Source: Haliclystus octoradiatus
Taxonomy: Eukaryota > Cnidaria > Staurozoa > Stauromedusae > Haliclystidae
Length of the DNA stretch: 64,000 bases
Reading direction: 5' to 3'
Assembly: GCA_916610825.1 (NCBI GenBank)
Contig: OU744446.1
Span: 34,759,833 to 34,823,832, forward strand
Shown here: one piece after another, positions 1 to 64,000 of the stretch
How the letters are laid out: each line of letters begins with the position of its first letter
Position numbering within the stretch: position 1 is the stretch's first letter
Made by a program: the position numbers and the translations under genes
Notes under the pieces: generated by a model
What the model was told of the DNA's origin: nothing
The model's database searches: none
Seen by the model: only the letters and a program-made list of their open reading frames with translations

Positions 1-2539
1 TTGGATCCTCCAGAATTAATGATTGTGGATGATGATGTGGATCTGGATAATTTAGCAAATTCAATCGAAGAACCAGATTTGGTAGGCCTAGATGAGCTGA
101 AACGTAATAATGCACTGCTGCAAGCAAAAATAAAAAAGTATGAAGAGAAGGAGAAAACATTGGCGTCTTCCTTTAAAACATTATTCAATGAGGACCAAAT
201 GAACTTTCTTTCGAAAGAAAAAGGCTTCGGCCAAGGTATGTTTGTGTGGTACATCTAGTATATATTTCTAACTTAACCCAACTTGATTGACAATATGCTT
301 CATTATTCTTTTCAGTTAAATGGTCAAATAAAACTGTGGAGGAGAGCCTTCAAATCAGATACGCATGTGGTGCTACTGGCTATGAGCTACTATTAGACAA
401 AGATTCCCTTTCCCGTCAATAAGAACGTTGAATCGACGCATGGAAAACATTACTTTTACCCCAGGCATACTTAAAGAGGTTTTCTATGCATTATCAAAAA
501 AGGTTAGATTATAATTTATATTTATATTTGGGAATGTAATTTGACCCCTATAACAGGTCTGACTATTATAATAATCTGATATATTTGTATTACCTAGTAA
601 TATTCAACTTTACTTTAATTAAAGTTGAATCTATGAATGAGCAAGAGAAAGACTGTGTCTTACTTTTAGATGAAATGGCAATTAAGCCATCGTATGATTA
701 TGATCAACGGTCAGGATCTTTGATTGGTCATTGCACTGTTAAAGGTAGCAAGGATAAATCCATGGATGATGAAATGGCTACTCATGGACTTGTGTATATG
801 CTTGGTGGCTTGACAAGCAGATGGAAACAAGTAGTGTCCTATGAGTTCACTGGGAGCTCATTTTCAACAACTGATTTGAAAAAGCAGATTATTTTAATAA
901 TAGAGCAAACCCATCAAGTCGGATTGAAAGTCTCCAGTGTGACAATGGATATGGGTGGTGGTAATCAAGGTGTATTGAAGGAATTTGGAATTTCTTGCAA
1001 GCTTCTAAAAAAAAAAGAAAAAGGTTATTATCATTTAAGTTGCATAATTTTATAGCTGATTTTAGACAAAAATAATTTCAATTTAACCTATTTTATAATT
1101 TTTTTTCAGTAAGTGGACAGTCGAAGAAAGTAGTTATTGGTGTAGAGAGGATATTGAGTAACTCATGCACACATCCTGTTTTAAAAAATGAAGAGCTGTA
1201 TTTTCTTCCTGATGTACCACACCTTTTAAAAAATCTACGCAATCATTTATCTAGGCAACAGGAAATATTCTTACCCAAGTGTTATATGAAGAAACATGAT
1301 TTAAAACATAATTTAGTTTCCATTGTCCCATTTTCAATGTTGGTCAACTATGACCTCAACAATCCAATAAAAGTTGCACCACACCTAAATGAAAAATGTA
1401 TAAATCCTGGTCATTTTGACAAAATGAAAGTTGGCTTGGCAGCAAACCTCTTATGTAGAAAAACTGGTGCTGCCATCAGATTCCTTGTACAGCAAAAATT
1501 ACTGCCCGACACATGCCTATCTAGTGTCTGCTTCAGTGAGACTATTGGGAGATGGTTTGATCTCATGACGTCTCGATCAAGTTCAACAGGATTCAGCCTC
1601 TTCAGCAAAGAAAAGCATGAAGAAGCTGTTTTATTTTTAAGAGAAATAATTGACTTGTTTTATGATATCAAGATCAGTGATGAACATTCTGCCCCATTCA
1701 AACCTGTTCAGGCTGGAATCATTTTGGCAACTTCGAGTGCATTACAACTGCAAGAATGTCTTTTGATTGACAAGGAATATAAGTTTGTTCTAATGAGTCG
1801 CTTTTCCCAGGACGCCTTAGAAAACTTGTTTTCTACTGTTAGGTTTAAAAATCCTGTTCCAACGGCACTTGAATTCAAAAACGCACTGAGAACAGTAACA
1901 GTTTCCCAATGTCTCAAGTCAAAAACAACTGGATCATATAGTAGTGATCAAAGTGTTTCAGGCGTGTCTTTATTAGATTATACCAAAGAGATGCCTGACG
2001 AAGCTGATGAAGAAGATGCTATCATCCCACTTGTTTTGATTGAAGAACCTGAAACTTCCAATGATGTCGATTTTCAAACACTTGAACCATTAGCAGGGTA
2101 TTGTATATTTCAATTTTTCAAAAGGCACAGAGCTTGTAATGACTGCAAAACAGCTTTGACCATGACATCATCAAGATCACAAGAGTCACCAGTTATGAAG
2201 ACCCTGTTGGAGCTACGTGAGTACTCCATTGGCGCCATGGTACACCCATCAATGGCAGTTATGGAGTTACTAAAAAGTGCCAATGAATTGTTTGAAAATA
2301 ATTTAAAATCGATATCAAAAGGCAATAACATTTTGGATCGACTAATCAAAAAACAATGTCAATTAGGCCTATCTGCACACATCCCTAATTGCCATGATGC
2401 TGAATCACAAATATTAAAAACATTTTATAGGGTAAAATTGTCTGCTTTGGCAAAAAAGATGACGAAAAATAATAAGGACAAGAAATCAAATGCAAGCAGA
2501 GCCTCTCGCTCGATGGCAATGAGAGAAAATCTCAAATAG
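1..2539 (+). pseudogene. P-element-type transposase (THAP9-like), exon-intron remnant
   Basis: Cut-and-paste DNA transposase of the P superfamily. Predicted exons are about 1-235, 316-502, 625-1023 and 1110-2539; each border has GT or AG and the phases fit (the codon split across exons 3 and 4 is Val). Seen: an acidic coiled-coil stretch, then a segment with IRYACG and later TFTPGILKEVF, the DEMAIKPSYDYD block, VTMDMGGGNQG, DVPHLLKNLRN near 1218-1250 and SQDALENLFSTVR near 1806-1845. The last two are hallmarks of P and THAP9 transposases; the Asp of the first two blocks and the Glu of LEN fit the catalytic triad (family knowledge). The N-terminal THAP finger is missing because the window begins inside the element. 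A one-base frameshift near 405-412 in exon 2 and no visible inverted terminus argue for a dead copy. The family call is firm; exon borders are predictions. Confidence 0.85.
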
Positions 2540-3034
2540 TTATATTTATATAGATAAAATAATTTTGGATATCTAATAACTATTATTATAATTTTAAATC
2601 GTTTGTACATTAATTTAACTTTTACAATATATTAAAAACGTACCTTCAACTGTTACTTAAGTTATCATTCCTTGCTCTTCCAAACATAAAATGTCCACAT
2701 TTATAACCAGATTTTGTTAACAAAATAAAACGCATTAAGTAAATTCATGACTGTAAAATATGTTCAGTTATGCACCAATGTTCTCTTTCATTTGTTTAAA
2801 TTACATGATAAATGCTCAAGCGCTGTCAAAAATTGAGTAACTCAGGCGATAAAACCACCATAAAACCGAAGAAGAACCAACTATTCCCAGTTAAAGGCAA
2901 TGAAACTAAACTGAAAGACGAATGACCTCGTTTGTTACGAACGAAAATGGCGTCCATGGTTAAAGAATTTTTCAGATTGAGGCTCAAAAGAACAATAGTG
3001 TCTCAACTCTTGTATATCGATGGCTCTGATTGTA

Positions 3035-3328
3035 ATGTATAAGCCAACAAATTCCACACCCTCTCGGAAAGCTGCATTTGTTGTTGCAAGAGGATCAAAC
3101 ACAGCGTGGTTAAAATTGGGGGAGAGAATAGTATTAGCTTCGAACAATCAAATTGGCAATGCCCCTGTAGACTGAAATTTAGAACAAACAAGTAGGACTA
3201 GCCCCACACCCGATACAACATCATCATTAGCAGTTCAACCAGCTGATTCAAACATATCTTCACCACATATGTCAATACGGCGTTCATCAAGAATTGTTCG
3301 TCAACAAAATCGTTTTGGTTATAGTTAA
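3035..3328 (+). pseudogene. Gypsy polyprotein C-terminal tail (post-integrase)
   Basis: A short frame contains TAWLKLGERIVLASNNQIG, an in-frame TGA at 3173-3175, then ends in RRSSRIVRQQNRFGYS followed by TAA at 3326-3328. A basic RRSSR...RFGY tail is typical of the end of Gypsy-class polyproteins (family knowledge). The LASNNQI block also occurs in the integrase fragment at 53.7-54.2 kb, so both come from related elements. No integrase core or LTR is recognisable around it; it is a stranded end next to the P-element remnant. Confidence 0.55.
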
Positions 3329-3689
3329 TAAATAAAATAGATTATTTAATTAATTAATTTATTAAAAAGACAACATCAGTAATAACAATATTTGCTTTGA
3401 TTTAGTTAAAGGGAAGTTGTCGTATTACGTAATTGTTATTCCTGTATATATAACCTCTTTATATTAACCTCGTTTTGATGTAGACTATAAAAGTAGATAT
3501 TCTTTATTAATAAGATTAGATTATGTTGGATCTCGCGTTGTACTCATTGACTCATGAATATCTTTAATCATTGTCATACGACAGTGACTGTTCTAAATTT
3601 TTAAAAAAGTCAAATTGGCTTGGGCTTATGCTTAACATCAAATCTAATTTAGGCTAATTTCAATGTTATTTGATGAAGCATTCACCCTT

Positions 3690-6600
3690 AGAGCTGGCAT
3701 ATGTGAACGATCTGTTACGTTGCTCAAGCACATCATCGGTACAGATCGAATCCGTAGAGTCTTCATAATCATTGATATCTGAAATGCAGAACTTTATATT
3801 GTAGTGCTTGTTCCTCGCTGTATTTAAAAGGAATAATTTTAAATGTTTGACTAAGAAAATAATCATCGTGATCAACCGCCTCGTTCTCAAATGCATCAGC
3901 AGTCGAGGTTTCACCATAGATAATGTTGTTATCTAAAATAGAATATTGTATTATTTAACTACTTTCAATTATTCACAGCAACCTGATTAAATGAAATCAT
4001 TTCACGAAATTTAGAATCTGTGTACCATCATTTGTTTCCACTTGTGTAAACTGGCTAGAACTCGAGTCATCAATGTCTGATTGAGAAACAACAATTTGGT
4101 TATCTGTTTTAGAGAAAAAAATTGTGCAATGTTATATTCATCAAGTGCTATTCTGCTTTCAATTCATAATTTTGCCAGTGTACCTTGAAATGATAGAACT
4201 GGGTCTTCAAAACATGAAAATTCTGGAGATTTTTCTTCGCCAAGAGCTAAACCATTAAAGCATGTCTATCAGCTGGTTACTCCGCTAATGGCAAATTTAG
4301 CAAGTGTTTGCCCAATATAGCAGCAACTGCCAATTGGTGTTTGCATGAACGCCCACTGATACCTTGATAGCAGCTTCAGAAGCCATTTACCAAATCCACC
4401 TTGTACATATTGGTGCTATCAGTTTCGCTTCGTGCAGCTCCTTCTGAAATGACGTCGACGAATTAGTGATTTTTCGCTTATAGATCTGTGAATGAAGAAT
4501 CGTCATTATATATATGATATCATAGAAATATTTTCAAAATTTTGCTTCTGCATATCATAAAAATTCTGTTTCTTAATGTATCCTTCTATCTCAGCTTCTG
4601 TACCTTAAGTAACGTTTTATTGCATCAGTATTCTTCTGATGGTACGCATGACACACCAATCGGTTTCTTAGATGATCTGCGAAAGCATCTGTACATCAAG
4701 AAAACATCATCCATAGTGTTTATTAGTACATATCAAAAATGAATGAAAAATGTTGATGATTAATCTTTAAACTGCAATGAAAGAGGCAAGGGTGGTTAAA
4801 TTGTTGAAGTGTCCTACCTTGAAAAGTACTCAATGAACGCCATAATATTGTAGCTCCTCATTCTTTCTATGATAATGTCTTTGATAATACGCATTGTAGC
4901 TTCACAGTAATTATTTGTATGTTGACCTCGGGTTGGAAGACCTTGTCGATAACACAATTACCAGGTTTTCCTTTTTCGCTCCCATTCGTTCTCTAAATAT
5001 TCCTATAGCAAGCATACCTGCATTATTCTACATCTATTTTTATTAGTGAAGCCTGCTACAGCGATAAAGATTACCTCTATACAGTGACCACCCGTCTATA
5101 GCAGTCACTTTAGCAATAACCCTGAAGCCAGTATTGGTTTACTTAATTAGATTTGTAACCGATTATTATGAGCATGTTTGAATATATATAATACCCCAAA
5201 TTTTTGAAAATTTTCTTCTTCTTCTCCTAGCTGGAACACTGTTGCCTTATAGAAAAGTTAAGCATCCTCAAGTCACTCAGCGTTAAGTATTTGAGTGTAT
5301 GCTTTCATCAAGATGTGGCGTTTCTCCTTAGGGACACCTCTCTTCCCATCGCATAACCATCTCCATGTTTCTTGAAGAATATCAGTAAGTTCTCAATTTA
5401 CGTTTAATAAAAAGTATGATGATGTATATCAAGTTTGTCTCGCTGATTCCTAACTCTCTTTTTCATTAGTTACCTGGTACTTATGGAATACGCAGTAAAG
5501 CAAGGACGGTTTGATATCTGACCATACGTCTCGTATCGCCCGTCTCTCTGCACTGCTGTTATCAGTCATGAAAATCTTGAGTTCAATTCCAGTGACCTTG
5601 CGGAGCATTTTGAAAACCAAATTATATATCTGTTTAAATAAAGAAAGTGCTATCTTATTACTTATAAATTTAAATAGATCATTGATAATTCGGAACATAT
5701 AACATAAGTACTGAATCAATGTTAGACATTTTGGTTGTCCTAGCTGATATGTAAAGCCAAGATGACAAGCTATTGCAATTGGCAATGCCCCTGCTGTGTG
5801 CTAACGAAGAATACAGTAACATTTCCATGGTTTGCATCTATACTGGATTTTGAATCTGCAAATAACGTTTCGTTTGCGGATGCCAGTGCTTGAACATGTT
5901 TCATTGTTTGGCTCTGTAGCACTATTGCTGTACCATCCACCTGTTCATATAATATATGCATCATATTGTTGATGAATTGAAAATGTGCACGCATAACATA
6001 AGTGTTTGGTGCCGAAAGATTCCTCAGCCTGGTTTTTCAAGGCATCGCCAATGCCTTCAATTGTTGGCAATCCATATTTTTTTTTTTAAATTGGTCAAAT
6101 AAAGACCGAAGTTGTCTAAATAATAATAAAATTACAATTGAATGAGACTTTGTTATGATAATTATTGTGTCCATTTAAAAAGTCAAGTTTGACATGCAAA
6201 ATAGCTAAGGGAAACGCATATCGTAGTTTTACCTGGATCTGGGATTGAAATGTCGATCAGCCATATCAATCACGTAGTCACTAGAGTTTTCAAGATCTTC
6301 CTGGAGCAGATGCGATGTTGTGCTCACCTGATAATCGAATACAATCGACGTTTATTACACTGCAGTCAAACCTCTTATAACATGCACCTCTATACAGCAA
6401 CCACATGTCTACAATGGTCACCCTTGCAATGTCTAAAATAGTATTTTCTATGGAATCAAACTTGTATATAAAGGCCACCTATCTATAATGGTCAATTTGT
6501 CTACCTCTCACAGCTGGCTGTTATATATAGGTTTCACTGCATTTTATTCCATTCATGAGTTTTCCATGAACAATGATTTACTTACCTCAAGTTTCATTGA

Positions 6601-7070
6601 AAACATCTTATTGCTTTCTGCTTCATTTGATCCGTCATTCCTCGCTCTTCCAAAGTAATACAGTTTTAAATGGCATGATTATGGGTCCAGCATATCTTTT
6701 GACTTTCCCGTGACAAAAAGCTGTTGATTGAATTTAAAAAAAAGAAAATATGGTAATATTGTTAGCAACAAACCTATGTAGAGTGGCCAACTTCTATTTT
6801 GCTAACATTGGTCATTAAAGAATGGGTTTATAAATAATTCACTTAATACATCCATAATGAAAGGCATTCACAAGTACTATATTCTTACCCTTCCTTAATA
6901 ATTTTGCTTCGAACTCTGACTTGGTCATTTCTGTGAAGCTCAAGCCTTACTGTTGCCTCGTAGCCACATCGATTTTTCCACGCCCTGGGCAATTCTGATT
7001 CTGTGCCACTGCGATGACAACGGTAAGAGCAGGAGTACATAAAGCCTTAGCCTTGTGTCTATCTCTGTCC
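3690..7070 (-). pseudogene. MULE (Mutator-like) transposase remnant with SWIM finger
   Basis: Pieces read from high to low coordinates on the minus strand. Near 6,895-7,030 lies a Cys/His region with YRCHRSG, like the N-terminal DNA-binding domain of FAR1/MULE proteins. Near 6,590-6,725 is an acceptor-flanked exon with YYFGRARND. From 5,994 to 5,800 there is LASANETLFADSKSS, and at 5,513-5,575 MTDNSSAERRAIRDVW followed by CVFH, the MULE core. At 5,270-5,350 there is ETWRWLCDGKRGVPKEKR and at 4,846-4,945 GQHTNNYCEATMRIIKD. At 4,335-4,410 a SWIM finger (GF-stop-SCYQGISGRSCKHQ) has its first Cys codon changed to TGA (4376-4378). Acidic, serine-rich exon-like pieces follow down to about 3,700. 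Stops and frameshifts show it is dead. Order and motifs fit MULEs; exon borders are approximate. Confidence 0.75.
6361..6541. mobile_element. 181-bp MITE inside the MULE remnant
   Basis: The ends form an inverted repeat: TGCAGTCAAACCT on the left and AGGTTTCACTGCA on the right. TGCA is palindromic, so it may be the 4-bp target duplication or part of the terminus. A related sequence (CCTCTATACAGTGACCACC) lies at 5,085-5,103. It sits between the exon-like piece at 6.6 kb and the transposase core, so it inserted into the MULE, perhaps in an intron. Superfamily not assigned. Confidence 0.6.
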
Positions 7071-7604
7071 TTCGACTCAGATGTAGTCACTTCTTGACTT
7101 CAATTTGAGTGTTCGAACCGTTCATCAAGGTGTTCCCATGTTAATATCTAGATAATCATTATTAGAAAAAATAGATTGCTTTTATAGAATAAAGAGAGAT
7201 GAGATGCAATTTGTGAATCAACCCAATATATTTATCAAATTATTGACATTATAGACCATCGTGCATTTTACCTTTAATCCTATTGTGATAGTTTTATTGT
7301 TTGATGAAATAACTTTGCTCTTTGAAAATGATGGAATAATAGATTCCCAGAGCACAGGATTCATGATAATGTTTCAGGAATTAACTAGTTACATCGGATG
7401 AATCAGATTAATTGTCATTTCTGAACAACGAAAAGAAAGCTATGAACAAGTGTTATTATAACTTCGTTAATTTTCCCGCTATTTTCAAACATCATTATTT
7501 TTGCAGCAACAACAACGAGATCAGTAAAGCGCTTCCGAATTTATGTAAGTACGTCTGAGAATGCTTGTTGATCTTCGTCGCTTGCATCCAAAATAATCGA
7601 CGAC

Positions 7605-7664
7605 GCGCGATCCATAATGACTGCATGGACGTAACTACACTGTTTCTGCCAAATCGCGATCCGA
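7605..7664 (-). repeat. Short repeat shared with 61.15 kb
   Basis: On the opposite strand, about 48 bases match 61,150-61,200 with one or two differences, including the core CAGAAACAGTGTAGTTACGT. At both places the strand carrying an ATG can be read as MDVTTLFLPNR; at 61 kb this leads into the large cysteine-rich pseudogene. This is probably a stranded 5' piece of the same family. Outside the core the two sequences differ. Confidence 0.55.
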
Positions 7665-9000
7665 AAGGGATCTGTTTTTCTTTCTTCATATCACTTTCGC
7701 TTTGTCTAATATATACTTGTGCATTTTGACTGATGTTTGAGAAGTCTTCAAATGAATTGGAACTGTATTTTCCTGAAGTTCTGCATCGTCCACAATACAA
7801 AATATGTTTCTGTACAGTCTTTTAACAATTCTTCAACTAAAGACTTCGCTGGGTTGCTTCTTAAGAATATTTCTAGCTCTTTTACCACTTTATTTAATTT
7901 TCTCCTCGCAAAGGTTCTTTCTTTTTTAATATCTTCAATAATGGCATTTTTCATATCATTTTTTTCTGACAGTCTATATTGGATTTAAATGTTTTAGATT
8001 GTATCGGACTCTCCGATTTAGTTCAATTAATCTTTCGGACAGAGTATTTGACGCAAAGAGAATATCAGTTCAGCATAACAATAAACAACATATAATGCTT
8101 CATTTCCTTCAATACTACATTACACACTGACTTTAATTGTGTAAATGAATGTTTATTTTCACGTTATCTAAACAGTCTGTCTCTCGTAACTTACATCTGA
8201 CAAAGACGTCCTTTTTATACTGACATATTTACAAATGGTTGTGCGCATGCGTTAAACTTTAGATGATGCGACTTAAACATGAAACTTAATTAACTAAACA
8301 ATAGCTTTCTAATTATGGATTATGACGTATGAAAGAATTTGACTTGCAATGTATATAGGGCTACTGAAAGAAGGAATTACGTATTGGTCGATGTTTACCA
8401 TGTTTATATCGATGATTTTTTGTTGGATTTCAGACGTTAAGTTGAGCAATGAGCAATGTATGATAAGTTCGTTGATTGATGTCTTCTACTGGGTATATTT
8501 CATGAAACTTTACCATTATCGAAAAACCGCTGTAACTCTTTATTGGAAAAAGATTATCGAAAACCCTGCGGTAGTTCTCTTGCAAATACAACAAGGATGA
8601 TATTTCTGCAAAAAACTAATTCTAAATTCTAGCACTTTTAATTAAATATTTACAGAGAAATGGAAGGTGGAAGTAGAGCAATGCTGCATATTGGAGAATC
8701 GATCTTAAATCTTAAATATTTCTTTGATTTTGGTTATTTAAATTAAGATTGAAAACGACGGAATTGCTTACAATATTACAACGATGGCGAAGGCTCTGTC
8801 AAAACATGATGGTGTTTTCCCCTTTTATTTTGCATTCTACGCCCACAAAAAATCTTCATAATGTTCAAACAGTCCCTCGAGAAAATGTAATATATTATTT
8901 CTATTTTTGTTACTCCAATTTGATCCAAAATAATCCCGTAATCTTGATGTTTTAAGTTTTCTTCTACTACAATTTGTTTACAAAATGTTGAAATTCAAAA
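7665..9000. other. Unassigned stretch
   Basis: No gene I can name. A lysine/arginine-rich coiled-coil frame on the minus strand at 7,748-7,954 (FARRKLNKVVKELEIFLRS) recalls the N-terminal region of retroelement gag proteins, but there is no neighbouring pol. The rest is AT-rich with short random frames. Confidence 0.3.
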
Positions 9001-9001
9001 T

Positions 9002-9184
9002 ACAGTCGAACTCGGTTAATATCCCACCTCGCTTAAGATCCCGATATTTCAAAAAACCACTTTCTGTTTTCTATACAAACTCAACTAATTTAAATCGCTT
9101 AATATCCCCTCGGTTAATATCCCATCTCGCTTAATATCCCGCTTTTTCAAACCCGTTTTGTTATGAAACTCGTTTAATGTCCCG
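9002..9184. mobile_element. Pogo/Tigger-like terminal region with iterated motif
   Basis: Starts TACAGTCGAACTCGG, resembling the CAGT-GAACCTCG termini of Tigger/pogo elements next to a TA target (family knowledge). The motif CG-TTAATATCCC recurs six times, starting at 9013, 9030, 9096, 9111, 9128 and 9171, with small changes. No opposite end or transposase was found, so this is one end only. Confidence 0.45.
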
Positions 9185-9284
9185 TATCTTTGAATTTAAA
9201 ACAAATGATAGTCGTTTCGTTGTTAGCGTTTACCTTTGTTGTGAAAATTATCATCACTTCGAACTTGATATCGGACATGACATC

Positions 9285-9285
<1 letters not shown>

Positions 9286-9316
<31 letters not shown>
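9286..9316. repeat. (TCA)n microsatellite
   Basis: About ten uninterrupted TCA units. The serine run in the overlapping frame is a by-product. Confidence 0.95.
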
Positions 9317-9484
9317 TTATTCAGAAAGCTTTAAGTTATAAATATCTTTTTTTCAAAGGACTGATTAGGCTATACATTACAACATACATATAAATAAGTA
9401 GGAAATAAAACATTAACAAAGATAAGGGGTAAATTTTAGTATTTACAAAAATAAAAAATAGAGAATTAATTAAATAAAGTTTTA

Positions 9485-9679
9485 TCATTTCATCATATGG
9501 TTCCTGAGGAGACATTTAAAACCAGTCCTTTTTGAGACTTCCTTCATTGCAGACGGCAGATCAATCCATTTGTAAGCACCAACGTATTGATATGAATCGC
9601 GATGGCTCGACTTGATGTAGATGTCATTATGGGAATGGGATCTAGTAAGATAACGTAAACAGTGCAATTTGTTAGTCAT
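9485..9679 (-). pseudogene. LINE ORF2 C-terminal fragment
   Basis: The minus-strand frame contains LTRSHSHNDIYI, then YKWIDLPSAMKEVSKRTGFK and ends shortly after. Aromatic-W-x-x-LP followed by a spaced FK is the usual end of non-LTR (CR1/L2/Jockey-type) ORF2 proteins. Only the tail is present, consistent with 5' truncation. Clade not resolved. Confidence 0.55.
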
Positions 9680-9699
9680 GTAAACTGCGAGTTGCGAGT

Positions 9700-10090
9700 C
9701 CCCCGTACTGCTGCGCAGTCCGCACCCTAAGCAGGTGATGACCGGCTAACCGGTGTTGATAGCGATGACGTAAAAATAGGTGGCGTCCCTCCCCGGCGGC
9801 TGGCCTCAGAGACTGGCCGGCAGTCTCTGCGGCGGCGATCGGGACGCTTTAAAATCACACTTTCTATACTCCCCTGCCCTCACGGGCCCCTGGGAAGGGG
9901 CCAGGAGGGCCCCCAGTTGGGCGCCCGTAAGTTTTAACCTCAGCTCGTGCTGTTGTCCGCAGTCTGTCTGTGATGATCTACATCTTCAGTTGAATTGTCA
10001 TTGGGCGCGTGGTGTTTGCGGCGTGGGGTGTCGTTTATGATCGGCGTTTGCGGCTGGGGTGTTGGAGAGAGAGTGGCAGGATTAGGCCGT
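9700..10090. other. GC-rich island with stable hairpins
   Basis: Much richer in G+C than its surroundings. It contains GCGTCCC (9783-9789) complementary to GGGACGC (9841-9847), enclosing a perfect 9-bp hairpin CAGAGACTG/CAGTCTCTG (9807-9815 and 9821-9829, loop GCCGG). The string GGGAAGGGGCCAGGAGGG at 9892-9909 recurs with one change at 11,517. No coding frame looks real. It may be the structured 5' part of a mobile element; unassigned. Confidence 0.5.
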
Positions 10091-10617
10091 TTATTGGCGT
10101 GTCATTTTCATTAATCACCAATTCATTTTTTGTTCAGTACACTAATTGCGATATTATCACTCACTACATTATAAGTACTATTAGTACTATTAGTAGTCCT
10201 CGTCAGTTTGGTTGCTGTTATTTGGTTGATTATCGATCAATAAGAACGACGTACAATGTACATATAGTGTTATTTTTGAACCTTGTTCGAATATGGTATA
10301 CTCACTAAAAACATTGTCTGTCAGACGTCGTCTGGAAGAGTTTCACACGATCAAACAACCCCCTTCCTGTAAACAGTAAGAAATTTCAAAAAACAAAAAA
10401 AAGTAATTTCAAGTAATAAATAATCCCAGTTACATACTGGGAAAATGATACGACATAGATGCCTGCATGCGTGTGTCGGACTGGGACGCTGAAAACGTGC
10501 AGTTGAGATTTAAATTTAAATTGAACATACCAACACACGCGCGGGGGTCGGCCATCCAACGAGGAAATTTTTGACTGCTAAAAATAGACGTAAAAGGTTG
10601 AACTTTTCGTACAAATT

Positions 10618-11516
10618 AAACATCAACATCAAACATTGCCATAAACATCAATGTTATATGATTGCAGTATTTGCGTGAAAATTTTTAGGACTTATTTTAG
10701 TTGATAAATAAGACCAGAATAATTACGAAGAGAACATTTGAAATAAACATCAATGCTAGATGATTGCTGTATCTCAGGAAACATTTTAAGGACTTATTTT
10801 AGTTGATAGATAAGAGGAGAATAATTACGAAGAGAACATTTGCCATAAACATCAATGTGAGATCAACTTGCAGTATCTGAGGGAAAATTTTTAGGACATA
10901 TTTTAGTTGATAAATAATAGCAACATAATTACGAAGAGAACATTTGCCATAAACTTCAATGTTAGATGATTGCGGTATTTCAGGAAAAATGTTTAGGACA
11001 TATTTTAGTTGATAAATAAGAGGAGAATAATTATGAAGAGAACATTTGAGATAACATCAATGTGAGATGAAGATGCAGTATCTGAGAGAAAATTTTTAGG
11101 AAATTTTTTAGTTGAGAAATAATAGGAGCATAATTACGAAGAGAACATTTGCCATAAACATCAATGTTAGATGATTGCGGTATCTCAGGAAAAATCTTTA
11201 GGACATATTTTAGTTGATAAATAAGAGGAGAATAATTATGAAGAGAACATTTGCCATAAACATCAATGTTAGATGATTGCGGTATCTCAGGAAAAATTTT
11301 TAGGAGTTATTTTAGTTGATACATAATAGGAGAACAATTATGAAGAGAACATTTGCCATAAACATCAATGTTAGATGATTGCGGTATCTGAGGAAAATTT
11401 TTAGGACTTATTTTAGTTGATAAATAATAGGAGAATAATTACGAAGAGAACATTTACCATAAACATCAATGTTAGACCATAGCAGTATCTGCGGGAAAAT
11501 TTGTAGGACTTATTTT
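10618..11516. repeat. ~102-bp tandem repeat, about 8.7 copies
   Basis: The landmark GAAGAGAAC starts at 10728, 10829, 10933, 11035, 11138, 11240, 11342 and 11443, spacings 101-104. Each unit also has CATAAACATCAATGT, GATGATTGCGGTATCT and TTTTAGTTGATAAATAA. Copies differ by a few bases and short indels. The array lies between the two GC-rich islands. Confidence 0.95.
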
Positions 11517-12032
11517 GGGAAGGGGCAAGGAGGGCCCCTAGTATTTAGCAATATTTCATGTTTGGCAATATGTCGATAGTGGTGTCAAGGTTCCGTTGCA
11601 CCGTCTCTCCGCTGTCCAGGTCTCTCCTTTGGCCCCGTGCAGTCTGTACAAGCTTCAAATCGTAGCGGGCACTGGGCCGAGCCTGTTTGCAGAGCGCGCC
11701 ACTCCCCCTTTCCTACGAGAGCTGCCCACGTGGCGGTTGCCATGACGATGAGAGGAATTGATCAGTGGCTTCGAGGTCGACCGCCCTCGTGCGTCACGGA
11801 CCATAGTGTTAACACTTTGAAGGGGCCCTTTGTTGTATTGATATTGGCAGCCGCGCGCGAACTGCTGTCGAAAAAGTTTGCGATTTTGAGAGTTTTAAAA
11901 TAGTAATTAAAAATCCATTTTACCAGGTAGGGATTGGAAAAAAAGTCCTGTAGATGTGCTCGACCTCTTCTACAGGATGGCGCTTTCGGTTTGTTCGTGG
12001 GAAGCGCGGATCGCTACATGTGTCTGGACAGG
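11517..12032. other. Second GC-rich island
   Basis: Opens with GGGAAGGGGCAAGGAGGG, matching the first island at 9892, then CpG-rich sequence. A 9-bp hairpin TCCTGTAGA/TCTACAGGA lies at 11,946-11,977 with a 14-nt loop. Open frames here lack any motif I recognise and are probably by-products of high GC. Confidence 0.45.
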
Positions 12033-13098
12033 CTATTTCGTTAGTAGGCTGCAAACTTTTCGTTTCGTGGGATATAACACACCTGCGTCTTTTAGTGGCG
12101 CCTCACTCCGCTCGGCGCCGTTATCCCCTGCTCCCCTTAAAAAATCACTTCGCGATTTTTTTAAGCTTCGCTCGGCCCCGTGGGCCCGAGTGCTAGTGGT
12201 ATTTGGACGTTTGAAAAAATCGGAGAGCAGAGGAGGAGCGAGGTTAAATTTAATTTTATGGGTGATCAATAGCTGGTGCGATGTTATTCTGTCTCTGATT
12301 GAGAGCCAACCAAGTCGACTACTCATCTCAGAGACAGGAATGCGATAGTCACAACGAAGAACTGCTCTCATCCCTCTGTTTTGTAACCTCTGGTGGCGAT
12401 CAAGATGTTGCTGTTTGCAATTCCCCCATGTGACAGCACAGCAATCAAAATGAGGCAAAACAATTGAATTATAAACTAAGGAGGCCGTGTGTTTGGGTAT
12501 ATAGCGTCGAATGTATTTCAATACACCGATGCCTCTGTTTACCTTGCTATTCATGGCATTGATATGGTCATCAAATGATAGGCACTGATCAATTTTTACA
12601 CCTAGATATTTTAGAAGGGTTACATTATCAATTATACTCAATATTCACAGTTATATTAAAGTTTTGTGAGCTTTGCTTTTTTAGATTTGGTTTAGAACCT
12701 ATGGCCATACAGTTAGTTTCAGATACATTTAAACTCAATATATTTGAACATAGCCAAGTATATTTATTATTTAAATTATTTGTTAGTTGTTTTTCAATTT
12801 CTGTTATATCTTTATTGGCAACATATAAAAGAGTGTCATCAGCATAAAGATTTATTTTACAATTTTTTACAGTATCACAAATGTCGTTTATATAAATTAA
12901 AAAGAGAAGAGGCCCAAGGATTGCCCCTTGGGGAACACCATGTTTAATTACACCTATATCTGAATTTATATTATTTACATTAACTATATGCTTTCTACCT
13001 ATTAAATAAGATTTAAAGAAATGTATACTATTTATATCGCTTCCATATAATTTAAGTTTATCAAGAAGTCTATAAATATCTACAGTATCAAACGCTTT
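12033..13098 (-). pseudogene. LINE ORF2, 3' half (RT palm to C-terminus), split by Gypsy insertion
   Basis: Minus-strand reading resumes at AFDTVD beside the Gypsy 5' LTR, then IKHGVPQGAILGPLLF near 12,900-12,955, the catalytic INLYADDTLLY near 12,840-12,870, and LLKYLGVKIDQCLSFDDHI near 12,570-12,620. A frameshift lies at about 12,640-12,660. The C-terminal region (RLGWLSIRDRI) is followed by GC-rich sequence containing an 11-bp inverted repeat around 12,136-12,165. It belongs with 18,632-19,380. CR1/Jockey-like non-LTR family by motif order; dead. Confidence 0.85.
13094..13098. repeat. Target-site duplication, left (GCTTT)
   Basis: GCTTT before the 5' LTR pairs with GATTT at 18,632-18,636 after the 3' LTR. 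Removing the element and one copy leaves seven T's, which exactly restores the LINE reading frame (Leu-Lys-Lys-Ala). Confidence 0.8.
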
Positions 13099-13304
13099 TG
13101 TAGCAATATTAGAATTAGCCTCTCATTGATGTCGCCTCTCTTCTATCTAGGGATAAACCTCAACCTAAGGAGAATCAAGCATTCGTTGTACGTTGCTACA
13201 TGCAACCAGTATTATATAATCAGAGTTATACAAAGCGTATTGATTTGTCTCGTATTGTCCATGTGTCTTACATTGATCGATACTCATAGTAACAACTCAT
13301 CACA
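13099..13304 (+). repeat. 5' LTR of the Gypsy element
   Basis: Begins TGTAGCAATATT and ends CATCACA. Contains a TATA-like TATTATATAATC near 13,210. Differs from the 3' LTR by C/T near the start, C/T in CAAAGCGTATTG and T/A in CGTATTGTCC. Confidence 0.97.
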
Positions 13305-13322
13305 TGGCGCAGTTGATACTAA
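13305..13322 (+). promoter_or_regulatory. Primer-binding site
   Basis: TGGCGCAGTTGATACT starts directly after the LTR; TGG pairs with the CCA end of a tRNA. I cannot say which tRNA. Confidence 0.7.
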
Positions 13323-13630
13323 CTTATAAATTTTTTGTTTTACCTTATTATTATTAATTAATATTATTTACTGGCAACGTTTCCAACACAGACAACACAA
13401 TCAGATCACGCACTCTATCGAAGTCCAGTGAGTTTTTAATAAATTTAAATACAGCAATTTGTAAATTGAACTTTTGATATCCTGAAGAAACATCCATGAA
13501 GATTGACATTTAAAGATATATTCTTTAAGGCAAAACTTCAACTTGACGCTCAACATATTTTTATCTTCAATTTCTATGTTTGCTATTGTATTTCCGTGTT
13601 GTGAAATTCTTCACGCTGTTGTTACCCATT

Positions 13631-14293
13631 ATGTCGTCTGACGAAAACAATGAACGCACAACTCAGACAGCACACAGAGCACGTATCGCGGCAAGTCAAA
13701 CGATCGTAGAAAGTCTTGTGTCGAATGCGGTGAGTTCATTCAGAGCTGAAAACACCACCGACTTAGCACATCAAAGCTCACAACAGGATGTTCGTTTATC
13801 TAACATCGAACGCATGGTCGCCAACTTGATCAACGCATTCAGTGCAATTATTTCGCCGACCACAACGTCCAACACCGACCAACCGTCGAGCGTTATGATG
13901 TCAGCAATTCCTGGTCCTTCTGGACATTCAACCGTTTCAATGCCAGGATCCACAGCTATAGCAGTAGCTACACATACTGAACAAACTGTAGATCACGTAC
14001 CTGCAACTACACATTCAGCTTCACAGCCATTAAGCTCAGACACAAATGACGTCAACGTCCAAGCGTCCACAGTAATGACGCCAGCTGTTCAACTTCCACT
14101 AATCAGCTCTCAAACCATTCAAATACGAAGTCATCCAGCTTCAAGTCAAGCTCAAAGAGTTGATACATCAGCACAACCGGAACCTCTGACAAAAATTTTC
14201 ACCTTACTTAAATTGACCAACGCTACATGTTCGACCAACGCTCCCTTCAAGAGCAACACATTCGACTTGAAGGGTGCATTTCAACTGACATGA
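13631..14293 (+). CDS. gag: Gag N-terminal part of the Gypsy element
   Basis: Begins MSSDENNERTTQ at 13,631; the in-frame ATG at 13,580 is upstream and would add a hydrophobic stretch unlike gag. The protein is Ser/Thr/Gln-rich and lacks motifs. The frame closes at 14,293, while capsid-like sequence continues in the -1 frame from 14,209. No slippery heptamer of the X XXY YYZ type is seen in the overlap, so I read this as a frame-breaking mutation inside gag, not programmed frameshifting. Confidence 0.7.
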   Translation: MSSDENNERTTQTAHRARIAASQTIVESLVSNAVSSFRAENTTDLAHQSSQQDVRLSNIERMVANLINAFSAIISPTTTSNTDQPSSVMMSAIPGPSGHSTVSMPGSTAIAVATHTEQTVDHVPATTHSASQPLSSDTNDVNVQASTVMTPAVQLPLISSQTIQIRSHPASSQAQRVDTSAQPEPLTKIFTLLKLTNATCSTNAPFKSNTFDLKGAFQLT

Positions 14294-16893
14294 TGAAGCA
14301 CATTAAATACGTGGTGGAGTTAAATGATTGGACAGGTCTCACAATCCAAGGAATTCTGGATCGCCTTCACCTATATTTTGACCAAGAAGAGAATATCAAT
14401 GAACTTTGTGTCAATTTTGATCGTTGTACACAGAAAAATGGTGAAGCCTTCAACGATATTTATGTAAATTTGAGAGAATTATACGATCAAACCGATCCAT
14501 GTTCTCATTGCCATGAACAACAATATCAAGATAAAATTTTGATCACCAGAATTATTTCCGGCATTATTGATGATGAAATCCGTCGGAAATTGTTGGCATT
14601 AAATCGTCCCTCTTTGAGAGAGATACTACGTATTTGTCGTGCTGAAGAACATGCAAAGAATGAAAGTGACGCACTTAACAAAGAAACCAACTCAACTGTA
14701 GCAGTCAATCAAGCTACTAGCAGACATGGACGCAGTATCAGTAAAGGAAACACTAAGACGTCAAAGCCAAAACCTGACACACAAGAACAATCAGCAGAGC
14801 AGAACAAGAAGACATGCGGAAGATGTGGTGGTAGAGCACACACAGACCCTGCCAACTGTAAAGCCAAAGATGCCGTATGTAGTCATTGCAATAAAAATGG
14901 ACATTTCCGCAATTGCTGCTTTGATCTCAATAAAGACAAAGTAGAGACAAGAGCAATACATATTCGATCTTTAAAGGCATCCAAAGCACTCACCATCGAT
15001 GTGTCAATATCGTACAATAATCGATTTACGTTCTTCACAAGTGCATTACCGGACACTGGTGCTGACGCTTCTATAATTTTTTGGGAAGTACTAGCACAGA
15101 ATAATATCTGCTTAAATGATATTCAACAATCTTGTAATCCAGACATAGTAGCTGCAAATGGCAACGCCCTTGAATGTTTTGGAACCATTACAGCCCAAGT
15201 AGAATTTGAAAGACAAACCATTTCTACAACCTTTTATGTCAGTCCTGATATCACTGGCTCTATATTGTCCTGGTCAACTTGCAAAGAACTTCATCTATTG
15301 GCAGCAGCATACCCATTCCCTACTAATCCCGTAACTGCAAACTCCATTATAAGCCCACCTGATGACATCAACGACTGTGAATCCATCAAAGTGCAGCTCC
15401 TTCATGAATATGCAGATGTCTTCTCATCAAAAGAACAGCTTACAGCAATGGAAGGTGAGCCGATGACGATTGAATTTCAGGAAAACGCTCAACCACACGC
15501 CTTGTACACCGCTAGAGCAATACCATATGCATGGCGTGATGAAGTTGAGCAGCTGTTGAAGGAAATGACCAATAAAGGTGTTATTCAACCAATCGACGAG
15601 CCATCCGAATGGGTTAGCCCAATGGTCGTTGTACCTAAGTCAAATGGAAAACCACGTATATGTGTCGATTTTACTGGTCTGAATAAATTTGTAAAACACC
15701 CAACGCATCCTTTCAAACCACCGAAAGATGCTGTCGCTGCTATTCCAAACACATCAAAGTATCTCACTACTTTTGATGCCACATCAGGCTATTGGCAAAT
15801 GCCTCTTCATGAAGACAGTCAAGCCCTCACCACATTCATCACTCCATTTGGCCGATACAAGTTCTTAAGAGCTCCAATGGGACTGATCAGCGCAGGCGAC
15901 GTATATTGCAAACGAGGTGAGCGCGCCTTAGAAGACATACCCAATGTATCAAAAGTAGTAGACGATATCCTGGTTCATGATGCTACATTTTCAGAACATA
16001 TTCAACATGTAAAAACCATACTAGATCGCTGTAGATCGAACAAGATCACCTTGAATCCTGAAAAATTTGTATTTGGTCAACCAAAAGTATCATTTGTTGG
16101 CTACATTGTTGGAAGAGATGGAATCGCAGCAGATGACAAAAAGTTAAAAGCAATTTCATCATTTCCAGCGCCTACTAACATTACTGAACTTCGGTCCTTA
16201 GTTGGACTGGTGAATCAGCTTACTGACTTCAGCACAGAATTGGCATGTGTTTTAGCCCCTCTTCGTGGATTACTCAGTACTAAAAATGTATTCCAATGGA
16301 CATCCGACTGTCAAATAGCTTTCGACAACACTAAAAAGGCATTAACGTCTGCACCAATCCTGGCACATTTTGACGTAAATTTGCCAACATCCTTACACAC
16401 AGATGCCTCAAGGCGTAACGGTTTGGGTTATGCCCTGCTACAAAAACATGAAGACAGATGGAGATTAATACAGTGTGGATCAAGATTTTTAACTTCAGCT
16501 GAGTCAATTTATGCTGTAGTTGAACTAGAAAAGCTTGCAATTCAGTGGGCCATCAACATATGTAAACTATATCTTACTGGCCTTGATTTTGAAGTCATCA
16601 CCGACCACAAGCCATTAATCCCAATCTTGAACACTCAGACACTGGACGTAATAGAAAATTCACGTTTACAACGCCTCAAATTGAAGATGCAATCGTACCG
16701 CTTCCATACTTCTTGGCTAGCAGGACGCTTTCACGCACTGGCCGACGCTTTGAGCCGAGCACCTGTGGCTGATTCTACTGAAGAAGATCATCATCCGCCC
16801 TTGGATTCACATGCTCAACTGCAGATCAACGCCATTGTCAATTCAATCGCTACTTCTCCAGACATATCAACAGATGACGATCATCTTCTTTGA
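14227..16893 (+). CDS. pol: Gag capsid/zinc knuckles, protease, RT and RNase H polyprotein
   Basis: One open frame of 888 codons. Domains in order: capsid-like region (about residues 1-160); two zinc knuckles, CGRCGGRAHTDPANC and CSHCNKNGHFRNC (14,814-14,925); protease with the LPDTGADASI active site (15,046-15,075); reverse transcriptase with FDATSGYWQM and catalytic VVDDIL (15,955-15,972); RNase H with LHTDASRRNG and ITDHKPL; then a linker ending at TGA 16,891-16,893. The same frame stays open beyond the stop into integrase, so this is the front part of a Gag-Pol polyprotein. The RT box has Val where Tyr or Phe is commoner, as in several animal Gypsy lineages. Confidence 0.95.
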   Translation: MFDQRSLQEQHIRLEGCISTDMMKHIKYVVELNDWTGLTIQGILDRLHLYFDQEENINELCVNFDRCTQKNGEAFNDIYVNLRELYDQTDPCSHCHEQQYQDKILITRIISGIIDDEIRRKLLALNRPSLREILRICRAEEHAKNESDALNKETNSTVAVNQATSRHGRSISKGNTKTSKPKPDTQEQSAEQNKKTCGRCGGRAHTDPANCKAKDAVCSHCNKNGHFRNCCFDLNKDKVETRAIHIRSLKASKALTIDVSISYNNRFTFFTSALPDTGADASIIFWEVLAQNNICLNDIQQSCNPDIVAANGNALECFGTITAQVEFERQTISTTFYVSPDITGSILSWSTCKELHLLAAAYPFPTNPVTANSIISPPDDINDCESIKVQLLHEYADVFSSKEQLTAMEGEPMTIEFQENAQPHALYTARAIPYAWRDEVEQLLKEMTNKGVIQPIDEPSEWVSPMVVVPKSNGKPRICVDFTGLNKFVKHPTHPFKPPKDAVAAIPNTSKYLTTFDATSGYWQMPLHEDSQALTTFITPFGRYKFLRAPMGLISAGDVYCKRGERALEDIPNVSKVVDDILVHDATFSEHIQHVKTILDRCRSNKITLNPEKFVFGQPKVSFVGYIVGRDGIAADDKKLKAISSFPAPTNITELRSLVGLVNQLTDFSTELACVLAPLRGLLSTKNVFQWTSDCQIAFDNTKKALTSAPILAHFDVNLPTSLHTDASRRNGLGYALLQKHEDRWRLIQCGSRFLTSAESIYAVVELEKLAIQWAINICKLYLTGLDFEVITDHKPLIPILNTQTLDVIENSRLQRLKLKMQSYRFHTSWLAGRFHALADALSRAPVADSTEEDHHPPLDSHAQLQINAIVNSIATSPDISTDDDHLL

Positions 16894-18318
16894 GACTTAA
16901 ACCAAGCAGCTGATGTCGACCAAGAGTATCAAGACCTCATCAAAGCTATCAAAGAAGAATGTCAACCGTGCAACTTACCTTCACATTTGAAGCAGTACAA
17001 AGGTGTTCTTTTTGATCTATCATTGCAAGACCAATATGTTCTTTACAATGGTTATCGCCTGCTGATACCACGGTCACAGCGACGTATGATGCTTGATCGT
17101 CTACATACTGCTCATCAAGGCATCGAGCGTACAAAAAGAAGAGCACAGCAATCATGCTACTGGCCTGGCATATCTAATGATATACGCAACATAGTTGAGT
17201 CTTGTGATGCCTGCAACATCCATCAGTATTCGCAACAGAAAGAAACCTTTCTCTCTGGCCAACACCCTAATAAACCATTTGAGCAGTGTTCAGCTGATTT
17301 ATTCTCTGCTGGCACAAAAAAGTTTCTGGTCTACGTCGATCGTTACTCTAGATGGCCGTGTGTACATGATTACAATGCTGATCCTAATACTACAATGGTC
17401 ACTTATTCCATGACCAATTTCTTCAGAGATTATGGTGCTCCTATAAATCTTCGCACTGATGGTAGACCACAATTCAAATCAGAAGAATTTGATCAATTCT
17501 GCAAACACTGGGGAATCAAGCATGACCCATCGTCACCTTATTATGCTCAAAGCAATGGTCATGCCGAGGCTGGCGTCAAAGCCATGAAAATATTAATCAA
17601 GAAAAATATCACGGAAAACAACCACTTCAACAAAGCCAAGCTGAGTGAAGCCATTTTAGAATTTCGTAATACTCCAAAAGCTGATGGCTTATCACCAGCT
17701 CAAAGAATATTTGGTGTCCCCATGCAAACACGTCTACCAACTCATCAGCTGGCATTTGACAGAAAATGGTATAAGACTGCAACGGAGGCTGATGAATTTG
17801 CTGCGAAGACAAAATTAACAAACATCGATCATTACAATGAAGGTGCCCGTAATCTTGTCCCATTGGTCATTGGCGATGAAGTACGAATTCAAGATACTAC
17901 CAGTAAACGCTGGGATAGAGTCGGTCTCATTACAACTACGTTGCCATTTCGACAATATCTTGTCAAACTTCCATCTGGCACTGTTCTAGCAAGAAACAGA
18001 AGACACCTCTGGAAGCCGAAGAAGACTCATCCAACATCCAATGACGAGACGACTCATCCAACATCCAATGACGAGACGACTCATCCAACATCCAATGACG
18101 AGACGACTCATCCAACATCCAATGACGAGACGACTCATCCAACATCCAATGACGAGACGACTCATCCAACATCCAATGACGAGACGACTCATCCAACATC
18201 CAATGACGAGACGACTCATCCAACATCCAAGGACGAGACGACTCATCCAACATCCAATGAGAAGAAAAATTATCCAAAACGAAAGCAGAGAAGCCCTGAT
18301 CGCTACTATGGACAGTAA
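16894..18318 (+). CDS. Integrase of the Gypsy element, downstream of an in-frame stop
   Basis: Inserts the DNA copy into the host genome. In the same frame as the RT segment and separated only by the TGA; the first Met after it is at 16,987. It has the H-H-C-C zinc domain (HTAHQGIERTKRRAQQSCYW ... CDACNIHQ), then a DDE core: Asp in CSADLFSAG, Asp in LRTDGRPQF and Glu in SNGHAEAGVK. A short C-terminal domain (VIGDEVRIQD, DRVGLITTTLPFRQYLVKL) precedes a nine-residue tandem repeat and a basic tail ending RSPDRYYGQ. Without readthrough or repair this part would not be translated from the upstream start. Confidence 0.93.
   Translation, partial: DLNQAADVDQEYQDLIKAIKEECQPCNLPSHLKQYKGVLFDLSLQDQYVLYNGYRLLIPRSQRRMMLDRLHTAHQGIERTKRRAQQSCYWPGISNDIRNIVESCDACNIHQYSQQKETFLSGQHPNKPFEQCSADLFSAGTKKFLVYVDRYSRWPCVHDYNADPNTTMVTYSMTNFFRDYGAPINLRTDGRPQFKSEEFDQFCKHWGIKHDPSSPYYAQSNGHAEAGVKAMKILIKKNITENNHFNKAKLSEAILEFRNTPKADGLSPAQRIFGVPMQTRLPTHQLAFDRKWYKTATEADEFAAKTKLTNIDHYNEGARNLVPLVIGDEVRIQDTTSKRWDRVGLITTTLPFRQYLVKLPSGTVLARNRRHLWKPKKTHPTSNDETTHPTSNDETTHPTSNDETTHPTSNDETTHPTSNDETTHPTSNDETTHPTSNDETTHPTSKDETTHPTSNEKKNYPKRKQRSPDRYYGQ
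18025..18261 (+). repeat. 27-bp coding minisatellite in the integrase tail
   Basis: Units start at 18025 and every 27 bases to 18241: eight full plus one partial. Each codes for Thr-His-Pro-Thr-Ser-Asn-Asp-Glu-Thr. All are identical except unit 8 (Asn to Lys). The frame is preserved, so length changes remain in frame. Long frames on other strands here are by-products. Confidence 0.97.
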
Positions 18319-18413
18319 TATTTCAAAAGATAATCAAAATAGCTAAAGAGTTTGTTTTTTCCATAAACAAATATATCATAAAAATTCACATTATAACCTT
18401 AATTTTAATAATC

Positions 18414-18425
18414 TTGAAGGGGAGG
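18414..18425 (+). promoter_or_regulatory. Polypurine tract
   Basis: TTGAAGGGGAGG-type purine run immediately before the 3' LTR, the expected primer for plus-strand DNA synthesis. Confidence 0.85.
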
Positions 18426-18631
18426 TGTAGTAATATTAGAATTAGCCTCTCATTGATGTCGCCTCTCTTCTATCTAGGGATAAACCTCAACCTAAGGAGA
18501 ATCAAGCATTCGTTGTACGTTGCTACATGCAACCAGTATTATATAATCAGAGTTATACAAAGTGTATTGATTTGTCTCGTATAGTCCATGTGTCTTACAT
18601 TGATCGATACTCATAGTAACAACTCATCACA
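18426..18631 (+). repeat. 3' LTR of the Gypsy element
   Basis: TGTAGTAATATT ... CATCACA, 206 bp, same length as the 5' LTR with three substitutions and no indel. Confidence 0.97.
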
Positions 18632-19380
18632 GATTTTTTTAAGTCTATGCTGACTACACCTACAAGTTTGCGATTTAGAATACTATCAAAACAAAATTCT
18701 GAAAAACATAATATACTACTGTCAGTAGAATGGTTTGGACGGAAGCCTGATTGGAATTTAGTTAATAAATGATTAGATAATAAATATTGGTTTAATTGAT
18801 TATGTGCAATCTTTTCTAAGATCTTAGAGATTATAGGAAGAATCGATATAGGTCTATAATTTGTTCTTTGAACAATCGAGCTTCCTTTATGCAAAGGAAT
18901 TATTTTAGCGGTTTTTAAAGCCTCAGGAAAAATACCATTTTTAATGATAAATTTATTATTTTGGTAAGGCTTGGAGATATACTGTGGGCAGTGAGTTTTA
19001 GGACCCTGGTTTCGATTTTGTCAACACCTATGGAACGTTTGTTTGGTAATTTATAAATGAGAGCTTCTGTATCAGCAGTACGTATTGGTTGAAACTTAAT
19101 TTATTTGAAAGAAGATTAGAATTTGAATTGAATTGATATAATTATTTGCAAGAGTGATTGGATTTTTATCAACAATGAGGATGGCGTCTGCTAAATTTTT
19201 AGCTATATCTAGAAAATAAGAATTAAATTTATTGGCAATTATTGATTTACCAGTAACTAATTGATCATCTATGTTCAGTTTATTTATTTGTACAGGGTTA
19301 GATTTATTTGGAAAAATTTGTTTTAAGAATTTCCACATTTGTTTAGGATTATTTTGATTATCTACAATATTTTTACATTA
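18632..19380 (-). pseudogene. LINE ORF2, 5' half of the split reverse transcriptase
   Basis: Minus-strand reading: MWKFLKQIFPNKSNP near 19,338 downward, then KNGIFPEALKTAKIIPLHKG around 18,890-18,945, NYRPISILPIISKILEKI, LLTKFQSGFRPNHSTDSSIL and VVSIDLKK, where the Gypsy 3' LTR begins. The next residues of the same domain continue at 13,098. A gap or frameshift lies at about 18,960-19,096. The endonuclease domain is missing, so the LINE was 5' truncated or decayed before about 19,380. Confidence 0.85.
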
Positions 19381-19429
19381 TTAGTTCTTTTTACATGATT
19401 TAAAATATTTAGTGAATTCATTACCTTCG

Positions 19430-20300
19430 TAGTCCTGGCCCCCCACCTCTTCAAATTTTGTCCAAAATATCATAAATACATTGATCAGTAGTTGATCAGT
19501 TGTGATCAGGTGTTTTTCAGACCAATCAAACAAAAGCGTTACAGTTATTAACGATTTTCTTGTGGGGGTGCGGACTACGCCAGCCCCCCTCCTCACCCAA
19601 TTCGAAAATTTATATATCAAAAGTTTGATCACGCTGTCATAAGTACTGATCAGGCATTTATTTTGCTGATGAAATTACGATCAACGAAATATTTGAGTTT
19701 TAGGCTCAATTTATAGCATAGTCCTGGCCCCCACCCCACTTAACCACGTCCAATTTCGAAAATTTTCATGTCAAAAGTTTGATCACGATGTGATCAGTGC
19801 TGATCAGGCTATAGCTAAACTGATCAATTGAAGATCAAAGGGATATTAACGTTCCACGGTACAAAATTACCGGTACAAACATTTCTCTGGTATTTAATCT
19901 AGCAGATTTATATGTTTAAGCTCAATTTTGGAGTTGGAGGAGTATGAATATGTAAAAATCTAAGAATATCATCTACGGACAGAACGTTTTTGTCTACCCA
20001 ACAGTCACCATATCAAAATCAAAAGTTATATATTTCTACCACTTTTTTCTCATTTCTGATTATCATTTGAGGTTTTTTGAAGTTATCTATTAAATTTGTG
20101 ACTGATCAGTAGGATAATAGTGTGTTCTGCGCTGATCAAGCCGTGATGAAGCTTGTGTTGTGAAAATTTTCAAAATTGATTGAGATTTGGTAAAAAGTGG
20201 GGGGGACTAGGGTGACGCTTAAAATGGAGTACGAAAAACGTGAATGTCTTCTGGGTCTTATATTGATCAGTTTAGTCGATGCCTGATCAGGACTGATCAC
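19430..20300. repeat. Degenerate ~145-155-bp repeats with phased TGATCA clusters
   Basis: At least 14 TGATCA palindromes occur in about 820 bp. Triplets at 19482/19493/19503 and 19780/19791/19801 share 11+10 spacing. 19626/19647 has the middle site decayed to TCATAA at 19637. 20264/20284/20294 is spaced 20+10. The first three clusters follow C-rich blocks (AGTCCTGGCCCCC) and a GAAAATTT...CAAAAGTTTGATCAC lead-in, so they are copies of one unit. Function unknown. Confidence 0.85.
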
Positions 20301-22698
20301 AGAGTTTTCATAAGCGTTTGTTCATCCATCAGTTCTTCATTTTTCAACAAAACATTCTGTATTTAGAATTGTGAGAACCAATGATATTTAAAGTAGGCTA
20401 TCGTATATGTTTTGTTTCTATTTGCGGTTTATCCTTTTGTAGAGAATTATAACAAACTAGCAATGAGTGTAGTCCATAATGGACCTTCTATGATAAAACT
20501 TTCAGATCACTTATAATTAAACGATTGACTAAGCTTTCTATCGCTGTATAATACGGAGTATGAACTCTGGAGGAGAACATTAGACACAATACGCATTGAA
20601 ACGATGTAGCATTAATCAATACATCTTAATCATTCCTTTAATAAAAATTTAATTTATTTCATATCAATTGAGTCGATTGAAATGTATAATTTAACGTAGC
20701 TTTGTCTACATAGAAAAACTTTATTTTATGTGTTGAAAGGAAGCCAGAACACATTAATTATTATAAATTACAAATACTCAGTCAAATTTCGAAATCGGAA
20801 ACTTTCCATAAAAATCACTTCAAATCCGATCCGATCCGAAGACCTAAAATATTAACCCGAATCTGACCCGACACGATCGGATCGCGCTCAATTCGAATTC
20901 ATAAATCTTTATTGCAATATAAACAACATTAATGTGGTGTTCACAAAATAACGCCGTCAAGGTGTGGCCGGTCAAACTCGTGGCATTGCATGCAATATAT
21001 TCAGTATTAAATTAATTTAGCTTCGACAAGACACATGGTCCACTAATTTCTGTTATTAACATGATCAAACGATATCTTTTGTTAATTAAAAATGATTTAC
21101 TGCTTCATATTAAAAAAAAATCAGAAAAATCGTTGATAAAAAGTGCCGAATGGCGGATTTGAACTTACGACCCTGATATTGTAATATCAGAGCATTAACC
21201 AATGAGCCAACCCCTTACTTACTGTTGTACGCGCTTTGACTGTACTAATCAACAAACCTGCTGCTTCGACAACGTATTACTGAACAAGGCGACAGCTTGA
21301 CTTGCCCAAGTCTCACTTAACTTTTACGATTTTGATATGTTGGTAAGTGGTAAGTTGGTAAGTTGGTATTTCATCTTTCTGTAATTGTGTTTTGTTGAAG
21401 AAACGCGTCTGCTGAAAGGCAAACAGGGGGTCATGCAATGGCTTTTAATAGCCAATCATTGAGATTGAAGCTAACAAATCAGTGAAGCACTGACGTTAAG
21501 CTGCGGGAGATCGACCAAAATAGCGCAATGAATTTTATAGACGTTTAGATCATCATCCGCGGCAAAGTGAATACAAAGCGTTTTGCTGCTGTTTTAGTAG
21601 TCAACACCTTCGTGCCATAACATGCGTTAATCCAGTGTTTTAACACCTTTTTGACAGAAAAACTCCATCGAAGTCTAATAAAACCTTTCTAAACTCTACA
21701 TTTTACGTTCAATTTCAGTCATATATGGCCAACAAGGTGTCCCGAAGATATGGGCATATCTGTTCTGGAAAGTGGACCATTTCTTTTTCGCGAGAAAAAA
21801 GTTACGATTTTTTGAAGTCTAGACTTGGTTATTTTTCCATAGTGGGCTCTCTTGTCATTCCGACTTTCGAAGGAGCACTATTTCTGAAATATGGTACTTT
21901 CAAAATTAAATATCTCCGCTTATAAGAGTCCAAATCGAAAAATTATTGTCGCCATTCCTATTTATTTTGCATGGGCTACTTGATTCCGGAATAAAATTTT
22001 TTGGTGTCATGTGCTTAACTCTGCTCAAAGTAACCCAGCAACGCGGGAACCTTATTGCTGGCAATAAATAAACGCAAAAATCAGATATTCATTTTTGCTA
22101 CTACCTTTGATAGATCAAAAAAATAATAAAGATCCATTTCTAGCTAATAAACTGTTCCAGCTTTTGACAATTCTGAATGCTGCAGAATGTTTCAGTTCAA
22201 CTAAATTAATGAAATAATAAGATTGGAAAAACATTGAGCCAGGTGGGTGTTACGTAGCTATAGTAACAAGTACACACCGAACAATAGACACATTCAGTGG
22301 TTTTATCTTGTGTTTATGTCATAGTATCCCTTAGCATAAAGAGCAATTACTTTATATTATATTTATATGTGTCATTATTTAATCCTGCAAAACCCAATTT
22401 CCCATGAAATTGAATGGTTGTGGCTTTAAATACGCCTGTCTGAGATGATTATTCTAAAATGTTTTGTATTAATGCGCAAAGGATCTTACGTCATGCTGTT
22501 ACAGTTATTTACAATAAAGTCGAAAATTTCCAACATCATATGGTCATATCGGACTCATTTGTCAGACAGTTCTGTTATTTATTTCAAATAATTATCTACA
22601 CTCTTTGAATAACAAATTGGTTGACTGGAAGGTGCAAGAATCTATTACATTTAAGTGCATGCTGTTGATATTATAATCTGTCTACACTGCATAGAATA
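20301..22698. other. Intergenic stretch upstream of the TSP1 gene
   Basis: AT-rich; apart from the tRNA-like sequence at 21.14-21.22 kb I see no gene or mobile element I can name. The part near 22.5-22.7 kb must hold the TSP1 gene promoter if the first exon is right, but no clear TATA box stands out. Confidence 0.4.
21141..21215 (-). pseudogene. tRNA-like sequence (tRNA pseudogene or SINE head)
   Basis: On the minus strand there is an A-box-like TGGCTCATTGGTTA (21,196-21,209) and a B-box-like AGTTCAAATCC (21,155-21,165), the two Pol III promoter elements at normal spacing. The anticodon arm CTGAT...ATCAG has an 8-nt loop and the D and T stems pair badly, so it is not a working tRNA. T-runs follow downstream on this strand (TTTTT near 21,138). 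Confidence 0.55.
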
Positions 22699-22813
22699 AT
22701 GTTTCAGTGTTTCTTCCTCGCATTCCTTCTGTACAATCAATTTCTACATTCAGAAAGTCATGTGCATACCTATCATCCACCAAGATGCTCAAATACGGCC
22801 ATTGGACAAATTG
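22699..22813 (+). CDS. TSP1 gene exon 1: start codon and signal peptide
   Basis: Begins MFQCFFLAFLLYNQFLHSES, a short hydrophobic core with a plausible cleavage after residues 18-20, then HVHTYHPPRCSNTAIGQI. The donor GTAAG is at 22,814. It ends in phase 1, matching all downstream exons. There is no other Met-led signal sequence with a donor near the first module, which is why I chose this start; distance to exon 2 is 4.6 kb, so the link is inferred. Confidence 0.6.
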
Positions 22814-25800
22814 GTAAGACTCAAAATTCTCTGTACATGCATACTTAAATTAGATTGCATAGAATATGCAAAAATGAATATATAGATTAAATGAAAGTTT
22901 GCGCTTGTGGTCGATTTTTTCATAATAGGAAATGCTATGACTATTAAGTAAAATAGATGAAACGGTAATAGAGTAAAAGAGAGTGGAATACTGTAGGATT
23001 GGATTTCAAGGAGAATTTATTTATAGATAGAGCACATGAAGAAGAATTTTTGTCTCACACCGGGACAGAATTAAGATACATTGGTTCTTATTAAAAACTG
23101 TGTACCTTAGCGCGATGCCCCACCCTTGAAGATATAATATACATAGTTTAAGAATCCGTGAGTCATTTCAGATTTAATGAGCACTTAAGAGCCTTCAATA
23201 GATTGACCAAGAAGTTATTTATATATTTACAGCAAAAACGATATATCTTTAGTTAATATTCAAATATGTTGAATGCTGAAATATTACTTTGAAATTCTCC
23301 TTAAGAAAATGTTTTTCATACTTTTGAATAGTTTAACTGTTGATACTTCCTTTTTCCAAATACGTTAAAGTATCATCCCTTTCATTTGCTTCCTAAATAT
23401 TTTCTTCTGCTTAAGCTTTATTTTCTTTTGACCTGAACGTCAAATTTGTAAGTTCTTCGTACAGCTAGGATATCGAAATTAGAGGTATCCTAAATACGAT
23501 GAAAAAGTCACCATGCTAGGCCGTTGATACGGCATCGCATGATCGCGGCCATTGAAATTGGTTTGTCAAGAAATTGTTCCGTGAGTTAACTGAATCGCTT
23601 TGATTGTTAAGAATCAGTTCTAGCTTTCCTGTTGTCAAATTTCTATTTCTATTTCTATTTCTATTTCTATTTCTATTTCTATTTCTATTTCTATTTCTAT
23701 TTCTATTTCTATTTCTATTTCTATTTCTATTTCTATTTCTATTTCTATTTCTATTTCTATTTCTATTTCTATTTCTATTTCTATTTCTATTTCTATTTCT
23801 ATTTCTATTTCTATTTCTATTTCTATTTCTATTTCTATTTCTATTTCTATTTCTATTTCTATTTCTATTTCTATTTCTATTTCTATTTCTATTTCTATTT
23901 CTATTTCTATTTCTATTTCTATTTCTATTTCTATTTCTATTTCTAGTTATAAGTTTGTTTATGAGTTTTAAAGTAATTGTCGATGGTGATCCACCATGCT
24001 CAACAATGCGTTGATGGATATGTCGGTGTGTAATTCTGACGTGGTTCGCATCAAACTGATTGCGCTTAAGATGATATACAATACATTGTCGATATAGAAG
24101 GGTCTGTATTGGCTAACGAGTCAAGTGTCAAATCGTCCACTCATTTTGTACTTGTACATATTGGTCTGCAGGTTTGCTCGACTTAGCACTTGAATCCTTC
24201 AATTTACGCCTTTCAGAAATAGCAGACACTTAAAATAGCAAAAATTTACTGTGGTTAATCTACAAGTGGCAATTCTAGGTCATTTGAAATTGCAACAGAA
24301 AGCTTGCGTAGTGCATTATATATTATACCAATAGCCATAGCATTTTAAATTTATATCCTAGCACTTTCTAACTATATCTATCATGTAATTTTATAAAATA
24401 TTTCTTTTTAACCTTTGTAATGAAAAGTCGAAATCTCGGATCAGATTAAAATTGAATTTTTAGTAGCACAATTTTTGAGAAATTGATCGAGCTTTGAACC
24501 ATTCCGCCATTTCAAAATCGCAACTAAAATGGATGGAACGTTCTAAATTCCAAGAAAAACTGCAAATGAAACATATTGTCCCGGTAGTAGATAAAGCACG
24601 CTGATTGATTTAAAGATTTTAAAATATATCCCATTTTAACGTGTGGAATAAGAATGATTATATATCAGCCTTTGTTCAGTGGTGGAAAACTTCACATGCG
24701 CTACCGATGAATATTTAGGGACTAGCTCAGATGACAGTGCAACCGAACTTCAGATCTGCTCATGCATCGTTGCGCATCGACAATCGAGGTTTGTCTATTA
24801 TGAAATTTGTTTAAATTGATCCACATTGTCACGGCAGACATCAATAAAGAGCGTTTAACATCATTACTCTTTGCGAATAGAGCCACTCTTCCAGAAATAA
24901 AGTAGTTGTACGGGTGCCTTCTTTAGAGCGTTGGGCGTTACCGTCTCAAATTTTATGAATATATACTAACATGTGTTACAGTAAAACTACAGATTTAGTT
25001 ATAAAGTTTTTATTTAAAAAAGTATCTAATGTGGCACATCTGCTCAAACGTTTATTCAGTCGATCGTGCACGTTACCTAGAACGTATTTTACAGGCTACA
25101 GTTCAAATCCCCTGCTTGAGGTACTTTTATGACTTAGTTGAGTTACTAGTGAAGAATAAATTTACTTTTCTCAAATACTCGAAATAGTCTATCTCGTGAC
25201 CACTCTTTTATTAATAACTGATGTAAATATCTGAATAATGCTCATAAATTCTATCTGTTATAGAGCAGTTGAACGGTGAAACTATTAACCCGAAAACGTA
25301 GATTTATCTAAAACGTTTTCTGACATTTTAATTATTTTTAGATAAAGTAGACTTTTCAAAATGTGGAAAAATTGAAGTAGCTTGGTTAATTTCGTAGTTA
25401 TTTATAATCTTTTGAGGTGTGCTTCAGTAATAGTTGTGACATTCCATCTTCTATTTGACTGTTTGAAATTCATTCAAATAATGTCAAGGAACCAATCAAT
25501 AAGCTTCCTTAGTGTTGGGCTATATCCTAAGTGCAGGAATTTGCGATGGAGTATGGCAAAACCCGTACATGAGTGCGTTTTTAAAACGAAAACATGCCTA
25601 TTTTCTACCTAATCAGTCTAGTCTCCCAATTTAATGATTTTATCAACAAAAACAGTTAATTTCACTTACGAAGAATCGACAACAAGTTGACCCAATCATA
25701 ATCGTGAGTTTGATCACCTGATGTGGTGCCATCATGATCAGTGCAGCAAATTCTGCGATTATGTTTTCGTACTGTGAGCTATTGACGATAAATGATCAAA

Positions 25801-28800
25801 AAAGATGCGTCACATGAATGATGATGATAATTTAACTTAACTCAAACAATACAGCATTTGAAGTACTTGATGTCAAATAAAAAGATGTAAGCTATCTATT
25901 CGTTATAATTAATGGTCACCGATGCATATTTTGATTGCATGAGCCGTTTTGTATATTTTTTTGCCTTTGCATTTGCATTTTAAGTTATTCAACAAATGTG
26001 CTTCCATTGTTACTATTAACATTATAATTAATGTATTATCATTTCCAATTATCAATCACGACAGAAACTTGAAATTAGATGTTCTGCCATTTAGATTTTC
26101 TGTTTTATTTTGTTACCGGTTCCCAAAACCATGTTTCAACCTTTGCGCTGTTTATCGAGTTTTACCTGCACGTTCAATCGATCAATCAAGCCACTACGAA
26201 TCATTCGCTTATTTAAGAATAAAGGGTTCCGCTTACCTTTATCGTCAAGACCAATCAAATTGATAAGAATAATTCCATAGTTTAGAATCATATTTGTTAT
26301 ACCATCATCATCACAACCATCATCATCTTCGTCATAGTCATCATCATCACACAATAAGAAAAGTATAATAACAGGTTATAATAGGTTATAGTAGCAAAAG
26401 CAATTATTTATAAATAAAAGGAAAATATTTTTTCACTACTGGTTTTGACGCATTCGTGTGAGTGTCTCCATCTGCAAGCATAGCCGATATATATTTTGCA
26501 TCGCACAAACCGCAATTGTATTAGTGGTACAATTACGCAGTGCTTAGTTAAAAGATTTTGCTTTTCCTCATGTGTCGAAGATCGTCGATTATCTTTTTAG
26601 TTTGAAAATTGATTTCTAAAAAGAGATTCAAATCTAACTAGTTCTAATTTGAGTAAGGAGCATTTATTCGTTTTCTTTACAATTTATAGCGTATACATAG
26701 TAGTCTTTGAGAATTTATAACAATTTTTAAATACGTGTTTAGTTAATCTCAAAGTACATTTAAACATTTTAATGGTTAATAGGGAACTAATTGATTCGAA
26801 TTGATTGATTGATTCGAACGATTCTTAAAGAGACGCTTGAATCTGGAATGACAATGGAAACTAGCATAGCAGCCAACTTCATCCGAGACGCAATGCCATT
26901 CAACTTAAGACCACCTGCAATAGGAATATTGGTAGATGAATATGGTGTTCAAATCTAAAAAAATTCTAAAACAAATTCAAATCTCAATTTTATTGATGTT
27001 ACGTACATAATTGCCCTTAGATTAAATCAAAACCTTAGCCTAACTTGATATATGTTAGCATTTTCTATACAGACAGCTTATGTTGATGTTATTACTTTTG
27101 ATAATACTATGTATTAATATATTGTGCACTAAAAAAGCACCCTTTGTGAAATTACTTGCAGTAAAGATGCTGAAAAATAGTATCTTATCAGCTTCAGCAT
27201 CAAATTTTGATGGGCGAATTATTTAACACATTTACCCCTCAATTCTCAGACATCTGAATCAATCAATCAGATTTTTCATCAGATCAGTCCTTTGAAAAAT
27301 GTTAGGTATAACTTAAAGGTTTCTGAATAAATGATGATGGTGATGATGATTGCAAATACTGCTAGATTATGACCTAATATTTTATAACAATCTTGAGTTA
27401 ATTTCCATAAAGTCACAGATTAATGCATGATGTTTTGCTTTGCAGTCCAATGCCATGAATGGACAGGATGGACGGCTTGCGATGTAACATGTGGTACAGG
27501 AACAAGACAATACAATGTTCTCTGCAATTTACACCCACTTCATGCTATCTACACGCAGATATCACATTGCTATAAAACTATTACGCAATCCTGCCATTCT
27601 TATTATGTGTGTCCACCGGGTATGTGATGATCTATATATTGTTTGACAAATACAGTTTGTATGCTAGGGAGACAAACCATGTTACCGGTTTTGGCAAATT
27701 CCGTTACTAGAGGTGAATATTTATTAAAGCTTGACCCGTCAATTACTCAGTATCGGATTTTTTTAGCTTGCTGTTATTGACAGATTAGCGTTAAAGTTGG
27801 AACCATTATTGCCGGATTCTACTGTACACTCTATATGCTAACTCCTTCCCTAAATCGGGTCTGACATAAAATTTGATAATTTCCATTTTGAATTATAATT
27901 GTGAACATTAAATTTCCGTATTATCATAGTCGTCACCCATCTTTTACCCAAAATGTCACCCTTTTCAATTGGATATAACTGGACTGGAAATGATCTAGAT
28001 CAATCTCAAGCAAAAACTTATTAAAAGTTTGCACCGCAGCTAGTCCCAGGCCTTTTTGTCAAAATTTAGTAGGTCATCTAGACATACTAACGTGTAAATT
28101 CAGTTTCAATCGATGTTCAAAATTGTTTTTGCATCTGGTACCTTTACTCTGAAGTTGAATTACAGTTTTAGTTTTCATTTTGCTTGAATAGCTGATGGCA
28201 TATTTTAAGTGAATGTACAAACTACAAAGGTACAAGATGCAAAATAAATGTTTAAAACCAGTTGAAACTATATTAAACATTTGTGCTTCAAGATGACCTA
28301 CCAAATCTTGACAGACGGAGCCCTACGCTGATTTCTGTTTGAGTATACCAATAATGTTTATGAATATAAACTCACCAAAATATTTAATCGACATTTAAAG
28401 AATTGAATATTTCACACACAATCCAAAAATTTGTGTTCGACAAAATTTTATTCAAAACTGATAGGTCTTTGAAAACTAATAATTTAAAATCAAACGCTAC
28501 TCAAAAGGTTGCTTAAAATTTCGTGGTTTTCATGTGACGGTTTGGTCCTCTCGTCAGTCATTACGGATTCCTATTCCGCTAAATGTTTTCCTTGAAGTAT
28601 GTCAATGAAATCAGCAGTCTATATACGTGTATGATTTACTTCCGAGTATAAAAATGTTGAAGCAAGATCCAGAATAATTGCTTAGTAACTTCTAAACAGA
28701 TTTTTAAATAAATGATCTTAGTAATTCATGTATAGGTTTACTATTTCAATAACGTAAGCTTTAGAAACTTTCGGAAATGTGACAGTTGTCCAAGCAATAT

Positions 28801-31800
28801 ATTTCATGCCTCAAATTTCATATTTCATGTAAATTTGCTAGTCCACCATCATGCTTGAAGCCTTTTCTTATTACCATATATTACAGAATACAGTACATTA
28901 TCTGCACCGATCTTTAAAAGCAGATCACAAACTAACAGCTTTTTTGAATAAATAAGTCAAATTATGAATTTAATTGTGAATGAATATTTAAATTAAGATG
29001 TTTACAAATTTGTAATGGTGCAGTTTGCTTTCAAAAGAAATATTACGTGGAGTAACTAGTTTTCAGTGCTGCCATAATTAAAAAGGAATAAATCTTATAA
29101 CGCATTATATTCTAGTTAATGGTGGTTGGAGTGCTTATACGTATGGTTCGTGCAGTGTCACTTGTGGTGGCGGGACAAAAGTTGGTACAAGAACATGTAA
29201 CAATCCAGTACCTAACCATGATGGAGCAACGTGCACTGGATCAGCTACGACCAATGTAGCTTGTAATTCTGATTTGTGCCCAGGTGAATTATTGTGTATA
29301 ATGTATTGTCAAGTATTATACTCAAATGGTGATAAGGCCTAATCTGTTGAAACATCCAAAAGTGTCTTCATATGTACATAATACCATTTGGAAAACTACT
29401 CTGGGAATAATTTTATAGACGTATTACATTTCAACGATTCTTTCATGAATACAGATAACGCTTTGTGTAATATCTTGGTTAAATGGATGAAAGTAATTCC
29501 TCACACCGTGTGGTTCAGTGATATATTAAATTTCTTGTGTAACTGGTGAGCTGGTGTATAACAGACAAGTTGAAGTGGAACAGATTCAAGTTTCATTATA
29601 CATTTGTCAAATAGGTTGACTTTGAAAAGTTTTTTTATTTGCTATGCATTTTTTACTAGCAAAATCAAACTAATATTTTTTCGAAAAATTATACTGTTAT
29701 AAGAATTTGCCTAATTGCAATCGCCATTGTATAGCACAATATAAAAGCTTCATCCTTACTGTAGCATCTTTAGAACATGCCACAAGGGTTGCAACCATTA
29801 ATTATTGCAATCTGATTAGTTAACATCATTAATGTCATATCTTCGGTTCCGAGCTATAGGCCCCGTAGATTTCAAGCAATTTACGGATTTCTAAAACAAA
29901 CGATTCACTGTAGTCACAACAAAAGCGAAAAAAAGTGCGAGAGACTCGTTTCAGTTTATTTGATTTACAGTGGCGGCTTGTGCATTTTTGAGTTGGTAAT
30001 GCAGGTTGACCAATTTCAATAACCCTGTAAATGCTGGATACATCTTTCAAAGGTGGTCCGGAATAATTCACCCTTGGGAAATATTTAGGCCTAATTATTT
30101 TGCAACTTGGCTCTCCGTGGTTGAAATTCCTACTAGTCTCTCTACAGTCTTACATACTTTTCCCTATTTCAACTGCAGTTCTATGGCCTTGTTCGCATTG
30201 TTAGCAGATAATATTTTTGAATTTACTAAAGCATTGTTATGATTAATTCACAATATCTTTCATCTCCGTGTACATTTCATATAATCAATTTGAATTTAGT
30301 TTTTGTTGATGACATTTACTATGAAATTTATTTAATCGAACTGGAATCTAGTTATTTGACTTTCCAGATATAGCGGTATAAAGGCCCGGGGGGTAACTCC
30401 ATATGGTTTGGTATACGGGGACGTGCCAATTATTTTTAAAATGCTTTATTCGCATTTGTGGATTATTTTCTGGGGTATACATTTTGTTGTGAAAAAAATA
30501 TTTGAGGTACCAATTTGGGATTAAAAAAGTTTTGGGGGGTATTTTCAATTTCAAATTAGAACCCCCCCCCCCGTCCCTGAAGTTCTTGAGTTACCCCCGG
30601 GTATAAAAGATGCAAAAGCAAAAATCTTTCCACCTGAACTGCGTACAATACCTTTATTCCTTTAATTATTCTGTGGTCCCCTACATTTTGTGTCGTTCAG
30701 TCAGGGCAATTAGGAGGCTATTGATACCCTTGCAGGACGCGTTAAAAGATGACGTCTCACTTATATGATTAATTATTTTATTTATTAGTTTGCAAAATAT
30801 ATGCTTTCAGGCATAGAAAGGTGTTTATCAATTTAATAATAAATACACTGTCATTTAGCCAATTTACAATTTACAAAATCGTTGTAAATTGACAGCGTCT
30901 AGACGCTGTTTAGACGCTGTTTAAAGGCATTAACTGATATTTGCGTCACCCTGATCAAAAGCGCAATCCGTCGTAGGCAAAAAAAATATTTACCATAATA
31001 TGTATTCTTTCCTGCTAACCCGTGCATGCGTTATATGTTCCCAGCAGCATTATACAATAGGTTGGTTTGGGAAGAATATCGTTGGCCCCAAAAGACGTAG
31101 CCTACGTTACAGACTGCGATTCATTCACGAAAGAATAGGGTCTGTGTGAATTGCTCGGTTTCTCTGTCCGGGCCTGGTATCAAAATAAGATTGATGTCAC
31201 ATAATTATGCAAGATTAAGGTGATTCTCACCGGAATTCTCACATTACTTTGTTTACTTCAGTTGACATGATTGCAATAAGTTCTATTTTAGGCTTCGTAG
31301 CTATGACAATTAATTGATCGAACAGAGGTGATGAATTAATTATCTAAGAACAATAGATTTACCATGCATCGATCAGAAACTTCCGCTCTACGTTTTCGTA
31401 GAGTGGCTGGACAGAGAACTGTGCAGATCACACAGACCCTATTATTTTGTGAATGAATCGCGGTCTGTAACGCAGACTACAAGAGACGCAGTTATATGAT
31501 AACATGAAGCGCATGATGCAACATATAACATACATAAATAAAGTGATCAACAAATGCCAGTGCAAGAACATTATATACACTTTGGAAAAATCTTGAGTAG
31601 TGAATACTGTACAAAATCTAGCAATTATCTATCGAATAAATGTCATGTTGGCCACAAATTCTTTCTTTACATATAATTTGAGAAACATCTGTTAAGACTT
31701 TTGAAAAAACATGTAATAAGGCATTTGAAAAATTTAATATAGGTAAGTAATGGAGGGGCATTGCCCCAATTGTCCTGATGAACCAGCCGTAATTGCTTGA

Positions 31801-34800
31801 TTTTCTAATGCCTACTCATTTTCTCCTTACCCACCTTTCGTTGATCTACCAGGGAAAGTTGACGGAAAATGTGATTTATTTGTTCAATCGTTTTTATCCT
31901 ATTATTTCATCTCGTACTTATATTCATCTTAGAATTCTACTGACCATGAAATCAATCTGCTTGATGATATCTATGCTTACATCAGCTTCTGAGTCATTGT
32001 ATTTAAGCAATTGGCGACAGATTCCTATGAGATTTTTGAGAGGTTTAGATTTAGTACAGATACAGATACAGATCTTTCTCGTTGAGCATCACTTCTGCGC
32101 AATGGGGTAAACACATTTGCTCTTAAACCTGTAATGACCTCCTTGTTTCGGAAGACCTTTCGGTACGAAACATTAACCACGTAGTAGATGTTTGGATTTC
32201 ATTGTTTTGGTTTCTTTTGGTTTTACTTACGCTTATTTTGATTATAAATATATTGCCCCTATCAAATTTCTACGTAAAATCATAATGAATATTGGAAAAA
32301 TGTCTGAATTTTCTGTTTACTTGGAAAACGGAACTCAGGTCTTATTTTACTGAATCTAAACCTCTTGTTCTGACAGAACAAGTACTAATATAACCCAATA
32401 TTTCTATCGACTAAACATGAACTTGAGCCGGCACCTGTACAAAATCTAAACCTCCCCATTGATATTGGGTGCACGAGAGGCAAATAAGGAGAAAACGAGA
32501 AGGTATCAGAAAGTTGCGAGCCACCTAGGCGAGTAATGTTCGTCTTCAATTATTCTCCTGAAGTGACTCGAATGCGCCAAATTTCAATAGCTGGGATGTG
32601 TTAGCTATGTCAATAGTTATAGTGATTTAAAGAAGGTTTCATGCAATTTGAATTTACATAGCGGCCATCCTTAAAGTATATACATTCCGTAAATGCTCCA
32701 ATAATTTACTTCCCCTTTTTCTTTAGGCAGCCATACGTTTCTCTTCCTCATTCGCACGGAATATTTCTATCATACTTTCTGTTTTAAGAATATCCTTCTG
32801 TGCTGTTTTGATTTGTTAAACAATATGAACTCTCGAGGCAGTATTTTGTAAAAACATCTGTTAATAAAATGTGCGAAACAGATAGTATTCATAATTATAA
32901 TCGAGGCTTGGAAGATAATTCATCTCCATTAACATTCAATATACATGTGCTTTTCTATATGAAAACAATTAAATCAATGGCACACAGTTATGGGTAACAT
33001 CAACAATATTTTAAAAAGAAGTGCAGAGGCAACGACGAGGAGAACGTACTTGTGACGATTGTCGCCCCCCTCCTCTTAGCATGTAGCGGTCTGAATTTGG
33101 TATGACTCCTCCTCACTCTTAAATAAGAGCTTGCTTTAAATTTAGATAGATAGATAATATATTAGCATAACAATGAAATTGGCATGTCAAGCAGATAAAG
33201 GATAAAACATTAAATATTAATTCTAACGCTTATGTACAGCCTATAATACATACATATGTATATATAAATGTATATGTTATGTAGAGGTAGAGTTTTTAGA
33301 AATAAGCTAAATAATATACTAAGATGTATATCTACAAAATTTTGATAAATCTATTATTGATAATTTGCACTTGAAAATTGAAAGGGATTTGGAAGAGACA
33401 ACTTCAATTGGAAGATCATTCCACCACGGGACAACGCAATTATAGAATTGTTATTTACAATGTCGTTAGCATGACTTATTGTTCTTAGTTTTGATGAATG
33501 ACTGCGTGTATTGTATGTGTTGCTATATGTATGGCACCTTATCCGAATCGAAGTGCAATTATGCCTGTAAGAATGTAGTATCTACTAAGCACCCTGTACG
33601 TATTACCAAACTTTATCCTCAAAAAGTATGAAGAGTGAAGTTTGCGAAATCCATTGCAGCATCTAAATTTACGCTATTTCCATTTGTTAGTCTGTAGTAT
33701 GTAAGGCGGGGATTCACGATGTCTTTTTTGATGCAATATACTCGAAACTCATATAAATGAATTCGTCATTAACCAGAGGCTTACATGCCTCATTTTATAA
33801 ATAAATACATTAAAGTTGCGAAAAACCCATGAGAACTGTTTCGTTTTTCAACAGCAATCACTTCTCATACTGAAGTATTGATTAAACTGTTTCGCACTTC
33901 CATAAATTTCTATTGTCTCGCAAATACAAAACAGTAGGATCTGTGTATTTTCATTGTACTAATTCTCAGAATGACATTCAAACGAAAAAAATAAAAACAC
34001 ATATAGTTATATGTAAGTGAGAATAGTAATATGTTTTATCATCTTATCTTTAGTTGGGACTTATATAATGATTGATCAATAATTATTGTTGGAAAATGAT
34101 TTGGAATAGAACGTTATCAAAACTATAAACAAACGTAAACAAAGAAAAACATAAATATTTATATGAAAGTGAAAAAAATAAGATGTGCTATCATCTGATC
34201 TTTATTTGGAAACTATATAACCAGAAATTATTATCGGAAAAAGATTTGGAAAAGAACATTATCAAATTTGTAAACAAACCCGCGTTATGGAAATTAAATT
34301 ACAATGTTATAAAATATTTTCTGATAATAATTTGATTCAGCCAATCCCCCGAAAATGCTATATCTTACTACTTAACTACCTACTTACTACTTTCGACAGC
34401 AAAAAACGAAATAGAATATGTTCTCAATTAAATTAAGGCTTTTATCAGGTTATCTAGGCTAGCATAGATTTCTTCATAAATATATTTTGAACAGTTGAGC
34501 CAGACGATTCATTTCTCAACATAAGCATGCATTTGAGTTCACCCTAGCCTATGGTGTGACTTTCGACATAATTTGCAAAAACGACAACTGGAAAACCGGT
34601 CCATCCAACTACATCACTTTATTCTCAAGTAAGCAATCACCCCGCGCTACCAATCTATCAATCGTATTGCGATTTTTTCTGGTTTCCTGCATTTCAGAAA
34701 TAAAAAATTCACCTCACGCGCATTCGATGCTTATCGAAACAAAAGGAATCCAAGCATGGTGGATTGTTCAAACGATCTGAATTACCAACTATGAATAATC

Positions 34801-37800
34801 ACTTGAATAACACTCGAGTCATGATTGGTGGTTTTATACCACGTGTTTAGCAGTTATGTCAAGACAACCCACCAGATTCCATGGCAACCACTAAATGCGT
34901 GCAGGTATAGGTCTATACCCGCACATGTGCGGTTATAGACCTATACCTGCACGGTTTTAATCAAACAGCAAGAACACATGTTTTGCAAATGGCGACTAGC
35001 TGCGACAGATTTTAATATTTTTAAATAAAATCAGTTTAAATGTATACTCTGTAATTGAAAATTCAATTGAGAAATTAAAAAAGTAACTTCTTGGGATTTG
35101 CTATATTCAGATGTAACTTTTAGTGTATTTCTAATATTGCAAAAATGTTTGAAAAACAGTGGAATTCTTTGCGTTATATTTTTAAATGATATTCGTAACA
35201 ATTTCATTCAAATTGTATTTAATGAAAAATCAATGACCCATTAAATTAGAAAACAAATCATTGTTGTAGTGAAATTGATGAGAGATAATTGATGTTCCGG
35301 ACAGAGGTTATGTGACATGATTATTAAAATGATTACATTACTCTTGTTCGTGAGTCATCGACATTTAGACCCTGTCGTTCTGTAACAACAAACAACAAAC
35401 TTGCAATCCATATCTTAAACTAGGCGACCTCGTTTACAATCTGGATTACTCTTTTGTTGTTATTGAACTCGTGGATCTAAATACCGATAACCCACTCACA
35501 AGAGTGATGTAATCCCTTATTATACACCAAAGGGAATGGTGGTAATGGGGGATCATGCAGACACTCAAAAACCTTTCAAGAAAAATAAGACGACAAAGTT
35601 GAAAGTTGATTAGTGTTCAGGAAGAAATCGCTACTAGCATTCAAATTAAATAGTAACTAGCTACAGCAAGAAGCTTATTTCGAATAAAGTTACAAATTAC
35701 AAGTAGAAATTGCTTGAAAGTAAAGATTACAAGTAAGACCGCTATTTTAACGCATACATTTTTTGAAATCTCTTCCACGCAACCCTCATTCTAAACAGCA
35801 AATGATGTCATAATGAACACATCAGAACATACGGCATAGTAGAATTATTGCTTTTGCTTTTTTGTTATACGAAAAGTACATTTTGAGTGTCTTGATCAGT
35901 GAATAAATTATTTAAACTTAAATTAAATACACAAAACAAAAAACAAATAAAAGTATCAAATCTTGCAAATTACAATTACTTTAGTTGTTTAATTATTTTG
36001 TTTCGAATGAATTACCTAGAATTAAAGATGTGTTGATCCTTGATTGTCCATGTTTAATTAAGTTGTCTGGATGTGGACGTTAGTGGTCAATTCTTTGAAA
36101 CATCATTCGAATTTTTCTAATGAATGTCTTTATATCATTTATCCTAGTTGAAGGTGGCTGGTCTGGATATAGTATTCTGGATCCTTGTACTGGTTGTGGC
36201 CCTGGAAAGGCTACACAGACAAGGCAATGTAACAACCCTGCTCCACAAAATAATGGTGGAACGTGCCCTGGTTCAGCCACAAACACTGTGAATTGTCCTG
36301 TTGCTATTCCTTGTGACGGTAAGGCTTTCCTAGAATTTGACATTAAATTTGAAATATTGAGTTTCTTTCAATTGAGACCCACGAGCTTTTTAGAAACAAA
36401 CCAAAAATCCATTTCGTAAATAAGGCCCTTCCTCATTCACGATATGAGCTTTGAGTCGGCTGTTAAAGAGAACGAATGGTTGTAAAATTGTGTATACCCA
36501 CAAACAATAGCGATGTAATAATTTTAAAAACTATGCAGATCGATTAAATAAATTAGACATTGAATCGCTAGAAGCTCGGCGTATCAAAGCTGATCTTTCC
36601 CTTATTTACAAAATTTTACATGGAATTGCGGATGTTCCATTTGATCAATTGTTTAAATTTGAATCATCAAAATATTGCTTGAGGTCACATTCATTAACAT
36701 TAAAATCAATATGTATTGCTAAAACTGACTGTGTTCGGTACCAGTTTTGTTGTAGAGTAATACCTTGGTGGAATTCTCTATCAGAAAAACTTGTAACCTC
36801 ATCCAGTTTTTCTACCTTTAAAAGGGGTCTTGATGAGCCAAGACTCCCATCTTTTTGCAAGGTATTTTCGTAATTTACGGCACTTAGTAATTATAAAACA
36901 ATGTAATGTAAATCGAACAATAATTTTGCATGCTTAAATTTATATCAATTTTTATTAACATCAGTTGTAACTAGGCTACATTTTAGTGAGAGATTATATT
37001 ATGTGACTCTCCTTTGTTTTGCCTGTCAATTTTGACAAAATAAATGAAATTGTATAGTTATACATTTTTAAGATAAATTTACTGGTCAACTGCAATTTTC
37101 AAATTTAGATTAACTGGGTAACAAAATTTCTTATATTCATTTATAGACTATACTTTATACAAGCTACATTTCACTTTACGCTGTTATTAAATTTAAATAT
37201 ATAGATGTTAATCACCGGGGCGGTGATTTCTTTTTATAGGCGGGGGTATGTTATGCCAATGTATATTGCAATATCGGCTTTCCCTCTCCTCTGTTTGTAA
37301 CCCCTGTCATTTAGGGACCGTTCATTATTTACACCACGGGGGGAGGTACCGAAGAGATTGGGTGTGGGTAAACTAGATTTTGATTGATGAAAAGGGGGGG
37401 TAATCATTTTGTTTGACCTCGTTTTTCTTTGATTTTGATAAAATATTGAAGTTGTTCAAAAACTATTCAAGAAAATAAAAGTAGAATATGTGAATGAATA
37501 ATATTAAATAAGAAACTCCAAGATTATTCCACATGAGTCATGATTGCTTTTGCCTGTGCTAATTATGGAGCAACATGACTTACAACGATAACACGTTTAC
37601 GAAGAACTTCAGAATCATGGAAACTTTTATTTTCTGAATAGATGTTGAACTATAATATTGAGTTCAGTTTTACATTATGAAAATAATTAAAAAACAGTCA
37701 TGCTTCAAAGATACCCGGACATTTGTTAATAGGCATTCGATTAAAGTTATTATTTAATCAGTTGCTTTTTAAACAAGATTAAAGTATTTGGGGGTGGGTA

Positions 37801-40800
37801 ATTTATTTTTTTTCCACTTAATAGGGTGGCTAAGAAAAAAATTTCCAGAGAATTTTGGTTCTCTTCGGTACCCCCCCCCCTCCCGTGGAATAAATAATGA
37901 ACGGTCCCTTATATTATAACTTTGATTCTATTCTGATATCTGAACGAGCTTGGTCGTATTATTCTGCTCTCATTGTTTAATAGCTATAAGTACCCGCGTA
38001 ACACCTGTGCTTTTGGGACACTGCTTATGTACGACGGTGAATAGATCTCAATTTTGTTCTGCAGTCATCAGTGGTACCCGGCGTTGATCGCTGATACCTC
38101 CTTATTTAAATTGAAACTAGGCTTGATAAGCAGATGGTAATAACCATCCTGGCATTCAAAGTTATAGAAATCGACAGCTTCAGATTCCAGATTTTCTCCT
38201 ACATATTGCACTAAGTATATAATAGAATATCAACAAAGCCTTCCACAAAAACATAAACTTGAAAATTTTGTATTTATTTTTATAGTTGATGGTGCTTGGT
38301 CGGAATGGGCAATTGACAGTACGTGTACTGATACTTGTGGAGGTGGGACACGAGATTTGGTTAGAGTATGTGATAATCCATCTCCAGTTGGCGCTGGAGC
38401 CGCATGCCCTATCCAACCTGATGGTGACGCAAAGACAGAACCATGCAACCCGGATCCTTGTCCAGGTAATGCTTCATCATATCACATATTTTGTAAAAAT
38501 TTCCGGTATTGAATTGTTATCATGTGGGTTCTTAAAAAATGTTGGCACTTTATAAACACGACAGGAATATTAAACATAATTAAAAAAATTGTTCTTAAGC
38601 ACGGGTGTCAAGTGCCCCCTGTTGATATTAGTCTAATTTCAGCAATTTAAAAACCCTTTGTATCATGTATTGAAGAAACTGAAACTGTGCGGCAGGGGCT
38701 ATCCATGGCAACTTAGAGGGGAAATGCTATATCCGTATATATGTAGAGGTTGTAAAGTATTATTCAGCTGTTCGTATAAAGAATCCTATGTGCGTTTATA
38801 CATTTGAAGCAGTGAAATACTGAAATTATATCGCACATTTAACGTGCCAGCAAACGCAGGGGCGGATACAGAAAATTTTGTGGCTGACTCAAAGAGGGGA
38901 TAGTAGTGGGGCGATGCCCCAAGAAATTAGGGGTTTGGCTTTGGGGGAAACTTTTTAAAATTTGCCTCAGATACAGATTTAATATTTATTAATAATATTT
39001 ATTAAGCCACTTTTTATCGCTATATCGAATCAAAGATCGAGCTGAGAATTATAAGAAGGATAATGTACTTCATGTAGCTTGAATAGAGGAAAAGTGGGTA
39101 TATCCAAGATCGATTTCCCAACAATCTGTGACCATTTAGCAAGATCTATAAATGTTTTTTAATTCGCCATCAGAAACATAAAACGCTAGCTTCAAAGATC
39201 TCTTCGTGATCAATACTCAGAATGAAACGCTATCTGTCTATTTGTCGATTTAAATTAATTACCTATTATTTTTACAAGAATATTTAAATAATTCGAAGAT
39301 AGCAACAATATCTTATTTCATCAGTTTTCTACCTATTGAACATCACTCGTCATACTCCTGACTTAGGCAAACGGCTTTAAGTTAAATTATTTTTCTTCTG
39401 TTTTGCACGAACTATTTACTAAATCTTCACATAATTTGAGCCAAGTTATTGCCCTTTCAAGAAATATTCTCGTCAATTAAAAAGTATTCAGCAGCTTGCC
39501 CGCCCTCTTGCTTAGGTAAAAGTTGACGCTGCAAGACGTTGGAAGTTTTTCTATTCTGTTGTAAATTTGTAGTTCTGCATCATTGATGATCCACTGGCGC
39601 CTGGCAACGTCATCAGATGTATCATACTTCAAATTCCTAAGCATCACCTAGCCATTTTATTGGTTTTAGACTTTTCAGCTTCACTGCTGATACATCTGAA
39701 ATGACGATTTAAAAGTAAGGGCAACGTCTCATTATCTTCATCATCGTTTATTTGTCCATGCGAGAAGCCACATAGGGAAGGGGATAGAAGACCCATGAAT
39801 AAATACAATTAATATGCTTAAAAGTAACGCTTAACAGAGTTTGGAAAAGAATCATGTTCGAAGAAAGCTAAAAAAATCGAAAAACTTTTTTCTTCGAAAT
39901 GTTGACTGACTCACTTGAATCAGTTGCGATAGTCTGAGTCCATCCCTGAAACGAATAGTCCCAAGATTAGCAGAGAAATTTGAATCATCAGTCAGCATAC
40001 TATTTATATTCAAATCTTTTAAGTTTACGATATGCAATTGTTTATTATACCAATATAAGTCATTCCGGACAGAAATTGTTTGTACGCCAGACCAATTTTT
40101 ATTAAAATAATATTGATCGTCATCAAAATTTCAGGATTAAAATGTCTTTGCAAAATTCCAAATATTTTCTGCTGGTTATTGTATCAAGAAATATTACGAT
40201 GTACATCCTCGTTGTAGAAGAAGCAAATATATTAATTCATCACATGCTTGGTAAATAAGAGGAGCATAACTAAAGGGTTGCAACACACTTGCTCTACACA
40301 AAGAATGTAATAACCCTTCCTAAAATAGAAAAGCTAGATTCAACAGCGAATTTTCATTTCAAAACCTCAAAATTGAAATTTCAATTCATAAACAAAATAA
40401 AGGGAATTCAGTAGCAAGATAGTTATTGTTGTATATACAAATACATATAAGAACGCCTGTAGAATAAATTAGACAACAATTCTCCAGGAAATATATATGT
40501 ACTAACCGTTATTTAAATATTAGGTTAACATTGAGACAGTATCATTGTCCTTCATATTGTGTTTTTATTTTCTATGCTGCACAACCAATTACTCTTTTAC
40601 CACACTTTTCAATAAACATAATTGAACATGTTGAGCTAAATATCGCTTTATAAATCGTTGCTGTAACTGAGAAATTTATTTGATATATTTGTATTCATTT
40701 CTATAACGATAAACAAACATTATCATCATATAAATTGTAGTTGTTCAAAGATCATTTCTAGAATTCTGGCTAATAATTCTCAACAGAAGGAGCAATACTC

Positions 40801-43800
40801 TAACTTTATTAAATAATATACGTACATTTTTGAAAAGTGCTTATTCTGTAAGTGTTTTCTTTTGATCTTTGACTGCAAATGCTGTAAACAAGGACGACTG
40901 TGCGTTCTGGATCTGATAGATTCAGTAGCTTTAATTTTAAATCCATGATAAATAGCTTATTTGATACTTTGATTTGATAATTTAGTGATGATATACTGTA
41001 TATTAATAAAAATTTCACTCGGGGACGCCAATTATTGGTGTCGTTCTAGACAGAGAGTACGCTTGCATTATTTCTGAATAGAATTGACTATACTTCAACA
41101 TACACTGCAAGATTATTCTAAGATCATATGACTTTAGTAGTTGCACAATAATCACAGTCAGTAAGTATTTACATGTTTATAAATAGGCGACTACGTCAAA
41201 ACTGATTATTATCAATGCCCTCAGTTGTCTCTCTTATACAATAAATTGTTACCACTAGACTAGTTATCTATAGTTATCTATAGGTTATCAATCAAAATGT
41301 CCATGGATTAAGTTAAAACTTCAAATTGTTAGTCTTTCCTAAATAGAGAATGCTTTGATGATTTTATTTCTTCAATTAAACATTGCAGATCCTATTGTTC
41401 TTCAGCATTGAACATCTGACAAAATCTCTTTGCAAAATCACGAAGGAAGTTTTAGAAAAATGTTAATTCTAAAATCTCCAAACACCGTCATGAACCAACC
41501 AATCAGATTGCAGGATTACGCTCGATTATAACGTTTGATTTTGTAAGAATATTGCCATTCACAGAGAAAAATCTACCAAAATAATGGGAATTGGCGGCAT
41601 ATTAAAATCAGACTTTATTAAAATCGATGATGGAATAAAGATTGCCGATTCTATTGTTCAAAATCAAGGTGTTCCTCAAGGTGACAGTTTGTCTCCTACT
41701 TTATTTCTTTTATACATATCTGATCTATCAAAGGTTTTAAAAGATATTATTGGTTTGAACATTTTAATTTTTGCTGATGGTCTTGTAAGTTACTCCAAAG
41801 ATCAAACAATACTTCAAGCTGGTCTGGTCTGGACATAGGCGTAGGAGCTGGGGGGGGCAGCGAAGGCAGTTGCCCCCTCAAACGCATTTGAGAAGAAAAA
41901 AATCGGGCACGTTTTCAAGCAAATCAACAAATTATAAGGTTTTTTTGTTACAGTGAAAGTGTTCAGGAAATTTACTCTGTATTAATAAAATTCAACACTT
42001 CACAAAAACAGTTTTATGAACAGGAGTATACTATCCATTGTAAGCCTACTGGCAAATTCCTAAGCATCACCTAGCCATTTTATTGGTTTTAGACTTTTCA
42101 GCTTCACTGCTGATACATCTGAAATGACGATTTAAAAGTAAGGGCAACGTCTCATTATCTTCATCATCGTTTATTTGTCCATGCGAGAAGCCACATAGGG
42201 AAGGGGATAGAAGACCCATGAATAAATACAATTAATATGCTTAAAAGTAACGCTTAACAGAGTTTGGAAAAGAATCATGTTCGAAGAAAGCTAAAAAAAT
42301 CGAAAAACTTTTTTCTTCCAAATGTTGACTGACTCACTTGAATCAGTTGCGATAGTCTGGGTCCATCCCTGAAACGAATAGTCCCAAGATTAGCAGAGAA
42401 ATTTGAATCATCAGTCAGCATACTATTTATATTCAAATCTTTTAAGTTTACGATATGCAATTGTTTATTATACCAATATAAGTCATTCCGGACAGAAATT
42501 GTTTGTACGCCAGACCAATTTTTATTAAAATAAAATTGATCGTCATAAAAATTTCAGGATTAAAATGTCTTTGCAAAATTCCAAATATTTTCTGCTGGTT
42601 ATTGTATCAAGAAATATTACGATGTACATCCTCGTTGTAGAAGAAGCAAATATATTAATTCATCACATGCTTGGTAAATAAGAGGAGCATAACTAAAGGG
42701 TTGCAACACACTTGCTCTACACAAAGAATGTAATAACCCTTCCTAAAATAGAAAAGCTAGATTCAACAGCGAATTTTCATTTCAAAACCTCAAAATTGAA
42801 ATTTCAATTCATAAACAAAATAAAGGGAATTCAGTAGCAAGATAGTTATTGTTGTATATACAAATACATATAAGAACGCCTGTAGAATAAATTAGACAAC
42901 AATTCTCCAGGAAATATATATGTACTAACCGTTATTTAAATATTAGGTTAACATTGAGACAGTATCATTGTCCTTCATATTGTGTTTTTATTTTCTATGC
43001 TGCACAACCAATTACTCTTTTACCACACTTTTCAATAAACATAATTGAACATGTTGAGCTAAATATCGCTTTATAAATCGTTGCTGTAACTGAGAAATTT
43101 ATTTGATATATTTGTATTCATTTCTATAACGATAAACACACATTATCATCATATAAATTGTAGTTGTTCAAAGATCATTTCTAGAATTCTGGCTAATAAT
43201 TCTCAACAGAAGGAGCAATACTCTAACTTTATTAAAATAATATACGTACATTTTTTAAAAGTGCTTATTCTGTAAGTGTTTTCTTTTGATCTTTGACTGC
43301 AAATGCTGTAAACAAGGACGACTGTGCGTTCTGGATCTGATAGATTCAGTAGCTTTAATTTTAAATCCATGATAAATAGCTTATTTGATACTTTGATTTG
43401 ATAATTTAGTGATGATATACTGTATATTAATAAAAATTTCACTCGGGGACGCCAATTATTGGTGTTGTTCTAGACAGAGAGTACGCTTGCATTATTTCTG
43501 AATAGAATTGACTATACTTCAACATACACTGCAAGATTATTCTAAGATCATATGACTTTAGTAGTTGCACAATAATCACAGTCAGTAAGTATTTACATGT
43601 TTATAAATAGGCGACTACGTCAAAACTGATTATTATCTATGCCCTCAGTTGTCTCTCTTATACAATAAATTGTTACCACTAGACTAGTTATCTATAGTTA
43701 TCTATAGGTTATCAATCAAAATGTCCATGGATTAAGTTAAAACTTCAAATTGTTAGTCTTTCCTAAATAGAGAATGCTTTGATGATTTTATTTCTTCAAT

Positions 43801-46800
43801 TAAACATTGCAGATCCTATTGTTCTTCAGCATTGAACATCTGACAAAATCTCTTTGCAAAATCACGAAGGAAGTTTTAGAAAAATGTTAATTCTAAAATC
43901 TCCAAACACCGTCATGAACCAACCAATCAGATTGCAGGATTACGCTCGATTATAACGTTTGATTTTGTAAGAATATTGCCATTCACAGAGAAAAATCTAC
44001 CAAAATAATGGGAATTGGCGGCATATTAAAATCAGACTTTATTAAAATCGATGATGGAATAAAGATTGCCGATTCTATTGTTCAAAATCAAGGTGTTCCT
44101 CAAGGTGACAGTTTGTCTCCTACTTTATTTCTTTTATACATATCTGATCTATCAAAGGTTTCAAAAGATATTATTGGTTTGAACATTTTAATTTTTGCTG
44201 ATGATCTTGTAATTTACTCCAAAGATCAAACAATACTTCAAGATGGTCTGGTCTGGACATAGGCGTAGGAGCTGGGGGGGCAGCGAAGGCAGTTGCCCCC
44301 TCAAACGCATTTGAGAAGAAAAAAATCGGGCACGTTTTCAAGCAAATCAACAAATTATAAGGTTTTTTTGTTACAGTGAAAGTGTTCAGGAAATTTACTC
44401 TGTATTAATAAAATTCAACACTTCACAAAAACAGTTTTATGAACAGGAGTATACTATCCATTGTAAGCCTACTGGCAAGCCTTCTTCTTATCATGTTCCA
44501 ATCTAATATCCATAATTTTATACAATAATAATGGTTGCTGTATCGCTAAGTTATTTTCAAGATTCCACCCCACCCATTTTGCAATATAAGAAATCCAGAA
44601 CTCAGCTACACCCTTTATATATATTAATGTCTAGAAAGATTAAGACTGTGATGACATGAGCACTGTTACATTGACCCAAATGTGTAAGTGGAAATTTTTT
44701 AGGTCAATTTTCGGGCAGATCAAGCTATTTCTTATACCTCTTTGCAATAAAATTATTCAGTCATTCGATATTTCGCGGGTTATACGTAACATTGTCCTGA
44801 AAAAATATAATTAAATTAATCAGTAAACAATAATCCAAATTTTCTTCCTCGCTCTGCTCGCAACAATTCTTCGCATCAGATCATATAGGGATTAGTGAAG
44901 CAGATCAATAAAGTGCCAAAGTAGCAGAAGCTGTTTATCTAGCACCAAAGTCTTTTCAGGTGCCTATTCCTCGTCATAATTGTTTCCATATTTGTTCATT
45001 TTTGATTGTTGCTAAACAATTTAAACTTTGGTATTTCCTCCACGCGACGTGAACATTTTCGCTATATTAACTTGCAGGACTTGATTTATTTAAAAGACTA
45101 CTATTTACGAGTGGTTACTATTGGTTCACTATTTGCCATACAATAGGCGTGTCTCGCTCTTTCAAAATAAATACATAACCCAGTGCTGCATATTAAAGCG
45201 TATTTTACGGTGCCTAAAATACATTGTTATATGCAGCAGCATATTCTGCGCAAAGGTGTCTAAACAGTCAAAGGAAATAAAAGTAAATGCCTAAAATAGG
45301 ATGGCCTACTTGACGAAGCAGGTATGACTAAAACGGTCTTTATAACGATCCACTACAGGGAGAAATTAACATCATTATTTACACCGTAAAGCTGAGTTGC
45401 AGGAGGAATGGATAAGCTGATAACGGCTTTTTGAACTCAATAAAAAATTATATAATCATATAATTGCTTAAAATGAATGTAAAATGAATATGTTTCAATT
45501 ATGTAATGACGGTATTAAGAAATTTGTGGGGCTGAAGGAGGCCTATGATGTTTGTGATTGTATCCTGTGATATATCTTTTGCAATTTTGCATGTGAGTTA
45601 CCTCTTATAACAACATTTCCCGTAAAAAGTTTTTCGGCAAAACCGTTTTTGCCCCCCTGATTGGAAATGTGCCCCTACGCCTATGGGTCTGGATATTCTT
45701 TCCGATTGGTGTTCTTCAAATGTGTTACAAGTTAATCTTAACAAGACCAACATCATTAAATTCCGAAAAGGTCGTCGCCTTTGTGCGGCTGATCGTTTTA
45801 TTTATCATGGAGAGCAAATTGCCTTTACAAATAGTTATATACATACCTTGGAATAACTCTTCAGACATCATTATCATTTAATTTACATGTACTTAATAAA
45901 AAGACAAAGTTGATAATCGCTATTGCTTCAATTAAACATTTAAGACGTGTTTCTATAGAGTCATTTATCAAAATTTTCCATATGAAACATTCCTCAGTCG
46001 TAACATATGGTTTTGAAGTTATAGCCCCATATTTGACTAAAACTGAGCACCGAGGTACCATTATCAATACGTAGACGTAGACCCTACGCAAACATTAGAC
46101 AGAATACATTGTTCTATACGGTTAGCATGCCCAACGAACGAAATGACAATGACATCGAACATTCATGTTCCATGAAAATGTTCTTCCGTTTTGACCTAGC
46201 TAAATATATATTGTGCCACGGAATTCTGTATCTGCCTGATATAAGATCGTTATAAAAGAAATCTTAGCATACTTGTAAATATAAATGTGCTTTACTGATG
46301 TTTCTCGCAATTCATTCAAATGTCTAAGTGAAAGTATTTCCTCCTGTAAATTTCCATGAAAATGGTATCTCTGATGCATATTCATGATCATCATATCAAA
46401 TAGAGCTATGCAAGCAAAGTCTTTGATATCTATAATTTTAAGATTGTTTATTAAAGTTTATAATAAATATTTTTATTTAGTTGATGGCGGCTTTACAGAT
46501 TGGGAAGATACACCTGGCGAATGCTGCTTTACTGGATTCCAGCAACAAACACGGACATGCACAAATCCAGCACCTGTTGGATCAGGGAATGATTGTGTAG
46601 GCCCATTAACGCAAAACATTCAGTGTCCTGATCCACAATGCGGTAAGCGGATCTGCTAATAAGAATTCATAATGAAGTATTATTATGCTCTATCGCAGGA
46701 TTTGACTTCTGTCAAGCTGTTCACTCGAAAGTTTCATTTTTTTGTATTAAAATTTATCTCACAATTAGCATGAATTTGCTCGGGGTCAAAAAATATGCTC

Positions 46801-49800
46801 AATAGTACTTTTTTCCTTGATTTACTATTTAATGATTTTGAAAACAGTCAACTACTGTCTTTTAGAATATGCTGCTTTAGGTATCGAAATTTAGATCACG
46901 ATTAACTAACAATTCCTTAGCTACTTTCAAATTCGGTCATGCATCAATCTTTTTGTTATCTGGATTTCGAGTTTAAAAGTATTCTGCTATATTTTAGAAT
47001 ATCAATTCCACATGCCAATCAAAAAATAAAGAGGTATACGAAATATATCCGATACCGTAGCTAATAAATTACTATGAATACGATATAAAAAATAAAAAAA
47101 AATACAAAAGCACACACACACACGTACACAATGGTGGATTCCTGTAATGATGTAAAATATTCAAATATATCTTTAGAGCTGTCGAAAATATTATAACTAG
47201 AAAATATGTTGTTGTTCGTGCTTCAAGAAACTGATTCTGGCAAGTTGTAGCTCTTTAAAATGCTGAAAACTTCTCAGTTTTGAATGATTGTTGTGATGGA
47301 GATGAAAGCCATAGATTTATTCCTGTAGTCAGTGTCTTACTAAGTATGATCAAAAATCAAGCAAGCATTAAAAAGAAATTGAATAAACTCTTAAAAGGTA
47401 TATGTTTTTATCCATAACTTGACGCCATGTGAACCCCCGACTATTTCATCTTTCGAAGACGTAAATTTTGTGAAAACAATAAGATCAGATAAGCCGGCGT
47501 TGGCATAGTCCTGAATTTCAGATTCAAATAAAATTCGGTTAGTAAATGTGATTGAAAAGCTGCTTTGCAATAAATATGATAACGAGTTTAACAACTAGAG
47601 CTAGATCATGATAGTCAAATGCTATTCTATAAAGCAGTGAAGAGTTGATGAGAACTGTAGAATTATGTTGAAGAAATAATAATAACAACGTAGGTTGAAT
47701 TGATTTGTACGGTATATTTCTTCTTATGAATAATAATATTAATTCCAAGTTGACATGTTGATAGTAGACTGTACATTCAGTTCTCATAATTTTCATAGTT
47801 TTCATTTACTGTATTTATAGTGTTTAGATAAATGCTAGAAGCTGCTAGATCATGCATGGTCATTGTGAGTCATGCTGGGAGTCATGTAGGTTCTCCTATG
47901 TTCTAGAATGTTCTAGATGGTTCAGGAAGGTTCCTACAGAGTTAAACTTGAAAATGACCTCTTTCTCATTAAAAAAACAAGCAAGAGTAGTTATTACGCA
48001 ACTCAGAATTTGCTGTCCCAGGTATAGGAGTCTAGTAACCCAACAAAATAATTTTCTGATAAGTATAGTTTATGCTATTGATATGCTACCAACGTTCTTT
48101 AGTTAGCACAAAATAGTCCGCTGATGGGAAGTAGAGATCTGTTACCCTTGCGCGGGAACATTGATAGAGAAACACGCAGAAGAACAAATCTCTTGTAGCA
48201 ACTAGAAATTAGGATGTCCTGAGCCTTGTTTCTAGCGAAAATTCATAACATGCTCATAAATTGGTGCAGCCTTCGGAAAGGTAGTTTCGATGAAAAAGGC
48301 GTATTTCAATAAAGGGCTACACACACTTGCCATGTTTGTATTCGAATTTACTACACGAGAAAAAGCTGATGAAAGACACGAGCAAAGCTTTTTATACATT
48401 TGATTTACATTGCTTTACATGACACTTTACAAGGTATATACGTGATTGCAAGCGGAAGTTTTACTGTTAACAAAGCCATTACATTTTCGTGATGAGCCGA
48501 TTATTATTTTTCCGATTACCGATTACGATTATTTACCGATTAAGAGCTTGATTAATATACCGATTACCGATTAATTACCGATCATTTTCCTTTTGTTATA
48601 TAACAATAAAAACGTGACAATGGGCCCTTAAATTAACAACGAAAACAAAACAAAATATTTACATAAATCAAATAGAACATTAAGTGTCACCTCTGTAAAT
48701 AATGTTGACTAAAATAAGCTGAAATTTTATTAAATGTATTGATATATTAATAGTTGAAATCGCTCAGTGCAGTCGCTCAGTTTTGTTTACATCGTTTAGT
48801 AATTCAAAACCTATTCAAAACATTCGAATGATTCGTCATGCCACTTGACACCTTCTATTGTTATAAAGTGATAAAGGTCAACACATAGCGTTGATGAATA
48901 AAACACGCGAGCATGTTTGAATGAATAATTTTACTATGAAAAAGAAAGCGGCCGTCGGGTTTTAATTTGTGGGAAACAGTTTTGAAAATAGTTAAAATGG
49001 TTTGATGTTTAAAAAATGTTTGTACACAGATTTCGTTTTTATTATTTTGGATAAAGCAGTCTTCAAAGTTGGAAAGATATACAAATTATTTACAGGAAAA
49101 AGTCGCTTAGTTGTGTCACAGGCAAACTTCTGCTGTCGGATATTAATTGTCTATACAAACTTCGCAAGTAAAAACCATTTTGTAAGGTTTTCAAAATAAG
49201 AACAATTAAAGAAATGATGGTCGCGCTGATGTTGTTTATGCCTATTATCACTAATCATAGTATAATCATAACAGAACAATCATATTGCAAATTGATTCAG
49301 ATCAAACCAATGACAAATAACAGGTACAAATGACAGGAAATTGCTAAGATTAATAATCGGTTTGCAAGTGTAAAAGACTAAAAAAAAGCCGATTACCGAT
49401 TATTTCCGATTAGTGCTATAAAAGGCCGATTACTGACAATTCCGATTAGTTACCGATTATTCGGCTCATCACTATTATGTCATTTTGGCTAAAAATAGAC
49501 ATAAAACGACCCACTACAAACGCCATGTACTTTTAATAGCGTACATTTTGATCTGGATAATTTCTATCTGCCATGTCGGAATGGGTATGGTATATGACTA
49601 AAGTGCGGACAATGATATTTTGAGCCCACGGTGGTCTGTGCGATACATAATTCATTGATTATTGTCATTATTTATTATACTATTCGTTCATGATACGCAT
49701 GCGTTGAATGCTTTGTTTGACTTATGGGAAAAAACCCGCATAGGGATAGTAAGGCCACATGGATTATATAAATAAATTGTACTTCAGAACAAATATCAAT

Positions 49801-51742
49801 GACCTGCAGTAAAATTTATCTATATAATCAATGTGTTCGACTGTTCACGAATTTCTCTACTCAAATGACATGCAACTAAACAAAATAATTATGATTAACA
49901 GTATATAAAGGACACACCGGAGTGTCTGGGTGTTGGAATTGTATACTTTTATATATCCAACTCAATTTTTAAACTCAAAAGTTCAGTAATACAATAAAGA
50001 CATATTAAATTTAATATATTGAGGATAAAGAACAAGAAATATTATGTCTCGAATGTATGGGACAAAAATGTATAGGACAAGCGCTGTTACATTCATAGCA
50101 ATTGAGTTCGAAAGTAATGTAAAATTGCAATAATTGTCATGATAAATACCTTCGTAAGCTATTGCAACACTCGAGCAGTATAGAGAAAATCTTCAAATCT
50201 TTATGGATAGATATAACGGAAAAGTACCATTAACAAATCCTTAATATCTATCTCTCTCCCCCTTTTACAAGGCCCTTACTCTTCAATGAAAATGAACAAG
50301 GTTAAGAAGATGATGATCACGCCGACTGCTTAATTTGTGTAGGTTGGTTTCCGGAGACCATCAAATTAGTATATCTGTGGTATTCCATTATTTATTCCCC
50401 TGTATGGGCTGCATTTATATGGTTGCCTGGAGACGTTTGTTGGAATTGTGATTGTTTGGGCTGGAGCATCATCATAAAGTAGACAGTAATAAAACAAAAG
50501 GAAGTTCATTGCCTTCAAAGACGTGCGTTTCAACTCCATTTATGTATAATTTTGGATCAACACAGTGAACGCAAAAGTTGACGCTGCGAAAAAAACTCCC
50601 AAAATTTGTATCAATTTTCCTGAATCCGCTGTTGCAGGTGGCTGTCTAAGAAATTTTCCTCAAAAAATCTATATCTTTAATATTTTTTTGCAAGTAAAAT
50701 GAAATCAATCACGAACATATTGAAAAAGATATAGACTAAGGCATTCGTTTGGATATAATTGCACTTTTTCAGCGCATCACAAACCAACCGTCCTATGCCC
50801 TGAATTTTTAATGGTGCCGACTAATTAAAATCCCTGCTTTTTATTTTTCTATTATGATTAAAAATTTGTTAGTACCACAATCAAAACAAAACAATTAATA
50901 ATGTGATACAAGACGTCATAACCGTCTAATATTCTATTTTTAGATTTATTTAATTCTTTTGTTGATAAAAGTAGGTACTATCTCTAAATTGTATACTTCA
51001 GCCAAATTCCAACAGAATTGAATAAGAAACAAAACAAAAAGATTAGGCCCAGACAGTCCCCTTAGCTTTTTCAATTTTTTTTCACAAATCAAATTCAAAA
51101 CAAAACGTTTTCATTCTTGAGATTTCAATTCACCTTATTTCTGCCCGCAAGATTATCAACCTATGAAATTTTTAAAATCTCTAAATTTCTTTATGCAATG
51201 ATATCAAATAAACTATCAATGAAGAGTTTATTATTTCAAAACAATGCCAGAATTATGATAATATTCATACAAAAAATACGTTACTGTATATGGTTATATT
51301 GACACAAGTGTTTCTTTATTTCCCGACTATGGATTATCAGTATTATTTTTCCAGTGAGACGTACATTAATCACGAACATACCACAAATAACTTATTTACA
51401 AACAGACGCAATAATAAGTATAAGTAGATTTATATCTATCTTGTATTATTTCTCTAGATCTTCACTAAACTTTTTGCTCAATCAGTATTCACTTGCATAA
51501 TTTAGTAAGCGGACACTTACTTCGCAATACAAAATGTTCTCATTCATAGATTTTTATCTTCTTTTCTAGTGGATGGAGGTTGGAGTGCATTTTCTAATAA
51601 TGCAGTGTGTAGCAATCTTTGTGGTAGTGGTATTAAAGTTGAGACACGTACGTGCGATAATCCTTCTCCAGTTGGCATTGGTGCTGATTGTGTAGGCAGC
51701 AGTGCTTGGACAGTGCATTGCTTCGATACCTCTGGTTGCTAA
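22699..51742 (+). CDS. Secreted multi-TSP1 protein gene, 7 predicted exons, 380 residues
   Basis: Predicted extracellular protein with a signal peptide and six thrombospondin type-1 modules. Exons: 22699-22813, 27446-27619, 29116-29283, 36148-36318, 38286-38465, 46481-46642 and 51570-51742. All introns are phase 1 with GT...AG; the total of 1,143 bases equals 380 codons plus stop, which supports the model. One module per exon, each opening with Val-x-Gly-Trp/Phe, is the classic shuffled-exon layout. The O-fucose-type motif C-x-x-T-C-G occurs in modules 1, 2 and 4 and is altered in 3, 5 and 6. No transmembrane segment, EGF, protease or spacer domain is seen, so it resembles short TSP1-only matrix or defence proteins more than ADAMTS. 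Introns run 1.5-8.0 kb and are full of repeats. Extra exons could have been missed. Confidence 0.8.
23639..23945. repeat. Perfect (TTTCTA)n microsatellite, about 51 copies, in intron 1
   Basis: About 307 bases of uninterrupted hexamer, ending at TTTCTAG. The long Phe-Leu and Phe-Tyr frames over it are by-products. It is not the animal telomere hexamer TTAGGG. Confidence 0.98.
24030..27445. other. Rest of intron 1
   Basis: AT-rich with no recognisable gene. It contains imperfect ATC-rich repeats at 26,303-26,350 and around 27,332-27,352, and a pair of TGATCA sites at 25,711-25,745 near a palindromic CATCATGATCAG. Frame 26,860-26,958 (FIRDAMPFNLRPPAIG) looks coding-like but I cannot place it. 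Confidence 0.3.
27446..27619 (+). CDS. TSP1 gene exon 2: module 1
   Basis: Flanked by TTTGCAG and GTATGTG. Residues V-QCHEWTGWTACDVTCGTGTR: the W-x-x-W (C-mannosylation type) and CDVTCG (O-fucosylation type) motifs are both present. The second half is atypical, rich in His and Tyr (SHCYKTITQSCHSYYVC), so this module diverges from the others after the first strand. Confidence 0.75.
28037..28330. mobile_element. 294-bp foldback MITE in intron 2
   Basis: Long imperfect inverted repeat: GTAGGTCATCT on the left and AGATGACCTAC on the right, with GCATCTGGTACCTTT inside mirrored by AAAGGTACAAGATGC. Outer ends are CAGC...GCTG. No clean target duplication. Confidence 0.65.
29116..29283 (+). CDS. TSP1 gene exon 3: module 2
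   Basis: Canonical six-cysteine TSP1: NGGWSAY, CSVTCGGGTKVGTRTC, then C-x-G...C...C ending DLCPG. It carries the O-fucose-type CSVTCG and the Arg of the TRTC strand that stacks on Trp. Acceptor TTCTAG, donor GTGAAT. Confidence 0.85.
30385..30601. mobile_element. 217-bp MITE with CCCGGGGG-TAACTC termini
   Basis: Left end CCCGGGGGGTAACTC, right end GAGTTACCCCCGGG. Flanks TATAAAGG and TATAAAAG could be an 8-bp duplication with one mismatch. The interior GGTATACGGGGACGTGCC recalls a repeat common in marine invertebrate genomes (memory, not checked). Confidence 0.75.
31097..31480. mobile_element. 384-bp MITE with ~70-bp terminal inverted repeats
   Basis: The left arm begins GTAGCCTACGTTACAGAC and the right arm ends GTCTGTAACGCAGACTAC. 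Both arms also share GCGATTCATTCAC, AGGGTCTGTGTGA-type sequence and TTCTCTGTCC at their inner ends. Flanks AAAAGAC/AAGAGAC are an imperfect 7-bp match. Confidence 0.8.
33310..33480 (-). pseudogene. LINE ORF2 C-terminal fragment in intron 3
   Basis: The minus strand reads VVPWWNDLPIEVVSSKSL then SIFKCKLSIID, a typical non-LTR ORF2 end. A frameshift lies just upstream. The LINE tail at 36.5 kb has the comparable VIPWWNSLSEKLVTSSS, so the two are related. Confidence 0.65.
34898..34953. repeat. 56-bp near-perfect palindrome
   Basis: Arms CGTGCAGGTATAGGTCTATA and TATAGACCTATACCTGCACG around a central CCGCACATGTGCGG-type core. Only one of 28 base pairs is mismatched (34918/34933). There is no spacer, so it could extrude as a cruciform. 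Not obviously part of a larger element. Confidence 0.95.
36148..36318 (+). CDS. TSP1 gene exon 4: module 3
   Basis: EGGWSGYSILDPCTGCGPG: the first cysteine pair is closed up (C-T-G-C), losing the O-fucose-type site. It continues TRQCNNPAPQNNGGTC and ends IPCDG. Acceptor ATCCTAG, donor GTAAGG. Confidence 0.85.
36520..36873 (+). pseudogene. LINE ORF2 C-terminal fragment in intron 4
   Basis: The frame reads NYADRLNKLDIESLEARRIK, ADLSLIYKILHG, then CCRVIPWWNSLSEKLV and FSTFKRGLDE, ending at TAA 36,871-36,873. This is the classic thumb/C-terminus of CR1/L2-type LINEs, uninterrupted over about 115 codons, so the insertion is not old. It sits about 200 bp after exon 4. Confidence 0.8.
37314..37908. 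mobile_element. 595-bp Harbinger-like MITE in intron 4
   Basis: Terminal inverted repeats of about 45 bp: GGGACCGTTCATTATTTA on the left and TAAATAATGAACGGTCCC on the right, with mirrored inner GGGGGGAGGTACCGAAGAG. It is flanked by TTA on both sides, the 3-bp target duplication of PIF/Harbinger elements (family knowledge). No transposase inside. Confidence 0.85.
38286..38465 (+). CDS. TSP1 gene exon 5: module 4
   Basis: DGAWSEWAIDSTCTDTCGGG: W-x-x-W and the O-fucose-type CTDTCG are both present, the most canonical module. It ends NPDPCPG. Acceptor TTTATAG, donor GTAATG. Confidence 0.87.
38857..38960. mobile_element. One end of a hAT-like element
   Basis: CAGGGGCGGATACAGAAAAT followed by GGGGCGATGCCCC. 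The CAGGGGCGGAT-CAG start is a common hAT terminus (family knowledge). No matching right end was seen within the intron. Confidence 0.4.
41539..41833 (+). pseudogene. LINE reverse transcriptase fragment, copy 1
   Basis: GVPQGDSLSPTLFLLYISDL then NILIFADGLVSYSKDQ. The catalytic F-A-D-D box is mutated to F-A-D-G. It ends at the hAT element left edge. Confidence 0.85.
41834..42052. mobile_element. hAT-type element, left 219 bp only (copy 1)
   Basis: CATAGGCGTAGGAGCTGGGG start preceded by GGTCTGGA; cut off where the second duplication unit begins. Confidence 0.85.
43962..44257 (+). pseudogene. LINE reverse transcriptase fragment, copy 2
   Basis: Same as copy 1 but with an intact NILIFADDLVIYSKDQ box. 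Followed by the hAT element and then, at 45,694, by the rest of the same domain. Confidence 0.85.
44258..45685. mobile_element. 1,428-bp hAT-type non-autonomous element
   Basis: Left terminus CATAGGCGTAGGAGC, right terminus GCCCCTACGCCTATG, an inverted repeat of about 12-15 bp. It is flanked by the perfect 8-bp duplication GGTCTGGA (44,250-44,257 and 45,686-45,693), the hAT signature. No transposase frame inside. Confidence 0.9.
45694..46095 (+). pseudogene. LINE reverse transcriptase, C-terminal continuation
   Basis: Continues the domain split by the hAT element: DILSDWCSSNVLQVNLNKTN, YLGITLQTSLSFNLHVLNKK, then KHLRRVSIESFIKIFHMK and VTYGFEVIAPYLTKTE. Small frame changes occur near 45,740-45,790. 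The fragment becomes unreadable after about 46,095. Confidence 0.75.
46481..46642 (+). CDS. TSP1 gene exon 6: module 5
   Basis: DGGFTDWEDTPGECCFTGFQ: the first Trp is replaced by Phe and the cysteine pair is adjacent (CC). TRTCTNPAPVGSGNDC and DPQCG are normal. Acceptor TTATTTAG, donor GTAAGC. Confidence 0.82.
47640..47938 (+). mobile_element. Interspersed repeat with heat-shock-element-like array, copy A
   Basis: Matches the reverse complement of 52,582-52,880 over about 300 bp with clear divergence. The right end carries TTC at 47891, 47901, 47911, 47921 and 47931, with GAA at 47906 and 47926 (GAT at 47916): alternating TTCnnGAA pentamers as in heat-shock elements. Family unknown. Confidence 0.75.
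47891..47934 (+). promoter_or_regulatory. Heat-shock-element-like array
   Basis: Inverted TTC/GAA pentamers at 5-bp steps from 47,901 to 47,933 with one imperfect unit. Three adjacent inverted nGAAn units suffice for HSF binding (established knowledge); here seven are in register. Activity is inferred only. Confidence 0.5.
48489..49472. mobile_element. 984-bp hAT-like element with CCGATTA subterminal repeats
   Basis: Ends GTGATGAGCCGA and TCGGCTCATCAC form an inverted repeat. Both subterminal regions (48,497-48,590 and 49,388-49,465) are crowded with CCGATTA in the same orientation. TGATG-GCCGATTA ends recall hAT elements. No clean 8-bp duplication and no transposase. Confidence 0.65.
51570..51742 (+). 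CDS. TSP1 gene exon 7: module 6 and stop
   Basis: DGGWSAFSNNAVCSNLCGSG, ETRTCDNPSPVGIGADC and a final DTSGC followed at once by TAA (51,740-51,742). The O-fucose-type Thr is replaced by Leu. Ending on the last cysteine of the module is typical of short TSP1 proteins. Candidate poly(A) signals: ATTAAA at 51,925 and AATAAA near 52,407. Confidence 0.87.
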
Positions 51743-51960
51743 CTCCTTTATGTGTTTAAAACAGGACTTAATTTACCTGTAATCAATTAACTATGTTTTT
51801 CTAATAATTAATTTATGTGTTACAAACTTTATCATTGCTCACAAGTAGAAATTAGTAACGTAACTGAATGCCTTTTAAATTGTTGCAATAATACCAAGAT
51901 GATCTTGATATCTTTTTAAATTTAATTAAATTGTCTTTTCAACAATAATATTGTTATTTT

Positions 51961-52550
51961 AAACTGAAATTGCCTTCAAGACTCAACTACAATGATTTCA
52001 AGTTAAAACAGCATGCATTGAAAGAATCTGAAAACACCAACAGAAACAATAAGCTCCTTTCAATACTAAACGTTAATTCACTGTTTGAAATCTGTGAAAG
52101 ATTTGAATGAGCATTCTAAATCTGAAGCAATGCAATGATTCCAGCAAATGCTACAGAACAAGTTTGGGAAATGTGCTTGTAAATCTTGTTCAGAAAGGAC
52201 AATGCATGGTTATATGTGTGCAACCTCTACAATGGAAGAGAGTTTAACAGAAATTGAAAATAGCCTGATTACCTTAATTCAGAGGGAAGTGGTGCCATCT
52301 ACTTCTGGTCAAGGCAAATTATTTGCATAAGCTGTAATATCAAATATAAAAACGGTTGTTGACGAGGGTAGAATTTAAAATATGTTTAAAGGCAAATGAG
52401 CAAGATAAATAAAGTATTTGCACATTAATCTTAGCAAATATTCCTATCACAGTTGGAGGAGAAACTGGCGATCTGGCTGAGATATCAAATGACGAAACTA
52501 ATGCAGTAGCAATGTTCAACTCAATTGTTGCTAGGGCGATGCCATTGTAA
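51961..52550 (+). other. Coding-like pieces, unrecognised
   Basis: Three short frames look non-random: 51,961-52,110 (LPSRLNYNDFKLKQHALKES), 52,148-52,330 (FGKCACKSCSERTMHGYMC) and 52,437-52,550 (ITVGGETGDLAEISNDETNA), the last after an AG acceptor. They may be parts of one decayed element. No family recognised. Confidence 0.25.
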
Positions 52551-52581
52551 CTGCAACAATAAGACTAATAATAGACTGTAT

Positions 52582-52880
52582 AGGAACCTTCCTGAAACAG
52601 GTAGAACATTCTAGAACATAGGAGAACCTACATGATCCTCCGCATGACTCACAATGACTATGAATGATCTAGCAGCTTCCCAGTAGTGTTTATGTTAAAC
52701 TCTATAAATACTATAAATGAGAACTCTACCGGAACTATGGGAACTTAATGTGCAGTTTACTATCGACATCAAATTCGAAATATTATTATCATTTATGAGA
52801 AGAAATATATCAATCATATCAACCTACGTTTTTATCCTTGTTTCTTCAGCATAAATCTGCAGTTCTCATCAAAACAATTC
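52582..52880 (-). mobile_element. Interspersed repeat with heat-shock-element-like array, copy B
   Basis: Inverted relative to copy A at 47.6-47.9 kb. GAA occurs at 52584, 52594, 52604, 52614 and 52624, TTC at 52589 and 52609, so the 10-bp register is kept although other bases have diverged. The similarity ends at GGAACC on this side, probably the element terminus. Confidence 0.75.
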
Positions 52881-53742
52881 TAATGCAAATAACACAGTAA
52901 TTTATACCTATCCATTGTTGAAAGTGACCTTGATAAATTCATAATCTCCTACGAAACTATTGATTGCAAGAAGACTACTCAAAGAAGACTCAAAATTCCA
53001 GGGAATCAATGTGTGTCCCAGTTGAAATTTGCAATCACGTCAACAGCAAGTCTACAACAGTAGACTTGAAATCAATATTGTGTGCAGTAAAGTTGTACTC
53101 TGAAACACGAGTGATAGAAGATAAGTAGTGTCTGTAATGGGGCCATTTTAGATTGCGCATGTCTTGAAAAAATAACGCGTACGATTGCTCACAATCTCTC
53201 ACATGTTGGTAAGACAAAATGGATTCATCTGTTTTTGTTTTGAAAAAGAAGAAAGCGATATTTGTTTTAAGTTTATATGCTTGCTTAGATTAGTTGAAAG
53301 ACTTAGAAAGGTATCACAACTCAAGAGAAATCATTATTCAACATAATTATACACTCGTGTTGGAGTGATTACACGTTATCGACAATGGTTATTTACTTTA
53401 AAACAGTAAAGTCAATGTGGCATATCAATATTGGCGAAGAAATAGGCAATTACTCAACTAAGTATCTGTCGTATATTATCAGAAGTTCACATAAAGAGAA
53501 CAACAGTCTGCATTGGCCATTAAGTAGAATCTAATCTTCATGTTTCACACACAAGATTATAGATAATGTAAAGACTAAATAAACGAGGCCACGTAATAGT
53601 GTATAGGAAGCTGCTCCATTATCAACTAATACAGAGGCTATTGGATAACCGTTATATGACTACTTCCCCTCTTCTAGGTTCAGATAATATATTAAGTAGC
53701 AAGATAATAAAAAGAAGAAAGATATATAATTACATTATATAT

Positions 53743-54238
53743 TCATACATCATCAATGCCATATCGAGACGGTGGCTTAGATTCTCTAGAAGAAGGCCTA
53801 GGTCCACCATTAGAGGCGTTATCTAAGTCACGGGTCGATACATTGTCGCTCGAGTCAGTGTAATCAATCTGATTTGAATACCGTTCCCCATTATTTAAGT
53901 TGGGTTGCACCTCAGAAACTTCAGATGGTAGTCGACAAATTTGATTATTTGAAGCAAGCCCTGTACGTCCCTCCAATTTCAGCCATGACTGCACGTTCTG
54001 CTAAACCATTAGATCGCGGAAAATTTTCTGGATATTCCAATTTGTAGCAGCCAAAACTCGCAAGCCAATGGACAATGTCGTCATTGATAAATTCACGCGC
54101 GTTGTCAGAAAGAAGATGTTTCGCAACTCCGAAGCGGGAGTATAGGGCCGAAAATATACGTATAATATGCGGGGTTGATCTATCAGGGCATGTAAATGCT
54201 TCAAACCACCCTATACCTGCACAGTAAAATCCATTTGC
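53743..54238 (-). pseudogene. Gypsy integrase core and tail fragment
   Basis: Minus strand: GIGWFEAFTCPDRSTPHIIR, LYSRFGVAKHLLSDNAREF (second catalytic Asp), then LEYPENFPRSNGLAERAV (catalytic Glu). A frame break follows, after which KLEGRTGLASNNQICRLPSE leads to the basic tail RPSSRESKPPSRYGIDD. The first Asp region and zinc domain are missing. Related to the tail at 3.0-3.3 kb and different from the intact Gypsy at 13-18 kb. Confidence 0.8.
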
Positions 54239-54609
54239 TAGGGTGGGCTTTTATTCCTGTTTTAAGAAAGACATTTTCTTAAAAGAAGAAAATGAGTGGT
54301 GTGAATATTTCATAGAAGAATTTATTTTCTTGAATCAAGAAAATTTTCTAAGCGAGACTAAAAATGCTCGAATTATTGAGAAGATCGGAGCAATTCCATT
54401 AATCTAGAATAATTTGCTAGCCTAGTTTAAATTTGCTTGTTATCATGTATTTGGATATATAAAGATATAGAGTATCAATTATGTTGAAATTAGCCCTATA
54501 AATTCATACTGTTTTGTGCTCTTGGTTCATAAATTCAATATTCTACTCTTTTTAACAGTTAGATAATGGATCTTGAAGTAGAAATTATAATATACAGAAA
54601 ACCTTTATA

Positions 54610-55320
54610 ATTGGTTGAAATTCTTATTATCCTACGTCTCAGATAACAGATTTAGCCCAAATTAATCTGGCAATCTAGGAAAGCTCTCAAAATATCAACA
54701 CGAAAATTGACAATACTTTTTGCTCATAAAATCAAAATTTCTAGACATATATTTAGCGGAATTGATCATGGTAGTTAGTTTAGCCTATGTGAAATAGATA
54801 ATATTATGATGTTAAAAAATTTAATGATTATTTTAAACTCCAATTATGTTAAGGGTGTCGATTTAGTTAAAATCAACAAGATAATTCACAATACTTTTTG
54901 CTCCTAAAATCAAAACTTTTCAACATGATCTAGCAAAATTACACATGGTAGTTAGTTTACCCTTTGCGAAATAGATAATATGATTGATGCTGAAAATATT
55001 TATTGATTAGATGAAATTCTAAGTATGCTAAGGATATTGATTTTGTTAATATCAACACGATAATTCACAATGATTTTTGGTAATAAATTCAAATCTTCTC
55101 AACATTATTTAGCAAAATTAATCATGGTAGTTAGTTTAGCCTACGTGAAATAGATAATATGGTTGATGTTGAAAAATTTTAATGATGAACTGAAATTCCA
55201 ATTATTCCAACGGTAATGATTCTGTTAATATCAACACGATAATTCACAATGCTATTTGCTCATAAATTCAAAACTTCTCAAAATTACTTAGCAAAATTAA
55301 TCGTTGCAGTTAGTTTAGCA
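54610..55320. repeat. ~178-bp tandem repeat, nearly four copies
   Basis: The landmark G(T/C)AGTTAGTTTA starts at 54771, 54948, 55127 and 55306 (spacings 177-179). Units share ATATCAACACGATAATTCAC and GAAATAGATAATAT. Divergence between units is noticeable. Confidence 0.9.
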
Positions 55321-55329
55321 AATTAAATA

Positions 55330-56257
55330 AAAGTTCCTTTGCAAAACATTTCAAAGCAAAAGATAGCGACAAACAACTACAAGTAGCGATTGTTGAAAAT
55401 TTTTCGGTATTATACATTATACCATCGTCAATTCCAAAGAAATATTAATTTACAAATTGCTTATTAGTCCAATAGACCTGTGGAAGATCTGAAACAAATT
55501 GCAACACAAATTCGTTTTGCAAAGACTTGTTTAGAGGGTACAAGAGAGTGTCCAAACGAAATCTAAAAAAATCTACCCACGCAAAGTGTCAGAATCAAGA
55601 GATTAAGATTAGGGGCTTACCATGAAGACATGAAAATGAGGCTAAGATAAAATCAGAAGTTTATTGGCCTTGATGATTTCAAATTTAGAACAAATGTTAT
55701 GTAGTTCAGCCTCATGGTCTAAGCTTCACTAGGATGAAGTAAGAGCTGAATTTTCCAAAAGATAAAGTAATAATTGAGGCAGTAAAAGGATCAATAAAAT
55801 CAACTAATTTATGTGCCAATGATCGGTTAACTATTAAACTATTTTAAACAGTATTTACAAAGCAGAATCAAATGTAAATAATTGCATAACATCAATAACA
55901 TAGATGATGAAAATAAACTATAATACTCAATTGCATTTACTTTAAAGCTATATATAAAAACGATATGGATTGCATGACTTTTGAGGTATTTATTTGCAAT
56001 AAAATTATAGACAAAATAAGATGTTTGATCAGCTAGATTTTCAATATCTTTTAATTGGTAATGCTGACTCACTGTGAGTAATAGCAGCTACTATTAATAT
56101 TTACATTATTATTATCAGTAACTATATTTCAGTGCATCTCAAAATATTTAAGTATTAAAATATGGAATTATAAAAAAACTATCTATCTACTAGATATCTA
56201 TTGTTCTGTGTTGCTTGAGCAATCAATGCTAACATCATTGACGTCATGAATTGGTAA
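55330..56257. other. Stretch without recognised features
   Basis: AT-rich; short frames lack motifs. Confidence 0.4.
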
Positions 56258-57112
56258 TTACGAATTTGCACAGTCAGAACCTTTGCAATTTCCACAAAAA
56301 GTAGAGCAATCTAAGTTATGTTTTTTACATGTGCAGTGCATACTACTGCAATCACTTAAACAGTTGCATTTAACAATGCACAAAATGGAATCAGGTGCTG
56401 GCGGAAGATCTGTCATCGCATGTAAAACTTTTCGAATGAAAAATTTCCAGCCCCACTCAGTTGGTAGCAAATCACACTCAAGGTCTATCCATTGCTGAAC
56501 TTGTAGGTATACTCGATCCGAGTGTTGCTTTGCAGCAGCTGACATTGGTGGTAGTTGCTCTGGCTTGACTTCAACTTTGCAATTCACAACCTTTTCACAA
56601 TAGCGGCGATAACGTAGTGTGTCAAGTGTTTTTTTCAGAACCACCATACAAATCCAGAAATGCCTGCTCCCCTGCTGCAGATATAGCATCTTTATTCCTT
56701 AATTTCTTATTAAAATTTCCCCTGAATTTTGAAAATTTTTATCAGATTTAAACTTTTTCAAAGATATACACCTTTTCGTAATCCAAAAACTCTTGAGGTA
56801 GTATCACAACAGAGAAAGGCATGCAAAAATAGCATGTTGTCACATAAAACTTCATCTAAGAGCTCTAGAAATTTTATTTTCCACGTAAGGTTTTTATTTG
56901 ATTTTTTTTTCTTCTGGCTTAAAACACAGCTGATGTGATAATAGGTCATTTGCATGATAACATAATAAAATTAACAAATCGGTATAGTCACCAACCAAAA
57001 CAGTATTCTGATACCTGGAACTTTCTATTGTGTTTGCTACAATCAGGTTATCTGCATCACCAGATGCATGAAAACAAAGAGACCGAGATTCAAGAAGATA
57101 CCCGGACAACAT
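56258..57112 (-). pseudogene. C-terminal part of large PIN-like/CXC cysteine-rich family
   Basis: Minus strand, high to low: SGDADNLIVANTIESSRYQN and VLVGDYTDLLILLCYHA (Asp-rich, PIN/FEN-like nuclease signature), then FLHAFLCCDTTSRVFGLRKG, and at 56,689-56,258 LPPMSAAAKQHSDRVYLQVQ, WGWKFFIRKV, LPPAPDSI and a CxC cluster KCNCLSDCSSMHCTCKKHNL ending CGNCKGSDCANS. I recall this string of motifs from large uncharacterised, often multicopy proteins of cnidarians, molluscs and arthropods; function unknown, probably mobile-element related. Frame shifts separate the pieces. Confidence 0.65.
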
Positions 57113-59644
57113 CAGTAGAAATCTTGCTTATTTTCTACATTTGAAAGGAAGTCGTCGTTTTAATTGTACAAATCAGGTCGTTTGCAATTTAACTCTTAAT
57201 CCCACTTTACTTTGTTTTCTACACAGATGTAAATAATGAAGAAGGGAACGTGCAAAGTTCAAATCTGAATATACTTTATAGATGTAAACTAAGCCTAGAG
57301 GCTAAAATTAATTTCTGGAATAAAAGCTGTGGATCCACATGAATTTCGTGTTCACCCAATTTAATTAAAGTTTTTGATGTCATTGTGACCACATTGCTAT
57401 TTTTTTTAAACACACTAGTATCCAGTTAAACACCGAACGAGCATATAGTGTAAAGCGCATTACAATGGTTTGAGATGTATGCAAGTAAGCAAGCTTGCAT
57501 TGCATGTATGAAGATTGAAATAAACATCATTTAAACAGTTCGTAAATAAAATGAGCAAGAAAATGTATATATTATCCTCACCTATGTGACTGACGATCCA
57601 AGGGTAGAAATTAGGTACAAATCTGATTTGATTCAAAATTCATGCCAATGAAATATTCAATAAATCAATGATTAGTTACATACATTTAAAAGATTTAAAC
57701 TCCGTGACCCGTGTATTTGAGTTTGAGTTTGAAATGAGCTTTATTATCTCGATTACGAAACTTTTTAGTTATGTTGTAGTAGTCTATAGTGAGTTCAATT
57801 ATATCCTTGTTTGTGTGACACATTCCACACTAAAAATTTAAATTGAATTTCGGGCAAATATGAAAATAAAATAGTAAAACTCGTGTAATTTTGAATGTAT
57901 TAGTGCTAAAGCTCCCAAATATGCAAAAGGTATATCGTCGGGCAAAATTGAAAAATACTACCCCTGTAAGAAATTATTCGCAATTCCTTTGCAATTTCTC
58001 AGTCTTAATATCGTAGTTATTCCTGAATTCCTTACAACTGCTGATCGTTGCCTATCTACGGACAGTCTCCCCTCTCCTGTTGGTGGTGTTTCTTGTTGTC
58101 GCTACTGAAGTCTTTGTTTGCCTCTATATTTGTATTTCAGCTCAATGAACTCTTACGTTTCGAAAGCATAAATAGTGATATAAAATTGCTAAGATTGTAT
58201 CTGACTTTTCTCAGCACATTTAAAGTAGATCATATAGGATTTTTACGATCACAATATCGCAAACAGAATATAGCATTAAATTGTATCTGTGAGTTAAAAT
58301 TAACAGTACCGACCCGAGTACCGACAGTGTGGAATCCAGTTCCATTAAACACCATTAGCAACACCTTGTCAACTTTTATGTATTGCACAACTTAAATAAT
58401 GATTTTGTTGTTTATAGATTGAATCAAAACCGAAAAAAGTTAAAGTTATATCAATTTAAGAGCTAAACAAACATGCGAGTCCTTACATCTTCTATATAGT
58501 AATCTCGATGAGGTAATTAAAATTATTCCCTTATTGTAATTCAATGATTCAACCAATCAATAACGTACTTGAAATCTGATTAATTTTTTTATAAAAGACA
58601 CAAATTCCCGGCTATAAATCCCGTATTATCTTTAAAAGTGACATCTCTCTAATTGATTGGGAGGTATACAATGTCAAGGCAAAAATCTTAAACGCGCTTT
58701 TTGTATGAGCTATGATATGGCATGATATCATAGATCAAGTTTTGGTTGTAATTTGATTTTAGTATAAGATTAATTGTTTGAGTAGATTTTTATAAAGTAA
58801 CGTCTATTTCTTTATCAAGTAAACTTATACTTATAGTTTTTAATCTTAACTTTTGACTGACTTTTTATGTCTTATACATATTATTCCGTAACGCTATTAA
58901 CTGTCGCTGTAAACCGTTAATCAAATGCAAACGGTATTGTGTCCACGTTATATCGTTCATTATAATGCGATTGATTTAAAGGAGCACAAATGACGGGCAG
59001 GCGATACGCACTTAATATCACGTGCATGTTTATTGTTCATAACACAATGACATTGTTGACATGAATTTATAACAGATTAGGCCTGCGTATAGCAATAGTT
59101 TCAAAGCGAGATTGTTGAATTACGCTAAGCATATATTCAACTTGTGCTCGCAGCGGTCGCCGGTCAATCTTACCCCTTTAATATAATGTTGTTAAATTAT
59201 TTCGATATATCGTTCATATCAATCGCATTTCACTGTCATTTCCTCTTTTGAATATCAAAAGTATTTTTAATCGTCCTTGTCTAAAGAAAACTGCAGTAGA
59301 TTCTGATTACGTTATTATCATTTCGCATTTCACTGCTATTTCCTCTTTTGAATGACAAAAGTATTTGAAGCTACTGTTAGTAAGGAAAATTGGATGGCGA
59401 TTACCTAATTAATAGGAGTTTTTTGTCATGCTAAGTGTAAGGAATGTCTGCTGACGAGTACAATGCAACAAAGTTTGACCAGGAAAGTTGATTGGATGCT
59501 TGTATAGGCAGCAGAAGATACATTTTAATAATTTGAATAGCCTAAAACCATGCACAAAATCTGGCCTTTCTAGTGATATATCATGAATCATCCTCCGTGC
59601 AGTAGCGATTGAGTGATGATGCGTCATTGAACGCACAGACAGAC
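57113..59644. other. Gap inside the split pseudogene
   Basis: The middle of the cysteine-rich family protein should lie here but I cannot read it. A 115-residue plus-strand frame at 58,048-58,395 has no motif I know. This is either an insertion or heavily decayed sequence. Confidence 0.35.
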
Positions 59645-61188
59645 TTAAGAGAAATTTAAAAGTAGATATTCAGAAACAAGCTGCCCATCCACAGTTGAAA
59701 GAGCTTTAAGGCCAATAGACTTTGCAAGGTGTGGGTTTGCCTTTTCATTTGCAACAACACCTGTAATCAAGTATGTGAGAAGATTGAACCCACTAAAAGG
59801 ATTTCGTGAATACAACTCGTATAATATCGTTTTTGAGTCATATAAATCTTTTGCTTGTCCAGCTTCAGACACATCTTTGTTCTATTCACCAGTTTTATAA
59901 CTCACACCTATAAGTTCTAGCATTACTATATTGAATTCTGCACATGCTGGCATATGTAAAATCCATGACAATCTTTGCTGCTCATCAAAGTCACTGCCTC
60001 TAGTTAAGTCACCACTTGTTTTCAGGCTACACATCAAAATCTGCTCAATTGCTAAATCAGTCCAAATACCTGACCACTCTATGCCACTCCTTCTTACAAC
60101 ATGGTATCCTTCCTTCAACTTCTTTTACATTTCTGGATTTTCTTGTTCAAAATTATCAATTGATTGCAAGTATAGTCTTATTGATTTGGTAAAATGGTTA
60201 TGACCAGTAGCAATCAAGTAAGGGATCATTTCAGACATAGTTTGTACATGAATCAACCAATTCCCTAGCCGCTCAGCTTTAATATATGAATTCCGAAGAT
60301 CTTTTATATGCATGTATATCAACCATAAAGAAGCAGTTCGGTCTCCAGACATGGTCTTCTTCTTCCAATTTTTGAGCAATATCTCCAAAATTTTTATTTT
60401 CCTTTACTTTGGAGGCACAAAGCTCATTTGACATTAATTTGGTATATAACCCATTCAGTGTTTCAATGTCTTCAGTTTTATGTACAGAAAGTACAAGATA
60501 CTCATAGAAATCATCTTAAGAAGTAATTGATTCTGTTGAAATGCTAGCGTCAGCTCGTTCACTATTTTTATTATTTACTTTTAAAATATCAGTGAATAGC
60601 AAAATGTTCAATACATTATCAATCAAAAAAGTACCTCTAATTGCTCTGTAAATTGCTTTGCCTGTGAGCATATGTTTTACAGCATTTGGAGCATAAATTA
60701 AATTTAGTATCTCTTCAATACAAGATCCACCCATGAAATGTCCAATACTACCAAGAAAAGTCATAGCTAAATGAAAACCACGTAAGAATATATTGCTTAA
60801 GTCATTACCCTCAGGTTCATTGCGATATTATGATACGCTCTACACCATAACGGTTGATAAAAGTTAAAATGGCTGTAGTGTTATGAAAATTTGCATGTTT
60901 GCTAATAAATTTTAATGTAGAAATTATACATGTAGCATAAGTCGATTTCATGTTTATCATAGGTAGAAATAATAGAGATGATTTTCCAGGATGAGTTGAA
61001 CCATTATGTATATGTTGCATAAAGCCAGACCATGAAGGACGTAATTCACCAAATAATGCAGACGATTTGAACAATAATTCTAAATTAAAGGTTTCATCTT
61101 TGATAAAATTTATCACCTTACGCTTTATATATTTATTTTGTTCTTTATACGGGATGCGATTTGGCAGAAACAGTGTAGTTACGTCCAT
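59645..61188 (-). pseudogene. N-terminal part of the PIN-like/CXC cysteine-rich family
   Basis: Minus strand, high to low: MDVTTLFLPNRIPYKEQNKY at 61,188; ALFGELRPSWSGFMQHIHNG, LLFLPMINMKSTYATCI (60.8-61.1 kb); MTFLGSIGHFMGGSCIEEIL and NAVKHMLTGKAIYRAIRG (60.6-60.8 kb); SLWLIYMHIKDLRNSYIKAE, IPYLIATGHNHFTKS (60.1-60.4 kb); EGYHVVRRSGIEWSG and PACAEFNIVMLELIGV (59.9-60.1 kb); LYSRNPFSGFNLLTYLITGV (59.65-59.87 kb). The motif order matches the family whose C-terminus lies at 56.3-57.1 kb, so both belong to one copy. Stops and small frameshifts separate the pieces. Function unknown. Confidence 0.65.
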
Positions 61189-62827
61189 GCAGCCATTATG
61201 GATCGTGCGTTTTCGAAACTTTGGCTGCGTGTTGCTGCTTTCAAATCATTCGCGTTATTATTGACGGCCATGCTTTTATTTCAATAACCTTGGCAGTTTC
61301 TTTATAGACCTTATAGCTATTTGATTTCAATAGCCAGTACTCCTGTTTGGTAGGAGAATGATTATGCTTATTTTAGTTGGAAAACCGAGTAATGATCATG
61401 TTGAACTTTTGTATGTGCGTAATTGTTATGGCATTTACTATTATTGATTTCTTTTAAGCGAATTTTCCAACTTTTCATCCACTGTGAAAATGAAGTGGCC
61501 TTGACCTAGGCTATCGTCATCACTATCCTCTCACGATGCAAATTCCTGGATGTAAGGTAAGATAATACAGCTTTGATTTATTTTATGCAGTATGTTGAAT
61601 GTTTTAGCTTCAGTTTTTACAAGTTTTTCTTCGATCTCTTACCCCTAAAATTACTTATTCTAATGTCCTATCGATATGTTAGGCTGCGTTATATTAAATG
61701 ATGCACATCCTACTAGAATATAGATCTAGATGCTGTTTGATATGCCTAGCTAGCTTATTGGACCTATATGTTACAGACTCAGCGACCTACATTGCATCTA
61801 TATGCTACAGACTCAGCGAGACAGCACTGATCGCTAAACAATGAACTTACTGATTTTAAATAGATTTTTAATGTTAAAAATCAATACTTTAGGCTTACAT
61901 TAGCTGGGCTGTAGGGCTTAAATGCTACTACGCGTTGCTAACGTAAAATGATGCCTACAAGGCTAAGATGAAGAAAGGAGCTATATATATTAGTTGTTAA
62001 TTGTTATAAATCTAATAGCAATAATAGTAAGCAGGTTTCTGTTTTATTAATATCGTGATGTTTGGTGTAGTAATATCTGCATTACTTATGTAAGTATAAA
62101 TATAAACTCCACAGACCTGAAAATCGGCTAAGAAAATTAGGAATTACCATTGCCAAATTGTTTCTATGTAACTTGGAAATTCGGTATGGCTCCCCTTGTC
62201 AGGAATGTCAGCCCCTTCGTCGGGGAAATCCTGGTGCCACCCCTGCATTTAAAATTCCTATACTGTGCAGCTTGGGCAATGTTTTTAGCAAATTGAAGAA
62301 ATGTAGCAGACATGCTACACAGCTACGTCATATACCACACACAAATTATTTTTATGGTTACGTATTGCAATAATTATCTATCAACTGAGCAGCTGGAGTA
62401 GGCCTAATTAGTAAGCGTATTCGTAAGTATGGCCTGAACTATTTCAAGATAATTTATTATAGTAATATTATTACTTTAAATACTTTTTCTCAACTTTTTA
62501 AAAATATTTTTAACAAAATGTAGCACATAAAACTCACTCACATTTTGTTATACTTTACAATTACTTTGCATGAACGCTGAGTGATTACAATTATCCTTCC
62601 TGTATGTATTCCAAAAAGTAATCATTTACAATTACAAATTACTCAACTTTTTAAGTATTTATGATTACTTATCACTTTTAATTTCAAGGAACAAGAAAAA
62701 TCTGCAATTACAGACTAGTAATTCATTATTGACAAACTTTTTATACTTAGTATGAAATTCCTTCGAATATTTCATTTAGTATAGGCCTATAAAGAAACTT
62801 TTATTGATTTGATCAATCTCTTTACGC
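61189..62827. other. Stretch without recognised features
   Basis: The first 20 bases complete the repeat shared with 7.6 kb. Beyond that, AT-rich sequence with no gene or element I can support. Confidence 0.4.
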
Positions 62828-62929
62828 TAGCCTGCATGCAGATTAAAACCTATCTTGGTGAAAGTGTAGAAAGACACTTTCATAGATGTACAGTTTCTCC
62901 AAGATAGTTTTACGTCTTCACGCAGGCTA
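62828..62929. mobile_element. 102-bp foldback MITE with 8-bp target duplication
   Basis: Ends TAGCCTGC and GCAGGCTA; inner CTATCTTGG/CCAAGATAG and a central hairpin TGAAAGTGT/ACACTTTCA make most of it self-complementary. Flanked on both sides by CTTTACGC (62,820-62,827 and 62,930-62,937), an exact 8-bp duplication typical of hAT elements. Confidence 0.9.
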
Positions 62930-62937
62930 CTTTACGC

Positions 62938-63725
62938 AATCTATAACTTACCGTACTGATGTATATGCTGCGTAAATATTGCTCGCATACATTCTTATCA
63001 GTTGTACAATGTAATTGTACAATGCTTGTTTGAAAATAATTTATTAACATGCTCCGTTTATTTCTGTTTGCACTGAGGAAGAAAATTACATAATTGCCTC
63101 AATTGTCTCACACTACAGTACCTAGCCAGTAGATCTACTATCAGATGGTATAATTGTTGTTTCCAAAAGTAGTCATAGTGTTCATAAATAAAGCCCATCA
63201 TTAAATGGAAAGGTATTGATATTTGTGTGCGATCAAGTTAGATGCTATGATTTTACAAAAATGAAGCGTTTAGACGATTTGCTGAGAAATTGGTTTGTTT
63301 TACTGTTTTACAATTTCTAAAAGATTTGGCTATCAGACAATTTTCTGCGGAAAAGATCTATTTTTATGTATTTACAATTTGAACAATTTTGTAAAGTTTT
63401 ATCTGCACACGGGCTTGCACTCATTTGAGTATTGCGCAGAAGCAAAAATGCAGGAAATACAGCACTGTGTTTACATCAAAAGAAATCAATACTTTTCCAT
63501 GAAAAAGGATGGAGTTCTGGTCACTTATGTAGTCCTAACCAAGAATCTAAAATGAGTTCAAAACTGAATTACAGAAACAAGTAAAACCATTGAAATCTTG
63601 TTTAATTGGCTGTAGCCTACTATTTTTTTACAATATAACCACTTGAAAGAAAGCATTCATCAGGTTAATAATTTTGTATTGAATAATTAGTTTCTTATAT
63701 AATTGGGATTATGTGTGCAGTGAAT
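62938..63725. other. Stretch without recognised features
   Basis: A plus-strand frame at 63,295-63,555 is open for 86 codons (several Cys and aromatic residues) but has no known motif or exon signals. Confidence 0.3.
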
Positions 63726-63909
63726 TCAGTGCTTCAGTGACGATGCAACATTGTCAGTAATTGATTTTCGTAGCAGATGTTGCCTTGCTTGCCTGACACC
63801 ACTAACTGTTATGCTCTTCCCTACTTTGTATGAGGTTTTTCTGCGCCCAGCTGCAGGCCAATTTACTTTTACATTAGTTTTTGAGCCATTTCTTATTTTT
63901 CCATCACAC
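63726..63909 (-). CDS. Possible terminal exon of a minus-strand gene
   Basis: On the minus strand a TTACAG acceptor is followed by an open frame with CDGKIRNGSKTNVKVNWPAA, GRRKTSYKVGKSITVSGVRQ and a stop at 63,726-63,728. Strongly basic, about 60 residues. The upstream exon would lie beyond the window. No family recognised; a decayed element is also possible. Confidence 0.35.
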
Positions 63910-64000
63910 CTGTAATGAACATAAAATTATAGTATGAGTTAGTGCAGTATATAAAGATTATTTTTGGACTGTTTGCCATCTCAACAATTTACAATTCTCA

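What the first reader, a model, noticed from the sequence alone, without database searches (positions are those of the whole stretch)
47891..47934. Mobile repeat carrying a heat-shock-element-like array, conserved in two inverted copies
Copy A has five TTC triplets exactly 10 bp apart with GAA midway, a near-perfect run of inverted pentamers. Copy B (52,584-52,626) keeps GAA at the same 10-bp steps on the opposite strand although the rest has diverged. HSF binds such arrays. Repeats spreading heat-shock elements are known from Caenorhabditis Helitrons, so this element may bring heat-responsive transcription into an intron and the 3' flank of the TSP1 gene.
Basis: partly seen in the sequence, partly recalled or inferred. 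Interest (0 to 1): 0.72.

Follow-up and report, generated by a model that had tools for sequence, protein, structure and literature searches.

The report
Retrotransposon LTR carrying heat-shock-element array
The repeat is the control end (LTR) of a young, multi-copy family of non-coding retrotransposons in what appears to be an animal genome; it starts with a string of heat-shock-factor binding motifs, which may let stress switch the element on.

Summary
In detail: copy A has 7 of 9 pentamers in register; the best of 300 simulated 64-kb sequences had 5. The repeat is a 293-bp LTR (window 47646-47938, minus strand) with TG...CA ends and a 4-bp target duplication (GAGT); its U3 opens with the array, and TATAAATA follows 72 bp downstream. 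Copy A is a solo LTR. Copy B (52577-52871) is an older LTR shared by three duplicated loci. Elsewhere pairs of LTRs bracket 1.1-3.2 kb without a long ORF: 18 of 19 pairs have exact 4-bp duplications, 14 of 19 identical LTRs. The primer site matches tRNA-Tyr over 12 nt. A 4.8-kb relative encodes protease-RT and integrase in Ty3/gypsy order. So this is a non-autonomous Ty3/gypsy-type family, not a Helitron. The genome has 439 six-pentamer sites in this register, 263 of this LTR's type; reversed controls gave 0. Three 53-54-bp insertions hold the array alone with perfect duplications. HSF binding and heat induction are inferred, as in plant ONSEN and Drosophila copia. Copy A points antisense to the TSP1 gene; heat control of that gene is not supported.

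The parts
47646..47938 (-). Copy A: complete 293-bp solo LTR (TGTAGGAACC ... CTCATCA in transcription direction)
   Evidence: Same ends in most of 67 distinct LTR rows; exact TSD
47642..47645 (.). Target-site duplication GAGT, left
   Evidence: Sequence; identical to 47939-47942 (ACTC/ACTC in LTR orientation)
47939..47942 (.). Target-site duplication GAGT, right
   Evidence: Sequence
47891..47933 (-). HSE array of copy A, 7 of 9 inverted pentamers, at LTR positions 6-48 (5' end of U3)
47866..47872 (-). TGACTCA (AP-1-like motif, name recalled) in U3, LTR position 67
47812..47819 (-). TATAAATA box of the LTR promoter, LTR position 120
   Evidence: also in copy B and in most long-subfamily rows
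52577..52871 (+). Copy B: older LTR, about 82% identical to A; flanks AGAC/AAAC (3 of 4, decayed TSD)
   Evidence: present in duplicated loci L030 and L031
52584..52626 (+). HSE array of copy B, 7 of 9 pentamers
46480..46641 (+). TSP1-domain exon upstream of copy A (host gene, sense strand +)
   Evidence: Pfam TSP_1 E=0.0064, below the curated cut-off; splice donor GT follows
51570..51742 (+). Last TSP1-domain exon with stop codon, between copies A and B
   Evidence: Pfam TSP_1 E=2.4e-6

Best explanation
The repeat is the LTR of a young, non-coding (TRIM/LARD-like) retrotransposon family that depends on a related Ty3/gypsy element for its enzymes. U3 opens with a run of inverted nGAAn pentamers, followed by a TGACTCA motif and a TATA box. 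SHOWN: LTR anatomy, 4-bp target duplications, a 12-nt tRNA-Tyr primer site, a coding relative with the same LTR ends and primer site, array abundance, and host HSF and hsp70 genes. INFERRED: that the coding relative supplies the enzymes; and that under heat or proteotoxic stress host HSF trimers bind the array and drive the LTR promoter, giving RNA that the relative's proteins reverse-transcribe and integrate. Solo LTRs such as A are left by LTR-LTR recombination and remain as scattered, possibly heat-responsive promoters. In copy A any such transcript would run antisense through the TSP1 intron.
For: LTR structure: 18 of 19 distinct pairs have identical 4-bp TSDs and 14 of 19 have zero LTR differences; 7 of 17 unpaired LTR rows, copy A among them, have exact TSDs. 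PPT-like GGCGGGGGGAGTTA precedes the 3' LTR and ATTGGTCCGTCGAA follows the 5' LTR. The primer site matches a tRNA 3' end found 11 times exactly (control 0), one of which folds as tRNA-Tyr(GTA) when introns are allowed (without introns ARAGORN called it tRNA-Leu). The long subfamily has LTR pairs about 4.79 kb apart; two pieces of one copy give RVP, RVT_1 (E=3.1e-37), Integrase_H2C2 and rve. Promoter logic: in A the array ends 72 bp before TATAAATA; in one host hsp70 promoter (L082) the HSE spans 313-330 and the TATA-like box starts at 409. The array (7 pentamers) is fuller than the hsp70 HSEs (3 exact pentamers each in L082 and L083). Three HSF DNA-binding-domain matches exist. Genome-wide 439 six-pentamer sites vs 0 reversed, 263 of this LTR's type. 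Core bases are better conserved between subfamilies than the rest. Precedents: ONSEN's HRE binds HSFA2, and copia of Drosophila has heat-shock consensus sequences and heat-induced expression (PMC3907296, passages).
Against: No expression or binding data. The whole 5' ~105 bp of U3 is conserved between A and B, not the pentamers alone, and p about 0.02 for the core test is modest, from two related comparisons. The coding (long) subfamily carries a broken array: 3 pentamers, a 1-bp deletion, then 2. The longest unbroken run in A is 3 pentamers. Copy B's target duplication is only 3 of 4. The PPT has TTA between the purine run and the LTR, and the primer match is only 12 nt, three of them the added CCA. 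The host HSF genes were seen only as domain-sized matches, one with a stop inside the match.
Confidence: 0.66

Rival explanations
1. The LTR identity is right, but the pentamer array binds another factor or serves retrotransposition (integrase/end structure, or helical-phase nucleosome control) rather than HSF.
For: The array abuts the U3 terminus, TGTAGG recurs inverted as CCTACA at LTR position 49, and insertions ending at that CCTACA exist. Motifs spaced at one helical turn suit several roles. The coding subfamily tolerates a register break.
Against: Integrase is generally taken to need only the terminal ~10-20 bp (recalled). GAA/TTC alternation at exactly 5 bp is the HSF signature, and the array sits where a promoter-proximal HSE would.
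Confidence: 0.18
2. The array is a by-product of short repeat expansion (GTTCT/AGAAC pentamer slippage) with no regulatory role.
For: A second, unrelated repeat in this genome consists of tandem GTTCATGAAC palindromes that also score as HSEs (L084-L089), so such arrays can arise as satellites.
Against: The LTR array is not a simple tandem repeat: spacers differ while triplets agree, and its core is 21/21 identical between A and B while the LTRs are about 82% identical.
Confidence: 0.12
3. Helitron carrying HSEs, as in Caenorhabditis.
For: HSE richness resembles the published case (PMC6927752, passages).
Against: Direct LTR pairs, 4-bp target duplications in 18 of 19 pairs, tRNA primer site and a coding Ty3/gypsy relative. 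Helitrons make no target duplication (recalled).
Confidence: 0.01
4. Steroid-receptor-type half sites (TGTTCT) rather than HSEs.
For: The plus strand of copy A reads TGTTCT twice in a 10-bp step.
Against: The half sites are direct repeats, not inverted with 3-bp spacing, and the remaining pentamers do not fit (recalled consensus; no receptor search was made).
Confidence: 0.03

Closest known systems
ONSEN / ATCOPIA78 of Arabidopsis (PMC3907296, PMC5059998: passages read)
   Same: LTR retrotransposon with a cluster of nGAAn motifs in the LTR; few CpG sites (2 in 293 bp here; ONSEN's promoter has none).
   Different: Ty1/copia in a plant, with shown HSFA2 binding and heat induction; here Ty3/gypsy-type, mostly non-autonomous, array at the very start of U3, no functional data.
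copia of Drosophila (as described in PMC3907296, passage; the original 1985 paper was not read)
   Same: Animal LTR retrotransposon with heat-shock consensus sequences in its promoter and heat-induced expression.
   Different: Ty1/copia and coding; said there to lack further nGAAn copies needed for high-affinity binding and to be transcribed without heat. Here seven pentamers.
HSE-bearing Helitrons of Caenorhabditis (PMC6927752, passages)
   Same: A mobile family supplies a large share of the genome's HSEs.
   Different: Rolling-circle DNA transposon; HSF-1 occupancy and heat-induced neighbours shown there.
HSE in the bovine leukaemia virus LTR (review PMC10236774, passages)
   Same: HSE in U3 upstream of the core promoter of an animal LTR.
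   Different: Single short HSE in a retrovirus; here seven pentamers in a retrotransposon.
TCN3/TCN12 of Cryptococcus (PMC12810828, passages)
   Same: Putative HSEs in LTRs of heat-mobilised retrotransposons.
   Different: Fungal; one or two putative HSEs rather than a seven-pentamer array.
TRIM elements (PMC4528315, start of abstract in a search listing)
   Same: Paired LTRs around non-coding DNA; per that abstract found in plants and even in animals.
   Different: LTRs (293 bp) and total length (about 1.7-3.8 kb) are larger than typical TRIMs (recalled); the internal region contains several minisatellites.

Membership tests
LTR retrotransposon | Paired direct terminal repeats with TG...CA ends | tested here: met
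LTR retrotransposon | Short constant-length target-site duplication | tested here: met
   4 bp in 18 of 19 distinct pairs; in the 19th (L038) the 3' LTR is cut at LTR position 269 and runs into an inverted LTR piece
LTR retrotransposon | tRNA primer-binding site after the 5' LTR | tested here: met
   12-nt match to a tRNA-Tyr 3' end starting 2 nt after the LTR
LTR retrotransposon | Polypurine tract before the 3' LTR | tested here: inconclusive
   GGCGGGGGGAG followed by TTA before the LTR
Non-autonomous (TRIM/LARD-like) | No coding capacity between LTRs | tested here: met
   Stop-to-stop frames of at least 80 aa in 4 loci (L009, L010, L015, L016): the longest lying wholly inside an element is 96 aa; these frames were not run against Pfam
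Ty3/gypsy (Metaviridae) partner | Protease-RT upstream of integrase in an element with the same LTR ends | tested here: met
   L106 RVP+RVT_1, L107 H2C2+rve, one copy only, pieces searched apart; LTR ends and primer site shared
ONSEN-like heat-activated LTR element | At least 4 adjacent nGAAn motifs in the LTR | tested here: inconclusive
   7 pentamers over 9 slots, longest uninterrupted run 3; the long subfamily has 3 + 2 with a break
ONSEN-like heat-activated LTR element | HSF binding and transcription on heating | not testable with these tools
   needs bench data
Helitron | No target-site duplication, no LTRs | tested here: not met

The most novel reading that the evidence does not exclude
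The array is itself a transposable cassette. It is bracketed by the U3 terminus TGTAGG and an inverted copy, CCTACA, so the family's integrase can use both as ends and insert the 53-54-bp array alone. Three such array-only insertions with perfect 4-bp duplications, and one composite ending at the same CCTACA, are in hand. The genome would thus be seeded with minimal, promoter-less mobile heat-shock elements.
Probability: 0.3. Interest if true: 0.8.

Novelty: new variant of a known kind. Interest (0 to 1): 0.55.

Why it matters
Heat-responsive LTR elements are well documented in plants, copia is a weaker case in Drosophila, and nematode Helitrons spread HSEs. A young, multi-copy, non-autonomous Ty3/gypsy-type family with a fuller HSE array than the two host hsp70 promoters read here would let one ask directly whether stress drives retrotransposition in an animal and whether scattered solo LTRs rewire the heat-shock response. 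Array-only 53-bp insertions would be unusually small natural regulatory cassettes.

Tried and rejected
Helitron reading: rejected on target duplications and LTR pairs. RNA-family search of 46500-54000: five matches, all below their gathering scores. First tRNA pattern, assuming a 14-nt primer match: 15 hits vs 8 control, no tRNA seen; the 12-nt version succeeded. Using copies found by the HSE pattern for the conservation test was rejected as circular; only copies found by LTR similarity were used. Among the queries behind the 67 LTR rows, those included the array and that did not; one search used a mid-LTR query for the long subfamily. Of the 16 loci fetched's 40 matches, 13 keep GAAnnTTCnnGAA; L091, L094 and L095 do not. 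L126 at first looked array-only but is a rearranged LTR. Paper searches listed no paper that I recognised as describing an HSE-array LTR in an invertebrate Ty3/gypsy element; only open-access texts are held and only listings and passages were seen, so this is weak evidence of absence. Passages of PMC13104882 and PMC9032817 added no closer case. The species was not identified; 'animal' is inferred from the TSP1, HSF and hsp70 genes. On re-checking I lowered interest from 0.60 to 0.55 because the copia precedent had been left out.

Full report
WHAT IS THERE. The window lies in an unnamed eukaryote assembly of 262 Mb. The two arrays are real: 7 of 9 alternating GAA/TTC pentamers in each copy. Copy A has TTC at five 10-bp steps but GAA at only two of the four midway slots. 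In 300 Markov simulations of the window the best score was 5, once.

WHAT THE REPEAT IS. A search with 47700-48150 scored 40 of 684 candidates and listed 42 matches; 28 of them stop at the same base, 47938, and many lie in same-strand pairs about 1.4-3.5 kb apart. In nine loci chosen for nearby matches (L009-L017), eight show 293-298-bp direct terminal repeats at 98-100% identity; the ninth (L017) is two LTR copies almost abutting. Boundaries are TG...CA. Of 67 distinct LTR rows from the held loci, 27 are 5', 23 are 3' and 17 are neither. Of 19 distinct 5'-3' pairs, 18 have identical 4-bp target duplications. The exception is L038, whose 3' LTR is cut at LTR position 269 and runs into an inverted LTR piece. 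Fourteen pairs have no LTR difference; three have LTRs of unequal length, one differs at 1 base, and L038 cannot be compared. Of the 17 unpaired rows 7 have exact duplications; the other 10 include B and its two duplicates and truncated copies. Copy A is a solo LTR with GAGT on both sides; copy B is older, with AGAC/AAAC.

ORIENTATION. After the 5' LTR comes AT then TGGTCCGTCGAA. Its complement is the 3' end, plus CCA, of a sequence found 11 times exactly with 0 in the reversed control. Three of these places were fetched: one is a tRNA-Tyr(GTA) gene with a 17-nt intron by intron-aware ARAGORN, and the other two gave no tRNA; the intron-less run had labelled the first one tRNA-Leu. This fixes transcription: copy A on the minus strand, copy B on the plus strand. 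In this direction the array occupies LTR positions 6-48, TGACTCA starts at 67 and TATAAATA at 120.

WHO MOVES IT. Four loci (L009, L010, L015, L016) show no frame longer than 96 aa wholly between the LTRs, and the internal DNA contains several minisatellites. A query from the middle of a divergent LTR (L034) uncovered a second subfamily whose LTRs lie mostly about 4.79 kb apart (40 of 84 candidates scored). It shares LTR ends and primer site. Two 1.5-kb pieces of one copy, searched apart, contain retroviral protease plus reverse transcriptase and then integrase zinc-binding plus core domains, the Ty3/gypsy order. L103 has long-type LTR sequence with the short type's internal start, consistent with exchange between the two.

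IS THE ARRAY MAINTAINED? Among young copies identity says little. Between subfamilies, core triplet bases are 21/21 (A-B) and 19/21 (A-C, the L034 copy) identical, against 221/268 and 222/268 elsewhere; combined p about 0.02. The first 105 bp of U3 as a block are also conserved between A and B (p about 0.003). Against a strict requirement, the long subfamily has lost one base, leaving GAAnnTTCnnGAA plus TTCnnGAA; 74 genomic places match that long-type array within 3 mismatches (control 0). L031, the oldest relative of B, keeps 5 of the 7 pentamers. In the 67 rows the register is intact (7 hits) in 60.

GENOME-WIDE WEIGHT. The six-pentamer pattern in this register occurs 439 times (reversed control 0). 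Of these, 263 also match the LTR-specific second half (control 0). Much of the rest, judging by the listed rows and six loci read, belongs to a different repeat of GTTCATGAAC palindromes; being palindromic, it is counted on both strands.

HOST MACHINERY. Three HSF DNA-binding-domain matches exist, one with a stop inside; that one (L081) reads FASFVRQLNM near the end of its match, as expected for HSF1 (recalled). Three hsp70 loci have open frames of 640-641 aa in one exon. In the two promoter stretches read, exact pentamers number 3 each, and in L082 the HSE ends about 80 bp before a TATA-like box. The LTR thus resembles that hsp70 promoter, with a fuller array.

THE TSP1 GENE. Copy A lies in the last intron and copy B about 0.84 kb after the stop codon. 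A's promoter points antisense; B is downstream. B and its surroundings (3.36 kb, 98% identical) recur in a duplicate locus about 70 kb away, and a third, more diverged one carries B too. B's array is therefore inherited by duplication, not by repeated insertion. No evidence ties the array to TSP1 expression.

ARRAY-ONLY INSERTIONS. Of ten loci fetched because of a spacer variant (L111, L113, L115-L122; L111 and L113 are identical), three (L115, L116, L121) contain only 53-54 bp, TGTAG...CCTACA, with target duplications GTTT, TGTG and AGTG. A composite (L127, other spacer) ends at the same CCTACA with ACTA on both sides. In 62 of 67 full LTR rows CCTACA continues into TGAC, so this is an internal LTR site used as an end; it reads as the U3 terminus inverted. 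Alternatives are solo LTRs of a sub-lineage with tiny LTRs, or aberrant cDNA. The loci were picked through the array pattern, so their frequency is unknown.

MECHANISM. By analogy with ONSEN (PMC3907296 and PMC5059998, passages) and Drosophila copia (described in PMC3907296), HSF trimers would bind the array and fire the TATA promoter under stress. This step is inferred, not shown.

VERDICT. A real, non-chance HSE array in the LTR of a young non-autonomous Ty3/gypsy-type family. The kind is known (heat-responsive LTR elements, in animals too through copia); the element type, the seven-pentamer array at the U3 terminus and the array-only insertions make it a new variant.

Noticed in passing
L115:237-289, L116:128-180, L121, L127: Array-only 53-54-bp insertions with perfect 4-bp target duplications, and a composite ending at the same internal CCTACA.
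   Followed up: partly
L084-L089 (e.g. G000:C1:3745200-3745900): A second, unrelated multi-copy repeat made of tandem GTTCATGAAC palindromes, with up to 14 pentamers in HSE register (L087).
   Followed up: partly
window 13099-18631: A separate LTR element with 206-bp terminal repeats (98.5% identical) around long ORFs that read like gag-pol (not searched against Pfam); its LTRs have no TTCnnGAA or GAAnnTTC.
   Followed up: partly
window 48478-49483: About 1-kb stretch in the same intron with CCGATTA repeats and inverted ends, MITE-like.
   Followed up: no
window 39630-44478: 2.4-kb tandem duplication, 99.4% identical.
   Followed up: no
G000:C2:2690105/2694177, 4131258/4135331, 31714339/31718412: Inverted LTR pairs about 4.07 kb apart at several places; L111 and L113 are 100% identical over 598 bp, so the block is recently duplicated or mobile.
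   Followed up: partly
L109, L110: tRNA-Tyr-like 3' ends that ARAGORN does not call as tRNA genes, possibly tRNA-derived repeats or pseudogenes.
   Followed up: no
G000:C1:31793028 and 31794452: An LTR pair of this family lies about 29 kb from the divergent hsp70 gene pair.
   Followed up: no
L038:1716-2077: A 3' LTR of this family cut at LTR position 269 and joined to an inverted LTR piece.
   Followed up: partly
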